From: Actinomycetota bacterium
GTDB taxonomy: Bacteria; Actinomycetota; Acidimicrobiia; Acidimicrobiales; JAJPHE01
Direction of reading: 5' to 3'
Assembly (NCBI GenBank): GCA_027315345.1
Contig: DAHUYE010000060.1
Location: forward strand, 1-64,000
Length of the DNA stretch: 64,000 nucleotides
Below, one piece after another: positions 1-64,000 of this stretch. Under the pieces are notes generated by a model. The model ran no database searches and was not told the DNA's origin. It worked only from the letters and a program-made list of their open reading frames with translations. Positions within the stretch are counted from its first letter, which is position 1. The number at the start of each line of letters is the position of its first letter. Made by a program: the position numbers and the translations under genes.

Positions 1-1
1 C

Positions 2-634
2 CGGGAGGGCAACGTGCTGCCGGGTTACGGCTGGATCTTCCCGGTGGGGGACGGGCGGGTCAACGTCGGCGTCGGCCTGCTCTCCACCTTCCGGCACTGG
101 AAGAACGTCAACACCTCCCAGCTGATGGACGCCTTCGTGGAGTGGGCGCCGGAGTCCTGGGGCATCTCCCCGGCCGGTTCCTGCGGACCGGCCACGGGCG
201 GACGTCTGCCCATGTCCCTCTCGGTGGGACCCCGGCACGGGCCGGGCTGGCTGCTGACGGGCGACGCCGCCGGCGCCATCAACCCCTTCAACGGGGAGGG
301 GATCGCCTACGCCTACGAGACCGGGCGGATGGCGGCCCTGACCCTGTCCGAGGCCCTTTCCGAGGGTTATGGGCCGGTGCCGACCGCCGCCCTGGCCCGT
401 TACGAGGACCGCCTCCAGGCCAGCTACGGCCTCTATTACAAGGTGGCGGCCGCTTTCGTGGCCATCATCGGCCGGCCCCGCCTCATGCGCCTGCTGGTCG
501 TCACCGGCATGCACAGCCGCACCCTGATGGAGTGGGTGTTGCGCATCATGTCAAACACCCTGCGCCCGGACGAGCTGGGCCCGGCCGAAGCCGCCTATCG
601 GGCGGTGGCGGCCATAGCCGCGCTCACCCCCTGA
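2..634 (+). CDS. Geranylgeranyl reductase family FAD-dependent oxidoreductase, C-terminal part
   Basis: The gene enters from outside the window; the reading frame is open from base 2 and stops at 632-634. The visible part holds the second half of a prenyl-reductase-type flavoprotein: a GYGWIFPVGDG strand and the FAD-contacting LLTGDAAGAINPFNGEGI motif, followed by a helical C-terminus. Family members saturate geranylgeranyl groups of menaquinone or lipids, or hydroxylate related substrates. The N-terminal FAD-binding GxGxxG segment lies outside. Its 3' end overlaps the 3' end of the opposing hemL gene by 40 bp. The family is clear; the exact substrate is not. Confidence 0.85.
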   Translation, partial: REGNVLPGYGWIFPVGDGRVNVGVGLLSTFRHWKNVNTSQLMDAFVEWAPESWGISPAGSCGPATGGRLPMSLSVGPRHGPGWLLTGDAAGAINPFNGEGIAYAYETGRMAALTLSEALSEGYGPVPTAALARYEDRLQASYGLYYKVAAAFVAIIGRPRLMRLLVVTGMHSRTLMEWVLRIMSNTLRPDELGPAEAAYRAVAAIAALTP

Positions 635-1866
635 GCGGCCCGGGCCGCCGCCCGCACCGTCAGATCGACCTCGGCCGGCCCGTGAGCCAGCCCGGCGAAG
701 ATGGCCTCGTACGCCCCGGGCGCCACTGACACCCCGGCATCCAGGAGGTCGTGGAAGAAACCCGGGTAGAGCCCGTTGCCGGCCACGGCCCGGGCCGTGT
801 CGTAGTCGGTGACCGGGCCGGGGCCGAGGAAGAGCCCGACCAGGGTGGCGAAGCGGGGCACGGTGGCCTCCACCCCGGCTTCGGCCAGGGCTCCCTCCAG
901 CCCGGCGGCCAGAGCGCCGGCCGTGCCCGCGATCGCCTCATAGGTCCCGGCGTCGAGCAGGTCGAGGACGGCCAGGCCGGCGGCAGTGGCGATCGGGTTA
1001 CCGGACAGGGTGCCGGCCTGGTACACCGGCCCGAGCGGAGCCAGTGCCTCCATCACGTCCCGGCGGCCGCCGAAAGCGGCCAGGGGCAGGCCGCCGCCAA
1101 TGACCTTTCCGAAGCACCACAGGTCGGGGGTGATCCCGAGCAGGCCCGAGGCACCGCCCGGGCCGACCCGGAACCCGGTGATGACCTCATCGAAGATGAG
1201 CAGCGCCCCGACCCGGTCGCACTCGCTCCGGAGTCCCTCCAGGAAACCCGGGACAGGCGGGACCAGGCCCATGTTGGCCGCCACCGGCTCGACTATGACC
1301 GCCGCCACCCCGTCGTCGAGCTCCGGCACCACGTTGTAGGGAACCACCACCGTGTCGGCCACGGCGCCGGCCGGCACGCCGGCGGAATCCGGCAGGACCA
1401 GGGCGGCCATTCCGGTCCCGGCCGCCGCCAGGAGGCCGTCGGAGTGCCCGTGGTAGCAGCCGGCGAACTTGACGATCCTCGACCGCCCCGTCGCCCCCCG
1501 GGCAGTTCGGATCACGCTCATTCCGGCCTCGGTCCCACTCGAGACCAGACGGACCATCTCACAACCGGCCACCCGGGCGCAGATGGCCTCGGCCAGTTCG
1601 ACCTCCCGGCGGGTGGGAGCCCCGTAGGTCGTCCCGTCGGCGGCGGCCCGGGCCACTGCCTCCACCACGGCCGGGTCGGCATGGCCCAGGATGGTCGCCC
1701 CGTAGGACTGGACCCAGTCCACGTAGCGCCGGCCCTCCTCGTCCCAGAGGTAGGCCCCTTGGCCCCGGGCGGCGAAGAAGGGCTGGCCCCCCACCGACCG
1801 GAAGGCCCGCACCGGGGAGTTCACCCCGCCCGGGATCACCCGCTCGGCCCGCTCGAAGAGGGTCAA
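595..1866 (-). CDS. hemL: Glutamate-1-semialdehyde 2,1-aminomutase
   Basis: PLP enzyme that converts glutamate-1-semialdehyde to 5-aminolevulinate, the second step of the C5 heme pathway. The protein is 423 aa. SSGTEAGMSVIRTARG, FAGCYHGHSD, FDEVITGFR and the PLP lysine in CFGKVIGGGLP (about residue 254) are all present. I chose TTG at 1866-1864, whose TTGA overlaps the hemB stop, because the next residues (LTLFERAERVIPGGVNSPV) match the family N-terminus; the frame stays open further upstream but would run deep into hemB. It is the last gene of the rex-hem operon. Its tail overlaps the prenyl reductase tail on the other strand. Confidence 0.96.
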   Translation of the reverse strand: MTLFERAERVIPGGVNSPVRAFRSVGGQPFFAARGQGAYLWDEEGRRYVDWVQSYGATILGHADPAVVEAVARAAADGTTYGAPTRREVELAEAICARVAGCEMVRLVSSGTEAGMSVIRTARGATGRSRIVKFAGCYHGHSDGLLAAAGTGMAALVLPDSAGVPAGAVADTVVVPYNVVPELDDGVAAVIVEPVAANMGLVPPVPGFLEGLRSECDRVGALLIFDEVITGFRVGPGGASGLLGITPDLWCFGKVIGGGLPLAAFGGRRDVMEALAPLGPVYQAGTLSGNPIATAAGLAVLDLLDAGTYEAIAGTAGALAAGLEGALAEAGVEATVPRFATLVGLFLGPGPVTDYDTARAVAGNGLYPGFFHDLLDAGVSVAPGAYEAIFAGLAHGPAEVDLTVRAAARAAQGVSAAMAATAR

Positions 1867-2846
1867 GCCAGGGCCTCGGCCATCTCCCCGGCCAGGTAGG
1901 TGAGGATCATGTCGGCGCCGGCCCGCTTGATGGCGCTCAGATGCTCGAGGGCTACGGCGTCCCCGTCGATCCATCCCCGCTCGGCCGCCGCCTTGATCAT
2001 GGAGTACTCCCCGCTGACGTGGTAGGCGGCCACAGGGACGTCGGCCACCTCCCTCACGGCGGAGATGACATCGAGGTAGGCCAGGGCCGGCTTGACCATG
2101 ACGATGTCGGCCCCCTCCTCGATGTCGAGGGCCACCTCGGCCAGGGCCTCCCGCCGGCCGCCGGCGAAGTCGGCCTGGTAGGCCCGGCGGTCCCCGCCCC
2201 CGGCTATCTCCACGTCCACCGCCTCCCGGAAGGGGCCGTAGAGGGCCGAGGCGTACTTGGCGGCGTAGGCCAGGATGACGGTGCCGGCGTGTCCGGCCCC
2301 GTCCAGGGCGGCCCGGATGGCGCCCACCTGGCCGTCCATCATCCCGGAGGGGGCCACCACCGCCGCTCCCGCCTCGGCCTGGGCCAGGGCGGTGCGGGCG
2401 TAGAGCTCCAGGGTGGCGTCGTTGTCCACCCGGCCGGCGGCGTCGAGCACCCCGCAGTGGCCGTGGTCGGTGTATTCGTCCAGACAGAGGTCGGCCATGA
2501 GCACCAGGTCGTCCCCAACCTGATCGCGCAGATCCCCCAGGGCCACCTGGACGATGCCGTCGGGCGCCCAGGCCTGGGACCCGGTGGCGTCCTTGATGGC
2601 CGGGACGCCGAAGAGGATGACCCCGGGGATGCCGAGATCGGCCAGGCGGCGGACCTCCTTGCCCAGGCTGACCCGGGTGTGCTGCACCACCCCGGGCAGG
2701 CTGGCCACCGGGACGGGCTCATCGATCCCTTCTCTCACGAAGAGCGGGGCGATGAGGTCGTCCACCCGCAGCGAAGTGCCGCTGACCAGCCGGCGCAGGG
2801 CCGGGGTCGCTCGTAGCCGCCGCATCCTCCGGGTGGGAAAGCTCAC
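1863..2846 (-). CDS. hemB: Delta-aminolevulinic acid dehydratase (porphobilinogen synthase)
   Basis: Condenses two 5-aminolevulinate molecules to porphobilinogen. It is 327 aa, a usual length. The Schiff-base lysines are visible in YAAKYASALYG (about Lys197) and VMVKPALAYLD (about Lys252), and PSGMMDGQVGAIR is conserved. The metal region reads DLCLDEYTDHGHCG: Cys121 and Cys131 are present but the middle zinc ligand is Asp123, so it is neither the classical three-Cys zinc type nor the cysteine-free magnesium type. It lies 18 bp downstream of cobA-hemD and is coupled by a TTGA overlap to hemL. Confidence 0.96.
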   Translation of the reverse strand: MSFPTRRMRRLRATPALRRLVSGTSLRVDDLIAPLFVREGIDEPVPVASLPGVVQHTRVSLGKEVRRLADLGIPGVILFGVPAIKDATGSQAWAPDGIVQVALGDLRDQVGDDLVLMADLCLDEYTDHGHCGVLDAAGRVDNDATLELYARTALAQAEAGAAVVAPSGMMDGQVGAIRAALDGAGHAGTVILAYAAKYASALYGPFREAVDVEIAGGGDRRAYQADFAGGRREALAEVALDIEEGADIVMVKPALAYLDVISAVREVADVPVAAYHVSGEYSMIKAAAERGWIDGDAVALEHLSAIKRAGADMILTYLAGEMAEALA

Positions 2847-2864
2847 CGGCCCAAGGTTACGGGC

Positions 2865-4322
2865 TCAGCCCGCTTTCGATCCCATGGCCGCGACCAGGGC
2901 ATCGACCACGGCAGCCGGGTCCGGGCGTTCGGCCACCGCCGCCACCGCCAGGCCGGCGGCCCGGGCCGCTTCGGCCGTGGCCGGGCCCAGACAGGCCACC
3001 ACTGGTGGGACGGCCAGGCCCGCCTCCAGATAGGCCGACACGGCGCTGCCGGCGGCAAAGACCACGGCGTCGGCCCCGGCCACCCGGTCGGCCACCTCGG
3101 GCCGGACCGGGACGGACACGGTCCGATAGGCCGCCACCTCGACCACCACCCAGCCCCGGGCCGCCAGGGCGTCGGGGAGCTCCCGTCCGGCCACCTCGGA
3201 GCGGGGCAGGAGGATGCTGCCCCCACCGGCCGGAGGGGCGGACAGGGCGCCGGCCAGGCCGTCAGCGGAGCCGGAGGGTGAGACCAGATCGGCCTCCACC
3301 CCCCGGGCCGCCAGTGCCGCCGCCGTGGCCGGGCCCACCGCCGCCACCCGGGCCGGCCCGAAGGCCCGGGCATCGCGCAGATGGGCGAAGAGGTGGGTCA
3401 CGGCGTTGACCGAGGCGAAGGCCACCCAGTCGAAAGAGCCCAGGCGGCGGGCGACCAGGTCGAGGCCTTCGCCCCCGTCCGACGCCGGCGCCGTGACCGT
3501 GACCGGCACCTCCAGCGCTTCAGCCCCGGCCTGGCGCAGGGCCTCGGCCAGCTCCCCCGAGCGGTCGGGGGCCCGGGTGAGCACCACCTGCCGGCCCCAC
3601 AGCGGCCGGCCCGTGAACCAGTCCAGTTCCAACGCCGCCACCGGCCCTATGACGATCACGGCCGGCGATTCCAACTCGACCCCGGCCAGGCGGGCCAGGG
3701 TGGTCCGAACCGTCTGCTGGCGCAGATGGGTCCCCCAGTGAACGGTCGCCACCGGCGTCTCTCCGGGCAGGCCACCGGCCATCAACCGGGCCGCGATGCG
3801 GTCCCGGTGGGCCACGCCCATGAGCACCACGATGGTCCCGCCGACCCGGGCCAGCAGCTCCCACTCCGGCTCGGGATCGGGGTCGTGACGGCTGTGGCCG
3901 GTGACGACCGTGAAGGAGGCGGCCATGCCCCGCTGGGTGACCGGGATGCCGGCGTAGGCCGGGACGGCCAGGGCGGCGCTGACCCCGGGCACGACCTCGA
4001 AGGGCACCCCGGCCCCGGCCAGAGCCAGCGCCTCCTCCCCACCCCGGCCGAAGACGAAGGGGTCGCCCCCCTTGAGCCGGACCACGGTCAGGCCGGCTCC
4101 GCCCCGCTCCACCAGGAGGGCGTTGATCCCGCCCTGGTCCGCCGGGGCGCCGGGCCGCTTGCCCACGTCGATGCGCTCGGCCGTGGGCGGGGCCAGTTCG
4201 AGCAGGGACGCCTCGGCCAGCCGGTCGTAGACGACCACGTCGGCCCGGCCCAGCAGCTCGGCCCCCCGCCGAGTCAGGAGGCCCGGGTCCCCCGGCCCGG
4301 CTCCGACCAGATAGACCGTCAC
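2865..4322 (-). CDS. cobA-hemD: Fused uroporphyrinogen-III C-methyltransferase / uroporphyrinogen-III synthase
   Basis: A 485-aa bifunctional protein. Residues 1-235 are a SUMT/CobA methylase ([46 protein letters not shown]), which makes precorrin-2 from uroporphyrinogen III with SAM. Residues about 245-485 are HemD ([18 protein letters not shown] and a second, duplicated-type half ending near [14 protein letters not shown]), which closes hydroxymethylbilane to uroporphyrinogen III. The fusion places the branch-point product directly before the siroheme/cobalamin branch, fitting the precorrin-2 dehydrogenase two genes upstream of hemC. ATG start at 4322. The same arrangement is known in other actinobacteria. 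Confidence 0.95.
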
Positions 4323-4374
4323 GGCTGAGCCGGGCCGGGGGGCGCCGGCGGCGGAGCCGGCAAGGTGCGCTGGG

Positions 4375-5331
4375 TCACGGTCGGGCCAGCAGGTCGCGGC
4401 CCCCGTGGGCCAGGACCTCCTCGGCCAGGGCCCGGCCCAGCGCGGCCGGGTCGGCGGCGGGGCCGGCGCTCTGGCGGCGGATCACCACCCGCCCGTCGGC
4501 GTCGGCCACCAGGCCCTCCAGCCGGAGCACCCCGTCCCGTGGCTGGCCGGGGCGGCCGGCCGTGTCGATCCGGGCCAGGGCACCGACGGGCAGGTCACAG
4601 GCTCCACCGAGGGTGTCGAGGAAGGCCCTTTCAGCGTCGACCTCGGCCCGGGCCCCGGGGTCCTCGATGCGGGCCAGCCGGGCCAGGGTGGCGGCGTCAT
4701 CGGCCCGGCACTCGATGGCCAGGGCCCCCTGGCCCACCTGGGGCAGCATGCGGGCCGTGGGCATCACCTCGGCCGCTTCGGAAGCCCGGCCGAGGCGGAT
4801 GAGGGCGGCGTAGGCGACCAGGAGGGAGTCGACTTCGCCGAGCTTGGCCAGGCGGGTGGCGATGTTGCCCCGCAGGTCGGTGAAGGCCAGGTCGGGGCGG
4901 AGATGGGCCAACTGGGCCCGGCGCCGGACCGATCCGGTGGCCACTACCGCCCCGGGGCCGAGCTGGTCGAGGCTGCGCCCGACGAGAGCGTCGCGGACCT
5001 CGCCCCGGGCCGGGACGGCCGCCAGGACCAGGCCGGGAGCGGTCCGGGGGGGCAGGTCCTTGGCCGAATGGACGGCGAAGTCCGCCCGTCCCTCCAGGAC
5101 CGCCGTCTGCACCTCCTTGGCGAAGACGCCCTGGCCGCCGATCTGGTGGATGGGCACGTCCCGCACCCGGTCCCCGGTCGTCTCGACCACGACCTCCTCG
5201 ACCACGACCTCCTCGAGGCCCCGGGCCGCCCCGGCGCCTGCGGAGCCGAACCGGGCCAGGAGGCGGACCACCTCCCGCGTCTGCCACAGGGCCAGGGGGC
5301 TACCCCGGGTGGCGGCCCGCAGCCCGGTCAC
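4375..5331 (-). CDS. hemC: Porphobilinogen deaminase (hydroxymethylbilane synthase)
   Basis: Polymerises four porphobilinogens into hydroxymethylbilane. The protein is 318 aa. Visible motifs are LRAATRGSPLALWQ at the N-terminus, DFAVHSAKDLP, RGNIATRLAKL, LPQVGQGALAIECR and the dipyrromethane-cofactor cysteine in LGGACDLPVGALA (about Cys245). GTG at 5331-5329 overlaps the hemA TGA (GTGA). The same frame remains open upstream through hemA, but that stretch is the shadow of hemA. An acidic EEVVVEEVVVE insertion near residues 40-50 is slightly unusual. Confidence 0.96.
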   Translation of the reverse strand: MTGLRAATRGSPLALWQTREVVRLLARFGSAGAGAARGLEEVVVEEVVVETTGDRVRDVPIHQIGGQGVFAKEVQTAVLEGRADFAVHSAKDLPPRTAPGLVLAAVPARGEVRDALVGRSLDQLGPGAVVATGSVRRRAQLAHLRPDLAFTDLRGNIATRLAKLGEVDSLLVAYAALIRLGRASEAAEVMPTARMLPQVGQGALAIECRADDAATLARLARIEDPGARAEVDAERAFLDTLGGACDLPVGALARIDTAGRPGQPRDGVLRLEGLVADADGRVVIRRQSAGPAADPAALGRALAEEVLAHGGRDLLARP

Positions 5332-6590
5332 TCCAGGTCGAAGAGTGACTGGATGGCCTCGGCCAGCCGCTCGCCCCGGGCGGTGCCGGCCTCGTCCTTG
5401 AGCCGGACGGTCGGCTCGTGCAGCAGCTTGGCCACCAGGCCGCGGGTCATGGCCTCCACGGCCTCCCGCTGGCGCTCGTCCAGGCCGGCCAGGCGGGCGG
5501 AGTGGCGCTCCAGTTCGGCTCGGCGGATGGTCTCGGCCCGCTCGTGGAGGGCGGAGACCACCGGAGCCACCGTCCGGGCCGCCGAGACGGCCACGAAGCG
5601 GTCCACCTCCTCGGCCACGATGCGACGCACCCGGTCGACCTCGCCCTGGCGGGCGGCCACCCCGGCGGCGGCGAAGGCAGCCAGGTCGTCCATATCCAGC
5701 AGCCGCACCCCTTCCAGCCCTCCCACGGCCGGCTCCACATCCCTGGGCACGGCGATGTCGACGATCAGCAGCGGCCGGCCCTCCCGGCGGGCCACCGCCG
5801 CCGCCACCTCCTCCACGCCCAGGACGGTGCGGGGGGCGCCGGTGCCGGTCAGGACCACGTCCACCTCGGGCAGAGCCGACTCCAGCTCTCCCAGTTCCAC
5901 CTTGGCCCCCTTGACCCGCTCGGCCACGGCATCGGCCCGGGCCCCGGTCCGGCTGGATACGAGGATGCGGGCCGCCCCGCGGTCGGCCAGGGCGACGGCC
6001 ATGCCCTCGCCCATCTCCCCGGCCCCGACCACCAGGACCGAAGCACCTTGCAGGCCCCCCAGGGCCTGGGCGGCCATGGCCACGGCCGCCTGGGAGACGG
6101 AGGTGACGCCCCGGGAGATCCCGGTCTCGGTCCGGGCCCGCTTTCCCACCTCCAGGCCGTGGCGGAACAGCCGGCCCATCACCGGGCCGGCCGAGCCCTC
6201 CTCCCGGGCCCGTTCCCAGGCCTCGCGAACCTGACCGAGGATCTCCCCCTCCCCGATCACGGCCGAGTCGAGCCCGGCCGCCACCGTGAAGAGATGGGAG
6301 ACAGCGGCGTCGTCGAAGTAGGAATAGAGAAGGTCGCTGAAGGCTTCGGGCGGAGCGCCCGACCACTCGCCCAGGAAGTTGCGGACGTCGGCCAGGGCGC
6401 CGTGGAAACGCTCGGCCTCGGCGTAGACCTCGGTGCGCATACAGGTGGACAGAACCACCGCCTCGTTGAGATGGCTGCGCTCGCCCAGGTCGTGCAGGGC
6501 CTTGGGCAGGGTGGCGCCGCTGACCGTCATGCGCTCGAGCAACTCCAGCGGGACGGTGCGGTGGTTGAGACCGACTACGACTACAGACAC
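5328..6590 (-). CDS. hemA: Glutamyl-tRNA reductase
   Basis: First committed enzyme of C5 tetrapyrrole synthesis; it reduces glutamyl-tRNA(Glu) to glutamate-1-semialdehyde with NADPH. It is 420 aa. VVVVGLNHRTVPLELLER opens the protein, the nucleophilic cysteine is Cys50 in VVLSTCMRTEVYAE, the NADPH site is VLVVGAGEMGEGM, and the C-terminal dimerisation helices follow. I chose GTG 6590-6588, which overlaps the preceding precorrin-2 dehydrogenase gene by 10 bp and puts the conserved VVVGLNHR at residue 3. A tRNA-Glu gene occurs elsewhere in the window (58996). Confidence 0.96.
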   Translation of the reverse strand: MSVVVVGLNHRTVPLELLERMTVSGATLPKALHDLGERSHLNEAVVLSTCMRTEVYAEAERFHGALADVRNFLGEWSGAPPEAFSDLLYSYFDDAAVSHLFTVAAGLDSAVIGEGEILGQVREAWERAREEGSAGPVMGRLFRHGLEVGKRARTETGISRGVTSVSQAAVAMAAQALGGLQGASVLVVGAGEMGEGMAVALADRGAARILVSSRTGARADAVAERVKGAKVELGELESALPEVDVVLTGTGAPRTVLGVEEVAAAVARREGRPLLIVDIAVPRDVEPAVGGLEGVRLLDMDDLAAFAAAGVAARQGEVDRVRRIVAEEVDRFVAVSAARTVAPVVSALHERAETIRRAELERHSARLAGLDERQREAVEAMTRGLVAKLLHEPTVRLKDEAGTARGERLAEAIQSLFDLE

Positions 6591-7204
6591 GCCCGAAGCC
6601 GCTCCCTCGCTTGGTCGATGTGGCCGGCGCGGATCAGACCGAGCATGTCCGAGTCCAGGGCCTCCCGCCAGTTGGCCCCCTCGGTGGACCGCCCGGCGGC
6701 CTGGAGGGCGGCCCGGGCCTCGCTGAGCAGGCCGGCCAGGACCTCGATGTCCGACCCCGGGCCCAGCACCGTCTCGATCCGGTCCCGCAGCCAGGAGGCC
6801 AGCGCCGGGCTGGCCCCGCCGGTGGACACAGCCACGCTGACCGGACCCCGCCGGGCCACGGCCGGAAGATGGAACGAACACGCCACCGGATCATCGGCGG
6901 CGTTGACCCACACCCCGGCCGCCTCCGCGTCCCGGAACACGGTGCCGTCCACCTCCGGATCCCCGGTGGCGGTCACCACCAGCCGGTAGGAGGCAGCCTC
7001 GGGGGAGCGGTAGGGCCGGCGCTCGATGGTCAGGCCGGAACCGGCCAGCACCTCGGCTTCGGGGCTGATGACCGGGGCGACCATGTGCAGCGCGGCGCCG
7101 GCATCCAGCAGTCCGACGGCCTTGCGGGCCGCCACCCGGCCCCCGCCCACCACCAGGCAGGTACGGCCCTCCATCAGGAGGGTGACGGGGTAACCGCCCG
7201 TCAT
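6581..7204 (-). CDS. Precorrin-2 dehydrogenase / sirohydrochlorin ferrochelatase-type protein (CysG N-domain, Met8-like)
   Basis: A 207-aa stand-alone version of the CysG N-terminal module. The NAD-binding LVVGGGRVAARKAVGLLD lies at about residues 16-33, followed by the family hallmarks VNAADDP.ACSFHLPA and VSVAVSTGGASPALASWLRD. It oxidises precorrin-2 to sirohydrochlorin and may insert iron, giving siroheme, so it works with the methylase half of CobA-HemD downstream. The ATG at 7204 overlaps the rex stop (ATGA). Confidence 0.9.
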   Translation of the reverse strand: MTGGYPVTLLMEGRTCLVVGGGRVAARKAVGLLDAGAALHMVAPVISPEAEVLAGSGLTIERRPYRSPEAASYRLVVTATGDPEVDGTVFRDAEAAGVWVNAADDPVACSFHLPAVARRGPVSVAVSTGGASPALASWLRDRIETVLGPGSDIEVLAGLLSEARAALQAAGRSTEGANWREALDSDMLGLIRAGHIDQARERLRACL

Positions 7205-7860
7205 GCCGAGGCCGTGCCCAGGTGCTGGGGATGGGCCTGGTGCTGATAGAAGGTCAGGACCTGCAGTTCCATGGACAGATCGACATTGCGCAGGCTGACC
7301 CCGTCGGGGACACTCAGGACGACCGGGGCGAAGTTGAGGATGGAGCGCACCCCGGCCGAGACCAGCCGGTCGGCCACGTCCTGGGCCGATCCGGCCGTGG
7401 TGGCCACGATGCCCACCGCCACCTGGCCCCGGGCGACCACCGACTCCAGCTGGTCGATGGAGACCACCGTCAGTTCCCCGATGCTCTCGCCCACCAAAGC
7501 CGGGTCGGCATCGACCAGGGCGGCCACCCGGAAGCCCCGGGTGCCGAAGCCGTGGTAGTTGGCCAGGGCCCGGCCCAGATTGCCCAGGCCCACGATGACC
7601 ACGGGCCAGTCCCGGGTGGTCCCCAGCTCCCGGCCCACCTGGTCGACCAGGAAGCCGACGTCGTAGCCGACACCCCGGGTGCCGTAGGAGCCCAGATAGG
7701 AGAGGTCCTTGCGGACCTTGGCGGCGTTGACCCCGGACAGTTCGGCCAGACGCTCGGAGGAGACGGTCGAGACCTGGTCGGAGGCCAGCTCCAGCAGGGA
7801 GCGGAGGTAGACCGGCAGCCGGGTCACGGTCGCCTCGGGTATCCGCGCTCGACCGGCCAC
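7201..7860 (-). CDS. rex: Redox-sensing transcriptional repressor Rex
   Basis: A 219-aa NADH/NAD+ sensor. An N-terminal winged helix (residues about 1-85, with LAELSGVNAAKVRKDLSYLGSYG) is followed by a Rossmann domain with VVIVGLGNLGRALANY and a C-terminal swap helix ending MELQVLTFYQ. Rex represses respiratory and fermentative genes when NADH is low and releases DNA when NADH is high. As first gene of the heme operon it ties tetrapyrrole supply to redox state, an arrangement well known in actinobacteria. A Rex-like operator lies just upstream (7880-7897), suggesting autoregulation. Confidence 0.96.
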   Translation of the reverse strand: MAGRARIPEATVTRLPVYLRSLLELASDQVSTVSSERLAELSGVNAAKVRKDLSYLGSYGTRGVGYDVGFLVDQVGRELGTTRDWPVVIVGLGNLGRALANYHGFGTRGFRVAALVDADPALVGESIGELTVVSIDQLESVVARGQVAVGIVATTAGSAQDVADRLVSAGVRSILNFAPVVLSVPDGVSLRNVDLSMELQVLTFYQHQAHPQHLGTASA

Positions 7861-7879
7861 GCCTCCAGGCTACCGCCGC

Positions 7880-7897
7880 TCGTGCCTCACTTCACAA
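7880..7897 (-). promoter_or_regulatory. Candidate Rex operator in front of rex-hem operon
   Basis: Read on the minus strand this 18-mer is TTGTGAAGTGAGGCACGA. The left half TTGTGA is a perfect match to the Rex box (TTGTGA-N6-TCACAA type) and the right half GCACGA keeps the CAC core and final A. It starts 20 bp upstream of the rex ATG, a position where binding would block transcription or early elongation. Only one half is strong, so it may be a low-affinity site. Confidence 0.55.
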
Positions 7898-7939
7898 GAG
7901 AATCGGGCCGCCGGGCCGGGCGCGGCGGCGCAGCGTGCC

Positions 7940-9442
7940 TCAGGCCTGGTCGCGCAGAGCCCGGCGGAGCAACTTGCCCCCCATGCCACGGGGCAGGCTC
8001 TCCACTATGTGGACCCGGGCCGGGCACTTGTACCGGGCCAGGTGGCCCCGGCACCACTCCCGCAACCCGGCCTCGTCCGGGCTACGGCCCGGGGCCGGGA
8101 CCACGAAGGCCTCCACCGCCTCCCCGGTTTCGAGGTCGCTCACGCCGATAACGGCCACGTCGGCCACGTCGGGGTTCTCCCCCAGGGTGTCTTCCACCTC
8201 GGCCGGGAAGACGTTGAACCCGGACACGATGATGAGGTCCTTGGACCGGTCCACCAGGTAGAGGTAGCCGTCGTCATCGGCCACGGCCACGTCACCGGTC
8301 CGCAGCCAGCCGTCCGCGCTGAGCACGGCGGCAGTGGCCTTTTCGTCCTCCCAGTACCCGCCGAAGACGTTGGGGCCTTTGACCCACAACTCCCCGGAGT
8401 CCCCCACGAAGGCGTCCTCCCCGTCATCATCGATGATGCGCACCTCGACCCCGGGCACGGGCACGCCGATGGAACCGGGCTTGGCCACCCCGCCGATCAC
8501 CGAGGAGGTCACCACCGGGCTGGCCTCGGTCAGGCCGTAGCCCTGCCAGAGGGGAAGGCCGAAGCGCGCCTCGAAGGCCTGGGCGATCTCCGCACTCAGG
8601 GCCGACGCCCCCGATACGGCCAGGCGGACCCCGTCGAGGGACCGGGGCCGGTCGGCACCGGCCGCGCTCAGAGCGGCGAACATGGGCGGCGCTCCGGCCA
8701 GCAGACTCACCCCCCGGGCCGGGATCTCGTCCAGAGCGGTGTCGGCGTGGAAGCGCTCCACCATCAACACGCTGGCGCCGGCCAGCAGGGACAACCCCAA
8801 CACCACGTTGAGGCCGAATACGTGGAACAGGGGCAGCACCCCGTAGCTCACATCCCCGGGCAGGAGGGCCCGGCCCGGGTGGGCCTGGACCTGGTCCAGG
8901 TTGGCCCGCAGGCTGCCGTGGGTGAGGATGGCCGCCTTGGGCGAGCCGGCCGTCCCGGCCGTGAAGATCAGCACGGCCGGGTCCCCGGGAGCCTTGTCCG
9001 CCAGCTCGGCGACGGCCCCGCTGGACAGTTCCGACATCGGAGTCGAGCCTTTCAGGGCCTCCGCTCCGGGGGCGGCCACCACCAGGCCGTAGCCGTCGCG
9101 CCGGTCGGAAGCGGAGAAGGCCTCGGCGGCCTGGGGCCCGACGAAAGCCGCGCTCACCCCGACCGCCCCCAGCTCGGCCTCGATGGCCGGGGCGGGCAGG
9201 CCGGGCTCGATGGGCACCGCCACCGCCCCGACCCCCAGCACGGCCAGATAGGCCACGGCAAAGGGCCAGTCGTTGGCCAGGGCCAGCGCCACCCGGTCGC
9301 CCGGGCGCACCCCCGCGTCGGACAGACCGCCCCGCAGGGCGGACACCTCGGACCTCAGCTCCCCGTAGGACAGGCTCCGGCCCGGAGCCAGGATGGCTGG
9401 GGCGTCCGCCGGGTGCTGGTCGGTGATCGAGGCCAGATTCAT
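7940..9442 (-). CDS. AMP-dependent acyl-CoA synthetase/ligase
   Basis: A 500-aa ANL-superfamily enzyme that activates a carboxylate through an acyl-AMP and transfers it to CoA. The phosphate loop reads IFTAGTAGSPKAAILTH (usual [ST]SGTTGxPKG), so the second Thr is Ala and the residue after Lys is Ala. The A5 motif QGYGLTEASPV, the A7/A8 region DGWLRTGDVAVADDDGYLYL, DRSKDLIIVSGFNV and the final catalytic Lys in MGGKLLRRALRD are present. It looks like a medium/long-chain fatty acyl-CoA ligase; the substrate is unknown. It lies between the rex operon and the BldC-like gene, all on one strand. Confidence 0.85.
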   Translation of the reverse strand: MNLASITDQHPADAPAILAPGRSLSYGELRSEVSALRGGLSDAGVRPGDRVALALANDWPFAVAYLAVLGVGAVAVPIEPGLPAPAIEAELGAVGVSAAFVGPQAAEAFSASDRRDGYGLVVAAPGAEALKGSTPMSELSSGAVAELADKAPGDPAVLIFTAGTAGSPKAAILTHGSLRANLDQVQAHPGRALLPGDVSYGVLPLFHVFGLNVVLGLSLLAGASVLMVERFHADTALDEIPARGVSLLAGAPPMFAALSAAGADRPRSLDGVRLAVSGASALSAEIAQAFEARFGLPLWQGYGLTEASPVVTSSVIGGVAKPGSIGVPVPGVEVRIIDDDGEDAFVGDSGELWVKGPNVFGGYWEDEKATAAVLSADGWLRTGDVAVADDDGYLYLVDRSKDLIIVSGFNVFPAEVEDTLGENPDVADVAVIGVSDLETGEAVEAFVVPAPGRSPDEAGLREWCRGHLARYKCPARVHIVESLPRGMGGKLLRRALRDQA

Positions 9443-9458
9443 CCGGCCATCCGCTGGA

Positions 9459-9665
9459 TCAGCCCGCCTCCGTGTACCGAGCGGACAGATACCGGTCGAC
9501 GTCCTCTTCGCGCAGGCGGAAGGACCGCCCCACCCGGACCGCCGCCAACTCGCCCGAGTTGATCAGGCGGTAAACAGTCATGTTCGAGACCCTGAGGTTC
9601 CTGGCAACTTCGCCGACCGTCAGAAAGCTGGCTCCGGCGTAGCCCGATTGCGTCAGTGGAATCAC
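9459..9665 (-). CDS. BldC/excisionase-type MerR-like helix-turn-helix protein
   Basis: A 68-aa protein that is essentially one winged helix-turn-helix: FLTVGEVARNLRVSNMTVYR (HTH), then LINSGELAAVRVGRSFRLREEDV (wing and last helix). Family members include BldC, which coats DNA cooperatively and controls development in Streptomyces. A small gene of this family also sits beside proC in mycobacteria (Rv0500A), and here it follows proC as well, so synteny favours a chromosomal BldC-like regulator over a phage excisionase. The repeat-rich leader (9666-9902) separates it from proC. Confidence 0.85.
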   Translation of the reverse strand: MIPLTQSGYAGASFLTVGEVARNLRVSNMTVYRLINSGELAAVRVGRSFRLREEDVDRYLSARYTEAG

Positions 9666-9722
9666 CCCTCTCCGCCCACAGCGAGACTACATCCGCCCTG
9701 CCTGGCCGTCACCTGGCCGCCC

Positions 9723-9905
9723 GGCCGGCGGGGCTGGGGTCCCCGCCGGCACCGTCCGGCCGGAGGCCGGACAGTCGGCACAGTCGGCCGGCGGGGCTGG
9801 GGTCCCCGCCGGCATTGTCGGGCCGGAGGGCCTGTCCGCCAGGCCGGCGGGGCTGGGGTCCCCGCCGGCACCGTCCGGCCGGAGGCCGGACAGTCAGCAC
9901 AGTCA
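9723..9905. repeat. Three tandem GC-rich hairpin repeats between proC and the BldC-like gene
   Basis: The hairpin with arms GCCGGCGGGG and CCCCGCCGGC around the loop CTGGGGT occurs three times without change, at 9724-9750, 9787-9813 and 9843-9869. Copies 1 and 3 are followed by a second hairpin (TCCGGCC, loop GGA, GGCCGGA) and a CAGTC(G/A)GCACAGTC tail; copy 2 is shortened, so spacing is 63 then 56 bp. The array fills the space between the proC stop and the BldC-like start. It may terminate proC transcription or act as a leader for the regulator; it could also be a REP-like family. Confidence 0.9.
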
Positions 9906-10697
9906 ACCCAACTGGCGGGAGCGCTCGGTGGCAGCCCGGACGGCGGCGGCCACCGCCGGGCGGAAACCCCCGTCCTCCAGGGCGGCGATGCCCGCCGCCG
10001 TGGTCCCGTTGGGAGACGTGACCATGGCCCGCAGCTCCTCGGGGGCGGTGCCCGTCTCGCTCAAGAGGCGGGCCGCCCCGAGCAGGGTCTGGACGGTCAG
10101 GTCCCGGGCGATGGCGTCCGGGAGCCCGACGGATCGGCCCGCCTCCATCAAGGCTTCGGCCAGGAGGAAGACATAGGCGGGCCCGGAGCCGGACAGTCCG
10201 GTGACGGCGTCGATCAGGCCCTCCTCCACCCGGACGACCAGGCCGACCGAGCCCAGGACGGTCTCGGCCCAGTCCAGATCACCGGGAGCGGCCGAGCTCC
10301 CGGCGCAGACAGCCGAGGCGCCCGTGCCGACCTGGGCCGGGGTGTTGGGCATGGCCCGCAGGACCCGGACCCCGGACCCCGCCGCCGCCTCGATGGCCGG
10401 GGTGGGGACTCCGGCCGCGATGGACAGCAGCCGGCCCGCTCCCGCCGCGGCGGCGGCGGCGGCGGCCCCGGCCACATCCGGCGGCTTGACGGCCAGTACC
10501 GCGTCAGGGGCCAGCCCGGAGGCGGGCAGCTCGGCCCGCAGCTCCAGACCCGGGAAGGCCGGGGCCAGCTCGGCCCGGCGGACCTCGGACACCTCCACCA
10601 CGGTCAGGTCCTCAGGACGCCACCCGTGGGCCGCGAGGCCTCTCAGCAGGGCCTCGCCCATGCGCCCGCCGCCGATGATGGCCAAGGACTTCGTCAC
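9903..10697 (-). CDS. proC: Pyrroline-5-carboxylate reductase
   Basis: Last step of proline synthesis, reducing pyrroline-5-carboxylate with NAD(P)H. The protein is 264 aa from GTG 10697: the dinucleotide site is LAIIGGGRMGEALLRGL, then LRAMPNTPAQVGTGAS and the C-terminal signature SGSGPAYVFLLAEALMEAG with TVQTLLGAARLL and VTSPNGTTAAGI. The frame is open further upstream, but the added residues are not family-like. It is adjacent to mshA upstream and to the BldC-like regulator downstream, as in other actinobacteria. Confidence 0.95.
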   Translation of the reverse strand: MTKSLAIIGGGRMGEALLRGLAAHGWRPEDLTVVEVSEVRRAELAPAFPGLELRAELPASGLAPDAVLAVKPPDVAGAAAAAAAAGAGRLLSIAAGVPTPAIEAAAGSGVRVLRAMPNTPAQVGTGASAVCAGSSAAPGDLDWAETVLGSVGLVVRVEEGLIDAVTGLSGSGPAYVFLLAEALMEAGRSVGLPDAIARDLTVQTLLGAARLLSETGTAPEELRAMVTSPNGTTAAGIAALEDGGFRPAVAAAVRAATERSRQLG

Positions 10698-10869
10698 CCG
10701 GGCAGAGTACGGCCCTGCCCCCGGGCGCGAGTCGGCCCGAGGAACATCTCGGCCGGCTCCCGTACTTCCCCGAACGGGAGGACCGTTCCGCACCTCGGGC
10801 CGAACTGAGGCCACCATAACGCCGGCCCTTTGGTGCGGCAAGGGCCCAAAAAAGCCCGTCAGCAGCGGT

Positions 10870-12093
10870 TTACGCGCACTCCACCAGTTGACGCTCGGAC
10901 AACTCGGAATGCAGCCAATCCACCGCCGCCGCCGCCCTCCGCCAGCTGTAGCGCCGGGCGTTGACGGCCGCCGCCTGGCCCAGGGCCCGGCCCCGCTCCG
11001 GGGAAGCCAGGACCCACTCCACGGCCCGGGCGAAGGCCTCGGGGCGGCGCTCGGGCACCAGCACGCCGGTCTGGCCGTCCACGATCAGCGAGCGCAGGCC
11101 CCCCACCGAGGTGGCCACCACCGGCACGCCGCAGGCGCCGGCCTCCAGGGCCACCAGGCCGAAGGACTCGGTCCGGCTCGGCACCAGGCAGACGTCGGCG
11201 GCCCGGCAGAAGGTGGACACCAGCTCATGGGGCTGGGGCGGGAAGAAGTGGACCCGGTCGCTCAGGCCGGCCCGGTCCACCAGGGCGTGGACCCGCTCCA
11301 CCTCGGCCTGTCCCCCCGGGCCGCTGGCTCCGCCGGCCACGACCAGGAATGCGTCCTCCCGGCGAAGGTGCTCCAGCGCCCCCACCGCCACATCCGCCCC
11401 CTTGAGCGGTTGGATGCGCCCGATGAAAAGGAGCATGCGCCCCTCGGTGGGCAGGCCCAGGGCCCGCCGGGCCCGGGTGCGCTCCCCCGGGGCGAAGAAG
11501 GCGTGGTCCACCCCGGGGGCCACCACCCGGATCCGCTCCCGGGGGGCGTCATAGAGGTCGACCAGGTGGTCGGCCTCGGGCCGGTTGGGGGCCAGGATGG
11601 CGTCGGAGCAGCCGATGACGGCCTGCTCGGTCTCCACCCGGCGCGGGTCGTCACTTCCGTCCGAGGCGCCGGTGGCGGCCTTGACCCGCTCCAGGGTGTG
11701 GAAGGTGGAGACCAGCGGGAGGTCGAGGCGGTGCTTGAGGAGGTGGCCGGCCGCCCCCGAGAGCCAGTAGTGGGCGTGGATCAGATCGACCGGGGAGCGC
11801 TCCAGCCAGACGCCCACCCCGTCGGCGAACTCCTCCACCAGCCCGCCCAGGTCGGCCTTGGGCACCGGGGCGATGGGCCCGGCCGGCACGTGGTGGACGC
11901 GGAAACCGGGCTCGACCGGGATGACGGCGGGGGCCCCGGGGTCGTCGGCCCGGGTGAACACGTCGCATTCCGAGCCGGACCGGGCCAGGGCGGTGCAGAG
12001 CTCGCGCACGTACACGTTCATCCCCCCGCCATCGCCTGACCCCGGCTGGGCGAGAGGGGACGTGTGCATCGAAAGCACCGCCACTCTCCTCAC
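10870..12093 (-). CDS. mshA: D-inositol-3-phosphate glycosyltransferase (mycothiol synthesis)
   Basis: A 407-aa GT4 glycosyltransferase that joins GlcNAc from UDP-GlcNAc to inositol-3-phosphate, the first step of mycothiol. The MshA hallmark SMHTSPLAQPGSGDGGGMNV is at residues 8-27; then HAHYWLSG, FIGRIQPLKGADV and the nucleotide-binding ESFGLVALEAGACGVPVVAT are visible. Length and N-terminus match the family. It is the last gene of a minus-strand run starting at rsiG or the membrane gene above it, with 13 bp to the XRE gene. Presence implies mycothiol as the thiol buffer. Confidence 0.92.
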   Translation of the reverse strand: MRRVAVLSMHTSPLAQPGSGDGGGMNVYVRELCTALARSGSECDVFTRADDPGAPAVIPVEPGFRVHHVPAGPIAPVPKADLGGLVEEFADGVGVWLERSPVDLIHAHYWLSGAAGHLLKHRLDLPLVSTFHTLERVKAATGASDGSDDPRRVETEQAVIGCSDAILAPNRPEADHLVDLYDAPRERIRVVAPGVDHAFFAPGERTRARRALGLPTEGRMLLFIGRIQPLKGADVAVGALEHLRREDAFLVVAGGASGPGGQAEVERVHALVDRAGLSDRVHFFPPQPHELVSTFCRAADVCLVPSRTESFGLVALEAGACGVPVVATSVGGLRSLIVDGQTGVLVPERRPEAFARAVEWVLASPERGRALGQAAAVNARRYSWRRAAAAVDWLHSELSERQLVECA

Positions 12094-12106
12094 GAGACGG
12101 GTCAGG

Positions 12107-12511
12107 TTACCGGCCGAGGGCGGAAGGACCCTCCCCGGGGCCGGTCCTCCCGGCCTCGGTGGGCTGGTCGAATGACTCGTAGAGCCGGATCAGCTGGTCC
12201 TTCTGGTCATCGGTGAGAACCGGGTCCCGGCGGATGTGGCCGGCCAGGTCGGCCCCCCGCTCCAGGATCCCGGCCCGCTCGTAGAGGCTCTCGGCGGAGA
12301 TCTGCAGCGCCTTGGCCAGCCGCTGGAGGATCTCCGCCGAAGGCTTGCGCAGACCCCGTTCGATCTGGCTGAGGTAGGGGTTGGACACCCCGGCCAGGGC
12401 CGACAGCCGCCGCACCGACAGCCGAGACTCGCTGCGGCGCTCCCGGATGAAGCCGCCCAGCTCCCGGCGCCGGTCCGGCCCGGTGGAGGACTCGGGGAAT
12501 TCCTCGGCCAC
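12107..12511 (-). CDS. XRE-family transcriptional regulator (copy 1)
   Basis: A 134-aa protein with an N-terminal lambda-repressor-type HTH: LGGFIRERRSESRLSVRRLS, AGVSNPYLSQIERGLRKPSA, then LQRLAKALQISAESLYERAG. The C-terminal part (residues about 85-110) ends in DDQKDQLIRLYESF, followed by a loose tail. It is a clear paralogue of the gene at 37015. The family resembles mycobacterial Rv0474, which neighbours hbhA and mshA. It sits 8 bp below rsiG and 13 bp above mshA, so it is co-transcribed with both. Targets are unknown. Confidence 0.85.
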   Translation of the reverse strand: MAEEFPESSTGPDRRRELGGFIRERRSESRLSVRRLSALAGVSNPYLSQIERGLRKPSAEILQRLAKALQISAESLYERAGILERGADLAGHIRRDPVLTDDQKDQLIRLYESFDQPTEAGRTGPGEGPSALGR

Positions 12512-12519
12512 GCTCCCGC

Positions 12520-13059
12520 TCAGCCCAGCAGGGAGTCGACGCTGGCCTCACCGGACTGGTACCGGCGGACCAGTTCGGCCTGGAAGCGGTCGATGCGATC
12601 GTGCACGGCCCGGCGATTGGCGGACAGCTGGCGCTCGATCACGGCCATGGAGTCGGTCAACTCGGCCAGGACCTCATCGCTCAGGGCGGGCAGGTCGGTC
12701 AACTGGGCCGGGTCGATGCTCCGGTCGAGGTCGGCCACCAGCGCCGCGGCCATATCCCCGGGGTCGAGTTGGGAAAGCAGCCGATTGCTGCTGCGCGATC
12801 CGCTGTCGGCCAGGATGCCGGGCAGCTGCTCGAGGATGTCGGCCGCCCCGCCGCCGTCGGAACCACCGGCCCGGCGCTGGCGCTCGGCGGCCACGATGTC
12901 GAGCCGGCCCTGCACCACCCGGCGCACGTAGGAGATGGCTCCCTCCGCCTCCTGCAACTCGCTGCGGGCCTGCCGCAGCTGGGCCATCGTCCGCTTCTCC
13001 AGGTCGTCCAGGAAGGACGGATCGAGGAATCGGGCCAGATCGGAGGGCTCTATCGGCAT
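12520..13059 (-). CDS. rsiG: RsiG-family c-di-GMP-binding anti-sigma factor (AmfC-like)
   Basis: A 179-aa, mostly helical protein. Residues 39-54, EGAISYVRRVVQGRLD, fit exactly the E-x3-S-x2-R-x3-Q-x3-D signature by which Streptomyces RsiG binds cyclic di-GMP. A second copy at 142-157, ERQLSANRRAVHDRID, keeps E, S, R and D but has His in place of Gln. Two motifs on two long helices match the RsiG fold, in which c-di-GMP locks the protein onto the sigma factor WhiG. No whiG-type sigma gene is in the window. Neighbours are an XRE gene and mshA. The identification rests on motif and architecture only. Confidence 0.8.
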   Translation of the reverse strand: MPIEPSDLARFLDPSFLDDLEKRTMAQLRQARSELQEAEGAISYVRRVVQGRLDIVAAERQRRAGGSDGGGAADILEQLPGILADSGSRSSNRLLSQLDPGDMAAALVADLDRSIDPAQLTDLPALSDEVLAELTDSMAVIERQLSANRRAVHDRIDRFQAELVRRYQSGEASVDSLLG

Positions 13060-13096
13060 CTTGCTTTGATGCTACCGGCGCCGGTCGGCTGGGCCC

Positions 13097-13909
13097 CTAT
13101 CGATGACCGGCTACAGCCATGAGCAGAACGGCCGGGGCCGCCACCATCAGCGTGTCCAGCCGGCGCAGGGGGCCGACCGCCGCCTCACCCTCGATGCGGG
13201 CCACCAGGAGCCGGCCCAGACAACCCCCGGCGGCCACCAGGCCGCCCAGGAGCCAGGGATAGGCCCCCGACACCGGGGTGGGCTGGATCACGGCCACGGC
13301 CAGGGTGGCGCTGCCGACGGCGGCCACCCCGGCCACCCGGCCCTCCCAGACGCTGGGGGCACCCCAGCCGACCAGATACCGGCTGGCGTCATGGCAGCAG
13401 GTGAGGGCCAGGATGAGGGCGATCAGGGTCACGCTCCTGGTCTCCAGCAGGACCAGCGACGCCCCGCACAGGCCGAGGGCCAGGCCCCCCAAGGTCACCC
13501 GGTTGACCGGGTCACTAGGGCGGAGCCAGGTGGAGGCGTCCCGGCGCCGGGCCAGGTACAGGCCCAGAGCGGCCGACCCCAGCAGACCGGCCAGGGCGGC
13601 CCACCCGCCGGCCAGGACGGCCAGGAGGGGACCGGCCAACGCCGCCGACGCCGCCCCGGCCGCCGGCACCGGAGTGACCCCCCGGGTGCGGGCCAGGGCC
13701 AACACCGCCACCAGGGCTCCCACCGCCAGCCAGCCGGCCAGGCTCCAACTGCCCCCAAAGACGGCTGCGGCCGTGAGCAGGCCCCACACCACGCCCAGCC
13801 GGCCGTGGGGAACGGCGGGAGGCACCGAGGCCAGCCGCGGCATCCCCGGGGATGCCGTCGCCCTCGCCTCGGTCCTGGCTCCGGCTGTCGGCGCTGTGGT
13901 GGCCGTCAT
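13097..13909 (-). CDS. Multi-pass membrane protein, possibly CdsA-related
   Basis: 270 aa with a polar N-terminus (about 35 residues) and about eight hydrophobic segments. The end, LGRLLVARIEGEAAVGPLRRLDTLMVAAP, recalls in layout the C-terminal signature of phosphatidate cytidylyltransferase (KR-x4-KD-x6-HGG-x-DR-x-D), but the catalytic KD and DR-x-D residues are missing, so enzymatic activity is doubtful. It overlaps the MoaD-like gene by ATGA and precedes rsiG by 37 bp. Function unknown. Confidence 0.7.
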   Translation of the reverse strand: MTATTAPTAGARTEARATASPGMPRLASVPPAVPHGRLGVVWGLLTAAAVFGGSWSLAGWLAVGALVAVLALARTRGVTPVPAAGAASAALAGPLLAVLAGGWAALAGLLGSAALGLYLARRRDASTWLRPSDPVNRVTLGGLALGLCGASLVLLETRSVTLIALILALTCCHDASRYLVGWGAPSVWEGRVAGVAAVGSATLAVAVIQPTPVSGAYPWLLGGLVAAGGCLGRLLVARIEGEAAVGPLRRLDTLMVAAPAVLLMAVAGHR

Positions 13910-14181
13910 CGGGCCCCGGCTCCGCCGGCTGGGTCTGCACTTCCGGCTCCGCCGGAGACTGGCGGCAGCACCGCCACCTCGTCGGAGTCGAGCACCGGAT
14001 CCTCCTGGGCGGCGGGCTCACCGTTGACCCAGACCCGGCTGATGGAGAGCACCTCGGCGAAGCCGGCGCCGTAGCGCCCGACGGCCCCGTCCAGGACCTG
14101 GGCCACGGTTTGGCCGGGGATCTCGTCCCGGCCGGTGCCCGCCGCCTCCCGGGCGCCGGCGAACAATCTGATCCTCGCCAC
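13906..14181 (-). CDS. MoaD/ThiS-like sulfur-carrier protein with C-terminal tail
   Basis: A 91-aa beta-grasp protein: MARIRLFAGAREAAG at the start, then VWVNGEPAAQE and DEVAVLPPVSGG. MoaD-type carriers normally end at the Gly-Gly that is adenylylated and thiocarboxylated; here GG (residues 77-78) is followed by 13 more residues rich in Gly/Ala. It therefore either needs proteolytic trimming, as known for some actinobacterial and archaeal carriers, or has lost the carrier role. The stop overlaps the start of the membrane gene. No MoeB/MoaE gene is near. Confidence 0.8.
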   Translation of the reverse strand: MARIRLFAGAREAAGTGRDEIPGQTVAQVLDGAVGRYGAGFAEVLSISRVWVNGEPAAQEDPVLDSDEVAVLPPVSGGAGSADPAGGAGAR

Positions 14182-14207
14182 TCCGGAAGGCTACCGACGG
14201 GACCCAG

Positions 14208-14852
14208 ATGATTCACTTCTGGACGATGACCGACGCCCTGCTCATCCGGCACGCCCAGTCCACCTGGAACGCCGAGAGCCGGGCCCAGGGGTGGTCCGAT
14301 CCGCCCCTCTCGGTCGACGGGGAGGCCCAGGTCCACCGCCTGGCCCCGGGCCTGGCCGGGCTGGGCATCTCCGGGGTGGCCAGCTCCGACCTGCATAGGG
14401 CCCGGGCCACCGCCGCCATCCTGGCCGCCGGCCTGGGGCTCGCCCCGCCGGTGATCGACGCCCGGCTCCGGGAGCGGGAGCTGGGCTGGTGGACGGGCCA
14501 CACCGGGGAGGAGACGGCGGCGGGGTGGCCGGAGGAGGTGGCGGCCTGGAGGGCCCACCAGCTCGACCGCCCGCCCGGAGGCGAATCAACCGAGTCGGTG
14601 ACCCGCCGGGTCACGGCGGCCCTCTTCGACCTCATCCCGGGGACGTCTGGGGGCGTGCTCCTGCTGGTCACCCACGGAGGGGTCATCTCCGCCCTGGAGC
14701 GTCAGTTGGGCCACCCTCCGGACCGGGGCGGGGCCCACCACAACCTCTCCGGTCGCTGGGCCGAAGTGACCGCCGGTGAGATCACCCTGGGGCGGCGCTT
14801 CGACCCCAGGGCCGTGGCCTCCCCGGACGGGAACCCACTGGAAACCGATTAA
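14208..14852 (+). CDS. Histidine phosphatase / phosphoglycerate mutase family protein
   Basis: 214 aa with the RHG-type catalytic pocket: LLIRHAQSTWNAESRAQGW (phospho-acceptor His at residue 15), SDLHRARATAAILA, LRERELGWWTG and the second histidine in LLVTHGGVISAL. A second start at 14226 (MTDALLIRHAQ) is equally possible; neither has a strong ribosome site. A gpm-type gene also belongs to the mshA neighbourhood in mycobacteria. Whether the substrate is 3-phosphoglycerate or another phosphomonoester cannot be told, and the protein is short for a true glycolytic mutase. Confidence 0.88.
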   Translation: MIHFWTMTDALLIRHAQSTWNAESRAQGWSDPPLSVDGEAQVHRLAPGLAGLGISGVASSDLHRARATAAILAAGLGLAPPVIDARLRERELGWWTGHTGEETAAGWPEEVAAWRAHQLDRPPGGESTESVTRRVTAALFDLIPGTSGGVLLLVTHGGVISALERQLGHPPDRGGAHHNLSGRWAEVTAGEITLGRRFDPRAVASPDGNPLETD

Positions 14853-14887
14853 CCCCGGCTGGAACTCAGGCCGGGCCGGAGCCGGGG
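14853..14887. terminator. Hairpin between convergent genes
   Basis: CCCCGGCT (14853-14860) pairs with AGCCGGGG (14880-14887) directly after the mutase stop and overlapping the last bases of the opposing DksA-like gene. The loop is 19 bases and also GC-rich, and there is no T-run, as often seen in high-GC bacteria. Confidence 0.4.
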
Positions 14888-15141
14888 TCCAGGTCCTGGT
14901 GCACCCGGCAGAAGCGGGCGGCAGGATGAGCCTCCAGGTGTGTGTCCTCGATCGAGGCGGAACAGGCTTCGCAGAGCCCATAGGTCCCGGCTTCCAGGCG
15001 TTCGAGCGCCGCCTCCACGTCGGCCAGCTCCCCCTCCATCCGGGCCAGGATCCCCAGGTCGCGCTGGCGATCGAAGTCGGTGGGCGCAGGGTCCTGGGGC
15101 CCAGCCGCGTTCCCGACCGGCGCGGCGTCCATGGAGTCCAT
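14866..15141 (-). CDS. DksA/TraR-like zinc-finger protein
   Basis: A 91-aa protein with an N-terminal helix (residues 25-50, RDLGILARMEGELADVEAAL) and a C-terminal zinc finger whose ligands read Cys57-x2-Cys60 and Cys78-x2-His81 (GLCEAC ... FCRVHQ). The usual DksA/TraR finger is four Cys, so the last ligand is changed to His. LEAGTYGLCEAC and LEAHPAARFC are family-typical. It could bind RNA polymerase through the secondary channel, but the coiled-coil arm is short. Convergent with the phosphatase gene. Confidence 0.8.
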   Translation of the reverse strand: MDSMDAAPVGNAAGPQDPAPTDFDRQRDLGILARMEGELADVEAALERLEAGTYGLCEACSASIEDTHLEAHPAARFCRVHQDLDPGSGPA

Positions 15142-15154
15142 GGCCCTCAGTCTG

Positions 15155-15949
15155 TCAGCGCGAGACGGCCGACCGGGGTACCTCGAACCAGACCGCCTTG
15201 CCCTGGGGGAGGCGCCGGGTCCCCCAGGCCGAGGCGTAGGTGCTGACCAGGGCCATCCCCCGGCCCGAGGTGGCCTCCGGCTCGACCTGGCGCACCACCG
15301 GGAGGTCGGGACTGCGGTCCAGGACCTCGACCCGGATGGAACTGGGGCGGAGCTGGACCACCACCTCGGCCTCCGAGCGGGCGTGGAGCACGGCGTTGGT
15401 CACCAACTCGCTGACCAGGAGCTTGACCACCTCGGTGGGCTCGCTGGTGTCCCATTCGGCCAGGGTCGACTCCACGAAGTGGCGGGCGGAGCGGGCGCTT
15501 TGGACCTCGGCGGCCAGGCGGGAGCGGGCCTCGGACAGGCCCTGCTCGACGGCCTCCAGGGCTCCGGCCACGGCCAGCAGGCCATCGACCAACTCACTGG
15601 GGGGAAGTCCCTTCTCCAGGTAGCCGACCGCCCCCAGCGACCGGGCCTCGGCTTCCATGGTGTCGTCCTCGGTGTTGGAGACCACCACCACCCGGGCCCC
15701 CGGAGCCGCCTCCCGGAGCCGGGGTAGGGCCTCCAGACCGGCCATGTGGGGCATGACCAGGTCCAGGAGGATCAGATCGGGGTGGAGATGGGTGGCCAAC
15801 TCGACGCCCTGTTGGCCATCGGAGGCTTCGCCGACCACCCGGAAACGCTGGTCCCCATCCAGCACGAGCCGCAGCAGCCGGCGGGCGTCGGCCAGGTCGT
15901 CCACCACCAGGACGTCCAGGCAGGGGGCCGGAGCCGCTGCCGTCGTCAT
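15155..15949 (-). CDS. Response-regulator receiver fused to an RsbW-type HATPase
   Basis: 264 aa in two parts. Residues 10-125 are a CheY-like receiver with the acidic pocket VVDD, the phospho-acceptor Asp63 in LILLDLVMP, Ser91 in VVVVSN and Lys113. After a short helix (130-165) comes a GHKL ATPase domain with the N-box LLVSELVTNAVLHA (Asn185) and GRGMALV (229-235), of the anti-sigma serine-kinase (RsbW/SpoIIAB) type. It has no DNA-binding output, so phosphorylation probably gates a switch kinase acting on an anti-anti-sigma protein or a sigma factor. No STAS-domain partner is adjacent. Confidence 0.85.
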   Translation of the reverse strand: MTTAAAPAPCLDVLVVDDLADARRLLRLVLDGDQRFRVVGEASDGQQGVELATHLHPDLILLDLVMPHMAGLEALPRLREAAPGARVVVVSNTEDDTMEAEARSLGAVGYLEKGLPPSELVDGLLAVAGALEAVEQGLSEARSRLAAEVQSARSARHFVESTLAEWDTSEPTEVVKLLVSELVTNAVLHARSEAEVVVQLRPSSIRVEVLDRSPDLPVVRQVEPEATSGRGMALVSTYASAWGTRRLPQGKAVWFEVPRSAVSR

Positions 15950-16030
15950 CGTCTGCCCACTGCTTTCACTCCTCCAGGCGGTTCAGCCGGGAGGCGGTGC
16001 TCCCCGGAGGGAGCCGTTGACCCGACCGGG

Positions 16031-16306
16031 TTAAACCATCGCCAGGTCGGAGGCAGTCCTAAGCCGCTCCACCAGTTCTTCCAACTCGGCCGGGGAGGCG
16101 AGATCCCGGGGCCCGGCATAGACGGTGAGCAGTTCCTCGACCGGCGCCGCCACCTGGGGGCCCAGTTCGGTGGCGATGGACCAGATGTCGAGCAGGGGGT
16201 TGAGGAGCCGGCTGGTGCTCACGGCAACCTCGGAGGCATGGGTGACCCGGAGCTCTTCGGCCGCCGCCAGCAGCCTTTCCTTGGCTCCTTCATGAATCTC
16301 AACCAT
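16031..16306 (-). CDS. Small helical protein of unknown function
   Basis: 91 aa, acidic and probably all alpha-helical, with no Cys, no signal peptide and no membrane segment. I do not recognise the family. A good ribosome site (GGAAGGGAGC) precedes ATG 16306. It lies 81 bp upstream of the receiver-HATPase gene in the same direction, so it may belong to that regulatory unit. Confidence 0.6.
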   Translation of the reverse strand: MVEIHEGAKERLLAAAEELRVTHASEVAVSTSRLLNPLLDIWSIATELGPQVAAPVEELLTVYAGPRDLASPAELEELVERLRTASDLAMV

Positions 16307-16552
16307 CTGGGCTCCCTTCCGGCTGCCTTCGTTCTAAGACTTAATACCCTGCTTTGGCCCGATGGTGGCGGCATAAGCGGAGACTTAACGGTCCGGCAAC
16401 ACTTCCCTAACCGAGGCCGGATCACACACAATTCCTCAAGGCACTGATCGGCCTCGGGGGCCAACACCTTGAGAGTAGGTACAACCGGTCCTCCCGGCCG
16501 GGCATTCCCCGGCCGACTCGGAGGGGGGTCCGGCCATCGGTAACCTTCGGGC

Positions 16553-17503
16553 ATGGCACAGACCGGGAACAGGACGCGGCCGAGTCAGCGGGGAGGGCAG
16601 CGGCCGCGGCCCGGACAGGGCGGAGGGACGAATCGCTCCGGCGGAGGCCGGGGGCCCGGCCGGGGGGGCGCCGGACGGGGCGGGTCCCGGCGTCAGGCCG
16701 GCTTTCCCTGGGCCCGGGTGGCCATCCCCGGCGCCGTGGTCCTGTTGGTTGTGATCGTGCTGGTGATCGTGGCCGTCAGCGGGGGCGGCGCCAGCAAGTC
16801 CCCGAGCTCCGCCATCGACTACAGCCCGGCCGCCGCCGGTGTGGTCAGCGACGCCACCAACGTGCCCCTGGCCACCTTCAACCAGGTCAAGGTGCCCTCG
16901 GGCTCCGCCAGCGCCCCGACCGTCATCTCCAAGGCCACCCCCCTCACTTTGAACGGCAAGCCGGAGATTCTCTTCATGGGCGATGAGTGGTGCCCCTACT
17001 GCGGCGCCTCCCGCTGGCCGATAGTGGTCGCCCTGTCCCGGTTCGGGACCTTCACCGGGCTCAAGACGGCCCTGTCCTCCGGCAGCGACGTCGATCCCGA
17101 CACCAACACCTTCAGCTTCGTGGGCTCCACCTACTCGAGCCCATACGTGAGCTTCGTGGCGGTGGAGATGCAGAACACCAGCCACGCCACCCTGCAGACC
17201 CCCACCGCAGCCCAGGCCAAGATCCTCCAGACCTACGACTCCCAGGGCTCGGTGCCGTTCATCGACTTCGGCAACAAGTACGTCGTGAACAGCACCTATG
17301 ACCCGGCCGTTCTCCAGGGTCTGTCCTGGGCCCAGATCGCCAGCCAGCTGGCCGACCCGAGTTCCACCGTGGCCCAGAACATCGTCGGCTCGGCCAACTT
17401 CATGTCGGCCATCATCTGCAAGCTGACCAACGGCCAGCCCGGAGGGGTCTGCACCTCAGCCGGGGTGCAGGCGGCCTCCTCCATCCTGGCCTCGGTCAAA
17501 TAA
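16553..17503 (+). CDS. DUF929-type membrane-anchored thioredoxin-like protein
   Basis: 316 aa. The first 50 residues are disordered Gly/Arg/Gln-rich and basic, followed by one membrane helix (about 57-76), after which the rest faces outside. The outer part carries a thioredoxin-like CxxC in FMGDEWCPYCGASRWP (Cys147-Cys150) and a conserved PFIDFGNKYVV near the equivalent of the cis-Pro loop. This matches the DUF929 family, thought to act in extracytoplasmic disulfide chemistry. The next gene is also exported. Confidence 0.85.
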   Translation: MAQTGNRTRPSQRGGQRPRPGQGGGTNRSGGGRGPGRGGAGRGGSRRQAGFPWARVAIPGAVVLLVVIVLVIVAVSGGGASKSPSSAIDYSPAAAGVVSDATNVPLATFNQVKVPSGSASAPTVISKATPLTLNGKPEILFMGDEWCPYCGASRWPIVVALSRFGTFTGLKTALSSGSDVDPDTNTFSFVGSTYSSPYVSFVAVEMQNTSHATLQTPTAAQAKILQTYDSQGSVPFIDFGNKYVVNSTYDPAVLQGLSWAQIASQLADPSSTVAQNIVGSANFMSAIICKLTNGQPGGVCTSAGVQAASSILASVK

Positions 17504-17570
17504 CCGTCCGCCCCGGCGACGCCCTGATGCGGGCGCAGGACGTCGAGACGCCGGCGTCGAACTGATAGCG

Positions 17571-18719
17571 GTGCTGAAGCTGGCCACGGCGGCCCTGACC
17601 GCCGCCATCCTCACCGCCGCGCCCAGCGCCGGTGCCCTGGCCAGCACCGGGCCGGCGGCCCGGGCCCCGTTCGGTGCCGCCCGGGCGGCATCGGCGGCTT
17701 CGACCCTGCCGGGCTATCAGACCGTCAGCGACGGCACGGATGGCAAGGTGGCCGGGGCCGCCCTCGAAAACCTCTCCACCGACAGCGTCAACGAGGTGGC
17801 CGACGCCGTGGGCCAGCTCAGGGCCACCGGCATGAACACGATCGAGCTGGACGTCTGGTGGGAGGCTCCCACCCCCAATGCCGACTCGGTCGAGCCCTAC
17901 GTCGGGACGGTGCCGGATTCGGTCCTCGAGAACGAGATCAGCGTGGCCCGGTCGGCCGGGTTGAAGGTCATCCTGACGCCTCTCATCTACTGCGCCGGGT
18001 GCCTGGGCGACTTCCGGGGGGTCCTGGCTCCTGCTCATCCCCAGGTCTTCTTCGCCTCGTACTCCTCGTTCATCGACCACTTCGCCCAGCTGGCGCAGAC
18101 CTCGGGAGTGTCGACGCTGTTCGTGGGCAGCGAGCTGTCGACCCTGGAGCCCTTCACCGCCGACTGGCTGTCGGTGATAGCCGGCGTCCGCCGCCGGTTC
18201 CACGGCACCCTGGCCTACGAGGAGGACTGGTCGGTCCTCGGGCTGGCCCGCTTCCTCGGAGCCGTGGACGAGATCGGGGTGTCGGCGTACTTCCCGCTGG
18301 ACGGGTCGGCTTCGCCGTCGTTGGGCCAACTGCTGCACGACTGGCGGTCATCGTCGATGGCGGCGTGGCGGGGCCGGAACTGGGTGGCCGCCGTGGCCCA
18401 GCTGTCGGCCCGGTACCGCCGGCCCATCCTGTTCGGGGAGTCGGGTTACCTCTCGGGCGACTATGCCGCCGCCCAGCCGTTCCTCAACTACTACTCGACG
18501 CCGAACGAGGGACTCCAGGCCGACCTCTACCAGGCCCTGCTGGAGACCTTCGAGGGTTACAGCTGGTGGAAGGGCGTCGTGTGGTGGGACTGGTCGGCCG
18601 TGCCGGACGGTCCGGCCGCCAACGGCCGCACTTTTGCCGGTAAGAGCGCCCAGGTCATGCTCACCTGCTGGTACGCCGAGGGCATGCGCCCCGACGACCC
18701 TTCCCAGGCCCTGCCCTAG
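17571..18719 (+). CDS. Secreted glycoside hydrolase, GH113-like TIM barrel
   Basis: 382 aa starting at GTG with a signal peptide (LKLATAALTAAILTAAPSAG, cleavage near residue 24-26). The barrel shows NTIELDVWWEAPTPNADS, LKVILTPLIY, the likely acid/base in LFVGSELSTLE (Glu188) and nucleophile in ILFGESGYLSG (Glu290), and a tryptophan-rich SWWKGVVWWDWS segment. These fit the GH113 beta-mannanase-like family, which cleaves plant, algal or bacterial mannans. The substrate is a guess. It starts 67 bp after the DUF929 gene. Confidence 0.75.
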   Translation: MLKLATAALTAAILTAAPSAGALASTGPAARAPFGAARAASAASTLPGYQTVSDGTDGKVAGAALENLSTDSVNEVADAVGQLRATGMNTIELDVWWEAPTPNADSVEPYVGTVPDSVLENEISVARSAGLKVILTPLIYCAGCLGDFRGVLAPAHPQVFFASYSSFIDHFAQLAQTSGVSTLFVGSELSTLEPFTADWLSVIAGVRRRFHGTLAYEEDWSVLGLARFLGAVDEIGVSAYFPLDGSASPSLGQLLHDWRSSSMAAWRGRNWVAAVAQLSARYRRPILFGESGYLSGDYAAAQPFLNYYSTPNEGLQADLYQALLETFEGYSWWKGVVWWDWSAVPDGPAANGRTFAGKSAQVMLTCWYAEGMRPDDPSQALP

Positions 18720-18749
18720 CGCCCGGCCGGGCCGCGTCGTAGCGGCCGG

Positions 18750-20564
18750 CTACGCCGGCGCCGTCAGCTTCTCGAAGCTGTCGATGCGCCCGCGCAGGAC
18801 CTCCAGGCTGGACGCCCAGAAGCTCTCCTCCTCCACCTTGATGCCGAAGCGGCCGGCCAGCTCGGTGGCGTCGCCCAACCCGGTGGAGGAGAGGAGGTCG
18901 TCATAGCCGGAGCGGAACCGCTCGGGATCGTCCTGGTAGACGGCGAAGAGACCGAGTCCGAACAGCAGGCCGAACGTGTAGGGCCAGTTGTAGTAGTGGG
19001 TCGAGTAGTAGTGGGGCTTCACGGCCCACATGTAGGCGTGCAGGTGGTCCCCATCCAGGCCGTCCCCATAGGCCTGACGTTGGGCGTCGAGCATCAGCTC
19101 GCAGAACTCATTGACCGAGAGCGTCCGGGCCTGACGGCGCTCGAAGACGGCGGACTCGAACAGGAAGCGGGAGTGGATGTCCACCACCACCTGGCAGCCA
19201 CCTTGGAGGTCGTATTCCAGAATGGACAGGCGCCGGGCCGGGTCTTCGGTGGCGGCCAGGGCCGAGTGGGTCAGCAGGGTCTCACAGAAGATGGAGGCCG
19301 TTTCGGCCAGGGCCATGGGTGTAGCCCGTTGCATCGGGGAGCGGTCGGCCAAGGTGGTGTTGTGGTAGGCGTGGCCGAGCTCGTGGGCCAGGGTCGAGAC
19401 GGAGTCGAAGGTGTGGCCGAAGTTGAGCAGGACCCGGCTCTCGCCCTCCCGGATGCCCATGCAGAAGGCGCCGCCCCGCTTGCCCGAGCGGGCCTCGGCA
19501 TCGATCCAGCGCTCGTCCAGGGCGCGCTGGGCCAGCCCGGCCAGGGCCGGGGAGTAGCTGGCGAAGCTGGACAACACGGTGGCGGTTGCCTCGTCCCAGG
19601 CCACGGAGGCGGCGGAGGGGTCACCGACCGGGGCGAACAGATCCCACCAGGGCAGACCGCCGTTGGCGCCGGCTGATCCCAAGAGGCGCGCCTTGGCCCG
19701 GAGATACCGGCGCCAGTCGGGCAGCGACGCCACCACCGCCGACTGCATGGCGGCCAGGGTGGCGCGGCTCACGGCGTTGTTGTGCAGGGCCGGCTCCAGT
19801 GAGTCGGCCCAACCCCGGTGGCGGTTGACGGTGTTGGCCTCGCCCTTGATCCCGTTCATGGCCGCCGCGCACGGCACTCCCACCGTCTCCCACGCCTTGA
19901 GCTCGGCCCGGTAGGCGGCCCGGCGCCGCTGCGGGTCGGCGTCGGTGGCCAGGTTGCGCACCACCGTGATCGGCAGCGAGTCCACCGAGCCGTCCGGGTT
20001 CTCCACCTCGGCCGAGAGCATCGAGGTCACGTCCCCGTGTAAGCGGCTCCAGGCCGTGCTGCCGGTCAGGGCCAGCTCGGAGTACAGAGCCTCTTCCCCT
20101 TCGGTCATCTGATGGGCGGCCGAGCGCTCCGCCTTGTGCAGCGGAAAGGAGTGATCGGCGGCCACCACCGAGCCGGCCACCAGAGCGTCCGCCCCCAGGG
20201 CGGCCACCCAGGCGTCGAAGCGGGTGGTCAGGGATCGGACCCGGGCCCCCTGGGCCTGCAACTCCGAGGCCAGGGCGGCGGCCGTCTCGTCCCGGGCGTC
20301 GGTCGTCACGAAGGCATACACGTAGGCGTTGAGCAGCCGGAACTCCTCGAACACTTCATTGGTGGCGGCCAGCACCGATTCGAAGGCCTCCAGCCTGGCC
20401 GGATCGACCACGGCGTCGGTCCCGCCCCGGACGTCGTGCTCTTCATACAGAGCCGCCAGGCGGTCCACGTCGGCGCCCAGACGTTCGTGGTGCTCGGCGA
20501 ACTCCCTCGATCCCAGCGAGGGGAAGTATCCCGACAGGTCCCAGCGGGGCAGCACGGTGGTCAT
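18750..20564 (-). CDS. pepF: Oligoendopeptidase F family M3 metallopeptidase
   Basis: 604 aa from ATG 20564 (VLPRWDLSGYFPSLGSREF). The zinc site HExxH is seen in STLAHELGHAYHNTTLAD, with the third ligand Glu in the LAETASIFCETLL helix, plus the M3-typical YSTHYYNWPYTFGLLFGLGL segment. The size matches PepF. It cleaves short cytosolic peptides. An upstream in-frame start would overlap the divergent MBL gene, so the internal ATG is preferred. It converges with the GH113-like gene. Confidence 0.92.
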   Translation of the reverse strand: MTTVLPRWDLSGYFPSLGSREFAEHHERLGADVDRLAALYEEHDVRGGTDAVVDPARLEAFESVLAATNEVFEEFRLLNAYVYAFVTTDARDETAAALASELQAQGARVRSLTTRFDAWVAALGADALVAGSVVAADHSFPLHKAERSAAHQMTEGEEALYSELALTGSTAWSRLHGDVTSMLSAEVENPDGSVDSLPITVVRNLATDADPQRRRAAYRAELKAWETVGVPCAAAMNGIKGEANTVNRHRGWADSLEPALHNNAVSRATLAAMQSAVVASLPDWRRYLRAKARLLGSAGANGGLPWWDLFAPVGDPSAASVAWDEATATVLSSFASYSPALAGLAQRALDERWIDAEARSGKRGGAFCMGIREGESRVLLNFGHTFDSVSTLAHELGHAYHNTTLADRSPMQRATPMALAETASIFCETLLTHSALAATEDPARRLSILEYDLQGGCQVVVDIHSRFLFESAVFERRQARTLSVNEFCELMLDAQRQAYGDGLDGDHLHAYMWAVKPHYYSTHYYNWPYTFGLLFGLGLFAVYQDDPERFRSGYDDLLSSTGLGDATELAGRFGIKVEEESFWASSLEVLRGRIDSFEKLTAPA

Positions 20565-20587
20565 GACGCTGAATCTACGCTCGGGCC

Positions 20588-21541
20588 ATGCCCGGTCCCT
20601 CCCCACACCAGGGCCACCACGGCGCCGAGGCACTGGGGCCGCCGCGCACCGTAGAGGTCGCCCCCGGCGCCTTCGCCTACGTGCAGCCCGACGGCAGTTG
20701 GTGGATCAACAACGCCGGCTTTCTGGTGGGTTCCGACCGGATCACGGCCGTGGACACGGCCTCGACCGAACGCCGGACCCGGGCCTTCCGCCAGGCCGTT
20801 ACCGCCGTCAGCCCCCTTCCCGTCACCACGGTGGTCAACACCCACCACCACGGGGACCACACCAACGGAAACTGCCTGTTCCCGGAGGCCAGCATCATCG
20901 GTCACGTCCGCTGCCGGGAGGTGATGGTGGACCAGCGCATCGGCGGCCTTGACGCCATCTTCGGCGCCGTCGAGTGGGGCGAGCTGACCGTCACGCCGCC
21001 CGATGTGACCTTTCCCCAACAGCTGGACCTGTGGGTGGGCGATCGGGCGGTGGAGCTGCGCTACATCGGGACGCCGGCCCACACCACGGGCGACGTGGTG
21101 GTGTGGCTGCCGGCGGAGAAGGTCCTCTTCGCCGGGGATCTTCTCTTCAACGGGGGCACGCCGTTCGCCCTGATGGGATCGATCCAGGGTTCGCTGGCCG
21201 CATTGGATGCCATCCGCGGCCTCGACCCCGCTGTCATCGTGCCCGGGCACGGCGGGGTGTGCGGTCCGGAGGCCATCAACGTCGTCGAGGACTACCTCTC
21301 CTGGTTGACCGACCTGGCCCGGGACGCCCACGGCGCCGGGGCCAGCCCCCTGGACGCAGCCCGGCAGGCCGATCTGGGGGCCTTCGCGGAGTGGCTGGAT
21401 CCGGAGCGGGTCGTGGGCAATCTCCACCGGGCCTATGCCGAATTGGACGGCCTGCCTCTGGGGTCCCCGATCGATCTGGCCACCGCCTTCGGGGACATGA
21501 TCGCCTTCAACGGGGGCGCCCCGCTGCGCTGTCTGGCCTGA
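20588..21541 (+). CDS. MBL-fold metallohydrolase
   Basis: 317 aa with the metallo-beta-lactamase core: VNTHHHGDHTNG (His86, His88, Asp90, His91), IGTPAHTTGDVVVW, LFAGDLLFNGG and VPGHGGVCG. A 23-residue polar leader precedes the first strand (EVAPGAFAYVQPDGSWWINN). It belongs to the glyoxalase II/quinoprotein-relay-like branch; the substrate is not predictable. It is divergent from pepF with 23 bp between the start codons, so promoters must overlap the coding regions. Confidence 0.88.
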   Translation: MPGPSPHQGHHGAEALGPPRTVEVAPGAFAYVQPDGSWWINNAGFLVGSDRITAVDTASTERRTRAFRQAVTAVSPLPVTTVVNTHHHGDHTNGNCLFPEASIIGHVRCREVMVDQRIGGLDAIFGAVEWGELTVTPPDVTFPQQLDLWVGDRAVELRYIGTPAHTTGDVVVWLPAEKVLFAGDLLFNGGTPFALMGSIQGSLAALDAIRGLDPAVIVPGHGGVCGPEAINVVEDYLSWLTDLARDAHGAGASPLDAARQADLGAFAEWLDPERVVGNLHRAYAELDGLPLGSPIDLATAFGDMIAFNGGAPLRCLA

Positions 21542-21562
21542 GACCACACTTGAGCGGTCTCA
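21539..21562. terminator. Hairpin at the MBL stop codon, between convergent genes
   Basis: TGAGACC (21539-21545, including the stop codon) pairs with GGTCTCA (21556-21562) around a 10-base loop. It lies between the convergent MBL and Nudix genes and could stop transcription in both directions. No T-run. Confidence 0.4.
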
Positions 21563-21573
21563 GCCGCGCTGGA

Positions 21574-22125
21574 TCAGCCGATCCAGCCCCGCCGGCGGGC
21601 CCGGGCGATGGCATCGCTGACGATGCGGGCGTGATCGAAGGCCAGATCCGGCCCGTCCGGTCCTTCCAGTTCCGCCACCGCCACCCACCGGGCCTCGGCG
21701 GCATCGTCGGCGCCGGCCGGGGCCGGCCCGCCTGACACGTGTCCGGTGTAGACGGTCGAGATGGTCCGGCCCCGGGGGTCCCGGTCCGGATCCCCGTAGG
21801 TGCCGAGTTGTTCCAGCCGACCCGGCTCGACCCGGATGCCCGTCTCCTCGGCCAGCTCCCGGCGGGCACAGGTCTCCAGATCCTCGCCCTGGCCGGAATC
21901 GCCATCTCCCACATCCAGAAAGCCTCCGGGCAGCGCCCACCGGCCCCGAAAGGGATGACCGCCCCGGCGGATGAGCAGCAGCGACGGGCCGTCCGGCCGG
22001 TCGGTGAACAGAGCCACGTCGGCGGTGTTGGCCGCCTTGGGGTACCCGTGGCGCCGGGCGAGGTAGGCCTCCAGAAAGCCGGCCTCATCCTGCTCGGCTT
22101 CGCGCTCAGATGCTTCGTCAGCCAC
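21574..22125 (-). CDS. Nudix hydrolase
   Basis: 183 aa. The Nudix box is ALPGGFLDVGDG followed, after extra residues, by EDLETCARRELAEETGIRV, which keeps E-x7-RELxEExG; the spacing between GG and the first Glu is longer than the canonical G-x5-E. The following LGTYGDPDRDPRGRTISTVY resembles bacterial ADP-ribose pyrophosphatases and NrtR-type Nudix domains. It probably clears a nucleoside-diphosphate derivative. Single gene ending near the MBL gene. Confidence 0.88.
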   Translation of the reverse strand: MADEASEREAEQDEAGFLEAYLARRHGYPKAANTADVALFTDRPDGPSLLLIRRGGHPFRGRWALPGGFLDVGDGDSGQGEDLETCARRELAEETGIRVEPGRLEQLGTYGDPDRDPRGRTISTVYTGHVSGGPAPAGADDAAEARWVAVAELEGPDGPDLAFDHARIVSDAIARARRRGWIG

Positions 22126-22209
22126 TCGACCATCCTGTCGGCCCGCGAGCCAGGTGTCAGCCGCCGAGGCGGCCCCGGGTACCGTGACTCCTCCGGAGGG
22201 GAGTCTCCG

Positions 22210-22281
22210 GGGGGCGTAGGTCAGTGGTAGACCAGCGGACTTTTAATCCGTGTGTCGAGGGTTCGATCCCCTCCGCCCCCA
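22210..22281 (+). tRNA. tRNA-Lys (TTT)
   Basis: Seven-pair acceptor stem GGGGGCG/CGCCCCC, D arm GGTC...GACC, anticodon loop CTTTTAA with anticodon TTT, T arm GAGGG-TTCGATC-CCCTC. The discriminator is A (22281); CCA is not encoded. The permease gene starts 7 bp downstream and could be read through. Confidence 0.95.
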
Positions 22282-22287
22282 CTTCCC

Positions 22288-23865
22288 ATGACCATCACCA
22301 AGCCGGCGCCGCCCGCCGCCGTCCATTCGACCCCTGATGACAAGGGTCTGCGCGGCGGCGCCCTCAGCCTCATCTCCAGCACCGTGCTGGGCGTGGCCTC
22401 GACGGCGCCGGCCTACAGCCTGGCCGCCACCCTCGGATTCGTGGTGGTGCTCATCGGGGCCCGGGCCCCCATCGTCACCCTGCTGGCCTTCGTACCCATG
22501 CTGCTGATCTCCTTCGGCTACAAGGAGCTGAACGGGATCGACCCGGACTGCGGCACGACCTTCACCTGGGCGGCCCGGGCCTTCTCCCCCCGGACGGGAT
22601 GGATGGGCGGCTGGGGCATCGTGGCCGCCGACATCCTGGTCATGGCCAGCCTGGCCCAGATAGCCGGGCAGTACGTGTTCCTGCTGTTCAACGACCACGG
22701 GATCGGGGACCAGGCCAACAGCATCTGGATCCTCCTGGTCGGGATCCTCTGGATCGTGGCCATGACGGTCATCTGCTACGTCGGCATCACCATCTCGGCC
22801 AACATCCAGAAGGTCCTCCTCGGCGTCGAGCTGACCATGCTGGTCCTGCTGTCGGTGGTGGCTCTGGTCAAGGTGGGCACCGGCTCGGCCCCGCTCGGCC
22901 ACCTGACGCCGGCCCTGTCCTGGTTCAACCCCTTCGGCGGCTCGCTCCGGTCCTTCGTGAACGGCCTGACCCTGATGCTGTTCATCTACTGGGGTTGGGA
23001 CTCGGCCGTGTCCGTGAACGAGGAGACAGTGGACCGCCGGGTCGCCCCGGGGAGGGCGGCGGTGATCTCCACCGTCATCCTGCCGGCCGTCTACCTGCTG
23101 GTCGTCATGTCGGCCCAGTCCTATGCCGGCCTCGGGACCAAGGGCATCGGCCTGGGTAATCCGGCCCACACCGGTGACGTGCTCTCGGTGCTGGGCGGCT
23201 CCGTGTTCGGCACGTCCGGTCCGGGGAGCTTGTTGACCCACCTGCTCCTGCTCATGGTGCTGAGTTCGGCAGCCGCCTCCACGCTGACCACCATCCTGCC
23301 CACCGCCCGGACCACCCTCTCCATGGCGGCCTTCGAAGCGATCCCCTCCGCCTTCGGCCGGGTCAGCTCCCGCTTCCTGACCCCCAGTGTCTCCACCGTG
23401 GTGATGGGCGGCGCCTCCATCGTGGTCTACGCGGTCATGAACTACATCTCGGCCGGGGCGGTGATAGCCGACTCGGTGACCTCACTGGGCGTGCTCATCG
23501 CCTTCTATTACGGCCTCACCGGCCTGGCCTGCGTCTGGTTCTTCCGCCGGACCCTGACCCACAGCGTGCGCAACCTGTTCATGCGGGGCGTGCTGCCCCT
23601 GCTGGGCTGGGCGCTGATGTGGGCCATCGGGGGCTATTCATTCGAACAGGACTGGGGACCGGGGAGCAGCTTCACGTCCTGGTCGGTACCCGGCACCCAT
23701 TGGCGGGTCGGTGGTGCCTTCCTCCTGGCGGCCGGGTCGATAGTGGTCGGCCTGGTCCTGCTCGGCATCTACGGACCCATGAGCCCGCGGTATTTCAAGG
23801 GCCGGACCCTGGCCGCCTTCCCCGAAGCCGGCGGGCCTGGCGACCCCTCCCGAGCCGGCCGGTAA
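22288..23865 (+). CDS. APC-superfamily amino acid permease
   Basis: 525 aa with about 12 membrane helices. The first-helix signature SLISSTVLGVASTAPAYSLA and the unwound TM6 region (LFIYWGWDSAVSVNEET) identify the amino acid-polyamine-organocation fold. The start at 22288 lies just after tRNA-Lys; the frame is open back into the tRNA, which is not coding. Substrate unknown. The C-terminus has no extra domain. Confidence 0.9.
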   Translation: MTITKPAPPAAVHSTPDDKGLRGGALSLISSTVLGVASTAPAYSLAATLGFVVVLIGARAPIVTLLAFVPMLLISFGYKELNGIDPDCGTTFTWAARAFSPRTGWMGGWGIVAADILVMASLAQIAGQYVFLLFNDHGIGDQANSIWILLVGILWIVAMTVICYVGITISANIQKVLLGVELTMLVLLSVVALVKVGTGSAPLGHLTPALSWFNPFGGSLRSFVNGLTLMLFIYWGWDSAVSVNEETVDRRVAPGRAAVISTVILPAVYLLVVMSAQSYAGLGTKGIGLGNPAHTGDVLSVLGGSVFGTSGPGSLLTHLLLLMVLSSAAASTLTTILPTARTTLSMAAFEAIPSAFGRVSSRFLTPSVSTVVMGGASIVVYAVMNYISAGAVIADSVTSLGVLIAFYYGLTGLACVWFFRRTLTHSVRNLFMRGVLPLLGWALMWAIGGYSFEQDWGPGSSFTSWSVPGTHWRVGGAFLLAAGSIVVGLVLLGIYGPMSPRYFKGRTLAAFPEAGGPGDPSRAGR

Positions 23866-24001
23866 ACGTCACCACACGTTGACCGCGCTGCGTGGCAGCG
23901 TGAGTGACCGCCCACGCCCCGTGTAATGACATCGGTGGCGTTCATCACCCGACCTAGCCCAGTAAGCCGTTTGCGCGCGCAACCTATGTAGCGCGATCAG
24001 A

Positions 24002-24286
24002 TCAAAAGGCGATTAGCCCTTCCCATCCCAGTCGCGGCGTTACACCCTTTCGTCCTACACCGACTCGACCCAGCGCCGCTGCGAACGGCGCCGGGAATGA
24101 GTCCCGGAAAGAACCGAAGGGAGGTCTCCAATGACCAGCCGTCGCGGCAGCAGCTGGACCTGAGACCTGCCCCTTGTTGAAGGGGGCAGGAATCTCAGCC
24201 TTACGGATGGAGCTCTCGCTTGAACGGTCGAACGAGCTTCTTCCGGTCAGGGGTTCTCGGCTGTCGGGGAGGAACGCTTTAGCCAT
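24002..24286 (-). CDS. Possible small protein or insertion-sequence relic, 94 aa
   Basis: ATG at 24286 is preceded by the very strong ribosome site GGGGAGGAGGAGAA, better than most in this window. The product begins MAKAFLPDSREPLTGRSSFD, is basic, and runs through the stem-loop at 24162-24196 (IPAPFNKGQ). I do not recognise it. The end of the frame is low-complexity and may be fortuitous. An alternative is the decayed right end of an IS200/IS605-type element, whose hairpin follows the tnpB gene. Confidence 0.3.
   Translation of the reverse strand: MAKAFLPDSREPLTGRSSFDRSSESSIRKAEIPAPFNKGQVSGPAAAATAGHWRPPFGSFRDSFPAPFAAALGRVGVGRKGVTPRLGWEGLIAF
24131..24163 (+). other. Ten-codon leader-type reading frame
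   Basis: ATG at 24131 follows AGGGAGG (24118-24124) with a 6-base spacer, an ideal ribosome site. It encodes MTSRRGSSWT and stops at 24161-24163, immediately before a stable stem-loop. Stop codon and stem overlap, as in attenuator or ribosome-arrest leaders. The nearest plus-strand gene, the MFS transporter, begins about 250 bp later. Confidence 0.35.
24162..24196. other. Stable stem-loop after the leader-type frame
   Basis: CCTGCCCC (24166-24173) pairs perfectly with GGGGCAGG (24183-24190) around a 9-base loop; GAGA (24162-24165) can extend it with TCTC (24193-24196) across a two-A bulge. No T-run follows on either strand, so an ordinary terminator is not obvious. Confidence 0.6.
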
Positions 24287-24411
24287 TTCTCCTCCTCCCC
24301 GGCAGCACCCCGGCCCAGCGGGCCGGCCCCGGAACCCGTAGGACCCGAAACACCCCAAGACCCGAACAACCTTCTACCCGACCCAGACGCCTCCAGGAGC
24401 CAGTCCCTCCC

Positions 24412-25758
24412 GTGTTGACCCTTCAGCCCCGAACCGGCAGCCGTCTCCTGGCCCGGACCGCCGCCTTGGTCCGCCCGCTACGCATCCGGGAACTGCGCAC
24501 CCTGTGGCTGGCCCAGCTGGCCAGTGAGTTGGGCGACTGGGCCTCCCGGATCGCCCTGGCCGTCCTGGTCTTCGACCAGACCCACTCCGCTCTCGCCACC
24601 GGCCTGGTCACCACGGCCAGCCTCCTGCCCTACGCCCTGGTCGGTCCGATCACCGCCGCCATAGCCGACCGCCAGCCCCGCCGGAGGGTGATGGTGGGCG
24701 CCGACCTGCTGCGGGGGGCCGTCTTCCTGATCCTGGCCGTCCCCGGGGTGCCCACCCCCGTCCTCCTGATCGGCGCCCTGGCCGCCGGGCTGGCCACTCC
24801 CCCCTTCGAAGCCGCCCGGTCGGCCATGCGATCCGAGCTCATGGTCGACGACGCCGCCTACGGGGCCTACAACGCCCTGTCAGTGATGACCGGCCAGGTG
24901 GCCGTGGCCCTGGGTTACCTCTGCGGCGGTGGGCTGATCCTCCTACTCGGCACCCGGGGCACCCTCGGCCTCAACGGCGCCTCTTTCCTGGTCTCGGCTC
25001 TACTGGTCAGCCGCCTCCCGGCCTCCCGGCCCGCCACCGGCCTCAAGGTCCGCCTCCGCCGCCAGCTGGGCGACGGCGCCCGTATCCTCTTCGGGGACGG
25101 CTCCCTGCGGATGTGCGTGATCCTGGGCGTGACCGCCTCGGTGGCCGGCACGGTTCCCGAAGCCCTGGGCGCCGCCTTCGAACACGCCTCCCCCACCCGG
25201 GCCGCCCTGTTGCTGGCCGCCGCCCCGGTCGCTCTGATCCTGGTCAGCGCCCTCATCCCCGTGACCGGGGACGACCGCCGCCTGCTGCGGGTGGCCAGCC
25301 TGGTCCTGGTGGGCGGAGGGGCCATCGCCATCGGGGCCTTCCTCCTGGCCTCCTCCTTCGGGTTCGCCCTGCTGGCCTGGGCGGCGTCGGGCACCACCTT
25401 CGCCGTCATCGTGGCGGCCGGGCCGGTGGTGCGCCGGCGCCTGCCGGCCGAGGGCCGGGCGGTGGCCTTCGGCATCCTGCAGGCCGCCACCTTGGCCGGG
25501 TGCTGTCTGGCCGGTCTGGCCGGGGGCGCCCTGGCCGATCTGGTCGGGGTGCGCTTCGCCTGCATCGGCGGCTGCGCCCTGGCCGTGGCCACCGGCGCCG
25601 GCCTGCTGTTCGTCCTGTCGGCTGGGAGCCGGGCCGGGGCTGGGGCCGGCACCGGATTGGCCCCGGTGGGGGGCGCCGGCCTGGGCCTGGCCCCGGCCCG
25701 GAGCGCCTCCCCGGTGCCCACCGCCGCCGCCGCCACGGCCGTGGCGGGGCCCCGGTAG
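24412..25758 (+). CDS. MFS transporter
   Basis: 448 aa from GTG 24412, about 12 membrane helices. LWLAQLASELGDWASRIALAVL at the start and the loop IADRQPRRRVMVGADLLRG between helices 2 and 3 are typical of the enterobactin exporter/macrolide efflux-like MFS branch. A Gly/Ala-rich C-terminal tail of about 45 residues is dispensable-looking. Cargo unknown; probably a small-molecule exporter. It ends 4 bp from the convergent DUF1206 gene. Confidence 0.88.
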   Translation: MLTLQPRTGSRLLARTAALVRPLRIRELRTLWLAQLASELGDWASRIALAVLVFDQTHSALATGLVTTASLLPYALVGPITAAIADRQPRRRVMVGADLLRGAVFLILAVPGVPTPVLLIGALAAGLATPPFEAARSAMRSELMVDDAAYGAYNALSVMTGQVAVALGYLCGGGLILLLGTRGTLGLNGASFLVSALLVSRLPASRPATGLKVRLRRQLGDGARILFGDGSLRMCVILGVTASVAGTVPEALGAAFEHASPTRAALLLAAAPVALILVSALIPVTGDDRRLLRVASLVLVGGGAIAIGAFLLASSFGFALLAWAASGTTFAVIVAAGPVVRRRLPAEGRAVAFGILQAATLAGCCLAGLAGGALADLVGVRFACIGGCALAVATGAGLLFVLSAGSRAGAGAGTGLAPVGGAGLGLAPARSASPVPTAAAATAVAGPR

Positions 25759-25762
25759 CCCT

Positions 25763-26620
25763 TCAGATCTCCCGGTAACGCCCCTCTACGACGCTGCTCA
25801 AGGAGAAGGCCAGGAAGCCGGCCGCCACCACGGCCAGGATCCATGGGCCGTAAGCGTGGCGGGACAGGGCCCGGATCACCTGGCCCACGCCCTTGGCGTC
25901 CCGGGCCGTCCCGGCCACTCCCGAGACGATGAGCGACACCCCCACCCCCGCGAAGACCGCTCCCCTGGTCACATTGCCGAAGGTGCCCGTGACCCGGGCC
26001 GCCAAATCGACCCAACCCGGCATCTTCCGATCGGGGAGATAGGTCTCGAACTTCTGGGCCGCGGCCCAGCCCACCAGGGCCAGACCGCCGACGGCCACAC
26101 CCACCCCGACCAGGACCAGCAGTTCCCGGCCCCCGGTCACGCCCAGAAGACGGGCCGAAACCGACGCTGTCCCGTTGGCCTGCTGGTGACGCCCGAAGAG
26201 CAGGAGCACCGACCGGGCGCAGAGGCCCAGGTAGACGACCCCGATGGAGAACCAGCCCACCCGCTTGGCCAGGTCCTCACCCGGCTTGGCGTCGGCGTCA
26301 CCGGCGGCGGCCTGGAGGATCCTCCAGGCCGCATAGGCCACCAGACCCACGGCCAGGACGATGACCAGGGCCGGCCCGGCCGGCTGGCGGACCATCTCCT
26401 GGATCGCTCCGCTGCTGCTGGCCTGCTTGCCCTTTCCCCCAGTGGCGGCAATGTCGGCGGTGATGAAGGCCAGCACCAGATAGATGAGGGCGCGGGCGCC
26501 CAGGCTGACCCGGGCCGTGCGCTGGACCAGAGGCCGGTCCTGGGCCCGCCTCGCCTTGGACTGCGCCTGCTTGGCCTTGGACCGGGCCGGCCCGGTCTTG
26601 CCCGCCACCGTGGTCGCCAT
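25763..26620 (-). CDS. DUF1206 membrane protein
   Basis: 285 aa with a Lys/Arg/Ala-rich cytoplasmic start (about 30 residues) and six hydrophobic segments arranged as three similar two-helix units, e.g. ARALIYLVLAFITADIA, RVGWFSIGVVYLGLCARSVL and ARVTGTFGNVTRGAVFAGVG. This threefold repeat is the hallmark of DUF1206. Function unknown; the family is common in actinobacteria and cyanobacteria. Confidence 0.88.
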   Translation of the reverse strand: MATTVAGKTGPARSKAKQAQSKARRAQDRPLVQRTARVSLGARALIYLVLAFITADIAATGGKGKQASSSGAIQEMVRQPAGPALVIVLAVGLVAYAAWRILQAAAGDADAKPGEDLAKRVGWFSIGVVYLGLCARSVLLLFGRHQQANGTASVSARLLGVTGGRELLVLVGVGVAVGGLALVGWAAAQKFETYLPDRKMPGWVDLAARVTGTFGNVTRGAVFAGVGVSLIVSGVAGTARDAKGVGQVIRALSRHAYGPWILAVVAAGFLAFSLSSVVEGRYREI

Positions 26621-26659
26621 GGCGACCCTGTACCCGGATGGTGCCGCTGATAGCCCTGG

Positions 26660-27400
26660 TCAGGCCCCGCCCGCGCCGGTGAAGTCCAGGATCTGCCGCC
26701 AGGAATCGGCGCAGGCCTCGGCGTGCTCATCGAAGCTGCGGTCGAAGAAGCTGTGGGGCGCCTCCGGGTAGACCTGCACCCGGACCTCAACCCCCCGCTC
26801 CCGCACCTTGGCGGCAAAGTCCTCCACCGCCTCCACCGGGGTGAAGTCCTTACCGGCCGCCAGCATCAGGAGCGGGGAGCTCATGTCGGGGATGCGGTCC
26901 TCCACCCGGGACGGGCCGCCGTAGAAGCCGATGCAACCGGCCAGGTCCAGCCCCGCCGCCGACTGGCGCCAGGACAGCGAGCCGCCCATGCAGAAGCCGA
27001 CCGTGAAGACGGACCGGACCGGGGAGCCGGGCAGCGACCGCAGCCAGCCGGCGGCGGCGGCTATGTCGGCGTCGGTGGTCTCCGGCTTCATCTGGGCCAC
27101 GTGGTCCATGAACGGAAAGGCCTCACCCCGGTCCGGGGTGTCGGCGGTGCGGGCGAAATAGTCGATGGCCACGGCGTGGAAGCCGGCCTCGGCAAAGCGC
27201 ACGGCCAGCTCCTTGTAGAAGTGGTGCAGGCCCCTCACGTCGGGCAGCACGATCATGCCCTTGTCCGACGGACCGTCCGGGTGGGCGTAGTAGGCCATGA
27301 ACTCGGTGCCGTCGGCTGAGGTCAGGGTCATGTCCCCGCGGTCATCGGCTCCGCCCCGGACCGGGGGCAGGGGCGGGCGGGCGTCGTCGCCGTAACACAT
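26660..27400 (-). CDS. Dienelactone hydrolase family protein
   Basis: 246 aa alpha/beta-hydrolase with the DLH-type cysteine nucleophile in VFTVGFCMGGSLSW and the catalytic His in YPEAPHSFFDRSF; the acid is the Asp in AAGKDFTPVEAV. VLPDVRGLHHFYKELAVRFA is a typical DLH segment. The N-terminus MCYGDDARPPLPP matches actinobacterial relatives, supporting the ATG at 27400. Substrate unknown (lactones or esters). 39 bp below the DUF1206 gene's start region, in the same direction. Confidence 0.88.
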   Translation of the reverse strand: MCYGDDARPPLPPVRGGADDRGDMTLTSADGTEFMAYYAHPDGPSDKGMIVLPDVRGLHHFYKELAVRFAEAGFHAVAIDYFARTADTPDRGEAFPFMDHVAQMKPETTDADIAAAAGWLRSLPGSPVRSVFTVGFCMGGSLSWRQSAAGLDLAGCIGFYGGPSRVEDRIPDMSSPLLMLAAGKDFTPVEAVEDFAAKVRERGVEVRVQVYPEAPHSFFDRSFDEHAEACADSWRQILDFTGAGGA

Positions 27401-27424
27401 GGGCGTTCCTCTCTATCGAAAGTC

Positions 27425-27907
27425 TCAGGCGCCGGAAAAGTAGACCGCTGCGTCCCAGGTGCCGGTGGGCGGCACCACCGACAGCAGCTCCCCGGCTCGC
27501 AGCAGCCACTCCAGCATGGACCCCTCACCCGGGCCGCCGCCCACACTGACCACCAGGCCGCGCTTGGGGTGGTCCTGGGTGACCCGCCACCCGGCCGGCA
27601 GGGGCAGACCCCGCTCGGCCAGCCGGGCCGCCGCCCTCACCCCGCTGGGGTGCTGGATGCCGAGGGTCGGGGGTGTCCGCTTCTGGCGCCGGCCCGGGCC
27701 CTCCGGCACCCAGGTGCACAGAGGAATGGACGGCCCCCGGGCCGACATGAAGGAGAACAGTCCCACCCCCGGAACCTCGGCGTCCTCGGGCACCTCGGGC
27801 TCGAAGTTGATCCAGCCCCGGCCGGCTCCGGTCAGGGCCCGCATCTGCTCCAGAACGGGCCCGGTGTCGTCCCGCCCGAAGCGGAGTCTGCGGTCCGGCT
27901 CGGCCAT
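27425..27907 (-). CDS. Hypothetical protein, 160 aa
   Basis: A soluble 160-residue protein with no recognised motif. It starts MAEPDRRLRFGRDDTGPVLE and has a conserved-looking WINFEPEVPEDAEVPG and TWVPEGPGRRQKRTPPTLGI. The composition fits a real coding gene in the same strand and run as its neighbours (14 bp after the esterase gene, 24 bp before the DLH gene). Function not predictable. Confidence 0.65.
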   Translation of the reverse strand: MAEPDRRLRFGRDDTGPVLEQMRALTGAGRGWINFEPEVPEDAEVPGVGLFSFMSARGPSIPLCTWVPEGPGRRQKRTPPTLGIQHPSGVRAAARLAERGLPLPAGWRVTQDHPKRGLVVSVGGGPGEGSMLEWLLRAGELLSVVPPTGTWDAAVYFSGA

Positions 27908-27921
27908 GGGGGGCGGCCGGC

Positions 27922-28860
27922 CTAGGTGGCCGTGACCAGGGCCTGGCGCAGAGCGTCCACGGCGTCGCTGATGGCCGGGACGGCGGCGGGGATGACGGCG
28001 TCGAGCTGGAAGAAGGCGTGGATCATGCCGTCGTAGCGCCGGACTTTGGTCGGCACGCCCGCCTCCTCCAGCCGACGCCCATAGGCCTCGCCCTCGTCCC
28101 GGAGCGGGTCGTACTCGGCGGTGACGATGAAGGCCGGGGCCAGGCCGGCCAGGTCCTCGATGAACAGCGGGGAGGCGTCGGGGTGGCGGCGATCACCGTC
28201 CGGGCCCAGGTAATGGCCCTGGAACCAGGCCATGGTCTCGGCGGTGAGGAAGTAGCCCTGGCCGTTCGCCTGGATGGAGGGGTGCGAGCCGGTGGCGTCG
28301 GTGGTGGGGTAGATGAGCAGCTGGAAGGCGAGAGCGGGGCCGCCGGCGTCGCGGGCCCGGATGGCCACCACCGCGGCCAGGTTGCCCCCGGCGCTGTCCC
28401 CGGCCACGGCCAGGCGGGCCGGGTCGGCCCCCAACTCGGAGGCGTGGGCGGCCACCCACTGGGTGGCGGCCCAGCAGTCCTCCACCGCCGCCGGGAACGG
28501 ATGTTCCGGGGCCAGGCGGTAATCCACGCTCACCACCACGGCCGGCACCCGGGAGGAGATCTGCTGGCAGAGCGGATCGTGGGTGTCGATGCCACCGATG
28601 ACGAAACCGCCGCCGTGGAAGAAGACCACCACCGGGTGAGGTCCCTCGGCCTGGGGGCGGTAGAGGCGAACCGGGATGTCCCCGGCCGGCCCCGGGATGA
28701 GGCGGTCCTCGGTGGAGGGCGGCTCGGTGGCGGGCAGCCCGAGGGCGGCCAGGAGGGAGTAGCCCGTCCTCATCTCCTCCGGGGAGGTCTCGGCCATGCG
28801 GCGCGCTCCGGCTTGGGCGAGTCCATCAAGGAATACCTGGGCTTGGGGGTCGACCGGCAC
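27922..28860 (-). CDS. Alpha/beta-hydrolase, hormone-sensitive-lipase type esterase
   Basis: 312 aa. The oxyanion motif HGGGFVIGG, the nucleophile elbow LAVAGDSAGGNLAA, the acid in YDPLRDEG and the His in MIHAFFQLD form the complete HSL/esterase catalytic set. The N-terminal 40 residues form the cap helix (MAETSPEEMRTGYSLLAAL). Probably hydrolyses short acyl esters. It is the first of three minus-strand genes. Confidence 0.92.
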   Translation of the reverse strand: MPVDPQAQVFLDGLAQAGARRMAETSPEEMRTGYSLLAALGLPATEPPSTEDRLIPGPAGDIPVRLYRPQAEGPHPVVVFFHGGGFVIGGIDTHDPLCQQISSRVPAVVVSVDYRLAPEHPFPAAVEDCWAATQWVAAHASELGADPARLAVAGDSAGGNLAAVVAIRARDAGGPALAFQLLIYPTTDATGSHPSIQANGQGYFLTAETMAWFQGHYLGPDGDRRHPDASPLFIEDLAGLAPAFIVTAEYDPLRDEGEAYGRRLEEAGVPTKVRRYDGMIHAFFQLDAVIPAAVPAISDAVDALRQALVTAT

Positions 28861-28904
28861 GGTGCCTCCTGGGACTGGGGACGGGGCACCTTACCGGCGC
28901 CCCC

Positions 28905-30452
28905 TCAGACGATGCGGCTGGTGTGGTCCCCCCAGTACCGGTCCCGGAGGAGCCGCTTGTACAGCTTGCCGGTGGGCAGCCGGGGCAGTTCAGCGGTGAA
29001 GTCCACGCTGCGGGGGCACTTGAAGTGGGCCAGGTGGTCCCGACAGAAGGCGATGAGCTCGCGTTCCAACTCGGGGCCTTCCTCGACACCGGGCATGAGC
29101 TGGACGACCGCCTTCACCTCCTCGCCCAGATCCTCGTTGGGAACGCCGATGACGGCGGCGTCGAGGACCTTGGGGTGGGTGACGAGGAGGTTTTCCGTCT
29201 CCTGGGGATAGATGTTCACCCCGCCCGAGATGATCATGTAGGTCTTGCGGTCGGTCAGGTAGAGGTAGCCCTCCTCATCGACCCGGCCCACGTCCCCGAC
29301 GGTGCTGGTGCCCCGCTCCTTGTCCCGGGCCTCGGCGGTCTTGTCCGGATCGTTGAAGTACTCGAAGTTGGCGTCGCTCTGGAACCAGACGGTTCCTTCC
29401 GACCCGGTCGGGCAGGGGTTGTTGTCCTCATCGAGGATCATGAGCTTTCCGGTCAGGGCCCGCCCGACCGTGCCCTTGTGGGCCAACCATTCGTGGGAGT
29501 CGCACACCGTCATGCCGATGCCTTCGGTGGCGGCGTAGTACTCGAGCAGGATAGGGCCCAGCCACTCGATCATGGCTTCCTTGACCGGTACCGGGCAGGG
29601 GGCGGCGGCGTGCACCACTCCCTCCAGCGAGGAGAGGTCGTAGCGGCGCCGCACCTCCTCCGGCAGCTTGAGCAGCCGGGAGAACATGGTCGGCACCATC
29701 TGGGTGTGGGTGACGCGATAGCGCTCCACCAGAGCCAGGAATTGCTCCGGGTCGAAGCGCTCCATGATGACGATGGTCCCCTTGAGCCGGATGGTCAGGC
29801 TGACCCCGCCGGTCGGAGCCGAGTGGTACAGCGGCGCCGGCGACAGGTAGGTCATGCCCTCCCGCAGCCGCCATACCGTGGCCAGCGGACCCGGCCCCCC
29901 CACTCCGGGGGGAGAATCCGGCAGCGGCCGCCAGATTCCCTTGGGCCGGCCGGTGGTGCCGGAGGAATACAGCATGGCCATGCCCTGGGCCTCGTCCGCC
30001 ACCGGCTCAGCCGGGTAGCCGGCCACGGCCGCCTCGAAGCTGTCGAAGGGGCCGTCGCCGGCCTCCGGGGCCCCCACCATCAAGAAGCGCTCCACTCCCC
30101 CGGCCATGGTGGCCGCCTCCAGAGCCACCTCGCGCTTGGCGGTGGAGGTGATGAAGACGCGGGCCTGGCAGTCACCGAGGACGTAGGCCACCTCCTCAGG
30201 GCTCAGGTAGGAGTTGATGAGGGTGTAGTACAGGCCGGTCCGGTCGGCGGCCGCCTCGGTCTCCAGGAAGCGCGGATTGTTCTCCATGAACACGGCCACG
30301 TGGTCGCCGCGGCTCAGGCCCTGGTCCCGGTAGAGGTGGGCCAGGCGGTTGGCCCTGGCCTCGTACTCGGCGTAGGTGACCACCTCCCCGGTGCCACCCA
30401 TGATGAAGGCGGGCTGGTCAGGATGACTGTGGGCATGCTCGGCGGCGTACAC
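28905..30452 (-). CDS. Acyl-CoA synthetase (FadD-type)
   Basis: 515 aa from GTG 30452, preceded by GGGGGG. The ANL motifs are MLYSSGTTGRPKGIWRP, LLEYYAATEGIGMT, LYLTDRKTYMIISGGVNIYP and the final RLPTGKLYKRLLRDRYWG with the catalytic Lys. It resembles actinobacterial FadD enzymes of sterol/long-chain acid catabolism. The frame is open to 30662 upstream but that part would overlap the divergent epimerase gene, so I reject it. Its start is uncertain by a few codons. Confidence 0.88.
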   Translation of the reverse strand: MYAAEHAHSHPDQPAFIMGGTGEVVTYAEYEARANRLAHLYRDQGLSRGDHVAVFMENNPRFLETEAAADRTGLYYTLINSYLSPEEVAYVLGDCQARVFITSTAKREVALEAATMAGGVERFLMVGAPEAGDGPFDSFEAAVAGYPAEPVADEAQGMAMLYSSGTTGRPKGIWRPLPDSPPGVGGPGPLATVWRLREGMTYLSPAPLYHSAPTGGVSLTIRLKGTIVIMERFDPEQFLALVERYRVTHTQMVPTMFSRLLKLPEEVRRRYDLSSLEGVVHAAAPCPVPVKEAMIEWLGPILLEYYAATEGIGMTVCDSHEWLAHKGTVGRALTGKLMILDEDNNPCPTGSEGTVWFQSDANFEYFNDPDKTAEARDKERGTSTVGDVGRVDEEGYLYLTDRKTYMIISGGVNIYPQETENLLVTHPKVLDAAVIGVPNEDLGEEVKAVVQLMPGVEEGPELERELIAFCRDHLAHFKCPRSVDFTAELPRLPTGKLYKRLLRDRYWGDHTSRIV

Positions 30453-30500
30453 GATCCCCCCGGGTCGGAACTGGAGCGCTTCGTACGGTAGTAAGTGCCG

Positions 30501-31421
30501 ATGAGTCCCGCTGACCTGCCTACCGGAGTCCAGTACGAGATCCGCCACGGCGGACAGCGGGCCGTGTTGACCGAGGTGGGCGCCACCCTGCGCCACTACT
30601 CGGTGGGGGACCGGGAGGTGATCGAGTCGTTCCCGGTGGGTCAGCGCAGCCCGGCCGGCCACGGTCAGGTGCTCGCCCCCTGGCCCAACCGCTTACAGGC
30701 CGGTACCTACCGGTGGGGCGACACGACCCATGGGTTGCCCCTGAGCGAGCCGTCACGACACAACGCCATCCACGGTCTGGTGCGCTGGCAGGCCTGGACC
30801 GCCACCGAACACGTTGATGACGCGGTCAGCCTGACCCACCGCATTCATCCCCGCGACGGGTTCCCCTTTCTCATCGAGATCGAGTTGCGCTACCGGTTGG
30901 GCGACAACGGGCTGTCGGTGTCGACCACGGCCCGCAACCTGGGCCCGGATCCGGCCCCGTTCGGGATCGGCTTCCATCCCTACCTGCGCCTCGGGACCGG
31001 CCCGGTCGATGACCTCATCCTCCAATGCCCGGGCGCCACCACCTTGGTGACCGACGGAGCCGGAATCCCCACCGGCCGCCAGTCCGTGGAGGGAACGGCC
31101 TTCGACTTCCGTTCCCCCCGGGCCATCGGATCACTGAAGCTGGACACCGCCTACACCGATCTGCCGGTCGGTTCGGATGGCCGCCAACGGGTAAGTCTGA
31201 GCCGACCCGGTCCGGCTCCGGAGTCCGTCACGGTGTGGATGGACAGCGGCTTCGGGCATGTCATGGTCTTCAGCGGGGACACGCTGGGACCGGAACGCAG
31301 CCGGAAGGCACTGGCCGTCGAACCCATGACTTGTCCCCCCAATGCGCTGGCCACCGGAGATGCGGTGATCCGTCTCGAACCGGGAGGGTCCTGGGCCGGC
31401 AGTTGGGGCCTACAGCCGTGA
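30501..31421 (+). CDS. Aldose 1-epimerase family protein
   Basis: 306 aa (a GTG two codons earlier at 30495 is also possible). Galactose mutarotase fold with catalytic residues visible in HNAIHGLVRWQAW, FGIGFHPYLRLG and the general base in LAVEPMTCPPNALATG. It interconverts alpha and beta anomers of a sugar; substrate range in this branch is broad. It is divergent from the acyl-CoA synthetase. Confidence 0.9.
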   Translation: MSPADLPTGVQYEIRHGGQRAVLTEVGATLRHYSVGDREVIESFPVGQRSPAGHGQVLAPWPNRLQAGTYRWGDTTHGLPLSEPSRHNAIHGLVRWQAWTATEHVDDAVSLTHRIHPRDGFPFLIEIELRYRLGDNGLSVSTTARNLGPDPAPFGIGFHPYLRLGTGPVDDLILQCPGATTLVTDGAGIPTGRQSVEGTAFDFRSPRAIGSLKLDTAYTDLPVGSDGRQRVSLSRPGPAPESVTVWMDSGFGHVMVFSGDTLGPERSRKALAVEPMTCPPNALATGDAVIRLEPGGSWAGSWGLQP

Positions 31422-31515
31422 GCCCCGGGGCAACCTGCCTCAGGCCCTTGTCCACGGCCTGTTGATGGAGACGGCGCTCCGCCTCAGCGGATAGGCCCGC
31501 CCAGGCTGGACGTGT

Positions 31516-32232
31516 TCAGAAGTGGAGGGATGCCCGGATGGGTAGGTGGTCGGAGCCTCCGGCCCGGAGCACCTCGAAGCCGTCGGCGTGCACGTCCCGG
31601 TTGACGACTATGTGGTCGATCTGGCTGTGGGGCCGCGGATTGGGCCAGGTCCGGCCCCGGCCGGCCGGGCTCCAGCCCGGGGTGAGCGCCGACAGCACCG
31701 GCCCCCACATATTCATGTCTCCGGCCAGGGCGGCCGGCTGGTCGACAGCGGGGAGTTGGCGCACCAGATGGCGCAGCGGAATCGGCGACCCGTGGGTCAG
31801 ATGGTCCAGATGGGTTCCGATGAAGGCGAACACCGACCCGTCCACCTCCACGTCGGTCCGGAGGGCGAAGCGGCGGGGGGCGGCGTCCATCGGCATGTTC
31901 GGCATCTCGATGACCGACTCGGCCCGCACCGGCAGCCGACTGAGCATGGAGATGACGAGCATGCCCTGGCCGTGACCCTTCGGCACCAGACGGGGCTTGC
32001 GGCCCGAGACCCGGGCTGGTCCCATGGCGACATGCCTCACCTGGTAACCGAGCCGGGCCGCGGCCCGATCCACGGCGCTCTCGGCGTCATCGGGCAGCCA
32101 GGACTCCTGGATGACGAGCAGGTCGGCGTCGAGGGCGGCACAGACTGCTCCCACGTCGAAGGTCCGGCCCCGGCGGTCGCGTCCGTAGTGGACGTTGTAG
32201 GACGCCACCGTGAGCCGGGCCACCGACGTCAC
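31516..32232 (-). CDS. Endonuclease/exonuclease/phosphatase family protein
   Basis: 238 aa. The EEP fold is shown by LTVASYNVHYGRDRRGRTFD, LLVIQESWLP (metal-binding Glu), FAFIGTHLDHLTHGSP, ALAGDMNMWGP and the terminal SQIDHIVVN and GSDHLPIRASL. The metal and catalytic Asp/His set is complete. It could be a nuclease or a phosphoesterase; nothing separates these. Start taken at GTG 32232 (GTG 32223 is also possible). Divergent from dprA. Confidence 0.85.
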   Translation of the reverse strand: MTSVARLTVASYNVHYGRDRRGRTFDVGAVCAALDADLLVIQESWLPDDAESAVDRAAARLGYQVRHVAMGPARVSGRKPRLVPKGHGQGMLVISMLSRLPVRAESVIEMPNMPMDAAPRRFALRTDVEVDGSVFAFIGTHLDHLTHGSPIPLRHLVRQLPAVDQPAALAGDMNMWGPVLSALTPGWSPAGRGRTWPNPRPHSQIDHIVVNRDVHADGFEVLRAGGSDHLPIRASLHF

Positions 32233-32255
32233 CGTAATGGGAAGGCCCGGCGGCC

Positions 32256-33011
32256 TTGAGCGCCGGAGTGGTCCGGCGATTGGAACCCGCCGACCCCTGT
32301 TACCCCCCCGGTCTCCAGGAGTTGCGCACCCCTCCTTCGCTGTGGCTGGACGGGTCGGCACCGGCCGGGGCTCTGGTGGCCGTGGTCGGCACCCGGCACC
32401 CCGACCGGGCCGGGCTCGAGCTGGCCGGCCGGCTGGCCGCCGAGTTGGTCAAGCGCGGCTACGGAGTCGTCTCGGGCCTGGCCACCGGCATCGATACGGC
32501 CGCACACCGGAGTGCTCTCGAGGCCGGCGGGCGCACCTGGGCCATCCTGGGTGGAGGGGTCGACGTCATGCCTTGGGCCGGGGCGGCCGAGTTGGCCGGG
32601 CGCATTCGGGAGGCGGGCGGCCTGCTGGCCGAGGTACCGCCCGGCACCGCCGTATCGACCCGGGCCCTGGTGGCCCGGGACCGGCTCCAGTCGGCCATGA
32701 GCCTGGCCACCGTGGTCGTCCAGACCGATCTCGGTTCGGGCACCATGCACACCGCCCGCTTCAGCGTCCTGCAGGGCCGTCCACTGGTGGTGGTGGTGCC
32801 GCCGGGTTCCGGACTGCCTGGTTCGGGGATGGGGGCGCCGGCGGGCTGGGCCGGGAACGCCGCCCTGTGCGATCCGGGCGGCTGCGACCCTGCACTTTTG
32901 CACGCCACCGGCGCCGCCGGCCGGCTGGTGGCGACCCGCCGGCCGGTGGCCGACCTGGTGTTGCCGCGGGAGGGCCCGTGGCCCGAACTGTGGGAAATGT
33001 TGAGCCCTTAG
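32256..33011 (+). CDS. dprA: DprA/Smf-like DNA-processing protein
   Basis: 251 aa from TTG 32256, preceded by GGAAGG. The Rossmann core shows VAVVGTRHPDRAG, YGVVSGLATGIDTAAHRSAL and TWAILGGGVDVMPWAG, the DprA layout. The usual FPxRNRIIAGLS segment reads ALVARDRLQSAMSL, and the SAM-like N-terminal and winged-helix C-terminal domains are absent, so it is a short, divergent member. DprA loads RecA on incoming single-stranded DNA. It is not next to topA or other usual partners. Confidence 0.75.
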   Translation: MSAGVVRRLEPADPCYPPGLQELRTPPSLWLDGSAPAGALVAVVGTRHPDRAGLELAGRLAAELVKRGYGVVSGLATGIDTAAHRSALEAGGRTWAILGGGVDVMPWAGAAELAGRIREAGGLLAEVPPGTAVSTRALVARDRLQSAMSLATVVVQTDLGSGTMHTARFSVLQGRPLVVVVPPGSGLPGSGMGAPAGWAGNAALCDPGGCDPALLHATGAAGRLVATRRPVADLVLPREGPWPELWEMLSP

Positions 33012-33073
33012 ACCGAAGAGACCGGGCCGGAGTTTCGTCAGCGCGGCCCGTGGCGTGGTGAGAACATGGCCGG

Positions 33074-33433
33074 GTGGAAGACACCCGGGCCGACCAGTGG
33101 CTGTGGGCGGTGCGGCTCTACAAGACCCGTTCGGCGGCCACCGAGGCGTGCCGGGGGGGCCATGTCCGGGTCAACGGCTCTCCGGCCAAGGCGGCCACGC
33201 CGGTGCGGACCGGAGACCAACTCGAGGTCCAGTTGCACGGCTGGAAGCGGAACCTGGAAGTGGTGACCCCCATCGAGAAGCGGTTGGGCGCCCCGGCCGC
33301 GGCCGCGGCCTACATCGACCACAGCCCGCCCCGCCCGCCCCAGGAGGAGGCCGTCAGCGTCTTCGTCAGAGAGGTCGGTGCCGGTCGCCCCACCAAGCGG
33401 GACCGCCGCCAGCTCGACCGGTTCCGGACCTGA
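33074..33433 (+). CDS. S4-domain RNA-binding protein (Hsp15/HslR-like)
   Basis: 119 aa from GTG 33074. Residues 1-60 are an S4 domain (RADQWLWAVRLYKTRSAATE, CRGGHVRVNGSPAKAATPVR, GDQLEV), followed by a basic C-terminal tail ending KRDRRQLDRFRT. This is the HslR type, which in E. coli binds free 50S subunits carrying nascent chains. The gene lies 62 bp after dprA and 19 bp before the AKR gene. Confidence 0.88.
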   Translation: MEDTRADQWLWAVRLYKTRSAATEACRGGHVRVNGSPAKAATPVRTGDQLEVQLHGWKRNLEVVTPIEKRLGAPAAAAAYIDHSPPRPPQEEAVSVFVREVGAGRPTKRDRRQLDRFRT

Positions 33434-33452
33434 CCTGACCTAGGGTGCGCGC

Positions 33453-34418
33453 ATGCGCTATGTGGAGGCGGGGGGGGCCCGGATTTCGGTCATCGGGCTC
33501 GGTACATGGCAGTTCGGATCCCGAGAGTGGGGTTACGGGGCCGGCTACGCCGAAGGCGAGGCCGGGGCCATCCTCCGGAAGGCGCTGGACCTCGGGATCA
33601 ACCTGATCGACACAGCCGAGATCTACGCCTTTGGCCAGTCCGAGAAGATCGTGGGCCAGGCCATGGCCGGGCGGCGGCGGGAGGCCTTCGTGGCCAGCAA
33701 GGTCTTTCCGGTCATGCCGCTGGCGCCGGTGGTCGAACAGCGCGGACGGGCCAGCGCCCGCCGGCTGGGCATCGAGCAGATCGACCTCTATCAGGTGCAC
33801 TGGCCCAACCCGGTGGTGCCCCTGGGCACGACCATGCGCGGCATGCGCTCACTGCGCGACGCCGGTGTGGTCGACCACGTCGGCGTGAGCAACTTCTCCC
33901 TGGGCCGGTGGCAGGAAGCCGACGTCGCCCTGGGCTCCCCGGTGCTCTCCAACCAGGTCCAGTACAGCCTGGTGCAGCGCAAGCCCGAGAAGGAACTCCT
34001 GGACTGGGCCGCCGCCAACGACCGCATCGTGATCGCCTACAGCCCCCTGGCCCAGGGCTTCCTGTCCGGGCGGTACCGGGCTACGCCCGGTTCCCCGCGT
34101 CCGGGAGGGATGCGCGCCGCCAATGCCCTGTTCCAAACCGAGAACCTGGAGAAGGGCGAGCCCCTGTTGTCCACCCTGGACCGCATCGCCTCCGCCCACC
34201 AGGCCAAGCCGGCCCAGGTGGCTCTGGCCTGGGTCGTGCATCACCCCAACGTGGTCGCCATTCCCGGAGCATCCAGCGTGGCCCAGGTGGTGTCCAACGC
34301 CGAGACCGCCGACCTGGAGTTGAGCCGCGATGAACTGGACGAGTTAAACGCCGCCTCGGGCGCCTTCAACCCCGAAACCGGGCCGGCCGCCATGATCAAG
34401 GCCCGGCTCAGGCGCTGA
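33453..34418 (+). CDS. Aldo/keto reductase
   Basis: 321 aa TIM-barrel oxidoreductase. The catalytic tetrad is seen as Asp in LIDTAEIYAFGQSE with Tyr following, Lys in AFVASKVFP and His in DLYQVHWPN. NADPH-binding elements are AWVVHHPNVVAIPGASS and the final EL. The sequence is of the YajO/Tas group. Substrate unknown. Convergent with the next gene, 23 bp apart. Confidence 0.92.
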   Translation: MRYVEAGGARISVIGLGTWQFGSREWGYGAGYAEGEAGAILRKALDLGINLIDTAEIYAFGQSEKIVGQAMAGRRREAFVASKVFPVMPLAPVVEQRGRASARRLGIEQIDLYQVHWPNPVVPLGTTMRGMRSLRDAGVVDHVGVSNFSLGRWQEADVALGSPVLSNQVQYSLVQRKPEKELLDWAAANDRIVIAYSPLAQGFLSGRYRATPGSPRPGGMRAANALFQTENLEKGEPLLSTLDRIASAHQAKPAQVALAWVVHHPNVVAIPGASSVAQVVSNAETADLELSRDELDELNAASGAFNPETGPAAMIKARLRR

Positions 34419-34441
34419 GGGCGACCACCTCCTGAGGGCGT

Positions 34442-36382
34442 TCAGAAAGTGCCGACCGTGGCCGTCGACGCCGTCTGGTAGGTGACCTGCCCGGTCGGAG
34501 AGGTGATCGGGGCCAGGCCGTTCTCCTGGGCCATGATGGCCGCCTCCACCACATCCAGGTCGGAGGGGTCCAACGCCAGCGGTCCCCCGGCCACCGGCAC
34601 CTGCCAGACATGGGTCATCATCCCGGTGGGGATGTTGAAGGTACCCGGTGGACAGGGCGTGAACCCGTCGATGACCCCGGTGGCCGGCGAGTAGCAGAGG
34701 TTGGTGTGGGCATGCCACTGGACCAGGCAGCCATAGGGCATCGGCCCTTTCTGACCAGAGCGGGGCAGTAGATACATGGCGGCCACCAGCACCGGCCCGT
34801 CGGGCGTGAAGGCGTAGACCAGGGAGTCGATGTGGTTGGGGTCCATGGCGTAGTGGAGGCGGTCGTAGGCCGGATTGACGTAGTGGACGACCGGATACAG
34901 GGTGCTGGTCACCGGCCGATAACCGGCCGCCACCGCCGCACTGAGCAACTTGTACTTGGCCACTGCCGCGCTGGTGGCCTGGACGTACTCCATGGCGCCG
35001 AGGATCTGCTGGGCAGTGGGCTTGGTGGTGCAGTCCGGTGTCTGCATCTGGTGACCGGCGTCGGTCTCGGCGCTGACCGTGGTCAGCAGCGACACCTCGT
35101 TGGGGGGCAGGGCCGGGCCGGTGTAGCTCCAGCTCGGATCGGTCACGCCCAGGCCGGCGGCATCGGCCATGTTCATGGAGCCCATGGCCCCCGCCGAGGA
35201 CCCGGATGCCGTCGAGTGACTCGATCCCATGTTCATCGAGCCCGAGCTCATCGCACTGGCCGTACTGCCTCCGGCGGCCGAGGCGACCACCCCGGCGGGG
35301 TTGGAGACACCGGCGGCGGCGCCGACGCCGGCCAGGGGCACGGCGCTGACCGCCACCGGGCCCACCACCAATGCGCCGATCAACAGACTGGTCAACCCGG
35401 GGCGCAGGCCCATGGCGGCGGCGGCCGGCACCGGAGCGGTGTCGGGCAGCGGCCGGGCGGGCCACAGGGCCAGGCCGAGGATGACCACCAGGGGCCCCAG
35501 GTTGGGGTCGGTGGCCATGCCGGTGAGCAGGCCGCCCACGGCTTCACCGGTCAACCAGTACCCGATGGCGAGGAGAGCGCCGAGAACGATGAAGGGTTCG
35601 GGACGGCGGGTGACCAAGGGACCGAGGGCGACCACCATCGAGAGCGCCACCAGGAACACGGCCACGGCCGTGCCGGAACCGATGAAGGCGTGACTCAGCG
35701 AGTTCAGCATGTGGGCGTACCAGCCCGGTTGGCCGCCGGCGGCCTCGGCCAGCTGATGCTGGATCGAATCGGTGGCCCGGTTGGCGGGGAGGGCCCAGAA
35801 GACGGCGCTGAGGGCCCAGAAGACCACCCATCCGGCCACCAGGGGGCGGACCCCGTAGCGACCGGCGGCACCGGGGGCTGAGGACAGGCCGGTGGGCACC
35901 TGACCGCCGGGGTCGGCCACAGTGGCGCGGGGCCAGACCAGAATCCCGATAAGGCCGTAGAGGACGACGGCGCCGGGGGCACCCAGCAAGGGAGAAGCGT
36001 GCCCGTCGAGGATGCCGCTGAAGCCCTCCCCGATCCACCACACCCCGAGGCCGAAGACGAACGACACCACCAGGGCGGTGCGCAACGACCGCCTCCAGAG
36101 GATGCCGACGCCGATGCCGATCTGCACCAGGCCCAGCACGACCGTCCACAGCCCGACGTCGCGGCCCAGGAAATGGGCCACGTGGCTGATGGCGTAGGCG
36201 ATGGCGCCGGGCTGGCCCCGGACGTTGGGCTGGACGAACATCGCCACCAGCTGGTGGAACATCTGGGGCTGGAAGCTGAGGACGCCGTCGAGAATCCACA
36301 GGACTCCCAATGCGCTCCTCAATCCGTCCGGGGTCACCCCCGGGCGGCGCCGGCGGCTGGTCTGGGGTTGGACGGGTTCCAT
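34442..36382 (-). CDS. Large membrane protein with Met/His-rich linker and exported Cys/His domain
   Basis: 646 aa from ATG 36382. About ten membrane helices fill residues 20-370. A linker near 395-440 repeats Met-Asn-Met with His and Ser (GSMNMGSSHS, GSMNMADAAG), the sort of composition seen in extracytoplasmic copper handling. The outer C-terminal domain has four Cys and several His (HYVNPAYDRLHYAMDPNHID, CLVQWHAHTNLCYS, FTPCPPGTF). A role in copper uptake or sensing is inference. No cop or sco genes are adjacent. The promoter region is shared with the HbhA-like gene. Confidence 0.75.
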   Translation of the reverse strand: MEPVQPQTSRRRRPGVTPDGLRSALGVLWILDGVLSFQPQMFHQLVAMFVQPNVRGQPGAIAYAISHVAHFLGRDVGLWTVVLGLVQIGIGVGILWRRSLRTALVVSFVFGLGVWWIGEGFSGILDGHASPLLGAPGAVVLYGLIGILVWPRATVADPGGQVPTGLSSAPGAAGRYGVRPLVAGWVVFWALSAVFWALPANRATDSIQHQLAEAAGGQPGWYAHMLNSLSHAFIGSGTAVAVFLVALSMVVALGPLVTRRPEPFIVLGALLAIGYWLTGEAVGGLLTGMATDPNLGPLVVILGLALWPARPLPDTAPVPAAAAMGLRPGLTSLLIGALVVGPVAVSAVPLAGVGAAAGVSNPAGVVASAAGGSTASAMSSGSMNMGSSHSTASGSSAGAMGSMNMADAAGLGVTDPSWSYTGPALPPNEVSLLTTVSAETDAGHQMQTPDCTTKPTAQQILGAMEYVQATSAAVAKYKLLSAAVAAGYRPVTSTLYPVVHYVNPAYDRLHYAMDPNHIDSLVYAFTPDGPVLVAAMYLLPRSGQKGPMPYGCLVQWHAHTNLCYSPATGVIDGFTPCPPGTFNIPTGMMTHVWQVPVAGGPLALDPSDLDVVEAAIMAQENGLAPITSPTGQVTYQTASTATVGTF

Positions 36383-36480
36383 GGGCTGACCCCTCGATCC
36401 GGTTGGGGTGGGACAGCGAGAGGCTAGGACCGTCCGGCGGCGGCCAAACCGGCCCTGGCGCCATCCCGGCATAGAGGGCC

Positions 36481-36510
36481 TTGACATTCTTAGCGAGTGC
36501 TAGATATACT
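36481..36510 (+). promoter_or_regulatory. Strong sigma-70-type promoter with CIRCE-like half-site
   Basis: TTGACA (36481-36486, perfect -35) and TATACT (36505-36510, one mismatch) are separated by 18 bp; transcription would start near 36517. The spacer contains TTAGCGAGTGCTAG (36490-36503): GAGTGCTAG is the right half of the HrcA operator CIRCE, and TAGC-GAGT-GCTA is itself a short inverted repeat. It drives the phasin/HbhA-like gene at 36548, whose ribosome site is AGGAGA. Confidence 0.75.
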
Positions 36511-36547
36511 TTGCATCAACCCAGAAGCAAACAGGAGACAACCCCCC

Positions 36548-36886
36548 ATGCCCACCGCCATCACCGAGATCACCGAGCGCATCCAGGACCAGGTCCTCGA
36601 CTTCGTCAAGACCGGCCAGGAGGCCGTCATCGACGCCGTCCGGAACCTCTCCAGCACCGTCGAGGGCGTCCTGCCCGAGGCGGCCAAGACCGGTCTGGCC
36701 AGCAACATCCCCGTGGCCACCGAGGCCGTCGATTCTGCCTTCGGCTTCGCCGGCAAGGTCCTCGAGATCCAGCACGGCTTCTTCACCCAGGTCCTCGGGG
36801 CCGTCACGCCCGGCACCTCCGTGCCCGCCGCCCCCGCCACCAAGACCGCCCGGACGGCCAAGTCCGGCACCACCGCCGCCGCCTGA
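36548..36886 (+). CDS. Phasin/HbhA-like small helical protein
   Basis: 112 aa from ATG 36548 (AGGAGA 10 bases upstream). Residues 1-85 form amphipathic helices (MPTAITEITERIQDQVLDFV, EAVIDAVRNLSSTVEGVLPE), the rest is an Ala/Pro/Thr/Lys-rich tail (KTARTAKSGT). This layout resembles phasins and the mycobacterial heparin-binding hemagglutinin, which coat lipid inclusions or the cell surface. Codons are almost entirely the C-ending optimal set, and with a near-consensus promoter and a perfect terminator it should be one of the most abundant proteins here. The XRE gene follows, as in the Rv0474-hbhA pair. Confidence 0.7.
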   Translation: MPTAITEITERIQDQVLDFVKTGQEAVIDAVRNLSSTVEGVLPEAAKTGLASNIPVATEAVDSAFGFAGKVLEIQHGFFTQVLGAVTPGTSVPAAPATKTARTAKSGTTAAA

Positions 36887-36910
36887 ACCCCCCCTCGGGT
36901 AGCGGTATGA

Positions 36911-36942
36911 GCGAAGGGGCGACCTCAGCGTCGCCCCTTCGC
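36911..36942 (+). terminator. Perfect 13-bp hairpin terminator
   Basis: GCGAAGGGGCGAC (36911-36923) pairs without mismatch with GTCGCCCCTTCGC (36930-36942) around the loop CTCAGC. It lies 25 bp past the HbhA-like stop. No T-run, but the stem is very stable. Confidence 0.7.
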
Positions 36943-37014
36943 CGCGTCCGGGTCCGGACCGCCCGGCTGCCGGCCTCCCCGCCCCGGCGCCCACCCGTGG
37001 GTACGGTTGCCGGG

Positions 37015-37467
37015 ATGGACACGGACGGTGAGGTCGAAAGCCCCCTGGAGCGGGCGACCCGGCGCCCCCGGGCCATCAAGGACCGGGTCATGAAAGATCA
37101 GTCCCAGTCCCTTCAGGCCCATCTCGAGACGCTGGGCAACTTCATCCACAGCCAGCGCAAGCTGGCCAACCTCTCTCTGCGCGAGCTGGCCGAGAGGACC
37201 AACGTCTCCAACCCGTACCTGAGCCAGATCGAACGGGGCCTGCACGAACCCTCCGTCCGGGTGCTTCGCTCCATCGCCCGGGCCCTCAACGTCTCGGCCG
37301 AGACCCTCCTGGCCCAGGCCGGCATCCTCGAAGGCGAGGAGGCCGGCGGAGCCGAACGGCCCCAACCGAGCACCGAGGACGCCATCCGGGCCGACCGCTT
37401 CCTGAGCGACTCCCAGAAAGAGGCGCTCCTCACCGTCTACCGGAGCTACCGGGCTGCTTCGGCCTGA
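37015..37467 (+). CDS. XRE-family transcriptional regulator (copy 2)
   Basis: 150 aa from ATG 37015. A basic leader of about 35 residues (ERATRRPRAIKDRVMKD) precedes the HTH: LGNFIHSQRKLANLSLRELA, NVSNPYLSQIERGLHEPSVR, ALNVSAETLLAQAGILE. It shares NPYLSQIERGL and the C-terminal SDSQKEALLTVYRSY layout with the regulator at 12107. Copy 2 follows the HbhA-like gene after a terminator and may regulate it or the membrane protein across the shared promoter region (inference). Confidence 0.85.
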   Translation: MDTDGEVESPLERATRRPRAIKDRVMKDQSQSLQAHLETLGNFIHSQRKLANLSLRELAERTNVSNPYLSQIERGLHEPSVRVLRSIARALNVSAETLLAQAGILEGEEAGGAERPQPSTEDAIRADRFLSDSQKEALLTVYRSYRAASA

Positions 37468-37548
37468 TCCCGGGCGCCCGTGGGCCCGTTCCGACCCCGC
37501 CACACCCCCACGCCACCCTCGGCCCCGGCATGGCTAGGCTGGGAACAC

Positions 37549-39612
37549 ATGTTCGACCTTAGTGGGCTGAATCCGGAACAGCAGGCCGCCGTCAGTCACG
37601 ATGACCGTCCCCTGCTGGTGCTGGCCGGAGCCGGGACAGGCAAGACGGCCACCCTGGCGGCCCGGGTGGCGGCCCTGCTCGAGCGGGGGGTGCCGCCGGA
37701 GCGGCTCTGCCTTCTCACCTTCTCCCGTCGGGCCTCCACGGAGATGCTGGCCCGGGCCGGGCGCATGGCCGACCCGTCGCGGGCGGCCCGGGTGGTAGGC
37801 GGGACCTTCCATGCCGTGGCCACCCAGCTGCTGCGGCGCTACGGATCCCTGATCGGCCTGGATCCCGGCTTCAGCGTCCTCGACAGCGCCGACACCACCG
37901 AGCTCATCGGCCTGGTCCGCCACGACCTGGGACTGTCAGGCACCCTGGGCCCGCGCTTCCCTCGCAAGGAGACCCTGGCTTCGATCCTGAGCCACGTGGC
38001 CAACGCCCAGGTGAAGCTGTCCGACGTCCTGGCCCACTCCTTCCCGTGGTGCGCCGAGGACATCGAGGGCATCCGGGCCGTCTTCAGCGCCTACACGGTG
38101 CGCAAGCGCGCTCAGCAACTCTGCGATTTCGATGACCTGCTGCTGCTGGTCCGGGCCATCGGTACCAGCGACGGGGGCCGGAGGGCGTTGGCTTCCCTCT
38201 TCGATCACGTGCTGGTCGATGAGTACCAGGACGTCAATCGGATCCAGGTCGACCTGGTCGACCTCCTCCGGCCCGGCGGTACCGGTCTGTGTGTGGTGGG
38301 CGATGATGCGCAGGCCATCTACGGCTTCCGCGCCGCCACCACCGCCGCCATCTCCGAGTTCCCCGACCGGTACGCGGACGCGGTGGTGATCCGCCTCGAG
38401 CACAACTACCGCTCCACCCCTCCGATCCTGGCTGTGGCCAACCAGGTGATGGCCGACGCCCCCGAGGGCGCCACCAAGACGCTGTGGTCCGAACGGCCGG
38501 GCCGGCGGCGGCCGATCCTGCGCACCTGCACGGATGAGTCGGCCCAGGCCGAGGCGGTGTGCGAATCGGTGCTCTCCCATCGGGAGACCGGGATCGCCCT
38601 CAACCAGCAGGTGGTCCTGTTCCGGGCCGCCCACCACTCCGACCTGCTGGAACTGGCTCTGGGCCGGCGGCGGATTCCGTACGTCAAATACGGCGGCCTG
38701 CGCTTCGTGGAGGCCGCTCACGTCAAGGACTTCCTGGCCATCCTGCGCCTGTTGGACAACCCCTGGGACGAGCTGGCCTGGTTCCGCATCCTTCAACTGC
38801 TCGAAGGGGTGGGGGCGGCCACCGCCCGGCGGGTCATGGATCAACTGGGCGTGCGCCGCTCCGGAGATGACCCTCCGGAGGCGGTCGGAGCCATCCTCTC
38901 GCCCGTGGCCCGGCTGCTGGCGGCGGCGCCCTCCGTACCGACTCCGGCCCGGGAGGAGCTGAACGGATTGCGGCGGGCTCTGGGGGACTGCGTGGTGGAA
39001 CCGTCGCCCCCGGTCGGAACCCAGGCCGACACGGTGGCGCGCTGGCTCACCCCCATCGTCCAGCGCCGCTACGACGCCGCCGCCGCCCGGTGCGGGGACC
39101 TGGAGCGCCTGTCCGAGCAGGCCGCCGCCGCCCCGACCCGTGACCGTTTCGTGGCCGACCTGACCCTGGACCCACCGGTCATTGCCGGGGACATGGCCGG
39201 CCGGCCCGTTCTGGATGACGACTGGCTGGTCCTCTCCACCGTCCATTCGGCCAAGGGCGGGGAGTGGGACGTGGTCCATGTCATCCACGCCGCCGACGGC
39301 GCCTTCCCCTCCGACATGGCCACCGGGGATCTCAACGGGATAGCCGAGGAGCGGCGGTTGTTCTACGTGGCCGTGACCCGGGCCCGCGACGCCCTGGAGA
39401 TCAGCGCCCCCCTCCGGTACCACCACCACCGGAACCGCCTGGATGACCGGCATGGTTACGCCCCGTTGTCACGGTTCCTGTCCGAGCCGGTGCGCTCACT
39501 GATGGACACCGAGCAGGCCGGTGGGCGCTATTCCTTCCCCGACGCCGCGGACGTCCCCGACGGATCAGGGGTGGGGGCGGTCGACGCCCTCCTGGCTGAT
39601 CTGTGGTCCTGA
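37549..39612 (+). CDS. UvrD/PcrA-type superfamily 1 DNA helicase
   Basis: 687 aa from ATG 37549 (MFDLSGLNPEQQAAVSHDDR). All SF1A motifs are visible: Walker A LAGAGTGKTATLAARV (27-33), VLVDEYQDVN (motif II), VVGDDAQAIYGFR (III), LEHNYRSTPPIL (IV), TVHSAKGGEWDVVHVIHA (V) and EERRLFYVAVTRARDAL (VI). The 1B and 2B domains are shorter than in UvrD (about 720 aa). There is no nuclease domain. It probably unwinds DNA in repair or recombination. It ends 25 bp from the convergent cfa gene. Confidence 0.93.
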   Translation: MFDLSGLNPEQQAAVSHDDRPLLVLAGAGTGKTATLAARVAALLERGVPPERLCLLTFSRRASTEMLARAGRMADPSRAARVVGGTFHAVATQLLRRYGSLIGLDPGFSVLDSADTTELIGLVRHDLGLSGTLGPRFPRKETLASILSHVANAQVKLSDVLAHSFPWCAEDIEGIRAVFSAYTVRKRAQQLCDFDDLLLLVRAIGTSDGGRRALASLFDHVLVDEYQDVNRIQVDLVDLLRPGGTGLCVVGDDAQAIYGFRAATTAAISEFPDRYADAVVIRLEHNYRSTPPILAVANQVMADAPEGATKTLWSERPGRRRPILRTCTDESAQAEAVCESVLSHRETGIALNQQVVLFRAAHHSDLLELALGRRRIPYVKYGGLRFVEAAHVKDFLAILRLLDNPWDELAWFRILQLLEGVGAATARRVMDQLGVRRSGDDPPEAVGAILSPVARLLAAAPSVPTPAREELNGLRRALGDCVVEPSPPVGTQADTVARWLTPIVQRRYDAAAARCGDLERLSEQAAAAPTRDRFVADLTLDPPVIAGDMAGRPVLDDDWLVLSTVHSAKGGEWDVVHVIHAADGAFPSDMATGDLNGIAEERRLFYVAVTRARDALEISAPLRYHHHRNRLDDRHGYAPLSRFLSEPVRSLMDTEQAGGRYSFPDAADVPDGSGVGAVDALLADLWS

Positions 39613-39637
39613 GCGAGCCGACCGCAGTGGCCCGAGG

Positions 39638-40906
39638 TCACCAGTCGTCCCGGGTGAGAGGCATGCCGCTGCGGCCTTCGGGACCGGTCCGCACTCCCAG
39701 GATCTGATGGATGGAGATCTCGTTCTCCTCGAAGCTGACCGCCGAACCGGTCATGTAGATCTTCCACACCCGGGCCCGGGGTTCGCCCACCAGGGCCACC
39801 GCCTCGTCCCAGTTGGCTTCCAGGTTCTCCACCCACTGGCGCAGGGTCAGGGCGTAGTGCTCGCGGAGCGACTCGACGTCGCGGACCTCGAAGCCGGCCT
39901 TCTCCATGCGCAGCACGGTGTCGCCCACGTCGTGCAACTCCCCGTCCGGAAAGACGTAACGGGCGATGAAGGTGTCCTTGCTCATGGCCGCCCCCTCCGG
40001 GGTGGAGATGGCGTGATTGAGCAGACGCCCACCGGGGCGCAGCCGGCGGAAGATGTGGGCGAAGTACTCATCGGCGTTGGCCCGCCCGACGTGTTCGAAC
40101 ATGCCGATGCTGGACACGGCGTCGAAGGGCTCGTCTTCGGGTAGCTGGCGGTAGTCGCTGAGGCGCACCTCGGCCCGGTCGGCCACGCCGGCCTTCTCGA
40201 TGCGCTGGCGGGCCAATTCCCACTGGGCATGGGAGATGGTCGCCCCCAAGGCCCGGACCCGGTGGTGGCGGGCGGCATGGATCAACATCCCGCCCCAACC
40301 CGAGCCGATGTCGAGCAGGCGCTGGCCTTCGGTCAGTCCCAGCTTCCGGCAGATCAGTTCGTACTTGGCCTCCTGGGCCTCATCCAGGCCGGCGTCGGCC
40401 TTGACGAAACGGGCGCAGGAATAGGTCATGGTCGGCCCCAGGACCAGCCGGTAGAACTCGTTGGAGACGTCGTAGTGGTGGGCGATGGCAGCCGCATCGC
40501 GCCGACGGGAGTGCAGACGGCCGCTCAGTCGGGCCTCTTCGGGTGGGGGCGGCAGGGGCCGGCCCAGGACTCCGAGGCGACGGGCCGCCCGCAGGGTGGA
40601 GATCAGCACCGAGGGAGGGATCTTCCAGTCCGGCGGGGCCGCCCTGGCCACCTGCCGGAGAGCCTCGAAGGTGTCCCCCTCCACCGTCAGCCCACCGGTC
40701 ACGTAGGCCCGTCCGAAACCCAGGTCGTTGGGGCGATACAGAACTCGACGCAGAGTCTCGGGACCATCGATGGTGACGGTGGCCACCGGCTCCGAGACGC
40801 GTCCGAAGGTGCTCCCATCCCAGAACCGCACCAAGACCGACGGCTCGGGACCGAGCAGGAACCCGAACAGCGGTTGCAAGGCGGCGGCAACGGTTACTTC
40901 TCCCAA
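39638..40906 (-). CDS. cfa: Cyclopropane-fatty-acyl-phospholipid synthase family methyltransferase
   Basis: 422 aa. An N-terminal lipid-binding region (residues 1-115) is followed by AIAHHYDVSNEFYRLVLGP, TMTYSCARF with the conserved Cys, and the SAM site LLDIGSGWGGMLIHAA; EHVGRANADEYF and YVFPDGEL are family-typical. It transfers a methylene or methyl group from SAM to unsaturated acyl chains in phospholipids (cyclopropane or 10-methyl products). It starts 3 bp after the stop of the upstream membrane hydrolase gene, hence coupled to the secretion-like operon. Confidence 0.92.
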   Translation of the reverse strand: MGEVTVAAALQPLFGFLLGPEPSVLVRFWDGSTFGRVSEPVATVTIDGPETLRRVLYRPNDLGFGRAYVTGGLTVEGDTFEALRQVARAAPPDWKIPPSVLISTLRAARRLGVLGRPLPPPPEEARLSGRLHSRRRDAAAIAHHYDVSNEFYRLVLGPTMTYSCARFVKADAGLDEAQEAKYELICRKLGLTEGQRLLDIGSGWGGMLIHAARHHRVRALGATISHAQWELARQRIEKAGVADRAEVRLSDYRQLPEDEPFDAVSSIGMFEHVGRANADEYFAHIFRRLRPGGRLLNHAISTPEGAAMSKDTFIARYVFPDGELHDVGDTVLRMEKAGFEVRDVESLREHYALTLRQWVENLEANWDEAVALVGEPRARVWKIYMTGSAVSFEENEISIHQILGVRTGPEGRSGMPLTRDDW

Positions 40907-40909
40907 TCT

Positions 40910-42625
40910 CTACCCTCCGGCTAAGGCCCGGGCCGAGGTGCAACTCATGTCCCCGTTGGGCTCGATGACGGCATCCGGTCCCAGCTTCCACGCCGGGTTG
41001 GCGTTGAGAGCCAGGGGCGGCACCTGCCAGGCCGCCGAGGCCGGACGCAGGACGTGTTCCAGAATGGCCCAGCCGGCATTGGCGGGGAGAACCTTGTGCT
41101 CCAGCACGTCGATTACGACGGCGTCGGCGCCGGCGTCACCGAGGGCGCCGCTGTGGAAGGCCGGCACCACCACGGTGGGGATACCCAGTTCCGGATCCTG
41201 GGGGGCGGCCACGGCGTCGGCCACCGGTTCCACCGCCACCTGATCGATGCCCTGGACCGGGCAACTCAGCAGCGACCGGATGGCCGGCGCCTCATCCACG
41301 ATGGACTGGAACAGGGCGGTGGACGGGGAGATCCTGAACGGTGAGATGGAGCCGAGGGTATCGGTAAGCCCCTGCAGCCCGAGCCGGGCCACCACCCCCC
41401 AACCATCGGTTCCGGCCGGGGGGTAATAGGCCCGGCCCGGCGTCACCAGCGGGCTGAGGAGAACGACCTGGTCCACCGGGGCGTCGGGGTAGCGGGCCAG
41501 GAAGGTCTCGGCCACCAGGGACCCCTCGCTCACCGCCACCAGGCTGACCTTGTGGTGGTCCCGGGCGGCCAGGACATCGACCTGGGCGTCCATCTCCTGA
41601 TCCAGGGTGTCCAGGCCCGCCACCGTGTCCGAGGCCTGAAAGGCCCGGGGCCGGCCGGCAGCGTTGAGCCCGGCGTAGGAGAAGCGGACCTCATCGAAGG
41701 GACCGGGGAGCCAGGGACCGCTGGTCCCGTCCCACTTGGTGCCGAAACCAGAGGCGATCAGGACCGGGGCACCGCGGTCGGGGCGGTGCACGGTGGCGGC
41801 CTGGGCGGCGGCTACGGCCCGGGCCTGGCGGGCCCGGGCCCCGGCCACGGCAAAGCCGATCCCGGCCCCACCGACCACGATGATCAGCAGACCGGCCAGG
41901 GAGGCGGGCACCACCGGGAGGAAGCGCACCGAACGCCGTTCGGAGGTCACCGCCCCCACCACACCCCTCCAGGCCCAGGCGTTGAACAGGCCGCCCAGGA
42001 CGGCCACCGGGATGGAGAGCCGTCCCGGGCTGATCCCGCTGACCCCGGAGCAGATGGTCATGACCAGGAAGGTGAGAGCGATCCAGCCGATGGCCCGCAC
42101 CGGGACGGTGCGCCGCCACCAGTTCGGGGACACGGCCCCCGGTCCGACGAGCACGGCCACGGCCAGCACGGGCGGCACGGCGGCGAAGAACAACCAGGAC
42201 AGCGACACCACCGCCATCCCGAACAGCAGCATGACCCAGGGGGCCAGTAGCACCGCCGCCACGGCCGTGAAACTCAGGCTGTGCAGCCACGCCTTCAGGA
42301 AGCCGGGGCGCTCCCCCCTCCGCTCAATGGGCCAGGCCTCCCGCACGATGAGGGTGTCGAGACCGCTGCGGAAGATCAGCAGGGCCGCCAGCTCCAGGAC
42401 GAAGGCGGGCAGGGACTGGTGGTAGACGACCAGCCAGCGCAGGTCGTGGAACAGCCCGAAGGGGGCGGCGGCGGTGACCTGGGGAGCGAGTCCGCCGGCC
42501 CAGGTGGCGCCCAGGGCGGTGAGCAGGGCCGCCTCGGCCGTGGCCACGGCCACGCACAGGACGATGAGGCGGGGTTTCTCCCGGAAGATCAGCCCCGCCC
42601 GCCGTAGGGGGGGACCTTCGAGCAT
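40910..42625 (-). CDS. Membrane protein with C-terminal alpha/beta-hydrolase domain
   Basis: 571 aa. Six or so membrane helices (residues 15-270) precede an outer alpha/beta-hydrolase-type domain: VLIASGFGTKWDG, SYAGLNAAGRP, the nucleophile elbow LVAVSEGSLVAETF (A-x-S-x-G), VVLLSPLV and a late VIDVLEHKVLPANAG with a candidate His. The domain resembles cutinase/PE-PPE-like serine hydrolases acting on envelope lipids. The gene overlaps the coupling-protein gene by 37 bp and lies 3 bp before cfa, so it is in the same transcript. Function unknown. Confidence 0.75.
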   Translation of the reverse strand: MLEGPPLRRAGLIFREKPRLIVLCVAVATAEAALLTALGATWAGGLAPQVTAAAPFGLFHDLRWLVVYHQSLPAFVLELAALLIFRSGLDTLIVREAWPIERRGERPGFLKAWLHSLSFTAVAAVLLAPWVMLLFGMAVVSLSWLFFAAVPPVLAVAVLVGPGAVSPNWWRRTVPVRAIGWIALTFLVMTICSGVSGISPGRLSIPVAVLGGLFNAWAWRGVVGAVTSERRSVRFLPVVPASLAGLLIIVVGGAGIGFAVAGARARQARAVAAAQAATVHRPDRGAPVLIASGFGTKWDGTSGPWLPGPFDEVRFSYAGLNAAGRPRAFQASDTVAGLDTLDQEMDAQVDVLAARDHHKVSLVAVSEGSLVAETFLARYPDAPVDQVVLLSPLVTPGRAYYPPAGTDGWGVVARLGLQGLTDTLGSISPFRISPSTALFQSIVDEAPAIRSLLSCPVQGIDQVAVEPVADAVAAPQDPELGIPTVVVPAFHSGALGDAGADAVVIDVLEHKVLPANAGWAILEHVLRPASAAWQVPPLALNANPAWKLGPDAVIEPNGDMSCTSARALAGG

Positions 42626-44289
42626 GGAGGGAAATTTACCCGGGTGGGCGGCCGCCTATCCCCCGCCCGGCGGGCCATGAGGCGCGGGTCCTCGAACCAC
42701 GGGCGCAGGGCCATCTGGACCGGGGGCAAATGCCCGTAGAGGAGCAGCCCGTGGCCGGGAGCGATCCGGCGCAGGGCATCGGCCGGCGCCAGGCGGCGGT
42801 GGGCGACGGCCTCGGTGGTCGAGCGAGCCCCGTCGGGCCCGACCGTCCGGGATACCTCACTGTCGGCCGAGTCGCCCACCAGGCTGCTGAGGGCCTCCAG
42901 GGTGGCCGGGTCACCCACCCCGGACAGGAGGATCTTGGCCCGGTGGTTGTTGATGACCGAGGCGGCCCGGGCCCCGTAGCGGGCGGTGACCTGGGCCAGG
43001 TCCTGCCACACCGTCACCAGCTGGATACCCTGCCCCGCCCCGGTGGCGGCCAGGCCGTCGAGGTCCTCGAGCGGGGCGATGGCGGCCGCTTCGTCCAGGA
43101 CTATCAGCAGGGGCCGGGTCAGCGGCCCACCCGTGGCGGCGCAGCGCTCGTAGACGGTCCGGACCACCTGGTCGACCAGGGCGGTGAAGAGCGGCCGGAG
43201 CCGGCGCTGCTCATGGGCGGGGGCGCACAGGAACAGGGAGTGGGCGCCGCCGTCGAGGAGCGGACCGGGGTCGATGACGGCGCCGGCCTCGGCGGCGGAG
43301 AGATCGGGTTCGGCAAAAGGATCCAGCACGGTCTCGGTGGTGGTGAAGATCGAACTGCGGGCCCGCTCCTCCCGGCCGAAGCTGGCCGTGGCCGCCAGCA
43401 GGGCCGGCTGGTGACCGAGGCCGGCCAGCACGTCGAGCACCTCTTCGGTCTCCTGGGTATCGACCCAGCGGACCACGTCCGCCATGGTCCGGTCCGAGAC
43501 CGCCGCCGCCAGGAGCAGCGGGGCCAGCAACTTGGCGCTGGTGGCGTACCAGAATTCCGAATCGGCCGAGCCGGGTTGGCCGGAGCGGGCCGCCTCGATC
43601 AGCGCCGACGCCGTCCGCCTGGCCCCGGCCCAGGTCCTGGCTCCAGCCAGGGGGGACCAGGCGTCGGCGGGCAGACCGGTGCAGCCGGCCGGGTCGTAGA
43701 TCCAGACCCGCCCGGCCCGGCGGCGGGCGGCCAGGGTGTCGCGCACCAGGTCGGTCTTGACGCTGGCGGCCAGGACCGGCCCGTCCCACTCCAACAGGGC
43801 CGGGACGGCCAGCCCGCTCGTCTTCATGGTCTGGGTCGGTCCCACCACCAGCACCGACTGGCGGGCCTCGGCGGCCAGCAGCACCCCCCGGCCCCGGCCC
43901 CAGCGCCCGAGCACCAGCCGGCCCGGCTCCGGTCCGGGGACGACCAGGGCCCGGAGCTGGGTCCGGGTGGCCCAGCTGGCCCCGCCGGGATCGAAGGCGG
44001 CCCGGCGCCGAAGCCTCCGGGGCCGGGTCCGGCCCTGTCGTCGCGGTAGCCACGGGCGGGGGCGGGGGCGGGGGCGGGGGCGGCGGCGCTGGGACCGGAC
44101 CCGGCCCGGGCGTGGCGTCGCCTTCCACGCCGACCAGGCCAGCCACCCCGCGACTCCCGCCACCCCGAGGGCGACGGCCAGCCCATGGTGGCCCCGGGCC
44201 CACACGACCAACTCGACCAGAGCGGCGCCGGTCATGAGCTCACCGGCCCCGGAGGGGGAGGCGGAGCCGGCCGGGCGCTTCGGGCTCAT
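42589..44289 (-). CDS. Type IV coupling protein (VirD4/TraG-type ATPase)
   Basis: 566 aa from ATG 44289 (ATGA overlap with the VirB4-like stop). One or two N-terminal membrane helices, an Arg/Pro-rich stretch (residues 55-90), then the ATPase: Walker A VLVVGPTQTMKTSGLAVPAL, in which Met replaces the usual Gly before Lys, ASVKTDLVRDT, Walker B LLIVLDEAAAIAPLEDLDGL and QLVTVWQDLAQVTARYG. Coupling proteins bring substrates to a type IV channel. The usual relaxase partner is not in view. Confidence 0.88.
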   Translation of the reverse strand: MSPKRPAGSASPSGAGELMTGAALVELVVWARGHHGLAVALGVAGVAGWLAWSAWKATPRPGRVRSQRRRPRPRPRPRPWLPRRQGRTRPRRLRRRAAFDPGGASWATRTQLRALVVPGPEPGRLVLGRWGRGRGVLLAAEARQSVLVVGPTQTMKTSGLAVPALLEWDGPVLAASVKTDLVRDTLAARRRAGRVWIYDPAGCTGLPADAWSPLAGARTWAGARRTASALIEAARSGQPGSADSEFWYATSAKLLAPLLLAAAVSDRTMADVVRWVDTQETEEVLDVLAGLGHQPALLAATASFGREERARSSIFTTTETVLDPFAEPDLSAAEAGAVIDPGPLLDGGAHSLFLCAPAHEQRRLRPLFTALVDQVVRTVYERCAATGGPLTRPLLIVLDEAAAIAPLEDLDGLAATGAGQGIQLVTVWQDLAQVTARYGARAASVINNHRAKILLSGVGDPATLEALSSLVGDSADSEVSRTVGPDGARSTTEAVAHRRLAPADALRRIAPGHGLLLYGHLPPVQMALRPWFEDPRLMARRAGDRRPPTRVNFPPCSKVPPYGGRG

Positions 44290-45548
44290 GGGCGCTCTGG
44301 GCCGGGCCGGCCGGCCATGCGGGCATCGGTGTCGACCAGCCTGGCCTCCAGGTCGGACAGGCGGTGCTCGACCAGGAAGGAGCGCCGGCCGACCTTCCAC
44401 AGACCCACGCCCCGCCCGAGCCGGGGGAGCAGATCGACCTCGGTGCCGGACAGCCCCAGCAGTTCCTGGGAGGCGGCGGCCTCCCCGTGGGACTGGGCGT
44501 AGACCACCCGGGTCTCCGAGTCGGACAGCAGGCCCTCGGCCAGGAGGACCTGCTCGGAGCCGGCCGGCCCCGCCGCCCGCAGATCGGACAGGCGGTGCAG
44601 CACGGCCAGGTTGGCCACGCCGTAGGCCCGGGAGAGTTTCCAGCACGCCTGAAGCCAGCGGGCCACGCCCAGGTTGGACAGGATGGCCCAGGCCTCGTCC
44701 ACCACCAGCAGCCGCGGCCGAGGCGTGGACCGGTCCAGGGTGGCCTGGACCCAGGCGGTGGCGCAGGCCATGAGCACCGGCAGCGCCGCCGACCCGTAGA
44801 CGGCGGACAGGTCGAGGACCACCAGGGGTCCGTCGACCCGCAGGCCCCGGGTGGTGGGGCCGTCGAACATCCCCCGGAGGTCCCCGGTCACCAGCCTTCT
44901 CAGCTCCAGGGCGACCTCCCGGCCGTCCTCGGACAGGGTGCGGGCGTCACTGGCCAGGGCCCCGGCCCGGGCCTCGTCCGGGCGCAGGAGGGCATCCACC
45001 ACATGGGCCACCAGGGGCCGGCCGCCGTTGCGCTGGGCCGCCTCGGTCAGGGCCACGTCCAGGCAGGCCCGCTCCCGGGGGTTGAGGGTCCGACCCAGGC
45101 AGGCCTCGGCCAGGGCGGCCAGGAGGGCCGAACGGCGGTCATCGGGCCGGGCGGCCGTCATGGAGGCGCCCTCCAGCGGGTTCAGGCGCAGCTTTCCCCC
45201 CGGGGCCAGCGTCAGCGGCTCTACCCCCCAGGCCCGGGCCAGCGGGCCGTACTCCCCTTTGGGATCGATGACCCAGGCCTGGGCTCCGAGGAGGGACTGG
45301 CGCCATAGGTAGGTCTTGACCAACGAGCTCTTGCCCCGGCCGATCTGGCCCACCACCACCATGTTGGGGTTGGTCAACACGCCGGCGGCATAGAGGTCGA
45401 AGGGGTCGTAACAGAAGGAGCCCCCCAGCAGATCCCGGCCGACGTACGGGCCGGTCGCCCCCAGGACGGGCTCAGCCATGAACGGGAACAGAGCACCGAC
45501 GTGGGCGCTGGTGGCCCGGTGGGCCGGGGGCAGGGACAGGCCGGTCAT
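44286..45548 (-). CDS. VirB4/TraE-type ATPase (C-terminal motor domain)
   Basis: 420 aa. Walker A is VVVGQIGRGKSSLVKTYL, followed by AWVIDPKGEYGPLA and Walker B RLLVVDEAWAILSN; LAVLHRLSDL and SDSETRVVYAQS complete the VirB4/HerA-like motor. The N-terminal VirB4 domain is missing and appears to be supplied by the next gene upstream (SCO6880-type). ATG 45548 overlaps that gene's stop by ATGA. It energises pilin or substrate movement at the inner membrane. Confidence 0.88.
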   Translation of the reverse strand: MTGLSLPPAHRATSAHVGALFPFMAEPVLGATGPYVGRDLLGGSFCYDPFDLYAAGVLTNPNMVVVGQIGRGKSSLVKTYLWRQSLLGAQAWVIDPKGEYGPLARAWGVEPLTLAPGGKLRLNPLEGASMTAARPDDRRSALLAALAEACLGRTLNPRERACLDVALTEAAQRNGGRPLVAHVVDALLRPDEARAGALASDARTLSEDGREVALELRRLVTGDLRGMFDGPTTRGLRVDGPLVVLDLSAVYGSAALPVLMACATAWVQATLDRSTPRPRLLVVDEAWAILSNLGVARWLQACWKLSRAYGVANLAVLHRLSDLRAAGPAGSEQVLLAEGLLSDSETRVVYAQSHGEAAASQELLGLSGTEVDLLPRLGRGVGLWKVGRRSFLVEHRLSDLEARLVDTDARMAGRPGPERP

Positions 45549-46975
45549 CGCAGTCCCCGGCCCATGGGCAAGGTGAAGGTGAGGGCCTCTTCCTGCTGGC
45601 CGTACAGGCGGCGCAGGTCCAGGCGAGACTGGGCCGCGGCCCGTTCCACCTCCGAGCAGGACCGCTCCAGGGATGAAAGGTCCGTCCCGGTCACGGTGAT
45701 GTAACCGCTGAAGCGGATGTCGGCGTGGCCGTCGGCCAGCTCGGCCTCCCGCCGGGCCATCCCCTCGGCCTGACGCTGGCGGCGGGCGGTGGCCATGAAG
45801 CCGCCCCGGCGGCGCAGTTCCTCATCGGCGGCGGCCCCGGTGCGGACCGATTCGACCTCCCGGGCCGCCCGCTTGGGTCCGACCGGCTCCATGGTCACCG
45901 ACACCACCCGCACGGCCGGGACCATGAGGAGCAACGGGACCAGAAAGTCGGGACCGACCTCGGTGCGGGGCCACTCCGCCACCCAGTAGGTGGCGTGCCA
46001 GGCCCCGTCGGTTCGCACCGCCGACCAGGTCGACTCCACCGCCACCGGCCACGGGGTTCGCCAGTGACCGGTCCCCCCGTGGAAGCCCGCCGCCAGGGCC
46101 GCCCCCAGGCCCACCCCGCTCAGGGTCCGGCTCACGTCGATGTCGGCGGCCCGCAGGCCCGTCTCCAGCATGGCCAGCTCGGCCGCCACCGACTCGAGGA
46201 GAGCGACCCGTCCCCGGCCCGAACCGTCCCGCCGGCGCCGGAGGCGGCGGGCCGACACGGACAGGACCACCAGGGTCTCGTGCCGGGGGGTAAGAGGCCC
46301 GGCCCGGCCGATCAGCTCGGCGTAGGACCGGGCCGCTTCGGGCGGGGCATCGGGGTCCAGCCGTTCGGCCATGGATTCCTGGAGCCCGTCCGCATCCCCG
46401 GGATGGACCCGCTCGACCCACTGCAGGCGGTGCACGACCGAGCCCTCCCGGGCCAGGCCGGCCAGCACAGCCGCCCAGCCCGCCAACCGGCGCTGTTTGT
46501 CCTCGGGATCCAGCAGGGCGAAACCGGCCCCGGACGCCTCCAGGACGGCCGAGGCGGTCCCGTCCCGGCCGTCGATGACCACCCCCATCCGGGCCCGAGC
46601 CGATCCGTGCTCGACCAGACGGCAGCCCCGTAAGGCCGGGGGAGGCTCCGGAGCAGGATCGCCCCGGCTATGAGCCCCGCCCCGCCAGCGCCGGGACCCG
46701 GACAGACGGTGGAGCCCCCAACTCCAGATGACGGGTGCCCACTCCTCGCTGGTCCGGCCCGACACCGGCACGAAAGCGGCGGCCAGACCCACGGCCACGG
46801 CGCCGGCGGCCACCACCATGCCCACGGCCATGGGCAGGACGCGGAGGGCACCCACCGCCCCCACCAGGCCGGCCCCGACGCAGAGAACCTGACCGCCGCC
46901 CAGCCCGGCCACCAGGCCCTTCCTCTCCAGCGGGCCGAACCGGTAGCGGCCCCCCGGGCTACCGGCCTCGCTCAA
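45545..46975 (-). CDS. SCO6880-type conjugation protein (PrgI/VirB3 plus VirB4 N-domain)
   Basis: 476 aa from TTG 46975, whose TTGA overlaps the TrbL-like stop; the first residues SEAGSPGGRYRFGPLERKG match the SCO6880 family. Two membrane helices follow (residues about 25-70), then a soluble domain ending ADIRFSGYITVTGTDLSSLE and QQEEALTFTLPMGRGL. Members accompany VirB4-type ATPases in actinobacterial integrative elements and look like a VirB3-VirB4 N-terminal fusion. The frame remains open upstream, but that is TrbL shadow. Confidence 0.82.
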   Translation of the reverse strand: MSEAGSPGGRYRFGPLERKGLVAGLGGGQVLCVGAGLVGAVGALRVLPMAVGMVVAAGAVAVGLAAAFVPVSGRTSEEWAPVIWSWGLHRLSGSRRWRGGAHSRGDPAPEPPPALRGCRLVEHGSARARMGVVIDGRDGTASAVLEASGAGFALLDPEDKQRRLAGWAAVLAGLAREGSVVHRLQWVERVHPGDADGLQESMAERLDPDAPPEAARSYAELIGRAGPLTPRHETLVVLSVSARRLRRRRDGSGRGRVALLESVAAELAMLETGLRAADIDVSRTLSGVGLGAALAAGFHGGTGHWRTPWPVAVESTWSAVRTDGAWHATYWVAEWPRTEVGPDFLVPLLLMVPAVRVVSVTMEPVGPKRAAREVESVRTGAAADEELRRRGGFMATARRQRQAEGMARREAELADGHADIRFSGYITVTGTDLSSLERSCSEVERAAAQSRLDLRRLYGQQEEALTFTLPMGRGLR

Positions 46976-48009
46976 GCGGGGTCCCCCTCCGCCTCGGCCG
47001 GGAAGTCGAGACCGTCCAGCGGGCCGGACCGGGTCGGGGCGGTCAGGAAACGGACCGGGTCGGAGGCCACCACCTCGGTCAGACCGGCGCCGGCTCCGGC
47101 TCCCGCCGCGACCCCGCCCAGACTCCAGGCCGTCGAGGCGGCGGCCGCGACCCCCCGCCGGCCGGTGCCGGCCAGATGGGAGACAGCCGAGAACTCCGCC
47201 AGCGGGACGAGGCGCAGGAGCGCCATCGGGGTCAGGGTCGCCAGCAGCAACATGGCCGTGCCCGTGACGATGGCGCTGAAGCCGGCTCCGGAACCGACCG
47301 CAGCGGCCCCCAGGCCGAGGACGGCCACGATCACGAACTTGGACAGGATCAGGGCCACCAGCACCTCGGCCAGGCGCCGGGCGATGGAGGCGGCCGCCGG
47401 CCAGACCATGGTGGCCAGGGCCAGGGGTAGGAACAGGGTGGCGGCGTCGATGGCCACCGACCGGACGATCAACTCCAGCCAGATCAGGAAACCGCCTACC
47501 ACGACCACCAGGGCGATGAAAAAGCCCATGAACACGGGGGCGTTGGTGGCCAGTGAGCCCAGGCCGGTTCCCATGGCGGTGACGAACCGGGCCACGTCGG
47601 CGCCCGACCCGCCCGCCACCAGATCCGAGAGGTGGTCGGCCACGGCCACGCCCAGCTGCACCAGCTCCACCGCGCTCAGGGTCAGGATGACGGCCAGGGG
47701 AAGCTGGATGACGGCGGCCCGCACCAGCAGGCCGGGGTCCTGGCGCGCCACGGCCTGAATGGCGCTGGCAGCCAGGAAGATCAGCAGGACGGCGGTGCCG
47801 ATGTCGGTCATGACCGCGTAGCGCCCGGCGAAGAAAGCCGCCCCCACCAGCGGCCCGGTGGTAACCGACAGGACGGCGCCGACCTGGTCCATGAGCCACC
47901 GGGCCGAATCGGCCACCGAAGCGGACATGGCCGACAGGACGGCCGAGGCTCCCACCCCGGCGGCCTGGGAGACCAGTCCGTTCAGGCCGGGGATGCCCGC
48001 CAGGATCAC
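46972..48009 (-). CDS. TrbL/VirB6-like channel protein
   Basis: 345 aa from GTG 48009 (GTGA overlap with the pilin-like stop). Six to seven membrane helices, a central GFFIALVVVVGGFLIWLELI, a conserved-looking AIDAATLFLPLALATMVWPA, and a cytosolic Gly/Ala-rich tail. The layout matches TrbL/VirB6 inner-membrane channel proteins of type IV systems, and its neighbours support this. Confidence 0.82.
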   Translation of the reverse strand: MILAGIPGLNGLVSQAAGVGASAVLSAMSASVADSARWLMDQVGAVLSVTTGPLVGAAFFAGRYAVMTDIGTAVLLIFLAASAIQAVARQDPGLLVRAAVIQLPLAVILTLSAVELVQLGVAVADHLSDLVAGGSGADVARFVTAMGTGLGSLATNAPVFMGFFIALVVVVGGFLIWLELIVRSVAIDAATLFLPLALATMVWPAAASIARRLAEVLVALILSKFVIVAVLGLGAAAVGSGAGFSAIVTGTAMLLLATLTPMALLRLVPLAEFSAVSHLAGTGRRGVAAAASTAWSLGGVAAGAGAGAGLTEVVASDPVRFLTAPTRSGPLDGLDFPAEAEGDPA

Positions 48010-48305
48010 TTGATGCTGCTCCCGGCCTGGAAGAACCACTGGATCAGGGAGGGAGCCGCTCCGACGATGAGGGCAGCCAGGCCCGAGACCAGCACGGCCC
48101 GCCGGCCGCTGACGGCCTGGTTGAAGTTCTGGCTGTGCGAGCCGATGGCCCACGAGGCCGCCCCGATGAGCACCCCGACCAGAGCGATGGCCAGGGCCCA
48201 CCACTCCAGGCCCTGGGTCAGATGCATGAGTTCGCTGCCGCCCGGCAGGGCGGTGGGATCGGGGGTCGTACCCCCGCTGAAGATGGCCACGGTCCCTAGT
48301 TCCAT
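48006..48305 (-). CDS. VirB2/TrbC-like pilin-type protein
   Basis: 99 aa with two hydrophobic helices (residues 33-53 and 70-90) joined by a short polar loop containing GSHSQNFNQAVSGRRAV. A polar start (MELGTVAIFSGGTTPDPTAL) lies outside. The two-helix hairpin plus the basic loop is the VirB2/TrbC pilin pattern, also seen in actinobacterial conjugation loci. It is the first gene of the minus-strand operon. Confidence 0.78.
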   Translation of the reverse strand: MELGTVAIFSGGTTPDPTALPGGSELMHLTQGLEWWALAIALVGVLIGAASWAIGSHSQNFNQAVSGRRAVLVSGLAALIVGAAPSLIQWFFQAGSSIK

Positions 48306-48355
48306 CGGCGCCTCCCGCTCCGTGCCCGGGCGCCCAGTGCGCCCTGGCCCGTCTC

Positions 48356-48384
48356 AGCGTAGAGAACTTTTCATGTTGTTTCAA
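48356..48384 (-). promoter_or_regulatory. Candidate promoter of the type IV-like operon
   Basis: On the minus strand TTGAAA (48384-48379) and TACGCT (48361-48356) are 17 bp apart; the start point would be about 45 bp from the pilin ATG. The surrounding 40 bp are strikingly AT-rich for this window. The -10 box is weak (T, A and final T conserved). The same region must serve the divergent transglycosylase gene. Confidence 0.4.
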
Positions 48385-48413
48385 TAATTTTGATGGTTTA
48401 ACGTCGTCGACTC

Positions 48414-49043
48414 GTGGTGTACACGGTCGGAGTCAGGGCGGTGGCGGGGCTGCTGGCGCTGGCCGGCTTCTTCCTGGCCGCTGCGGCTCTGGCCCTGGGG
48501 GCCGGGCTGGCTTGGGCGGGCGGGGAAGCCGTCCCGGCCGGAGCCGACCCGCCGCCCCCCACCGCCGGCGGTCCGACGGGAGGCCTGGGGTCCATCCCGA
48601 CGGCCATGCTCGGCTTGTACGGGGCGGCCGCGCCGGGCACCTGCGCCGGGTTGCCCTGGCAGGTGCTGGCCGCCATCGGGACGGTGGAGTCGGACAACGG
48701 AACGTCCCAGGCGCCGGGCGTGCAATCGGGAGCCAACTTCGCCGGGGCCGAGGGGGTGATGCAGTTCGAACCGGCCACCTTCGCCGAGTACTCCCGACCG
48801 GTGCCCGCCGGCGGGGCCGATCCGCCCAGCCCCTATGACGCCACCGATGCCGTCTGGGCGGCGGCCCGGCTCCTCTGCGCCGACGGCGCCCGGTCCGGTG
48901 ACCTGCCGGGCGCCATCTACGCCTACAACCACTCCGCCGCCTACGTCACCCAGGTCTGGGAGCTGGCCGTCGCCTACGGCATGCCGGTGACGGATCAGTC
49001 CTTTAGAGGTCTCCAAGCCTTAGCCTGGTCGGGGTGGATCTGA
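48414..49043 (+). CDS. Lytic transglycosylase (VirB1-like)
   Basis: 209 aa from GTG 48414. A signal anchor (VAGLLALAGFFLAAAALALG) is followed by a Pro/Gly linker and an SLT-type domain: WQVLAAIGTVESDNGTSQAP with the catalytic Glu, GAEGVMQFEPATFAEY, and AIYAYNHSAAYVTQVWELA. It opens peptidoglycan for envelope machines. It faces away from the pilin gene and overlaps the sensor kinase gene by 10 bp. Confidence 0.85.
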   Translation: MVYTVGVRAVAGLLALAGFFLAAAALALGAGLAWAGGEAVPAGADPPPPTAGGPTGGLGSIPTAMLGLYGAAAPGTCAGLPWQVLAAIGTVESDNGTSQAPGVQSGANFAGAEGVMQFEPATFAEYSRPVPAGGADPPSPYDATDAVWAAARLLCADGARSGDLPGAIYAYNHSAAYVTQVWELAVAYGMPVTDQSFRGLQALAWSGWI

Positions 49044-50356
49044 CCGGGGGAACCACCCCTTATGTGGCCGGCATGGCCGGAGCCGGATTCATCACCCTCA
49101 CCACCCTCACCGTGTGGCACCGGTCCAGACGGGCCCTGCGCCGGCGGCTGGCGGCGCTGACCATGCGCCTCGGCTATGACACCTCCGACGCCGAGTCGGG
49201 CGGGACCGAACGGGTGCTGGCCCGGGCCGAGCGGGCGGCCGAGTCCCTGCTCATCAGCCACAGCGACGCCGAACGCCGGGCCGCCCGGCTGGCCGGGGCT
49301 CTCGACGTCATGCCCCTGGGGGTGATCCTGGCCGATGACCTGGGCGCCATCGAATACCGCAACGTCCTGGCCGAGTCCATGGCCGGCGGCCACGGGGACC
49401 TGCTCGTACAGCGGGCCCTGGAGTCCCTGCTGGAACGGGCCCTGCGTTCCGATCAGCCCGAGGACGAGGAGGTCGACCTCTTCGGCCCACCCCGGCGCCA
49501 CTACGTACTCCGGGGCCGACCCATCGATGACGGCCACCGGGCCGTGGGGGTTCTGGCCACGGTGGAGGACGAGACCGAGCGCCGCCGGATGGACGAGGTC
49601 CGCCGCGACTTCATCGCCAACGCCAGCCACGAGCTCCGCTCCCCGGTCGGGGCCTTGGCCGTGCTGGCCGAGATGCTGACCGAGGAGACGGCCGTGACGG
49701 TGATGCGGCGCCTGGCGGGCCGGCTGGGAGCCGAAGCCGACCGGGTGGTCCGGGCTCTCGAGGACGTCATCGAGCTCTCCCGGCTGGAGGCCGAGGCCAA
49801 CCCGGTCCGCCAAGCCGTCTCCATCACGTCGCTCGTGACCGAGGTCGTCTCCCGGGTCACGCCCATGGCCGACACCCTGGGGGTGACCGTCGTGCCCCCC
49901 ACCCTGCGCCGCCGTCTGGCCGTGGTCGGAGAACGTCGCCAGCTCATCGCCGCCCTGTTCAATCTGGTCGAGAACGCCGTCAAGTATTCGCCCCGGGGCA
50001 CCTCGGTCGAGATGGGCGCCGAGGTGGCTGAGGACCGGGTGCACTTGAGCGTCACCGATCACGGCATTGGAATCCCGGCCCGCGATATCGACCGGATCTT
50101 CGAGCGCTTCTACCGGGTCCAGCGCGACGCCGACCCGGGCGGCAGCGGCCTGGGCCTCTCCATTGTCCGCCACGTCGCCTCCGCCCACGCCGGATCGGTC
50201 ACCGTCACCTCCCAGGAGGGCGCCGGCTCCCGGTTCGTCCTCGACCTGCCGCTGGCCCTCGACCAACCCCGGGCGGTAGAGGCCACCGGGTCCATCCCGA
50301 TCATTCCCGGCGCCAGCGCCGGTCCCGAGCCCGGCGGGCTGCGTTCAGCCGGCTGA
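49034..50356 (+). CDS. Sensor histidine kinase, PhoR/SenX3-like
   Basis: 440 aa from GTG 49034. One N-terminal membrane helix (about 10-28), a PAS-like domain (residues 90-185, MPLGVILADDLGAIEYRN), the H-box FIANASHELRSPVGAL, N-box NLVENAVKYSPRG, G1 VTDHGIGIPARD, F-box IFERFYRV and G2 GGSGLGLSIV. The closest group is SenX3/PhoR. No response regulator gene is beside it. The gene overlaps the transglycosylase gene at its start and serS (convergent) by 12 bp at its end. Confidence 0.92.
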   Translation: MDLTGGTTPYVAGMAGAGFITLTTLTVWHRSRRALRRRLAALTMRLGYDTSDAESGGTERVLARAERAAESLLISHSDAERRAARLAGALDVMPLGVILADDLGAIEYRNVLAESMAGGHGDLLVQRALESLLERALRSDQPEDEEVDLFGPPRRHYVLRGRPIDDGHRAVGVLATVEDETERRRMDEVRRDFIANASHELRSPVGALAVLAEMLTEETAVTVMRRLAGRLGAEADRVVRALEDVIELSRLEAEANPVRQAVSITSLVTEVVSRVTPMADTLGVTVVPPTLRRRLAVVGERRQLIAALFNLVENAVKYSPRGTSVEMGAEVAEDRVHLSVTDHGIGIPARDIDRIFERFYRVQRDADPGGSGLGLSIVRHVASAHAGSVTVTSQEGAGSRFVLDLPLALDQPRAVEATGSIPIIPGASAGPEPGGLRSAG

Positions 50357-51652
50357 GATCACGTCGGCCCGGACCAAGGGGCGCAGGACCTCGGGGACGT
50401 CGATCCCACCATCGGGCCGGCGATGGGTCTCGACCAGGGCCGCCCAGGTCCGGGGCCAGCCCATGGCCGAACCGTTGAGGGTGTGCACGAAGGCCGGGGC
50501 GCCTCCGCCCTCGGGCCGGTAGCGGACGTTGGCCCGGCGGGCCTGGTAGTCGCTGAACCAGGAGACGGAGGAGACCTCCAGCCACATTCCACACCCCGGG
50601 GCGTAGGCCTCCAGGTCGAAGGTCCGGGCCGACGACTGGCCCAGGTCCCCGGTGCAGAGATCCACCACCCGGTAGGTGAGGCCCAGGGCCTGGAGGACGG
50701 CCTCGGAGCGGGCCAGCATGTCGGCGTGGATGCCGGCCGCCTGTTCGGGGGTGGCGTAGGCGAACAGCTCCACCTTGTCGAACTCGTGCACCCGCAACAG
50801 GCCCCGGGTGTCGCGGCCGGCCGATCCGGCTTCTCGGCGGAAGCAGGGCGTATAGGCGGTGAGACGCATGGGCAGATCGGATTCGTTGAGGATCTCGTCG
50901 CGGCCCATCGACGTCAGGGGGACCTCGGCGGTGGGAATGGCCCAGAGGTCATCGCGCTCGAGGTGGTAGGCGTCGTCGATGAACTTGGGCAGATGGCCGG
51001 TGGAGATCATCGTCTCGGTCCGGACCAGGGTGGGCGGGCGGATCTCCTCGTAGTCATCGCCCTGCTGGTCCAGGGCATAGTTGATGAGAGCGCGCAACAA
51101 CCGGGCCCCCAGACCCCGGTAGACGGGGAACATGGAGCCCGACAGCTTGGCCCCGCGTTCGAGATCCAGGATGCCGAGTTCGGTTCCGATGTCCCAGTGC
51201 GGCACCGACTGGTGCGCCTCGGGATGGGGCACACCGTCCTCACCCAGCGGCAGCACAGGCGAGGACCACCAGCGCACCGGACGGTTGTCCGCTTCCGAAG
51301 CCCCGTCGGGGGCGTCTTCGGCCGGAAGATTGGGGATCACCAGAAGCGCGTCGCGCACCTTGGCCGCCAAGGCGTCGGCCTCGGCGTCGAAACGGCGCTC
51401 ATCCTCACCCAGGGTCCGGCTCTCGGCCGCGGCCGCTTCCGCCCCGGCTGTGTCCCCCGCCTTGCGCAGGGCGCCGACCTGACGGGAGAGCTCCTTGACC
51501 CGGGCCCGGACCTCGTCGCGTCTCCCGGCGGCCTGCCGGGTGGCGGCGTCGTCCTCGAGGAGCCGGTCGATCTCGGAGACGTCCAGACCGCGCCGGGCCA
51601 GGGCCGCTTTCACCGCCTCGGTCTCGTTTCGGATGCGGCGAATGTCGATCAT
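50345..51652 (-). CDS. serS: Seryl-tRNA synthetase
   Basis: 435 aa from ATG 51652 (MIDIRRIRNETEAVKAALAR). The N-terminal coiled-coil arm spans about residues 25-100. Class II motifs: motif 2 CFRREAGSAGRDTRGLLRVH, motif 3 VHTLNGSAMGWPRTWAALVE, plus IPTAEVPLT. Charges tRNA-Ser and tRNA-Sec type substrates with serine. Essential gene; supports the view that flanking regions are stable chromosome. Tail overlaps the kinase gene. Confidence 0.96.
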   Translation of the reverse strand: MIDIRRIRNETEAVKAALARRGLDVSEIDRLLEDDAATRQAAGRRDEVRARVKELSRQVGALRKAGDTAGAEAAAAESRTLGEDERRFDAEADALAAKVRDALLVIPNLPAEDAPDGASEADNRPVRWWSSPVLPLGEDGVPHPEAHQSVPHWDIGTELGILDLERGAKLSGSMFPVYRGLGARLLRALINYALDQQGDDYEEIRPPTLVRTETMISTGHLPKFIDDAYHLERDDLWAIPTAEVPLTSMGRDEILNESDLPMRLTAYTPCFRREAGSAGRDTRGLLRVHEFDKVELFAYATPEQAAGIHADMLARSEAVLQALGLTYRVVDLCTGDLGQSSARTFDLEAYAPGCGMWLEVSSVSWFSDYQARRANVRYRPEGGGAPAFVHTLNGSAMGWPRTWAALVETHRRPDGGIDVPEVLRPLVRADVISAG

Positions 51653-51680
51653 CTCGACCCCGAAACTACTCTCCGCTCCC

Positions 51681-52589
51681 ATGCCGGCCCTCGAGGTTTT
51701 AGGCCTCGTGGTGCGCTACGGGGATCGAACGGCCGTTTCCGGGCTGAGCTTCTCGGCCGAAGCCGGGGCCGTCACCGCTCTGCTCGGACCCAACGGGGCG
51801 GGCAAGACGACCACGGTAGAGACGTTGGAGGGCTACCGCCGACCGGACGATGGCAGCGTGCGCGTCCTCGGACTGGATCCGGTGGCCGACCGGGCCGCGG
51901 TGGTGGCCCGGATGGGGGTGATGCTGCAGCGGGGTGGCGTCTATCCGGCCATGAACGCCAGGCAGGTGCTGCGTCTCTTCGCCGCCTACTACCGCCACCC
52001 CGCCGACCCGGAGGAACTCATCGGGAGGGTGGGCCTGACCGAGGTGGCCCGCACGCCGTGGCGCCGGCTGTCGGGAGGCGAACAGCAGCGGCTGGGCCTG
52101 GCTCTCGCCCTCATCGGCCGGCCCGAGGTGGTCCTCCTGGACGAGCCCACCGCCGGCGTGGACCCGGCCGGTCGGATCGCCATCCGCCAGGTGGTGGCCG
52201 GCCTGCGGGCCGAGGGCACCTGCGTGCTGCTCACCACCCACGACATGGACGAAGCCGAAAGGCTGGCCGATCAGGTGGTCATCATCAGCGCCGGCCGGCT
52301 GGTGGGCCAGGGCTCCCCGGCCGAGCTCATGCGCTCGGATTCCGGGCGGGTGATCCGCTTCGGCGCTCCTCCTGCCCTCGACCTTTCCGAGTTGACCGCC
52401 ACCATGGCGGCGGCGGTCCGGGAAGAGCGGCCCGGGGAGTACGTGGTCGACACCGAGGCCTCCCCGGCGGCGGTGGCCCGGCTGACGGCCTGGCTGGCCG
52501 AGCGCGACCTTCCCCTGTCCGATCTACGGGCCGGGCGCCAGAGCCTGGAGGACGTGTTCCTCCAGCTGACCGGGGAGGATCCCGGATGA
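51681..52589 (+). CDS. ABC transporter ATP-binding protein
   Basis: 302 aa from ATG 51681. Walker A LLGPNGAGKTTTVETLEGYR, Q-loop near MLQRGGVYPAMN, signature RRLSGGEQQRLGLALALIGR, Walker B VVLLDEPTAGVDPAG and switch His in TTHDMDEAERL. The C-terminal 80 residues form the DRA-type extension (ESLEDVFLQLTGEDPG-like end). It pairs with the next gene through an ATGA overlap; together they form a drug/lipid exporter of the ABC-2 type. Divergent from serS with 28 bp between starts. Confidence 0.94.
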   Translation: MPALEVLGLVVRYGDRTAVSGLSFSAEAGAVTALLGPNGAGKTTTVETLEGYRRPDDGSVRVLGLDPVADRAAVVARMGVMLQRGGVYPAMNARQVLRLFAAYYRHPADPEELIGRVGLTEVARTPWRRLSGGEQQRLGLALALIGRPEVVLLDEPTAGVDPAGRIAIRQVVAGLRAEGTCVLLTTHDMDEAERLADQVVIISAGRLVGQGSPAELMRSDSGRVIRFGAPPALDLSELTATMAAAVREERPGEYVVDTEASPAAVARLTAWLAERDLPLSDLRAGRQSLEDVFLQLTGEDPG

Positions 52590-53317
52590 CCCCCTCCTGG
52601 ACGGCCCGGGTGTGGGCCCAGACCCGGGCCGAAGTGGGCATGACCCTGCGCCAGGGCGAACAGCTGCTGGTGGCCATCGGGATTCCCCTGGTCCTGCTGG
52701 TGTTCTTCTCCGAAGTCCACGTCCTGCCCGTCGGCGCTCATCCGGTCGAGTTCCTGGCTCCGGGGATACTGGCTCTGGCCGTGATGTCCACGGCCATGGT
52801 CAGCCTCGGCATCGGCACCGGCTTCGAGCGCGGCTACGGCGTGCTCAAGCGGCTGGGTTCGACGCCGCTGGGACGGCCCGCCCTGCTGGCGGCCAAGACG
52901 GCCGGCGTCGTGGCCGTGGAGGCCATCCAGCTGGCCGTACTCGTGCCGGTGTCCCTCGGCCTGGGGTGGAGGCCCTCGGGGGCGGTGGCGGCCGGGGCCG
53001 GAGCGTGGGTGCTGGGGACGGTGGGCTTTGCGGGGATCGGGATGCTGATGGCCGGGACCCTGCGGCCTCTGGCCAACCTGGCCCTGGCCAACGGGATCTA
53101 CATAGTCCTGCTCCTCCTGGGCGGGATGGTCGTCCCTCTCGGCCGGCTGCCCGGGGGGTTGCGGACGGTGGCCCGGGCCCTGCCCGCCGCCGGGTTGTCC
53201 GACGCCTTGACCCACGGCCTGGGATCGGGCCACGTGCCCGCCCACGACTGGCTGGTGCTGGCCGTCTGGGCGGTGGCGGCGCCGGTGGCAGCCGCCCTCA
53301 CCTTCCGCTGGGAGTGA
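52586..53317 (+). CDS. ABC-2 type transporter permease
   Basis: 243 aa from ATG 52586. Six membrane helices; the first follows GMTLRQGEQLLVAIGIPLVL, the GTGFERGYGVLKRLGSTPLGR loop couples to the ATPase, and LGGMVVPLGRLPGGLRTVAR precedes the last helix. It is the partner of the upstream ATPase. Cargo not predictable. Ends 6 bp from the convergent TlpA-like gene. Confidence 0.9.
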   Translation: MTPSWTARVWAQTRAEVGMTLRQGEQLLVAIGIPLVLLVFFSEVHVLPVGAHPVEFLAPGILALAVMSTAMVSLGIGTGFERGYGVLKRLGSTPLGRPALLAAKTAGVVAVEAIQLAVLVPVSLGLGWRPSGAVAAGAGAWVLGTVGFAGIGMLMAGTLRPLANLALANGIYIVLLLLGGMVVPLGRLPGGLRTVARALPAAGLSDALTHGLGSGHVPAHDWLVLAVWAVAAPVAAALTFRWE

Positions 53318-53323
53318 GCGGCC

Positions 53324-53938
53324 TCAGGACAGGTTCTGGATCCAGAACTGCAGGACGGTGGCGCTGAGGGCGCCGGCATAGCGGCCCACGATGTGGCCCT
53401 GGGAGTCGATGAAGATGGTGGTCGGCGTGCCCAGCACCTTGAACTCGGAGGTGACCGAGTCGTCCGGGTCGTAGCCGCTGGGATAGGGCGTGCCGTAGCG
53501 GTTCATCATGGCCACCGCCGCCGAACGGTGGACGTCCTCCAGATCGACCCCGAGGAAGCGGATGCGCCCTTTGGGCCCGATCTGCTCGGCCGTCTTGGCC
53601 AGCAGGGGCATCTCGTCCTGGCAGGGCCCGCACCAGGAACCCCAGAAGTTGAGGATGACCGGGTGGCCGAGATCGGCCCGCAGGCTGACGGTGACGGACG
53701 GGTCCTTGACGCTGGGCAGCTTGAGAGGCGGGGCCGGGCCCTGGTCGGAGACGTGCTGCACCGGCTCGGGCGTCCGGGTCATGCCGTCCACCACTCCGGC
53801 TACGACCACCACCCCCACGGTGGCCACGGCTATGAGGGTCCGGGCCCGCCGCGAGAGAGCCTGGAGCCGGCGCACCGCCCACGGAGGCTGGCTGGGGTCC
53901 GGATCCCAGGGTGAGCGGCCCGGGTCCGGACGGCTCAC
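53324..53938 (-). CDS. TlpA/ResA-like membrane-anchored thioredoxin
   Basis: 204 aa from GTG 53938 (GTGA overlap with ctaB). One membrane helix (about 34-52) anchors an outer thioredoxin fold with the CxxC NFWGSWCGPCQDEMPLL and the cis-Pro LGTPTTIFIDSQG. ResA/TlpA proteins reduce cytochrome c or CcoG/Cox apoprotein cysteines. Coupling to ctaB suggests a role in cytochrome oxidase maturation (CuA site or heme delivery). Confidence 0.9.
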   Translation of the reverse strand: MSRPDPGRSPWDPDPSQPPWAVRRLQALSRRARTLIAVATVGVVVVAGVVDGMTRTPEPVQHVSDQGPAPPLKLPSVKDPSVTVSLRADLGHPVILNFWGSWCGPCQDEMPLLAKTAEQIGPKGRIRFLGVDLEDVHRSAAVAMMNRYGTPYPSGYDPDDSVTSEFKVLGTPTTIFIDSQGHIVGRYAGALSATVLQFWIQNLS

Positions 53939-54840
53939 GGGTGGCGGACCAGCTGGTCGGCCGCCATGGATACGAACAGAAGGGACAGGTAGGTGATCGA
54001 CCAGCCGAAAAGGCGCATGGCCTGCTTGGGAGTCTGGGTGCGGATGAGCTGCACGGCCCGGAGCACGAACACCGCCCCCAGGACCACCGCCGCCGTCCAG
54101 TACACCAGGCCCATGCCAGCCACCGAGGCGAAGGCCAGGGAGGCCGCCCACAGGGCGAGGGTGTAGGCGAGGATGCGCCAGGCGGTGGAGCCCAGAGAGG
54201 TGACCACCGGCATCATCGGGACGTCGGCGGCGGCGTAGTCCTCCCGGTAGCGCACGGCCAGGGCCCAGAAGTGGGGCGGCGTCCAGACGAAGATGATGAC
54301 GAACAGCAGGACCGGGGCCAGGGCCAGCCGGTCGGTGACGGCCGCCCAGCCCACCAGGACGGGCACGGCCCCGGCCGCCCCCCCGATGACGATGTTCTGC
54401 TTCGAGGTCCGCTTCAGCCAGAGGGTGTACACGAAGACATAGAAGGCGGTGGCCGACAGGGCCAGGACGGCGCTGAGCAGGTTGACCACCAGCCAGAGCT
54501 CGAGGAAGGCGACCAGCTCCAGGACCAGGGCGAAGACCAAGGCCGGGGTGGGCTTTACCGCCCCGGTGACCAGAGGACGGTTCTGGGTGCGGACCATGAG
54601 CCGGTCGATGTCCCGGTCCACGTACATGTTGACGGCGTTGGCCCCCCCGGCGGCCAGCGTCCCGCCGATGACGGTGGCCACCATCAGCCAGACGGCCGGA
54701 AGGCCCCGGTCGGCCACGATCATGGTCGGCACGGTGGTGATGAGCAGGAGCTCGATGATGCGGGGCTTGGTCAGGGCCACATAGGCACCCAGGGTGGAGC
54801 GCAGTGAGCGTGGGACAGCCGACTCGGTGCCCAGGGCCAT
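53935..54840 (-). CDS. ctaB: Protoheme IX farnesyltransferase (heme O synthase)
   Basis: 301 aa with about nine membrane helices. The prenyl-diphosphate site is GGANAVNMYVDRDIDRLMVR and the second acidic region is AVRYREDYAAADVPMMPV; LTKPRIIELLLITTVPTMIV is the family N-terminal helix. It attaches farnesyl to heme B, giving heme O for CtaA. ATG 54840 chosen over an upstream TTG. Divergent from ctaA (56 bp). Confidence 0.95.
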   Translation of the reverse strand: MALGTESAVPRSLRSTLGAYVALTKPRIIELLLITTVPTMIVADRGLPAVWLMVATVIGGTLAAGGANAVNMYVDRDIDRLMVRTQNRPLVTGAVKPTPALVFALVLELVAFLELWLVVNLLSAVLALSATAFYVFVYTLWLKRTSKQNIVIGGAAGAVPVLVGWAAVTDRLALAPVLLFVIIFVWTPPHFWALAVRYREDYAAADVPMMPVVTSLGSTAWRILAYTLALWAASLAFASVAGMGLVYWTAAVVLGAVFVLRAVQLIRTQTPKQAMRLFGWSITYLSLLFVSMAADQLVRHP

Positions 54841-54896
54841 GGCCGGAACTCTACGGGCCGGGGCCTCGGGCTCCAAAGCGGCCGTAACATCGTCCG

Positions 54897-55853
54897 ATGC
54901 GAGTGCCCGCCGTGAGCCCGGCGCTCTCCACCCGGGCCTTCCGGCTGGCCCTGTTCGCCCTGTGCCTGGTGGTGATCACCGGGGCCGCCGTCCGGCTGAC
55001 CGGCTCGGGCCTGGGCTGTTCGACCTGGCCCACCTGCCACGGCCACACCCTGACCCCGCCCTGGCGGTACCAGTCCCTGATCGAGTTCGGTAACCGGATG
55101 GTGGCCGTCCTGGTCACCCTGGCCACCGCCGCTGCCGTCCTGGGGGCTGTGCTGCGCCGGCCCCGGCGGCGGGACCTGATGCTCCTGGCCGCCGGGACCC
55201 TGGCCGGGGTGCTGGCCCAGGCCGTGCTCGGCGGCCTGACCGTGTTGTTCAAGCTGGCCCCGGGCTGGGTCATGGCCCACTTCCTGCTCTCCATGGTGGT
55301 GATAGCCGTCGGGGTGGTGTTGGTCCACCGGGACGGCCAGCCGGACGGCGTGGGGGTGGCCCGGGTGGGCCGGGAGACGATCCTGGTCAGCCGGGTGATG
55401 GTCGGCCTGACCGCGGTGGTCCTCGGCCTGGGAACGGTCGTGACCGGGGCGGGGCCGCACTCGGGCAGCACCGGAGTGGCGCGGCTGCCGATCTCGGCCC
55501 GGGACGCGGCCGAGATGCACAGCACCCTGGTCATGGGGTTGGTGGGGGTGACCCTGGCCACCCTGCTGCTGCTGCGCCCGGCGTCGGCCCCGCCCGACGT
55601 GGAACGCAAGGCCAGGGTCCTCCTGGCGGTCATGGTGGGCCAGGGGGCCATCGGCTACACCCAGTACTTCACCGGCGTGCCCGCCGCCCTGGTCGAGGTG
55701 CACATCGTGGGGGCGGTGCTGGTGTGGCTGGCCGTGCTGCGCTTCCACTTCGCCCTCCACACCCGCGTGCCCGACCCGGCCGCGGCCCGTGAGGCCACCG
55801 AAGGGCCGGAACCGGACCGGGCCGAGCCGGCCTCCGCTCTCACTCCGGCGTGA
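54897..55853 (+). CDS. ctaA: Heme A synthase (COX15/CtaA)
   Basis: 318 aa with about eight helices. The extracellular Cys pair LGCSTWPTCHG (about residues 41-48), the heme-ligand histidines in the AHFLLSM and EMHSTLVMG helices, and EVHIVGAVLVW are visible, as is the conserved Glu in LIEFGNRMVA. It oxidises heme O to heme A for aa3 oxidase. With ctaB and TlpA it forms a heme A / oxidase assembly locus, evidence of aerobic respiration. Confidence 0.94.
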   Translation: MRVPAVSPALSTRAFRLALFALCLVVITGAAVRLTGSGLGCSTWPTCHGHTLTPPWRYQSLIEFGNRMVAVLVTLATAAAVLGAVLRRPRRRDLMLLAAGTLAGVLAQAVLGGLTVLFKLAPGWVMAHFLLSMVVIAVGVVLVHRDGQPDGVGVARVGRETILVSRVMVGLTAVVLGLGTVVTGAGPHSGSTGVARLPISARDAAEMHSTLVMGLVGVTLATLLLLRPASAPPDVERKARVLLAVMVGQGAIGYTQYFTGVPAALVEVHIVGAVLVWLAVLRFHFALHTRVPDPAAAREATEGPEPDRAEPASALTPA

Positions 55854-56182
55854 GGGGTCCGACCCGGGGCCTCGCCCTGGCGGCTCCGATGGCGCCTACC
55901 GCCCCGGGGGAGGTCCGTCAGACCTCCGGGGATACCAAGCTGCGCCGGGACCGGCCCTGGCTGGTGATCGTGTGGAACGACCCCATCAATCTCATGACCT
56001 ACGTCACCTACGTCTTCCAGAAGCTGTTCGGCTACAGCAAGGCCAGGGCCACCAAACTGATGCTCCAGGTCCACCACGAGGGCCGGGCCGTAGTGACCAG
56101 CGGCACCCGGGAGCGGGCCGAGATGGACGTCTTCCGCCTGCATGAGCACGGACTCTGGGCGACCATGGAGCAGAGCGACTGA
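55850..56182 (+). CDS. clpS: ATP-dependent Clp protease adaptor
   Basis: 110 aa from GTG 55850 (GTGA overlap with ctaA; an internal ATG at 55889 is also possible). The core PWLVIVWNDPINLMTYVTYV and KLMLQVHHEGRAVVTSGTRE contains the N-degron pocket region (Asn-Asp in VWNDPINLM and the later His in QVHHEG). It delivers proteins with bulky N-terminal residues to ClpAP/ClpCP. Ends EQSD and its stop lies in the first unit of a 23-bp repeat. Confidence 0.93.
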   Translation: MRGPTRGLALAAPMAPTAPGEVRQTSGDTKLRRDRPWLVIVWNDPINLMTYVTYVFQKLFGYSKARATKLMLQVHHEGRAVVTSGTRERAEMDVFRLHEHGLWATMEQSD

Positions 56183-56236
56183 TGGGTACAGGGCAGAGCG
56201 ACTGATGGGTACAGGGCAGAGCGACTGATGGGTACA
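56171..56236 (+). repeat. 23-bp direct repeat, 2.9 copies, across the clpS-DUF2017 junction
   Basis: Units begin at 56171, 56194 and 56217 and share CAGAGCGACTGATGGGTACA; full units end with GGG. The first two are identical over 23 bp and the third is identical for 20 bp. The first copy carries the clpS stop codon and the third runs into the start codon of the next gene. The period of 23 is 24 minus 1, which makes coupled stop/start codons possible (see minigenes). Confidence 0.97.
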
Positions 56237-56242
56237 TGCTGA
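56182..56242 (+). other. Chain of three minigenes coupled by TGATG
   Basis: From the clpS stop TGA, the ATG at 56182 overlaps by one base. It gives MGTGQSD and stops at 56203-56205; the next ATG begins at 56205, again in TGATG, gives the same heptapeptide and stops at 56226-56228; the third ATG at 56228 gives MGTC and stops at 56240-56242, while the ATG of DUF2017 lies at 56236 inside it. A ribosome leaving clpS could step through by termination-reinitiation. Translation is not proven. Confidence 0.5.
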
Positions 56243-56715
56243 AGCCGGGCCGGCGGGTCAAGCGAGGCCGGCGGGGCGACTACGAGTTGTCCCTGCCCGA
56301 CCAGGAACGGGAGCTCCTGCGGTCCCTGCCCGGCCAACTGGTGGAGCGGCTGGAGGCGGGCCCGGACGAGCCCGACCTGGTCCGGCTGTTCCCTCCCGCC
56401 TACACCCGGGACGAGGACCAGAAGGCCGAGGCTGAGTACCGCAGCCTGATGGGCACCGACCTGCTGGACCGGCACAAGGAGGCCCTCCAGGTCATGGCCG
56501 CCACCATGGACGCCGAGCGGCTGGACGAAAACCAGATGGCCGCCTGGCTGACCGCCCTCAACGAGCTGCGCCTGGTGCTAGGCACCCGCCTGGATGTCAG
56601 CGAGGACCAGATCCCGCCGCCTCCGGGCGATCCGCGGGCCCCGGGCTTCGCCCTGTATTCCTATCTGTCCTGGCTCCAGGGCCAGGTCATCGACGCCATG
56701 TCAGGGGCCCTGTGA
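56236..56715 (+). CDS. DUF2017 family protein
   Basis: 159 aa from ATG 56236. A basic start (KPGRRVKRGRRGDYELSL) is followed by an all-helical body with VRLFPPAYTRDEDQKAEAEY and LNELRLVLGTRLDV. The family always accompanies clpS in actinobacteria, but its function is unknown. Its translation start is embedded in the 23-bp repeat region. It overlaps the next gene by GTGA. Confidence 0.9.
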   Translation: MLKPGRRVKRGRRGDYELSLPDQERELLRSLPGQLVERLEAGPDEPDLVRLFPPAYTRDEDQKAEAEYRSLMGTDLLDRHKEALQVMAATMDAERLDENQMAAWLTALNELRLVLGTRLDVSEDQIPPPPGDPRAPGFALYSYLSWLQGQVIDAMSGAL

Positions 56716-57596
56716 CTACATCTTTCGACAACCGGGTTCCAGTAAGCGTCGACACATCGCTGGCGGTGGACCTGTGGCCGGCCGAGCCGGGGGGTCCGAC
56801 CGCCTTCCTGCTGGTCCACGGCCTGGCCTCCAACGCCCAGCTGTGGTGGGGAACGGCCGCCCGGTTGTCGGAGCTCGGTCACCCGGCGGCGGCCGTGGAC
56901 CAGAGGGGCCACGGGCGTTCGGACAAGCCCGCCGAGGGCTACACCCTGGACCAGGCCTGCGAGGACCTGGTCAACCTCACCGCCCGCCTCCGGGACACGG
57001 TCTCGGGTTTCGAGGCCCGGGTGGTGGTGGCGGGCCAGTCCTGGGGAGCCAATGTGGCTTTGGAACTCGGCTACCGGCACCCGGATGTCTTCAGTGGGGT
57101 GGTGTGCGTGGACGGGGGGACGATCGAGCTGGCCAGCCGATTCCCGGACTGGGAGTCCTGCGCGGCAGCTCTGGCGCCACCCCGGACCACCGGGCGGCGG
57201 GCGGCCGACATCGAGGCCTTCATGAACCAGGCCCATCCGAACTGGCCGGCATCGGGCATCGCCGCCCAGATGGCGAACTTCGAGGTGATGGCCGATGGGA
57301 CGGTGGTGCCCCGGCTCAGATTCGAGAACCACATGAAACTCCTGCAGGCCCTCTGGGGCCACCATCCTTCGACCCGGTACGCCGGGATGAAGGTCCCGGT
57401 GCTGCTGGTGCCGGCCGACAGCGGTCAGGCCAGCTGGACGGCGGACAAGCGCAAGTCGGTGGACGAGGCCGTGGCGGCCCTGCCGGAGGGCAAGGCCCAC
57501 TGGTTCTCCCCCGCCGACCATGACATCCACGCCCAGTTCCCCGTCGAACTAGCCGAGGTGCTGCACGCCGAGACGATCGAAGGGATCCTGGCGTGA
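56712..57596 (+). CDS. Alpha/beta-hydrolase
   Basis: 294 aa from GTG 56712. VHGLASNAQLWWGTA (oxyanion region), AVDQRGHGRSDKP, nucleophile VVVAGQSWGANVALELG, and a late His in SPADHDIHAQFP. The acid is probably the Asp in VLLVPADSG. This is the haloperoxidase/epoxide-hydrolase-like branch; substrate unknown. It is in the clpS-DUF2017 run and overlaps the next gene by GTGA. Confidence 0.9.
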   Translation: MTTSFDNRVPVSVDTSLAVDLWPAEPGGPTAFLLVHGLASNAQLWWGTAARLSELGHPAAAVDQRGHGRSDKPAEGYTLDQACEDLVNLTARLRDTVSGFEARVVVAGQSWGANVALELGYRHPDVFSGVVCVDGGTIELASRFPDWESCAAALAPPRTTGRRAADIEAFMNQAHPNWPASGIAAQMANFEVMADGTVVPRLRFENHMKLLQALWGHHPSTRYAGMKVPVLLVPADSGQASWTADKRKSVDEAVAALPEGKAHWFSPADHDIHAQFPVELAEVLHAETIEGILA

Positions 57597-58966
57597 GCAT
57601 GGGTGAGGGCCGGGACCTGCCCCGTCTGCTGACGGTCATGGGCTCGGGGGAGACGAGCCCGACCATGGTGAAGACCCACCGGGCCCTTCTCGAGCGGCTC
57701 GGCCCCCCGCCGGTCCCGGCCGTGCTGATGGACACGCCGTTCGGGTTCCAGGAGAACGCCGCCGACATCACCGAGAAGGCGGTGGCCTACTTCGCCGAGA
57801 GCGTGGGGGCACCCATCGAGGTGGCCGGATTCCGCTCCGCCGCCGAGACGTCCGACGCCGTGACCCACGAGAAGATGCTGGGGCGCCTGCGCCGGGCCCG
57901 CTACGTCTTTGCCGGGCCGGGTTCGCCTTCCTACGCCCTGACCCAGTGGAAGGGCTCGGCGGTGCCGGGGATCCTGGCGGACAAGCTGGAGCGGGGCGGA
58001 GCGGTCACCTTCGCCAGCGCCGCCGCCCTGACTCTGGGGGTTGTCACCGTCCCCGTCTACGAGATCTACAAGGTGGGAGCCGAGCCCCGGTGGCTGGACG
58101 GGCTCAACCTGCTCGAGATGGCGGGGCTGTCGGCGGCGGTGATCCCCCACTACAACAACGCCGAAGGCGGGAACCACGACACCCGCTTCTGCTATCTCGG
58201 GGAACGGCGGTTGCGGCGGCTGGAGGACGAGTTACCCGCCGAGGCCTTCGTCCTCGGCGTAGATGAACACACCGGCCTGGTCATCGACCTCGACGCCGGA
58301 ACGGCGGAAGTGGTCGGGCTGGGCGTGGTGACGGTGAGGTCGCGGGGCCGCTCAGCCGAGATCCTGTCCGGGAAGACGGTCACCGTCGATCAGCTCCAGT
58401 CCATGGCGCGGGAGCTGGCCAGTGCAAGCGAGGACCCGGGGGCGGGCGGGCCGGGTGGGGGGCCGGTGGCCTCGGGCCCCCCAACCCCTGGGAGCCCGGC
58501 CGAGCAGGCCGGCCTGACAGGGACAACTCGAGGGTCGGGTACGGGGCGAGTGGCTCGCTCTCCGCTCCTGGAGGCCATCGAAGCCAGACAGGCCGCCTTC
58601 GACGCCGCCGTGGCCGACCGCAACGGAGCGGGGGCGGTGGCCGCCGCCCTGGGCCTGGATGACGACCTGGCCGCCTGGGCCGCGGACACCCTCCAGTCCG
58701 ATGAACGGGACCGGGGTCGGGCCGCCCTACGGTCCATGATCGTCAGCCTCGGGGACCTGGCCGAGACCGGTCTGGCCGACCCGCGCCGGGCGGTGGCTCC
58801 CTTCGTGGAGATGGTCCTGGGGCGGAGGAGACTGGCCCGGGAGGAGCGCAGATTCGCCGAGGCGGACGCCCTCCGGGACGAGCTGGTCGGGCTGGGGATC
58901 GAGATTCAGGACACCGCCGAGGGGACGGGCTGGGACCTCCGTAGCGGGGTCGGCCAGAGCGACTGA
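57593..58966 (+). CDS. Peptidase S51/GATase-like domain fused to a CysS-type C-terminal tail
   Basis: 457 aa from GTG 57593. Residues 10-285 form a class-I glutamine-amidotransferase-like fold of the dipeptidase E/cyanophycinase type (VMGSGETSPTMVKTHR, YVFAGPGSPSYAL, FASAAALTLG with Ser142 in the nucleophile position, VIPHYNNAEGG). A Gly/Pro linker (about 285-330) leads to a C-terminal helical domain ending ADALRDELVGLGIEIQDTAE, then GTGWDLR, the pattern that ends cysteinyl-tRNA synthetases. Its last codons repeat the clpS end (GQSD, stop). Function unknown. Confidence 0.85.
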   Translation: MSMGEGRDLPRLLTVMGSGETSPTMVKTHRALLERLGPPPVPAVLMDTPFGFQENAADITEKAVAYFAESVGAPIEVAGFRSAAETSDAVTHEKMLGRLRRARYVFAGPGSPSYALTQWKGSAVPGILADKLERGGAVTFASAAALTLGVVTVPVYEIYKVGAEPRWLDGLNLLEMAGLSAAVIPHYNNAEGGNHDTRFCYLGERRLRRLEDELPAEAFVLGVDEHTGLVIDLDAGTAEVVGLGVVTVRSRGRSAEILSGKTVTVDQLQSMARELASASEDPGAGGPGGGPVASGPPTPGSPAEQAGLTGTTRGSGTGRVARSPLLEAIEARQAAFDAAVADRNGAGAVAAALGLDDDLAAWAADTLQSDERDRGRAALRSMIVSLGDLAETGLADPRRAVAPFVEMVLGRRRLAREERRFAEADALRDELVGLGIEIQDTAEGTGWDLRSGVGQSD

Positions 58967-58995
58967 TATCCTCACCGGGCTCTCAGCGGGTACGG

Positions 58996-59068
58996 GCCCC
59001 CATCGTCTAGTGGCCCAGGACGCCGCCCTTTCAAGGCGGTAACACGGGTTCGAATCCCGTTGGGGGTG
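58996..59068 (+). tRNA. tRNA-Glu (TTC)
   Basis: Acceptor GCCCCCA/TGGGGGT with a G-T first pair, anticodon loop CTTTCAA (TTC), T arm CGGG-TTCGAAT-CCCG, discriminator G. CCA is not encoded. This tRNA also feeds the HemA reaction. Linked to tRNA-Asp 15 bp downstream. Confidence 0.95.
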
Positions 59069-59083
59069 CTCAGTCAGTTATAT

Positions 59084-59158
59084 GGACCTGTGGTGCAGTT
59101 TGGAGTGCACGCCGGCCTGTCAAGCCGGAGGTCGCGGGTTCAAATCCCGTCAGGTCCG
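59084..59158 (+). tRNA. tRNA-Asp (GTC)
   Basis: Acceptor GGACCTG/CAGGTCC, anticodon loop CTGTCAA (GTC), T loop TTCAAAT, discriminator G. Adjacent to tRNA-Glu in the same direction, a common pair. CCA not encoded. Confidence 0.95.
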
Positions 59159-59283
59159 CTCGGCTCGGCTCGCTCGCTTGCCGTGGCTTTGCTTTGCTTT
59201 TGTTGGTGACCCGGGTGGGTCCTGACGGCCCCGGGCCAGAGGTAGCGTTTGGGCGGCACAGACTGGCCCAAAGGAGACCACCC

Positions 59284-60012
59284 ATGGCCATGGCAACCCG
59301 GCAGCGACCCCGCACCCTTACGGCGCGCGGCTACCAGCAGTCCGTCGACGCCTTCGGCATCGGCGTAGGTCCGGCCGAGCGCGTCCGCGCCTCCTCGGTT
59401 CTGGACAAGGTGGCCGGCCTGACCCTGCTGGCCATAGCCGCCGGGGTGGTCGGTTACGTGTCCGACTCGCCCGGGCTGCTGATCGTCTGCCTCCTGATCG
59501 GCGCCGTGACCGGCATCGCCGCCTGCTGGGTGCCCCGGACGGCCCGGTACCTGGCTGTCCCCTACGCCCTCTCCGAGGGGATCCTGCTGGGGGCCATTTC
59601 CAGGCTCTACGAGTCCGTCAACGGCCGCATCGTCCCACTGGCCATCCTGGTCACGGCGGCCATCTATGTGACCACGCTCATCAGCTACCGCAGCGGGCTG
59701 GTGCGGGTCACCCACCGCTTCTACGCCATGGCCCTGGCGGCCACGGTGGGCTTCATGGTGGTACTGGTGTTCGGGCTCTTCGCCGGACTGCCGACCTTCG
59801 GGCCCATGGCCGCCGTGATCGGGGCGGTCGGCATCCTGGTCGGGGTGATGAACCTGTTCATCGACTTTGACTTCATCTACCGGGCCGAGTCCTCGGGGAT
59901 GCCCAAGGCGGCGGAGTGGAACATGGCCGTTTTGGTCCTGGTCAGCCTGGTGCTCGTGTACCTCAACGTCCTGCGCTTCGTGGCCGCGCTTTCGGGGGGC
60001 GGGCGGCGGTAG
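59284..60012 (+). CDS. Bax inhibitor-1/YccA family membrane protein
   Basis: 242 aa from ATG 59284 (GGAG 8 bases upstream). About seven helices; the signature is VLDKVAGLTLLAIAAGVVG, LSEGILLGAISRLYE and the Asp-rich LFIDFDFIYRAESSGMPK with the following EWNMAVLVLVSLVLVYLNVL. YccA/TmBI proteins are membrane channels or FtsH modulators. It lies between the tRNA pair and tRNA-Phe. Confidence 0.93.
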   Translation: MAMATRQRPRTLTARGYQQSVDAFGIGVGPAERVRASSVLDKVAGLTLLAIAAGVVGYVSDSPGLLIVCLLIGAVTGIAACWVPRTARYLAVPYALSEGILLGAISRLYESVNGRIVPLAILVTAAIYVTTLISYRSGLVRVTHRFYAMALAATVGFMVVLVFGLFAGLPTFGPMAAVIGAVGILVGVMNLFIDFDFIYRAESSGMPKAAEWNMAVLVLVSLVLVYLNVLRFVAALSGGGRR

Positions 60013-60097
60013 CGGACGTCTCCGGGAGGGCCGGGGGCCGGCTTCGACGGGCCGGAGGATCGGTTAGCCTCCTCGTTCCGGCTCCTGCGGGAGTCAC

Positions 60098-60170
60098 GGT
60101 CGGGTAGCTCAGTTGGTAGAGCACGCGCCTGAAAAGCGCGGGGTCACCGGATCGACGCCGGTCCCGACCA
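60098..60170 (+). tRNA. tRNA-Phe (GAA), integration site
   Basis: Acceptor GGTCGGG/CCCGACC, D arm GCTC...GAGC, anticodon loop CTGAAAA (GAA). The T loop reads ATCGACG instead of TTCGA-type, a variant I have no measure for. The integrase gene sits 215 bp from its 3' end in the opposite orientation, so the 3' part of this tRNA is the probable attachment site. Confidence 0.95.
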
Positions 60171-60231
60171 CCGAGAAAGTCCTGGTCAGGCGGGGTGCGC
60201 GAATTGAAAAACCGGGGTTGGCCCGGGTTTC

Positions 60232-60261
60232 GTGCCCCACCCGTGCCCCACCGTGCCCCAC
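60232..60261. repeat. Three direct GTGCCCCAC repeats, possible integrase arm sites
   Basis: GTGCCCCAC occurs at 60232-60240, 60243-60251 and 60253-60261, spacing 11 and 10 bp, i.e. about one helical turn. They lie between the tRNA-Phe gene and the integrase gene, where arm-type sites for the integrase N-terminal domain or excisionase sites are expected. Confidence 0.5.
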
Positions 60262-60385
60262 GCTGGTTCAAGAGCGGTGTCCGAGCGTCGTTTCCTCATC
60301 GCCTTTTCTCACCCTGTGTGGGCGCGTCCGTCGCCCAAAAACAGCCTGATGTTGGGGCTGACGCGGGCACGCCAGTGTGGGAAGC

Positions 60386-61549
60386 TCAGACTCCGTCGGC
60401 CTCGGCGGCTGGGCGGATGGGAATGATGGGAGCCAGGGCCTCGGTCAGCTGGTCCAGCAGATCAGCGATACGCCGCTCGCGCTCTTCCGCGGCGTGCTGA
60501 TAGATCAACGACGCTCTCGGGCTGGCATGGCCGAGGCGAGCCATCCGCTCCTTGGTGCTGGCGCCGGTCTGGGCCGCCAGTGTCCCCGCCGTGTGCCTCA
60601 TGTCGTGAAAGCGCAGACCGCCCAGGCCGGTCTTGGCAGTCGCTGGCTCCCACGTTCTCTGTCGAAAGTTGTTGCGATCCAGAGGTAGGCCGGTACCCGT
60701 CGTGAAGACGTAGGCCTCCAGTCCTTTGGGCGTGTAGGCGCGCACGTGATGGCGCAGCTCGTCGCCCAGCCGTTGGCCTACCGCGACCCGACGAAGGCCG
60801 GCCTCGGTCTTGGGCTCGTCCTCGATCACCTCACCCGAGGCCAGTCGAATGCGCTTGCGCCGGACATGGATCCAGCCGCCGGCCAGGTCGAGGTCCCGGC
60901 GGCGCAAAGCGAAGAGCTCTCCCTGGCGCAGACCGGTCAGCCCGGCGGTGAGGACCAGGGCCCGATAGCGGGGGTCGATGGCGTCGGCCAACTGGTAGAG
61001 CTGACCCAGGTTGATGAAACGCTGCTCGGAATGGCGCTCCAGGCCGCCGCGATCGATCCGGCAGGGGTTCTTGGCCAGGCGGTCGTCCTTGACGGCCTGG
61101 CCCAGGATTTGGCGGAGGCGCACGTAGGCCTTGGCCGCCACCGATCGGGTCCGAGCCTTGACCAGGGAGGCGTGCCAGACCCGCACCAGTTCTGAGGTGA
61201 TCTCGCCTATGGCGAGCTCGCCAAGGGCGGGAACGCCTGGGTCCACGGCCGGAAGGATGTGGAGGTTGAGCTGGCTGGCGTAGATCTCCCGGGTCCGCGG
61301 CGCCAGCATGCTCATGCCGTTCAGCCACGCCTGGGCGTAGTCGTCCGGGCGGACCTGGCCGGCCCGGGGGTCGACCCAAATCCCGCGGCGCATTTCGGTT
61401 TCCAGCTGAGACAGCCAGGCGTTGGCGTCAGCCCTGGTCCGGAAGGTCAGCGGGGCGGTGATTCTCTCCCCTGTCGGCAGGTGGTAGCGCACCTGCCAAT
61501 GCCCCGACGGCAACCGCCGGAGAGCGCCGAAGTCCCTCTTGCCGGCCAT
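60386..61549 (-). CDS. Tyrosine-type site-specific integrase
   Basis: 387 aa. An AP2-like arm-binding start (GHWQVRYHLPTGERITAPLT), a SAM-like core-binding domain (residues 65-165), and a catalytic domain with Arg208 (LTGLRQGELFALRRRDLD), His315/Arg318 (FHDMRHTAGTLA), His341 (LGHAS) and Tyr350 (ASLIYQHA). All catalytic residues are present, so it can be active. Next to it is the excisionase gene, 12 bp upstream, and tRNA-Phe on the other side. Confidence 0.94.
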   Translation of the reverse strand: MAGKRDFGALRRLPSGHWQVRYHLPTGERITAPLTFRTRADANAWLSQLETEMRRGIWVDPRAGQVRPDDYAQAWLNGMSMLAPRTREIYASQLNLHILPAVDPGVPALGELAIGEITSELVRVWHASLVKARTRSVAAKAYVRLRQILGQAVKDDRLAKNPCRIDRGGLERHSEQRFINLGQLYQLADAIDPRYRALVLTAGLTGLRQGELFALRRRDLDLAGGWIHVRRKRIRLASGEVIEDEPKTEAGLRRVAVGQRLGDELRHHVRAYTPKGLEAYVFTTGTGLPLDRNNFRQRTWEPATAKTGLGGLRFHDMRHTAGTLAAQTGASTKERMARLGHASPRASLIYQHAAEERERRIADLLDQLTEALAPIIPIRPAAEADGV

Positions 61550-61561
61550 CTCACCTCACCT

Positions 61562-61948
61562 TCATCCCCAGCGGGACCCTGACTCCGCGCTGTGACTCTC
61601 CGCCGCTGGTCGGTTCGCCTCAGGCCGATCTGTCATCGACTGGAGAGATCCTGCGGAGCGGCCTTCCTCCGGTCCGGGGCCGGGAGCCACCCGCACCCGC
61701 CGGGAGCTGGCTGGGCGCCCCCGGGCTCTGGGTGATCCACGCTGGCACAGGCAGATCATCCCGGGGCTGACCCGGGTCCGGCTGAAGAACTCGCGCAGAT
61801 CGGCGGGCTGGAACAACAGGAAGCGCCCGACCCGGTGGTAAGGAATGACGCGCTCCTCGACCGCCCGGCGCATCCATCGCACCGTGACGCCCAGCATGGC
61901 CGCGGCGGCCTCGATTCGCACCGGCGCTTCCTCCCTGCCGTCACTCAC
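61562..61948 (-). CDS. Excisionase-type helix-turn-helix protein
   Basis: 128 aa from GTG 61948. Residues 10-55 form a MerR-like HTH (VRIEAAAAMLGVTVRWMRRA, YHRVGRFLLFQPADLREFF), the rest is a basic Arg/Pro/Ser tail without clear fold. Position directly upstream of the integrase, in the same direction, identifies it as a recombination directionality factor. The long tail is unusual. Confidence 0.78.
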   Translation of the reverse strand: MSDGREEAPVRIEAAAAMLGVTVRWMRRAVEERVIPYHRVGRFLLFQPADLREFFSRTRVSPGMICLCQRGSPRARGRPASSRRVRVAPGPGPEEGRSAGSLQSMTDRPEANRPAAESHSAESGSRWG

Positions 61949-62132
61949 AGCCGTGCCCCAGCCGGTCTCGTCCGTGCCGGGCCCCTTCGCTAGGCCCGCG
62001 GCGCAGCTTCTCCACGTTCACCTCCTGGGCCAGCCGAATCTGGCCATCACTCCCTATCCGGACCTCCAGACCCCCTTCCGTCAAAAAATTGCTCCGGATT
62101 TTTTTCGGGCTGGAGTCCCCAAGCCTCATCAA
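61941..62132 (-). CDS. Possible 63-aa protein coupled to the excisionase gene
   Basis: The frame begins at 62132 (MMRLGDSSPKKIRSNFLTEG), crosses an AT-rich patch with runs of A and T, and ends at 61941, overlapping the excisionase start by 8 bp (TGTGAGTGA). Contains EVRIGSDGQIRLAQEV, which looks protein-like. No strong ribosome site. It may be a small element gene or chance. Confidence 0.3.
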   Translation of the reverse strand: MMRLGDSSPKKIRSNFLTEGGLEVRIGSDGQIRLAQEVNVEKLRRGPSEGARHGRDRLGHGCE

Positions 62133-62162
62133 GGCACCCCACTCCCGCCCGCTTCACCAGGC

Positions 62163-62196
62163 TTGTGGGCTACCACGCCCCGGCCTCAGGCCGGGG
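62163..62196 (+). repeat. Element-associated hairpin repeat, copy A
   Basis: TTGTGGGC (62163-62170) is followed after 7 bases by a perfect 8-bp hairpin CCCCGGCC-TCA-GGCCGGGG (62178-62196). A second copy at 63659-63682 has TTGTGGGC joined directly to CCCCGGCCTCAGGCCG. The two flank the ssb remnant and the phosphotransferase gene. Confidence 0.75.
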
Positions 62197-62204
62197 CTGT
62201 CCCG

Positions 62205-62654
62205 ATGGTGGCGGAGGCCGACCGGAGCGGGCGGGCCCGTCAAGGCCGCCTGTCGGCGTCCCTCCGGGACCGGCTGCGCCGGGCCTTGACTGACCCTCCT
62301 CCAAGCGCCGGTGTCGACCAGGCCACCACCAGCTTCGGGATCGCCGTCAACCGCCGCTGGCTCAACCGGGACGACAACACCTGGGAGGAGTCCACCAGCT
62401 TCTTCGACGTGGTGGCCTGGGCCGAGCTGGTCGAGAACGCCACGCAGTCCCTGGCCCGGGGCAACCGGGTCACCGTCACCGGCCGCCTGGAGCAGCGCTC
62501 CTGGGAGACCCCGGAAGGCCAGCGCCGCTCCAAGGTGGAGATCAACGCCTCCGACATCGCCACCAGCCTGGCCTGGGCCACGGCCAAGGTCACCAAGAAC
62601 GAGCGTCAGGCGCCCGAGGCGGCCGCCGTCAACGAGGACGAGCCGGCTTTCTAG
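62205..62654 (+). pseudogene. ssb: 5'-truncated single-stranded DNA-binding protein gene
   Basis: From about residue 38 of this frame the product is a standard SSB: ATTSFGIAVNRRWLNRDDNT, ESTSFFDVVAWAELVENATQ, GNRVTVTGRLEQRSWETPEG and the acidic tip EDEPAF. What should be the first OB-fold strands (VTLVGNLTDDPELRFT) is replaced by an unrelated RLSASLRDRLRRALTDPPPS sequence; only LTD and PSAG hint at the lost part. The 5' end is probably a deletion or rearrangement scar close to hairpin copy A. A start at 62205 could still express a fragment. Confidence 0.65.
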
Positions 62655-62773
62655 GACCACCTGAGCCAGGGGCCGCCACCACCCGGTGGCGGCCCTTCTG
62701 GCGCCTCTCAGTAGCCTCAACCCGCGGGTGGCATGGCGGGCGATCGGCCGAACCCGGAGGTGGGGGCGGGGCA

Positions 62774-63628
62774 GTGGATTCCGGTACTGGGGCGAGCGAG
62801 CTGAGCCGACGGGCGACCGAGCTGTTCAGGCCGCACCTGTCCGTCGAGGAGACGCTGGTGGCCCATCGCTCCCGCCTCGTCTGGCGGGCCCGCCTCGATG
62901 GCGACCTGGTGGCCCTCAAGGCCTTCACCGAGCCCTACCGGGCGGCCGCCGAGGCGATGGCCATGCGGGCCGCCGCCGACGGGGGCGTCGGAGTACCACC
63001 GGTGCTCGGCGAGTGGAGGGTCGATGGTTGCGCCGTCCTCACCCTCGGCTGGGTGGAGGGTTCCCCGCTCGGGTCGCAGACGCAGGGCTGGGTCAGGGCC
63101 GGTGAGCAGTTGGCCCGCCTCCACCGCCTGCCGGTCCCACCGGGCCTGCCAACCGCCAGTGGATGGGAAGGCGACTGGGACTCGGACCTGGTCCGACAAG
63201 TACCGCAGGAATGCGCCCGGGCGGTGAACCTCGGGCTGTTGTCGCATTCCCAGGTGGATCACGTGACGAGCACGCTGGGGCCGGCTCTGGCCGCGCTCGA
63301 ACCGGCAGGCATCGCCTTCCTACACGGGGACATGCAGCCCGAACATGTCATCCTCACCACCGCCGGCGGGGTGAGCTTCATCGACTGGGGAGACGCCGGC
63401 AGCGGTGACCCCTTGTGGGATCTGGCCGTGCTGGTCAATGACAACAACCTTGACCACCTCGAAGACGTCCTGGCCGGCTACCAACCAGAACCCCAGCTCC
63501 TGGCCCACCTTCGGGCCAACCTCGACCATTTCCGGGCTCTGCGATACCTCCAAGAGGCGACCTGGTTGGCCGAGCGGTCCTTCGACCCCTCCCAGTCGTT
63601 GGAAGGCCTGTTCGGGCTGCTCGGTTAG
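62774..63628 (+). CDS. Aminoglycoside-phosphotransferase-fold protein
   Basis: 284 aa from GTG 62774. Kinase-like fold: LVALKAFTEPYRAAAEAMAM (ATP-lysine), HGDMQPEHVILTT (Brenner motif H184-G185-D186) and SFIDWGDAGSGDPLWDLAVL with Asp204. The metal-binding Asn expected four residues after the HGD motif is His191, so activity is doubtful or altered. Such proteins phosphorylate antibiotics, sugars or choline. It lies between two copies of a hairpin repeat, next to the ssb remnant. Confidence 0.8.
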   Translation: MDSGTGASELSRRATELFRPHLSVEETLVAHRSRLVWRARLDGDLVALKAFTEPYRAAAEAMAMRAAADGGVGVPPVLGEWRVDGCAVLTLGWVEGSPLGSQTQGWVRAGEQLARLHRLPVPPGLPTASGWEGDWDSDLVRQVPQECARAVNLGLLSHSQVDHVTSTLGPALAALEPAGIAFLHGDMQPEHVILTTAGGVSFIDWGDAGSGDPLWDLAVLVNDNNLDHLEDVLAGYQPEPQLLAHLRANLDHFRALRYLQEATWLAERSFDPSQSLEGLFGLLG

Positions 63629-63650
63629 GGCCCGGCCGGGTCGCCGGGCC
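63629..63650 (+). terminator. Hairpin after the phosphotransferase gene
   Basis: GGCCCGGC (63629-63636) pairs with GCCGGGCC (63643-63650), 8 bp, loop CGGGTC, directly after the stop codon. No T-run. Confidence 0.5.
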
Positions 63651-63658
63651 AGGCCGGA

Positions 63659-63682
63659 TTGTGGGCCCCCGGCCTCAGGCCG
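63659..63682 (+). repeat. Element-associated hairpin repeat, copy B
   Basis: TTGTGGGC plus CCCCGGCCTCAGGCCG, identical in both blocks to copy A at 62163-62196 but lacking its 7-bp middle; the stem here is shortened to CGGCC-TCA-GGCCG. About 1.5 kb separates the copies. Confidence 0.7.
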
Positions 63683-63841
63683 CGCCCGGCTCGAGGGGCC
63701 AGCCGGGCCGATCCTGAGCGCGCCCAGAGACCCAAAAACCCACCCCCCTGCCCCACACACCCTTGCATTGAAATGATGTCGGCGAACGCCCGGACAGCGG
63801 ACCCGCACCGGGCGGGAGTCCCAGGTCACGCGGATTATTTT

Positions 63842-64000
63842 TCAGGGTTCTGCGAACAGGGTTCGGCGCCAGATGGTGGCCAGGGTCTGGGCGGCCTCGG
63901 GTATGGGAAGGCCCGGGCCTCTGCCGAAGGTCTCGAGGAGGTACCGCTCGTTCATCCAGACCAGTGCGATGGCCATCTGGGCCGGGTCAGTGAGTTGGCA
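63842..64000 (-). CDS. TetR-family regulator, C-terminal part
   Basis: The gene enters from the right edge; 52 codons are visible before the stop at 63844-63842. The segment DPAQMAIALVWMNERYLLET, then FGRGPGLPIPEAAQTLATIW, is the dimerisation helix pattern seen at the end of many TetR regulators. The DNA-binding part lies outside. Target unknown. Confidence 0.65.
   Translation of the reverse strand, partial: CQLTDPAQMAIALVWMNERYLLETFGRGPGLPIPEAAQTLATIWRRTLFAEP

Follow-up and report, generated by a model that had tools for sequence, protein, structure and literature searches.

RsiG-family proteins keep a transcription switch closed as long as a signal molecule is plentiful. In Streptomyces venezuelae, RsiG (6pfj, 6pfv) is a twin-motif monomer, its partner is the sigma factor WhiG and its output is sporulation. 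The RsiG of Rubrobacter radiotolerans (7lq2-7lq4) is a short protein with one motif per subunit, which forms a homodimer and controls type IV pili. In the literature found, a role of RsiG-WhiG outside Streptomyces has been published for Rubrobacter only. The consulted passages of PMC8325347 give type IV pilus genes and DGC/PDE genes as the predicted targets of Rubrobacter WhiG, and report twin-motif RsiG in three of four Acidimicrobiales species. These passages give no output for the Acidimicrobiales proteins.

The window is the whole stretch of 64,000 nucleotides analysed here, from a bacterium of the class Acidimicrobiia. Its minus strand carries an rsiG gene at 12520..13059, with the ATG start codon at 13059, which encodes a twin-motif RsiG-family protein of 179 aa, a predicted c-di-GMP-dependent anti-sigma factor. 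The protein matched Pfam RsiG (PF22802) in two stretches with 103.4 bits (cut-off 27). In a phmmer search against solved structures S. venezuelae RsiG (6pfj) aligned to residues 23-178 (E 2e-17), while the single-motif RsiGs of Rubrobacter matched the first helix only. An AlphaFold2 model built from an alignment of 51 class members had a pLDDT of 89 and contained two long helices, 25-64 and 128-169, with one motif each. Four of 262 Foldseek matches to this model were significant (E <= 0.001) and all were S. venezuelae RsiG chains; 6pfv and 6pfj matched with a probability of 1.0 and a TM of 0.62-0.65. VIA-align gave the S. venezuelae RsiG chains Z scores of 13.8 and 13.1 (best alignment: Z 13.8, rmsd 4.5, 155 residues) and the next chain 8.6. 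This gap is the telling part of the comparison, because helical bundles reach high scores by chance. The predicted structure is an antiparallel coiled coil of the two motif helices with a linker, the arrangement expected of a twin-motif RsiG. With 179 aa and two motif helices the protein does not have the single-motif form of Rubrobacter. Pfam, phmmer, Foldseek and VIA-align all bear out the RsiG-type anti-sigma identity proposed in the first-pass annotation. That annotation also read the protein as a possible intermediate, a reading not supported here: like the twin-motif S. venezuelae RsiG, it has the linker as well as the two motif helices. The protein is an ordinary, full-length twin-motif RsiG of its class, in which the family is present in 184 of 296 genomes.

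Both five-residue motifs were found in the ORF translation at the residues given by the first-pass annotation, which named no strand; they are encoded on the minus strand. Motif 1 (12898..12945) spans residues 39-54 with the form E-x3-S-x2-R-x3-Q-x3-D (E39, S43, R46, Q50 and D54) and lies in predicted helix 25-64, the equivalent of alpha-1. Motif 2 (12589..12636) spans residues 142-157 with the form E-x3-S-x2-R-x3-H-x3-D (E142, S146, R149, H153 and D157) and lies in predicted helix 128-169, the equivalent of alpha-5. The twin E-x3-S-x2-R-x3-[Q/H]-x3-D form therefore fits the protein, and a form with a strict Gln in motif 2 does not; the family motif is also written with [Q/H] in PMC8325347. 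Of 100,000 shuffles of the protein, 0.09% contained E-x3-S-x2-R-x3-[QH]-x3-D one or more times and none contained it twice. Among 441 six-frame stop-to-stop segments of at least 80 aa in the window, rsiG was the one motif-bearing segment, with two motifs. These counts argue that the twin motif is not due to chance.

Conservation was assessed in 90 class RsiG homologues, composed of the 30 best-scoring (the window's own included) and 60 further ones, every second of the next listed, and thus not a random draw from the 184 RsiG-positive genomes. S43, R46, S146 and R149 were invariant (90/90) and the motif-2 Glu was kept in 89/90. The stacking sites varied. Motif 1 had Gln in 54 homologues and His in 36, and the corresponding site of motif 2, residue 153, had His in 50, Phe in 20, Gln in 11 and Tyr in 9. 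The window's own pair, Q/H, was the commonest (36/90) and a Q/Q pair was absent from all 90. Pairs followed families, with Q/F in 13/13 members of family f2, Q/H in 7/7 of f37 and H/H or H/Q in 14/14 of f35.

The His of motif 2 had been regarded as a mark of an odd variant with altered affinity, a view that does not agree with His being the modal class residue. His might still weaken or abolish one half-site, leading to poor c-di-GMP binding or to constitutive WhiG binding. Residue 153 does differ from the Gln of S. venezuelae, and 79/90 class homologues have His, Phe or Tyr there, so that affinity may be tuned by lineage. A damaged half-site is nonetheless improbable given the modal His and the retention of the motif-2 Ser, Arg and Glu, and at the matching motif-1 site His suits stacking. 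Passages of PMC8325347 state that the motif-1 Gln is often His and that His is able to make the same guanine stacking contact. Taken with the modal His and the common Q/H pair, this makes the window RsiG standard for its class. The same passages mention His for motif 1 only and say nothing of the variation among His, Phe and Tyr at the motif-2 stacking site. This variation marks a variable motif position and provides natural variants for affinity comparison.

The first-pass annotation had called for a search for a WhiG-type sigma factor and took its absence from the genome as evidence against its proposal. A whiG gene was found at C7:9140-9817 on the minus strand, with 275.9 bits to TIGR02479 (FliA_WhiG, cut-off 189.6). 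It is unlinked to rsiG and is flanked by a gene for an integrase-type (XerC/D-like) recombinase and by rpsB, both named by reading their translations. The best match among solved structures was S. venezuelae WhiG with 322 bits, compared to 161 bits for FliA. A search for named relatives with RsiG itself returned none. With WhiG the closest named relatives were from Acidimicrobiia MAGs and, among isolates, from Acidiferrimicrobium, Ferrithrix (F. thermotolerans) and Acidithrix (A. ferrooxidans). A K-Y-V-A-G-R stretch is identical to that of S. venezuelae WhiG and K57, G61 and R62 are conserved. The cognate WhiG has all three of the c-di-GMP-contact residues; passages of PMC8325347 name the WhiG residues which contact c-di-GMP in the complex. 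WhiG loci of RsiG-positive genomes (n = 29) had K-G-R in 27 cases and K-S-R in two.

A second, diverged FliA-like sigma factor is encoded in the same genome at C4:61826-62479 (L087:9761-10639). It was ruled out as the partner of RsiG, as it scored 175 bits, below the cut-off, and is without the K/G/R contacts. Paralogues like it occur in relatives, including the RsiG-negative genomes G110 and G114. Some of the promoters described below could be recognised by this sigma factor too.

Across the genomes of the class, RsiG and WhiG are found together. A WhiG/FliA-type sigma factor over the cut-off was present in 59/61 RsiG-positive genomes and in 44/44 of those at least 90% complete. It was present in 9/80 RsiG-negative genomes, sampled from 112, and in 6/42 of the complete ones, a contrast which is inflated because 42 of the 80 were small genomes (about 0.6-1.1 Mb) of family f30; without f30 the count was 9/38. 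The Fisher tests on these counts treat genomes as independent of relatedness. Up to seven RsiG-negative genomes carried a canonical or truncated WhiG, and several of those genomes are incomplete.

Directly downstream of rsiG, after a gap of 8 bp, is a gene for an XRE-family regulator (12107..12511, minus strand, Pfam HTH_3), which is probably in the same operon. It is followed by a gene for an MshA-like glycosyltransferase (10870..12078, minus strand), which scored 393 bits against TIGR03449, below the cut-off of 462.5. In 89 class loci the glycosyltransferase gene was near rsiG in at least 61 and a MoaD-like gene, also a conserved neighbour, in at least 60; short flanks make all neighbour counts lower bounds. 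The XRE gene was near rsiG in at least 40 of these loci, and its adjacency, together with the unlinked whiG, would suit a protein that has lost ligand control and become a plain coiled coil with another partner, such as the XRE regulator. The strong constraint on the motif residues and the tracking of WhiG by RsiG presence make such a protein highly improbable.

Other arrangements were seen around rsiG in class relatives. In L101 and L125 the stretch from rsiG to the XRE gene also contains genes for a receiver-domain protein and an HD_5-domain protein. Downstream of rsiG, L091 has just the receiver gene, and the spacing in L143 suggests a similar arrangement. By motif the HD_5 proteins of L101 and L125 are presumably HD-GYP phosphodiesterases, a likeness that would place possible c-di-GMP breakdown within the rsiG operon. 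The window gene at 15155-15949 on the minus strand, 2 kb from rsiG, encodes a fusion of a receiver domain with an RsbW-like HATPase (HATPase_c_2), possibly an anti-sigma or kinase-type regulator. At 36548-37467 on the plus strand a second XRE regulator, with an HTH resembling that of the rsiG-adjacent one, adjoins a small protein with no Pfam match, which looks phasin-like.

To our knowledge sporulation is not known in this group of Acidimicrobiia. No flagellin was found in the window's own genome and flagella were therefore ruled out as the output of the switch. The genome has a pilB-pilT-pilC operon and 21 GGDEF matches. A Mutator-family transposase gene (L084:16987-18501, plus strand, contig C17) was observed directly after pilC, in a place where one would look for more pil genes. 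PilB itself (L084:12676-14391) has an MshEN domain. By eye the first Arg appears to be missing from both 24-residue MshEN motifs, as these are given in passages of PMC5013675, and direct c-di-GMP control of the PilB ATPase is thus doubtful.

Upstream of pilB by 51 bp is a putative flagellar-type promoter with a perfect -10 GCCGATAA, a weak -35 (TCCA) and 16 bases between the two. Because an exploratory inspection turned it up, it is not independent of the hypothesis. The promoter pattern was defined as TAAA-N14-16-GCCGATAA; spacers of 13-17 were viewed first and 14-16 was then fixed for the tests. The scan of the genome covered 233 genes, taken from a simple gene caller in the window and the fetched stretches. 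At two or fewer mismatches the pattern preceded 4/21 pilus or c-di-GMP-enzyme genes (0.07 expected) and 3/212 other genes (0.35 expected) (Fisher p 0.0015). At three or fewer it preceded 7/21 (0.85 expected) and 7/212 (4.87 expected, near chance), respectively. Besides pilB the matched genes were a GAF-GGDEF-EAL gene, a PAS-HD gene and a GAF-GGDEF gene (L266), in which the promoter overlaps the called start codon. One of the three matches among other genes, with a single mismatch, was a FIST-domain gene directly upstream of a GGDEF-EAL gene. A gene for an NlpC/P60 protein also had a close match. An exact-match search of the genome returned no site. With a spacer of 15 the pattern had 41 sites genome-wide and its reversed control 42, so it showed no excess. 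At the level of sequence, flagellar-type promoters precede pil and DGC/PDE genes, as in a Rubrobacter-type regulon.

To test the pattern outside the genome in which it was discovered, pilB upstream regions of class relatives were scanned from -150 to +15. The scan covered the pilB loci other than L176, G079:C3, the second PilB copies (L245-L250) and further paralogues for which no locus was given, and its RsiG-negative set was made without the 42 family f30 genomes. Among pilB loci of RsiG-positive genomes 8/29 matched at two or fewer mismatches (0.09 expected from shuffles) and 16/29 at three or fewer (1.01 expected from shuffles). All of these matches were in 23 orthologous loci (at least 54% identity), giving 8/23 and 16/23. 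Control windows of the same loci matched in 5/1,213 (0.4%) and 49/1,213 (4%) cases, respectively. In RsiG-negative genomes 2/21 pilB loci matched at two or fewer mismatches and 6/21 at three or fewer. Four of the genomes with these matches (G200, G162, G068 and G016) carry WhiG and the remaining two are G100 and G228. G100 is WhiG-negative, is assembled in about 500 contigs and belongs to a genus with an RsiG-positive member. The seven pilB loci of family f5, all from RsiG-negative genomes and six of them shown to be WhiG-negative, had no match at either threshold.

In this group, type IV pili are probably under the control of twin-motif RsiG. The lack of flagellin and the promoters at pilB and c-di-GMP genes, here and in relatives and as in Rubrobacter, make pili the probable output. 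It is likely that RsiG with c-di-GMP sequesters WhiG and that WhiG drives pilB-pilT-pilC and c-di-GMP genes and not sporulation. RsiG would be a monomer whose two motif helices together make up an antiparallel coiled coil and hold a c-di-GMP dimer, Gln50 and His153 each stacking on a guanine. The loaded RsiG would bind and sequester WhiG. A drop in c-di-GMP would free WhiG, which would then transcribe from flagellar-type promoters. Its targets would most likely be the pilB-pilT-pilC operon and several genes of c-di-GMP synthesis and breakdown, and the result would be pilus control with feedback in place of sporulation.

PilB was found, at the threshold used, in 29/61 RsiG-positive genomes, and pili therefore cannot be the output in all of them. 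RsiG-WhiG could then be a conserved c-di-GMP switch whose main output is cell-envelope or stationary-phase genes, the pilB promoters being minor or limited to some lineages. The roughly half of RsiG-positive genomes that lack PilB at this threshold, the NlpC/P60 match and the lack of a genome-wide excess of sites would all suit such an output. It is considered unlikely, as matches at three or fewer mismatches outside the pilus and c-di-GMP genes were near chance and pilB was a strong and repeated target across relatives.

Compared to the known systems, the window RsiG has its full-length similarity, two motifs and fold in common with S. venezuelae RsiG, and its WhiG has the same c-di-GMP contacts. 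It differs in its stacking sites, Q/H here and Q/Q in S. venezuelae, and in its likely output, pili and c-di-GMP enzymes here and sporulation there. With Rubrobacter RsiG it has the motif in common, but both helices are in one chain. The promoters of its genome match the pattern of predicted Rubrobacter WhiG targets in passages of PMC8325347, and the Acidimicrobiales RsiGs of those passages share its taxonomic group and architecture. The new part is the likely output of a twin-motif RsiG in Acidimicrobiia, a testable regulon. If true, a pilus and c-di-GMP output in a twin-motif lineage that is not known to sporulate would uncouple the architecture of the protein from its biological role, and pilus control would be older than spore control for the RsiG-WhiG switch. 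We tentatively suggest, as an idea with not quite an even chance of being right, that control of pili and c-di-GMP enzymes is an old shared job of RsiG-WhiG in Actinomycetota that the single-motif form (Rubrobacter) and the twin-motif form (Acidimicrobiia) have both retained. The intragenic duplication would then predate the recruitment of the switch to Streptomyces sporulation and be independent of it, and the Gln/His/Phe/Tyr stacking position would serve as a lineage-specific affinity dial.

What the first reader, a model, noticed from the sequence alone, without database searches (positions are those of the whole stretch)
42589..50356. Compact relaxase-free type IV secretion-like locus embedded in housekeeping DNA, coupled to a lipid hydrolase and cfa
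Seen: seven minus-strand genes from 48305 to 39638 with junctions of ATGA, GTGA, TTGA, a 37-bp overlap and a 3-bp gap: pilin-like, TrbL-like, SCO6880-type, VirB4-type, coupling ATPase, membrane alpha/beta-hydrolase, cfa. A divergent transglycosylase overlaps a sensor kinase. No relaxase, integrase or att-like feature is near; serS and heme A genes flank it. Family knowledge: these parts build conjugation machines. Inference: this may be a domesticated type IV apparatus whose substrate is not plasmid DNA, and whose last two genes modify envelope lipids; a role in DNA uptake with DprA at 32256 is also possible.
Basis: partly seen in the sequence, partly recalled or inferred. Interest (0 to 1): 0.85.

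Follow-up and report, generated by a model that had tools for sequence, protein, structure and literature searches.

The report
Resident two-locus bacterial DNA-transfer machine
A plasmid-type DNA-transfer channel has become a fixed part of the chromosome across many families of soil and water actinobacteria, and its missing DNA-nicking enzyme turns out to sit at a second fixed place in the same chromosomes, so these bacteria may carry a permanent machine for sending out or swapping DNA.

Summary
SCO6880 plus VirB4 look like one VirB4 split in two. The core is not a recent mobile insertion. It sits divergent from the same histidine kinase, beside serS and the heme A genes, in 80 distinct loci (53 confirmed genomes, 16 families) of its order (Acidimicrobiales), and its tree follows the neighbouring SerS tree. 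"Relaxase-free" is true only locally. A MobF/TrwC relaxase sits at a second fixed chromosomal site beside PafBC-like WYL genes; the host's own copy is at G000:C7. 52 of 53 core-bearing genomes have TrwC, against 34 of 172 without VirB4. The two unlinked genes co-evolve (rho 0.90), keep their catalytic residues, and share a 10-bp-periodic promoter box. In one family the relaxase lies directly beside the core. Core-bearing genomes lack ComEC (0 of 53, against 138 of 172). The linkage to the hydrolase holds only in this family, and the linkage to cfa is unconserved. Best reading: a vertically inherited, chromosomally resident conjugation-type machine split over two loci, probably exporting chromosomal DNA. 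The function is inferred.

The parts
48006..48305 (-). DUF6112 small membrane protein, pilin-like (VirB2-position), first gene of the operon
   Evidence: Pfam PF19607 E 2.8e-8; in nearly all core loci with enough sequence; helical-hairpin model, pLDDT 72, no significant PDB match
46972..48009 (-). TrbL/VirB6-like polytopic protein (SCO6881 family-like)
   Evidence: NCBIfam NF047967 E 1.3e-8, below its curated cut-off; syntenic in relatives
45545..46975 (-). SCO6880 family protein; the model matches the VirB4 N-terminal part of R388 TrwK in the inner membrane complex, so it is read as the N half of a split VirB4 with PrgI/VirB3-like N-terminal helices
   Evidence: NF042935 E 1.1e-85; AlphaFold pLDDT 86; Foldseek to 8rtb/8rtd/7o41-43, E 6e-10 to 2e-7
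44286..45548 (-). VirB4 ATPase, C-terminal motor domain only; Walker A GQIGRGKS and Walker B VVDEAW
   Evidence: Profile match to PDB 4ag5 over the whole protein; motifs invariant or nearly so in the 12 aligned sequences
42589..44289 (-). VirD4/TraG coupling ATPase; Walker A reads GPTQTMKT (final Gly replaced)
   Evidence: PF02534 E 5e-33; Walker A survey
48369..48385 (-). Tandem promoter box ATTGAAACAACATGAAA (10-bp period, CATGAAA unit) about 64 bp upstream of the operon start; the same box lies upstream of the unlinked relaxase gene
   Evidence: 12/14 match; enriched upstream of pilin and TrwC, not other genes
48414..49043 (+). SLT-domain transglycosylase (VirB1-like), divergent; present at this site in some families only
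   Evidence: PF01464 E 4e-6; SLT in L030, L033, L120, L133, L155, L165, L180
49034..50356 (+). PhoR/PnpS-like sensor histidine kinase marking the fixed site; its usual partner response regulator is elsewhere in this genome (G000:C54, 70% identity)
40910..42625 (-). 571-aa membrane alpha/beta-hydrolase-like protein; family-specific passenger, not part of the conserved core
   Evidence: next to VirD4 only in G000, G001, G002; sub-threshold Pfam match
39638..40906 (-). cyclopropane-fatty-acid synthase; neighbour, adjacency not conserved
   Evidence: PF02353 E 1e-94; absent after the hydrolase in G002

Best explanation
This is the channel half of a resident, vertically inherited conjugation-type DNA-transfer system encoded at two unlinked fixed chromosomal loci. 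Locus 1 (this window) builds the inner-membrane T4SS: pilin-like, VirB6, split VirB4 and VirD4. Locus 2 (G000:C7, about 130.7-134.3 kb) encodes a MobF/TrwC relaxase and a second VirD4-type ATPase, beside two PafBC-like WYL regulators. Proposed steps: a shared regulator, or a shared promoter type, acts at the CATGAAA tandem boxes and switches on both loci (box shown, regulator inferred). The relaxase nicks chromosomal DNA and stays covalently on the strand (catalytic residues shown, activity and nick site inferred). VirD4 hands the complex to the VirB4-driven channel (inferred from homology). Single-stranded chromosomal DNA leaves the cell, either into a partner or into the medium (inferred).
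For: Fixed site: the core is divergent from the same kinase in 80 distinct loci, 55 of them with SerS also in view. VirB4 and SerS trees agree: Mantel rho 0.73, shuffled maximum 0.36; 19 of 51 splits shared, shuffled maximum 2. Second fixed locus, order LPG-synthase-like, small ORF, WYL, WYL, TrwC, with VirD4' in many: about 50 relaxase loci of core-bearing genomes. Catalytic HxHxH histidines 51 of 51; catalytic Tyr in all 44 rows that cover it. Co-occurrence: 52 of 53 confirmed core genomes have TrwC (the exception is 85% complete) against 34 of 172 genomes without VirB4, Fisher 1e-26 (not corrected for phylogeny). VirB4 and the unlinked TrwC co-evolve: rho 0.905, 19 of 43 splits shared, shuffled maximum 2. 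In family f16 (includes Acidiferrimicrobium) TrwC, with LPG and the small ORF, is directly divergent from the core. Shared box at 12/14 or better: 14 of 49 TrwC and 32 of 91 pilin upstream regions, against 2 of 501 other genes and 0 shuffled; strand-specific. dN/dS of VirB4 about 0.05-0.17 and of TrwC about 0.08-0.4.
Against: No oriT or nick site was identified. The relaxase helicase domain is lost in many lineages (400-490 aa proteins), so canonical transfer may be impaired. VirD4 Walker A often lacks its last glycine. No experiment exists. MAGs dominate. f23 relaxases are short and divergent. The box is strong in only about a third of loci. The genome also holds many mobile MobF relaxases (19 TrwC matches) that could use the channel.
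Confidence: 0.62

Rival explanations
1. Cmd-like domesticated complex: the T4SS core no longer moves DNA between cells but serves cell-internal chromosome handling or division, as proposed for Streptomyces cmdABCDEF, and the relaxase is part of that internal role or a coincidental fixed neighbour.
For: Streptomyces cmd is a chromosomal operon whose VirB4-like CmdB and whose CmdC/CmdD (resembling SCO6880/SCO6881) are needed for sporulation and chromosome segregation and did not affect SLP2-derived plasmid transfer (PMC2782261). Relaxase helicase loss and VirD4 P-loop decay fit a non-canonical role.
Against: Here VirD4 is nearly always next to VirB4, and a catalytically conserved relaxase co-occurs, co-evolves and shares a promoter box.
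Confidence: 0.15
2. DNA exchange or uptake system that replaced natural competence: the T4SS takes over the role of ComEC in this lineage, possibly for import (ComB-like) rather than export.
For: ComEC is absent from all 53 confirmed core genomes and 6 of 6 checked f16 genomes but present in 138 of 172 genomes without VirB4. A ComB T4SS precedent exists in Helicobacter (own knowledge).
Against: The exclusion may be one clade-level loss, not repeated replacement. A nicking relaxase points to export. DprA is absent in several core genomes. ComB works together with ComEC (own knowledge).
Confidence: 0.13
3. Relaxase-free domesticated protein-secretion apparatus, with no role for DNA.
For: No relaxase, integrase or accessory transfer genes beside the core. 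Patescibacteria hold a chromosomal relaxase-poor T4SS with a non-conjugative role (PMC12102498).
Against: Near-perfect co-occurrence and co-evolution with a fixed TrwC, shared box, and direct adjacency in f16. No effector-like gene is conserved beside the core.
Confidence: 0.06
4. Ordinary ICE or remnant that happens to sit here.
For: All parts derive from conjugation machines; mobile relatives with TrwC exist, including G000:C48.
Against: Same site across 16 families, no integrase or att at the core, tree congruence with SerS, purifying selection; VirB4s on plasmids are below 60% identical, the best listed 46.5% or less.
Confidence: 0.02
5. Envelope-lipid machine: channel, hydrolase and cfa act together.
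For: 37-bp overlap of VirD4 and hydrolase, 3-bp gap to cfa; hydrolase kept beside VirD4 in G000, G001, G002.
Against: Hydrolase absent beside the core in the other families; cfa adjacency not conserved even in G002.
Confidence: 0.02

Closest known systems
Actinobacterial conjugative elements with SCO6880/SCO6881-type T4SS and MobF (TrwC) relaxase, e.g. the second system of this genome at G000:C48 and T4SS-type ICEs of PMC3218068
   Same: Pilin-like, VirB6, SCO6880, VirB4 and VirD4 gene set; MobF relaxase
   Different: Those carry the relaxase in the same cluster with accessory genes (T2SSE ATPase, LysM protein, ArdC-like). Here the set is compact, fixed on the chromosome across 16 families, with the relaxase at a second fixed site
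Streptomyces cmdABCDEF (SCO4126-4131), PMC2782261
   Same: Chromosomal, conserved across a genus, VirB4-like ATPase with SCO6880/SCO6881-type partners
   Different: Cmd is described as five membrane proteins plus one ATPase, with a sporulation and segregation role. Here VirD4 and an unlinked relaxase belong to the system. Cmd sequences were not compared here
Neisseria gonorrhoeae gonococcal genetic island T4SS (PMC8716806, PMC12857230)
   Same: Works like: chromosomal T4SS plus relaxase that secretes single-stranded DNA
   Different: GGI is a genetic island with a MobH relaxase and a different T4SS class; its users also transform naturally, whereas the core-bearing lineage here lacks ComEC
Patescibacteria chromosomal T4SS (PMC12102498)
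   Same: Lineage-wide chromosomal monoderm-type T4SS outside mobile elements
   Different: Relaxase absent in most of those clusters; here a relaxase is a conserved partner
R388 TrwK/VirB4 inner membrane complex (PDB 8rtb, 8rtd, 7o41-7o43)
   Same: SCO6880 model aligns with the VirB4 body
   Different: Here VirB4 is split into two proteins

Membership tests
Conjugative system (monoderm/FATA-like T4SS with MobF relaxase) | VirB4-type ATPase | tested here: met
Conjugative system (monoderm/FATA-like T4SS with MobF relaxase) | VirD4 coupling protein | tested here: met
   PF02534 E 5e-33; non-canonical Walker A in this family
Conjugative system (monoderm/FATA-like T4SS with MobF relaxase) | Relaxase with intact catalytic residues | tested here: met
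   Unlinked fixed TrwC, HHH 51/51, Tyr 44/44 covered rows; not in the same cluster except in f16
Conjugative system (monoderm/FATA-like T4SS with MobF relaxase) | oriT / nick site | not tested
   No oriT sought systematically; the CAGCATGRCAGG element is unassigned
Mobile element (ICE/plasmid) | Integrase, att sites or replication genes with the core; variable location | tested here: not met
   Same site in 16 families, no such genes beside it; the window integrase is about 12 kb away beyond ctaAB
Streptomyces Cmd complex | Orthology with CmdB/CmdC/CmdD | not tested
   Only indirect: NCBIfam SCO6880 and SCO6881 families and the paper's statement that CmdC/CmdD resemble these proteins
Streptomyces Cmd complex | No coupling protein or relaxase partner | tested here: not met
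   VirD4 adjacent and TrwC co-occurring; absence in Cmd is from the paper's gene list
Patescibacteria-type relaxase-free T4SS | Absence of a relaxase partner | tested here: not met
ComB-type DNA-uptake T4SS | Works with ComEC | tested here: not met
   ComEC absent in 53 of 53 core genomes
VirB4/VirB3 inner-membrane ATPase (SCO6880 protein) | Fold of the VirB4 N-terminal part | tested here: met
   Foldseek E 6e-10 to R388 VirB4 chains, TM about 0.5
VirB2-type pilin (DUF6112 protein) | Pilin fold | tested here: inconclusive
   Helical hairpin, moderate confidence, no significant PDB match

The most novel reading that the evidence does not exclude
A whole bacterial lineage (many families of Acidimicrobiales) lost ComEC-based competence and instead keeps a dedicated, chromosomally resident, vertically inherited conjugation machine, with T4SS and relaxase at two co-regulated fixed loci, as its own means of exchanging chromosomal DNA: a species-owned sex apparatus rather than a selfish element.
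Probability: 0.35. Interest if true: 0.92.

Novelty: new variant of a known kind. Interest (0 to 1): 0.8.

Why it matters
Conjugation is normally the property of plasmids and ICEs. A T4SS and a relaxase that are both chromosomal genes, inherited vertically through at least 16 families, kept under purifying selection in genomes as small as 1.5 Mb and apparently controlled together, would be a conjugation system owned by the cell. It would give a mechanism for recombination in a large, mostly uncultured lineage that lacks ComEC. It also makes a long-standing question testable: do cells domesticate conjugation for their own DNA exchange? It further warns that a relaxase missing from a T4SS cluster does not mean a relaxase-free system.

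Tried and rejected
Mobile-element reading: rejected by site constancy and trees. Lipid-machine reading: rejected by neighbour comparison. DprA link: tested across 298 genomes, not specific. Competence partner: ComEC tested and found mutually exclusive with the core. Possible compensation of the VirD4 P-loop decay by VirD4': none seen. PhoP/RegX3-type GTTCAC boxes in the kinase-pilin interval: not enriched. CAGCATGRCAGG element: conserved and oriented near the kinase but not systematically present at the relaxase locus; left unassigned. Pilin fold search: no significant match. First VirB4 tree: some rows were mistranslated; discarded and sequences re-extracted. PADLOC and PHROGs: only generic HerA/FtsK-type matches for VirB4 and generic lysozyme-type matches for the transglycosylase. 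Literature searches for a prior report of a vertically inherited chromosomal T4SS-relaxase pair or of an Acidimicrobiales T4SS found none in the held library.
Full report
Observation. The operon is pilin-like DUF6112 (48006-48305), TrbL/VirB6-like (46972-48009), SCO6880 family (45545-46975), VirB4 motor domain (44286-45548) and VirD4/TraG (42589-44289), followed by a 571-aa membrane hydrolase-like gene and cfa. A divergent SLT transglycosylase overlaps a PhoR/PnpS-like kinase. The SCO6880 protein and the 420-aa VirB4 look like the two halves of one VirB4: the SCO6880 model (pLDDT 86) matches VirB4 chains of the R388 inner membrane complex (E 6e-10 to 2e-7, TM about 0.5), and VirB4 matches the motor domain 4ag5 over its length.

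The site is fixed. tblastn of the window genes against 80 named GTDB contigs (Acidimicrobiales or less precisely labelled actinobacterial MAGs) and about 80 regions of unnamed relatives shows one arrangement: ctaA-ctaB-thioredoxin-ABC-serS-(Fur/response regulator)-kinase divergent from pilin-TrbL-SCO6880-VirB4-VirD4. In 80 distinct VirB4 loci the kinase is directly divergent from the pilin gene (median gap about 335 bp between matched regions), and 55 of these also show SerS. The confirmed genomes fall in 16 families. The VirB4 tree follows the SerS tree (rho 0.73, shuffled maximum 0.36; 19 of 51 splits shared, shuffled maximum 2). dN/dS of VirB4 is about 0.05-0.17. Plasmid relatives are all below 60% identical, the best listed 46.5% or less. 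So the core is an old chromosomal resident.

Hydrolase and cfa. The hydrolase follows VirD4 in G000, G001 and G002 (one family) and nowhere else examined. In G002 no cfa follows it; in G001 the contig ends inside the hydrolase gene. The lipid reading is a local arrangement.

The relaxase. The window's 173-kb contig has no TrwC, but the genome has 19 TrwC matches elsewhere. Reading the relaxase neighbourhoods gave the central result: in G000 (C7), G001, G002, G030, G040 and G010 a MobF/TrwC gene sits in one conserved neighbourhood. The order there is LPG-synthase-like (PF03706), small ORF, two WYL/PafBC-type regulators, TrwC, often a convergent 442-aa VirD4-like ATPase with canonical GPPRSGKT, and in several families an AMP-binding, luciferase-like or cyclase gene. 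Forty further core-bearing genomes were checked; nearly all show WYL genes before TrwC, and many also LPG and the small ORF. The HxHxH motif is kept in 51 of 51 and the catalytic Tyr in all 44 rows that cover it. In family f16, which includes Acidiferrimicrobium, the same LPG-small ORF-TrwC block lies directly divergent from the T4SS core, joining the two loci.

Linking the two loci. (a) Among 298 genomes of the order, 52 of 53 confirmed fixed-site genomes have TrwC (the exception, G066, is 85% complete), against 34 of 172 genomes without any VirB4 match (Fisher 1e-26; not corrected for phylogeny). (b) Over 46 genomes, VirB4 and unlinked TrwC distances correlate at rho 0.905 (shuffled maximum 0.36) and share 19 of 43 splits (shuffled maximum 2). 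(c) A strand-specific tandem box, CATGAAA repeated every 10 bp, lies upstream of both: at 12 of 14 matches or better, 14 of 49 TrwC and 32 of 91 pilin upstream regions, against 2 of 501 other genes on the relaxase-locus contigs and 0 shuffled. The window copy is ATTGAAACAACATGAAA at 48369-48385; the own relaxase has GATGAAAAACTATTAAAACTCATGATA running into its start codon (11 of 14). These three lines rest on different data.

Competence. ComEC (PF03772) is absent from all 53 confirmed core genomes and all 6 checked f16 genomes, and present in 138 of 172 genomes without VirB4. This may be a single clade-level loss, so it is a lead, not proof of replacement. DprA is not specific: common in both groups and missing from several core genomes.

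Mechanism. Shown: two fixed loci, co-occurrence, co-evolution, shared box, purifying selection, intact relaxase catalytic residues, fold of the split VirB4. Inferred: nicking of chromosomal DNA, hand-over by VirD4, export through the channel, and transfer to partners or release to the medium. Reservations: no oriT found; helicase lost in many relaxases; variable last glycine of the VirD4 Walker A (GPTQ[ST]xKT); MAG-based data; most genomes unnamed.

Comparison with the known. The parts are those of SCO6880-type actinobacterial conjugative elements with MobF relaxases, one of which is present in this genome at C48 with TrwC beside it. Streptomyces cmdABCDEF is the nearest precedent for a chromosomal non-mobile operon of this T4SS type, with a sporulation and chromosome-segregation phenotype (PMC2782261). 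The gonococcal genetic island is the nearest functional analogue (T4SS plus relaxase secreting chromosomal ssDNA; PMC12857230, PMC8716806). The Patescibacteria T4SS is lineage-wide but mostly without a relaxase (PMC12102498). None combines vertical inheritance, two fixed co-regulated loci and a conserved relaxase; no earlier report was found in the held library. Within the class but outside the order, strong VirB4 matches are few; their contexts were not read.

Verdict. Observation confirmed; domestication supported; "relaxase-free" and "lipid-coupled" not supported. I rate it a new variant of a known kind with high interest, because it makes cell-owned conjugation directly testable.

Noticed in passing
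window 60098-64000: tRNA-Phe followed by a tyrosine integrase (60386-61549, minus) and SSB and APH-like genes: probably the edge of an integrated element running past the window.
   Followed up: partly
L050/L051 (G000:C48:40000-72346): A second, mobile-type T4SS in the same genome with TrwC relaxase-helicase, T2SSE ATPase, 1044-aa LysM protein and ArdC-like antirestriction gene.
   Followed up: partly
kinase-pilin intervals of relatives, e.g. L068, L079, L114: A non-palindromic element CAGCATGRCAGG occurs within 2 mismatches in 45 of 71 intervals, always in one orientation (0 reversed); not in the window; function unknown (promoter, operator or possible nick site).
   Followed up: partly
window 42589-44289 and relatives: VirD4 of the fixed system has a variable residue in place of the last Walker A glycine (GPTQTMKT here; Q, H, R, Y, K or F elsewhere), while VirD4' at the relaxase locus mostly keeps GPPRSGKT.
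   Followed up: partly
relaxase loci L224, L235, L237, L255-L259: Many fixed-site TrwC proteins are relaxase-only (about 390-490 aa): the helicase domain was lost but the catalytic histidines kept.
   Followed up: partly
L217 10984-12854 and relatives: The relaxase usually follows PafBC-like WYL regulators, which control the DNA-damage response in mycobacteria (own knowledge); a damage-linked control of DNA transfer is conceivable.
   Followed up: no
G000 (19 TrwC matches on many contigs): The host genome is unusually rich in MobF relaxases, most on other contigs with mobile-element context.
   Followed up: no
window 45545-46975: SCO6880 family protein has weak similarity to type VII secretion EccE (Pfam E 6e-4, NCBIfam E 3e-6).
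   Followed up: no
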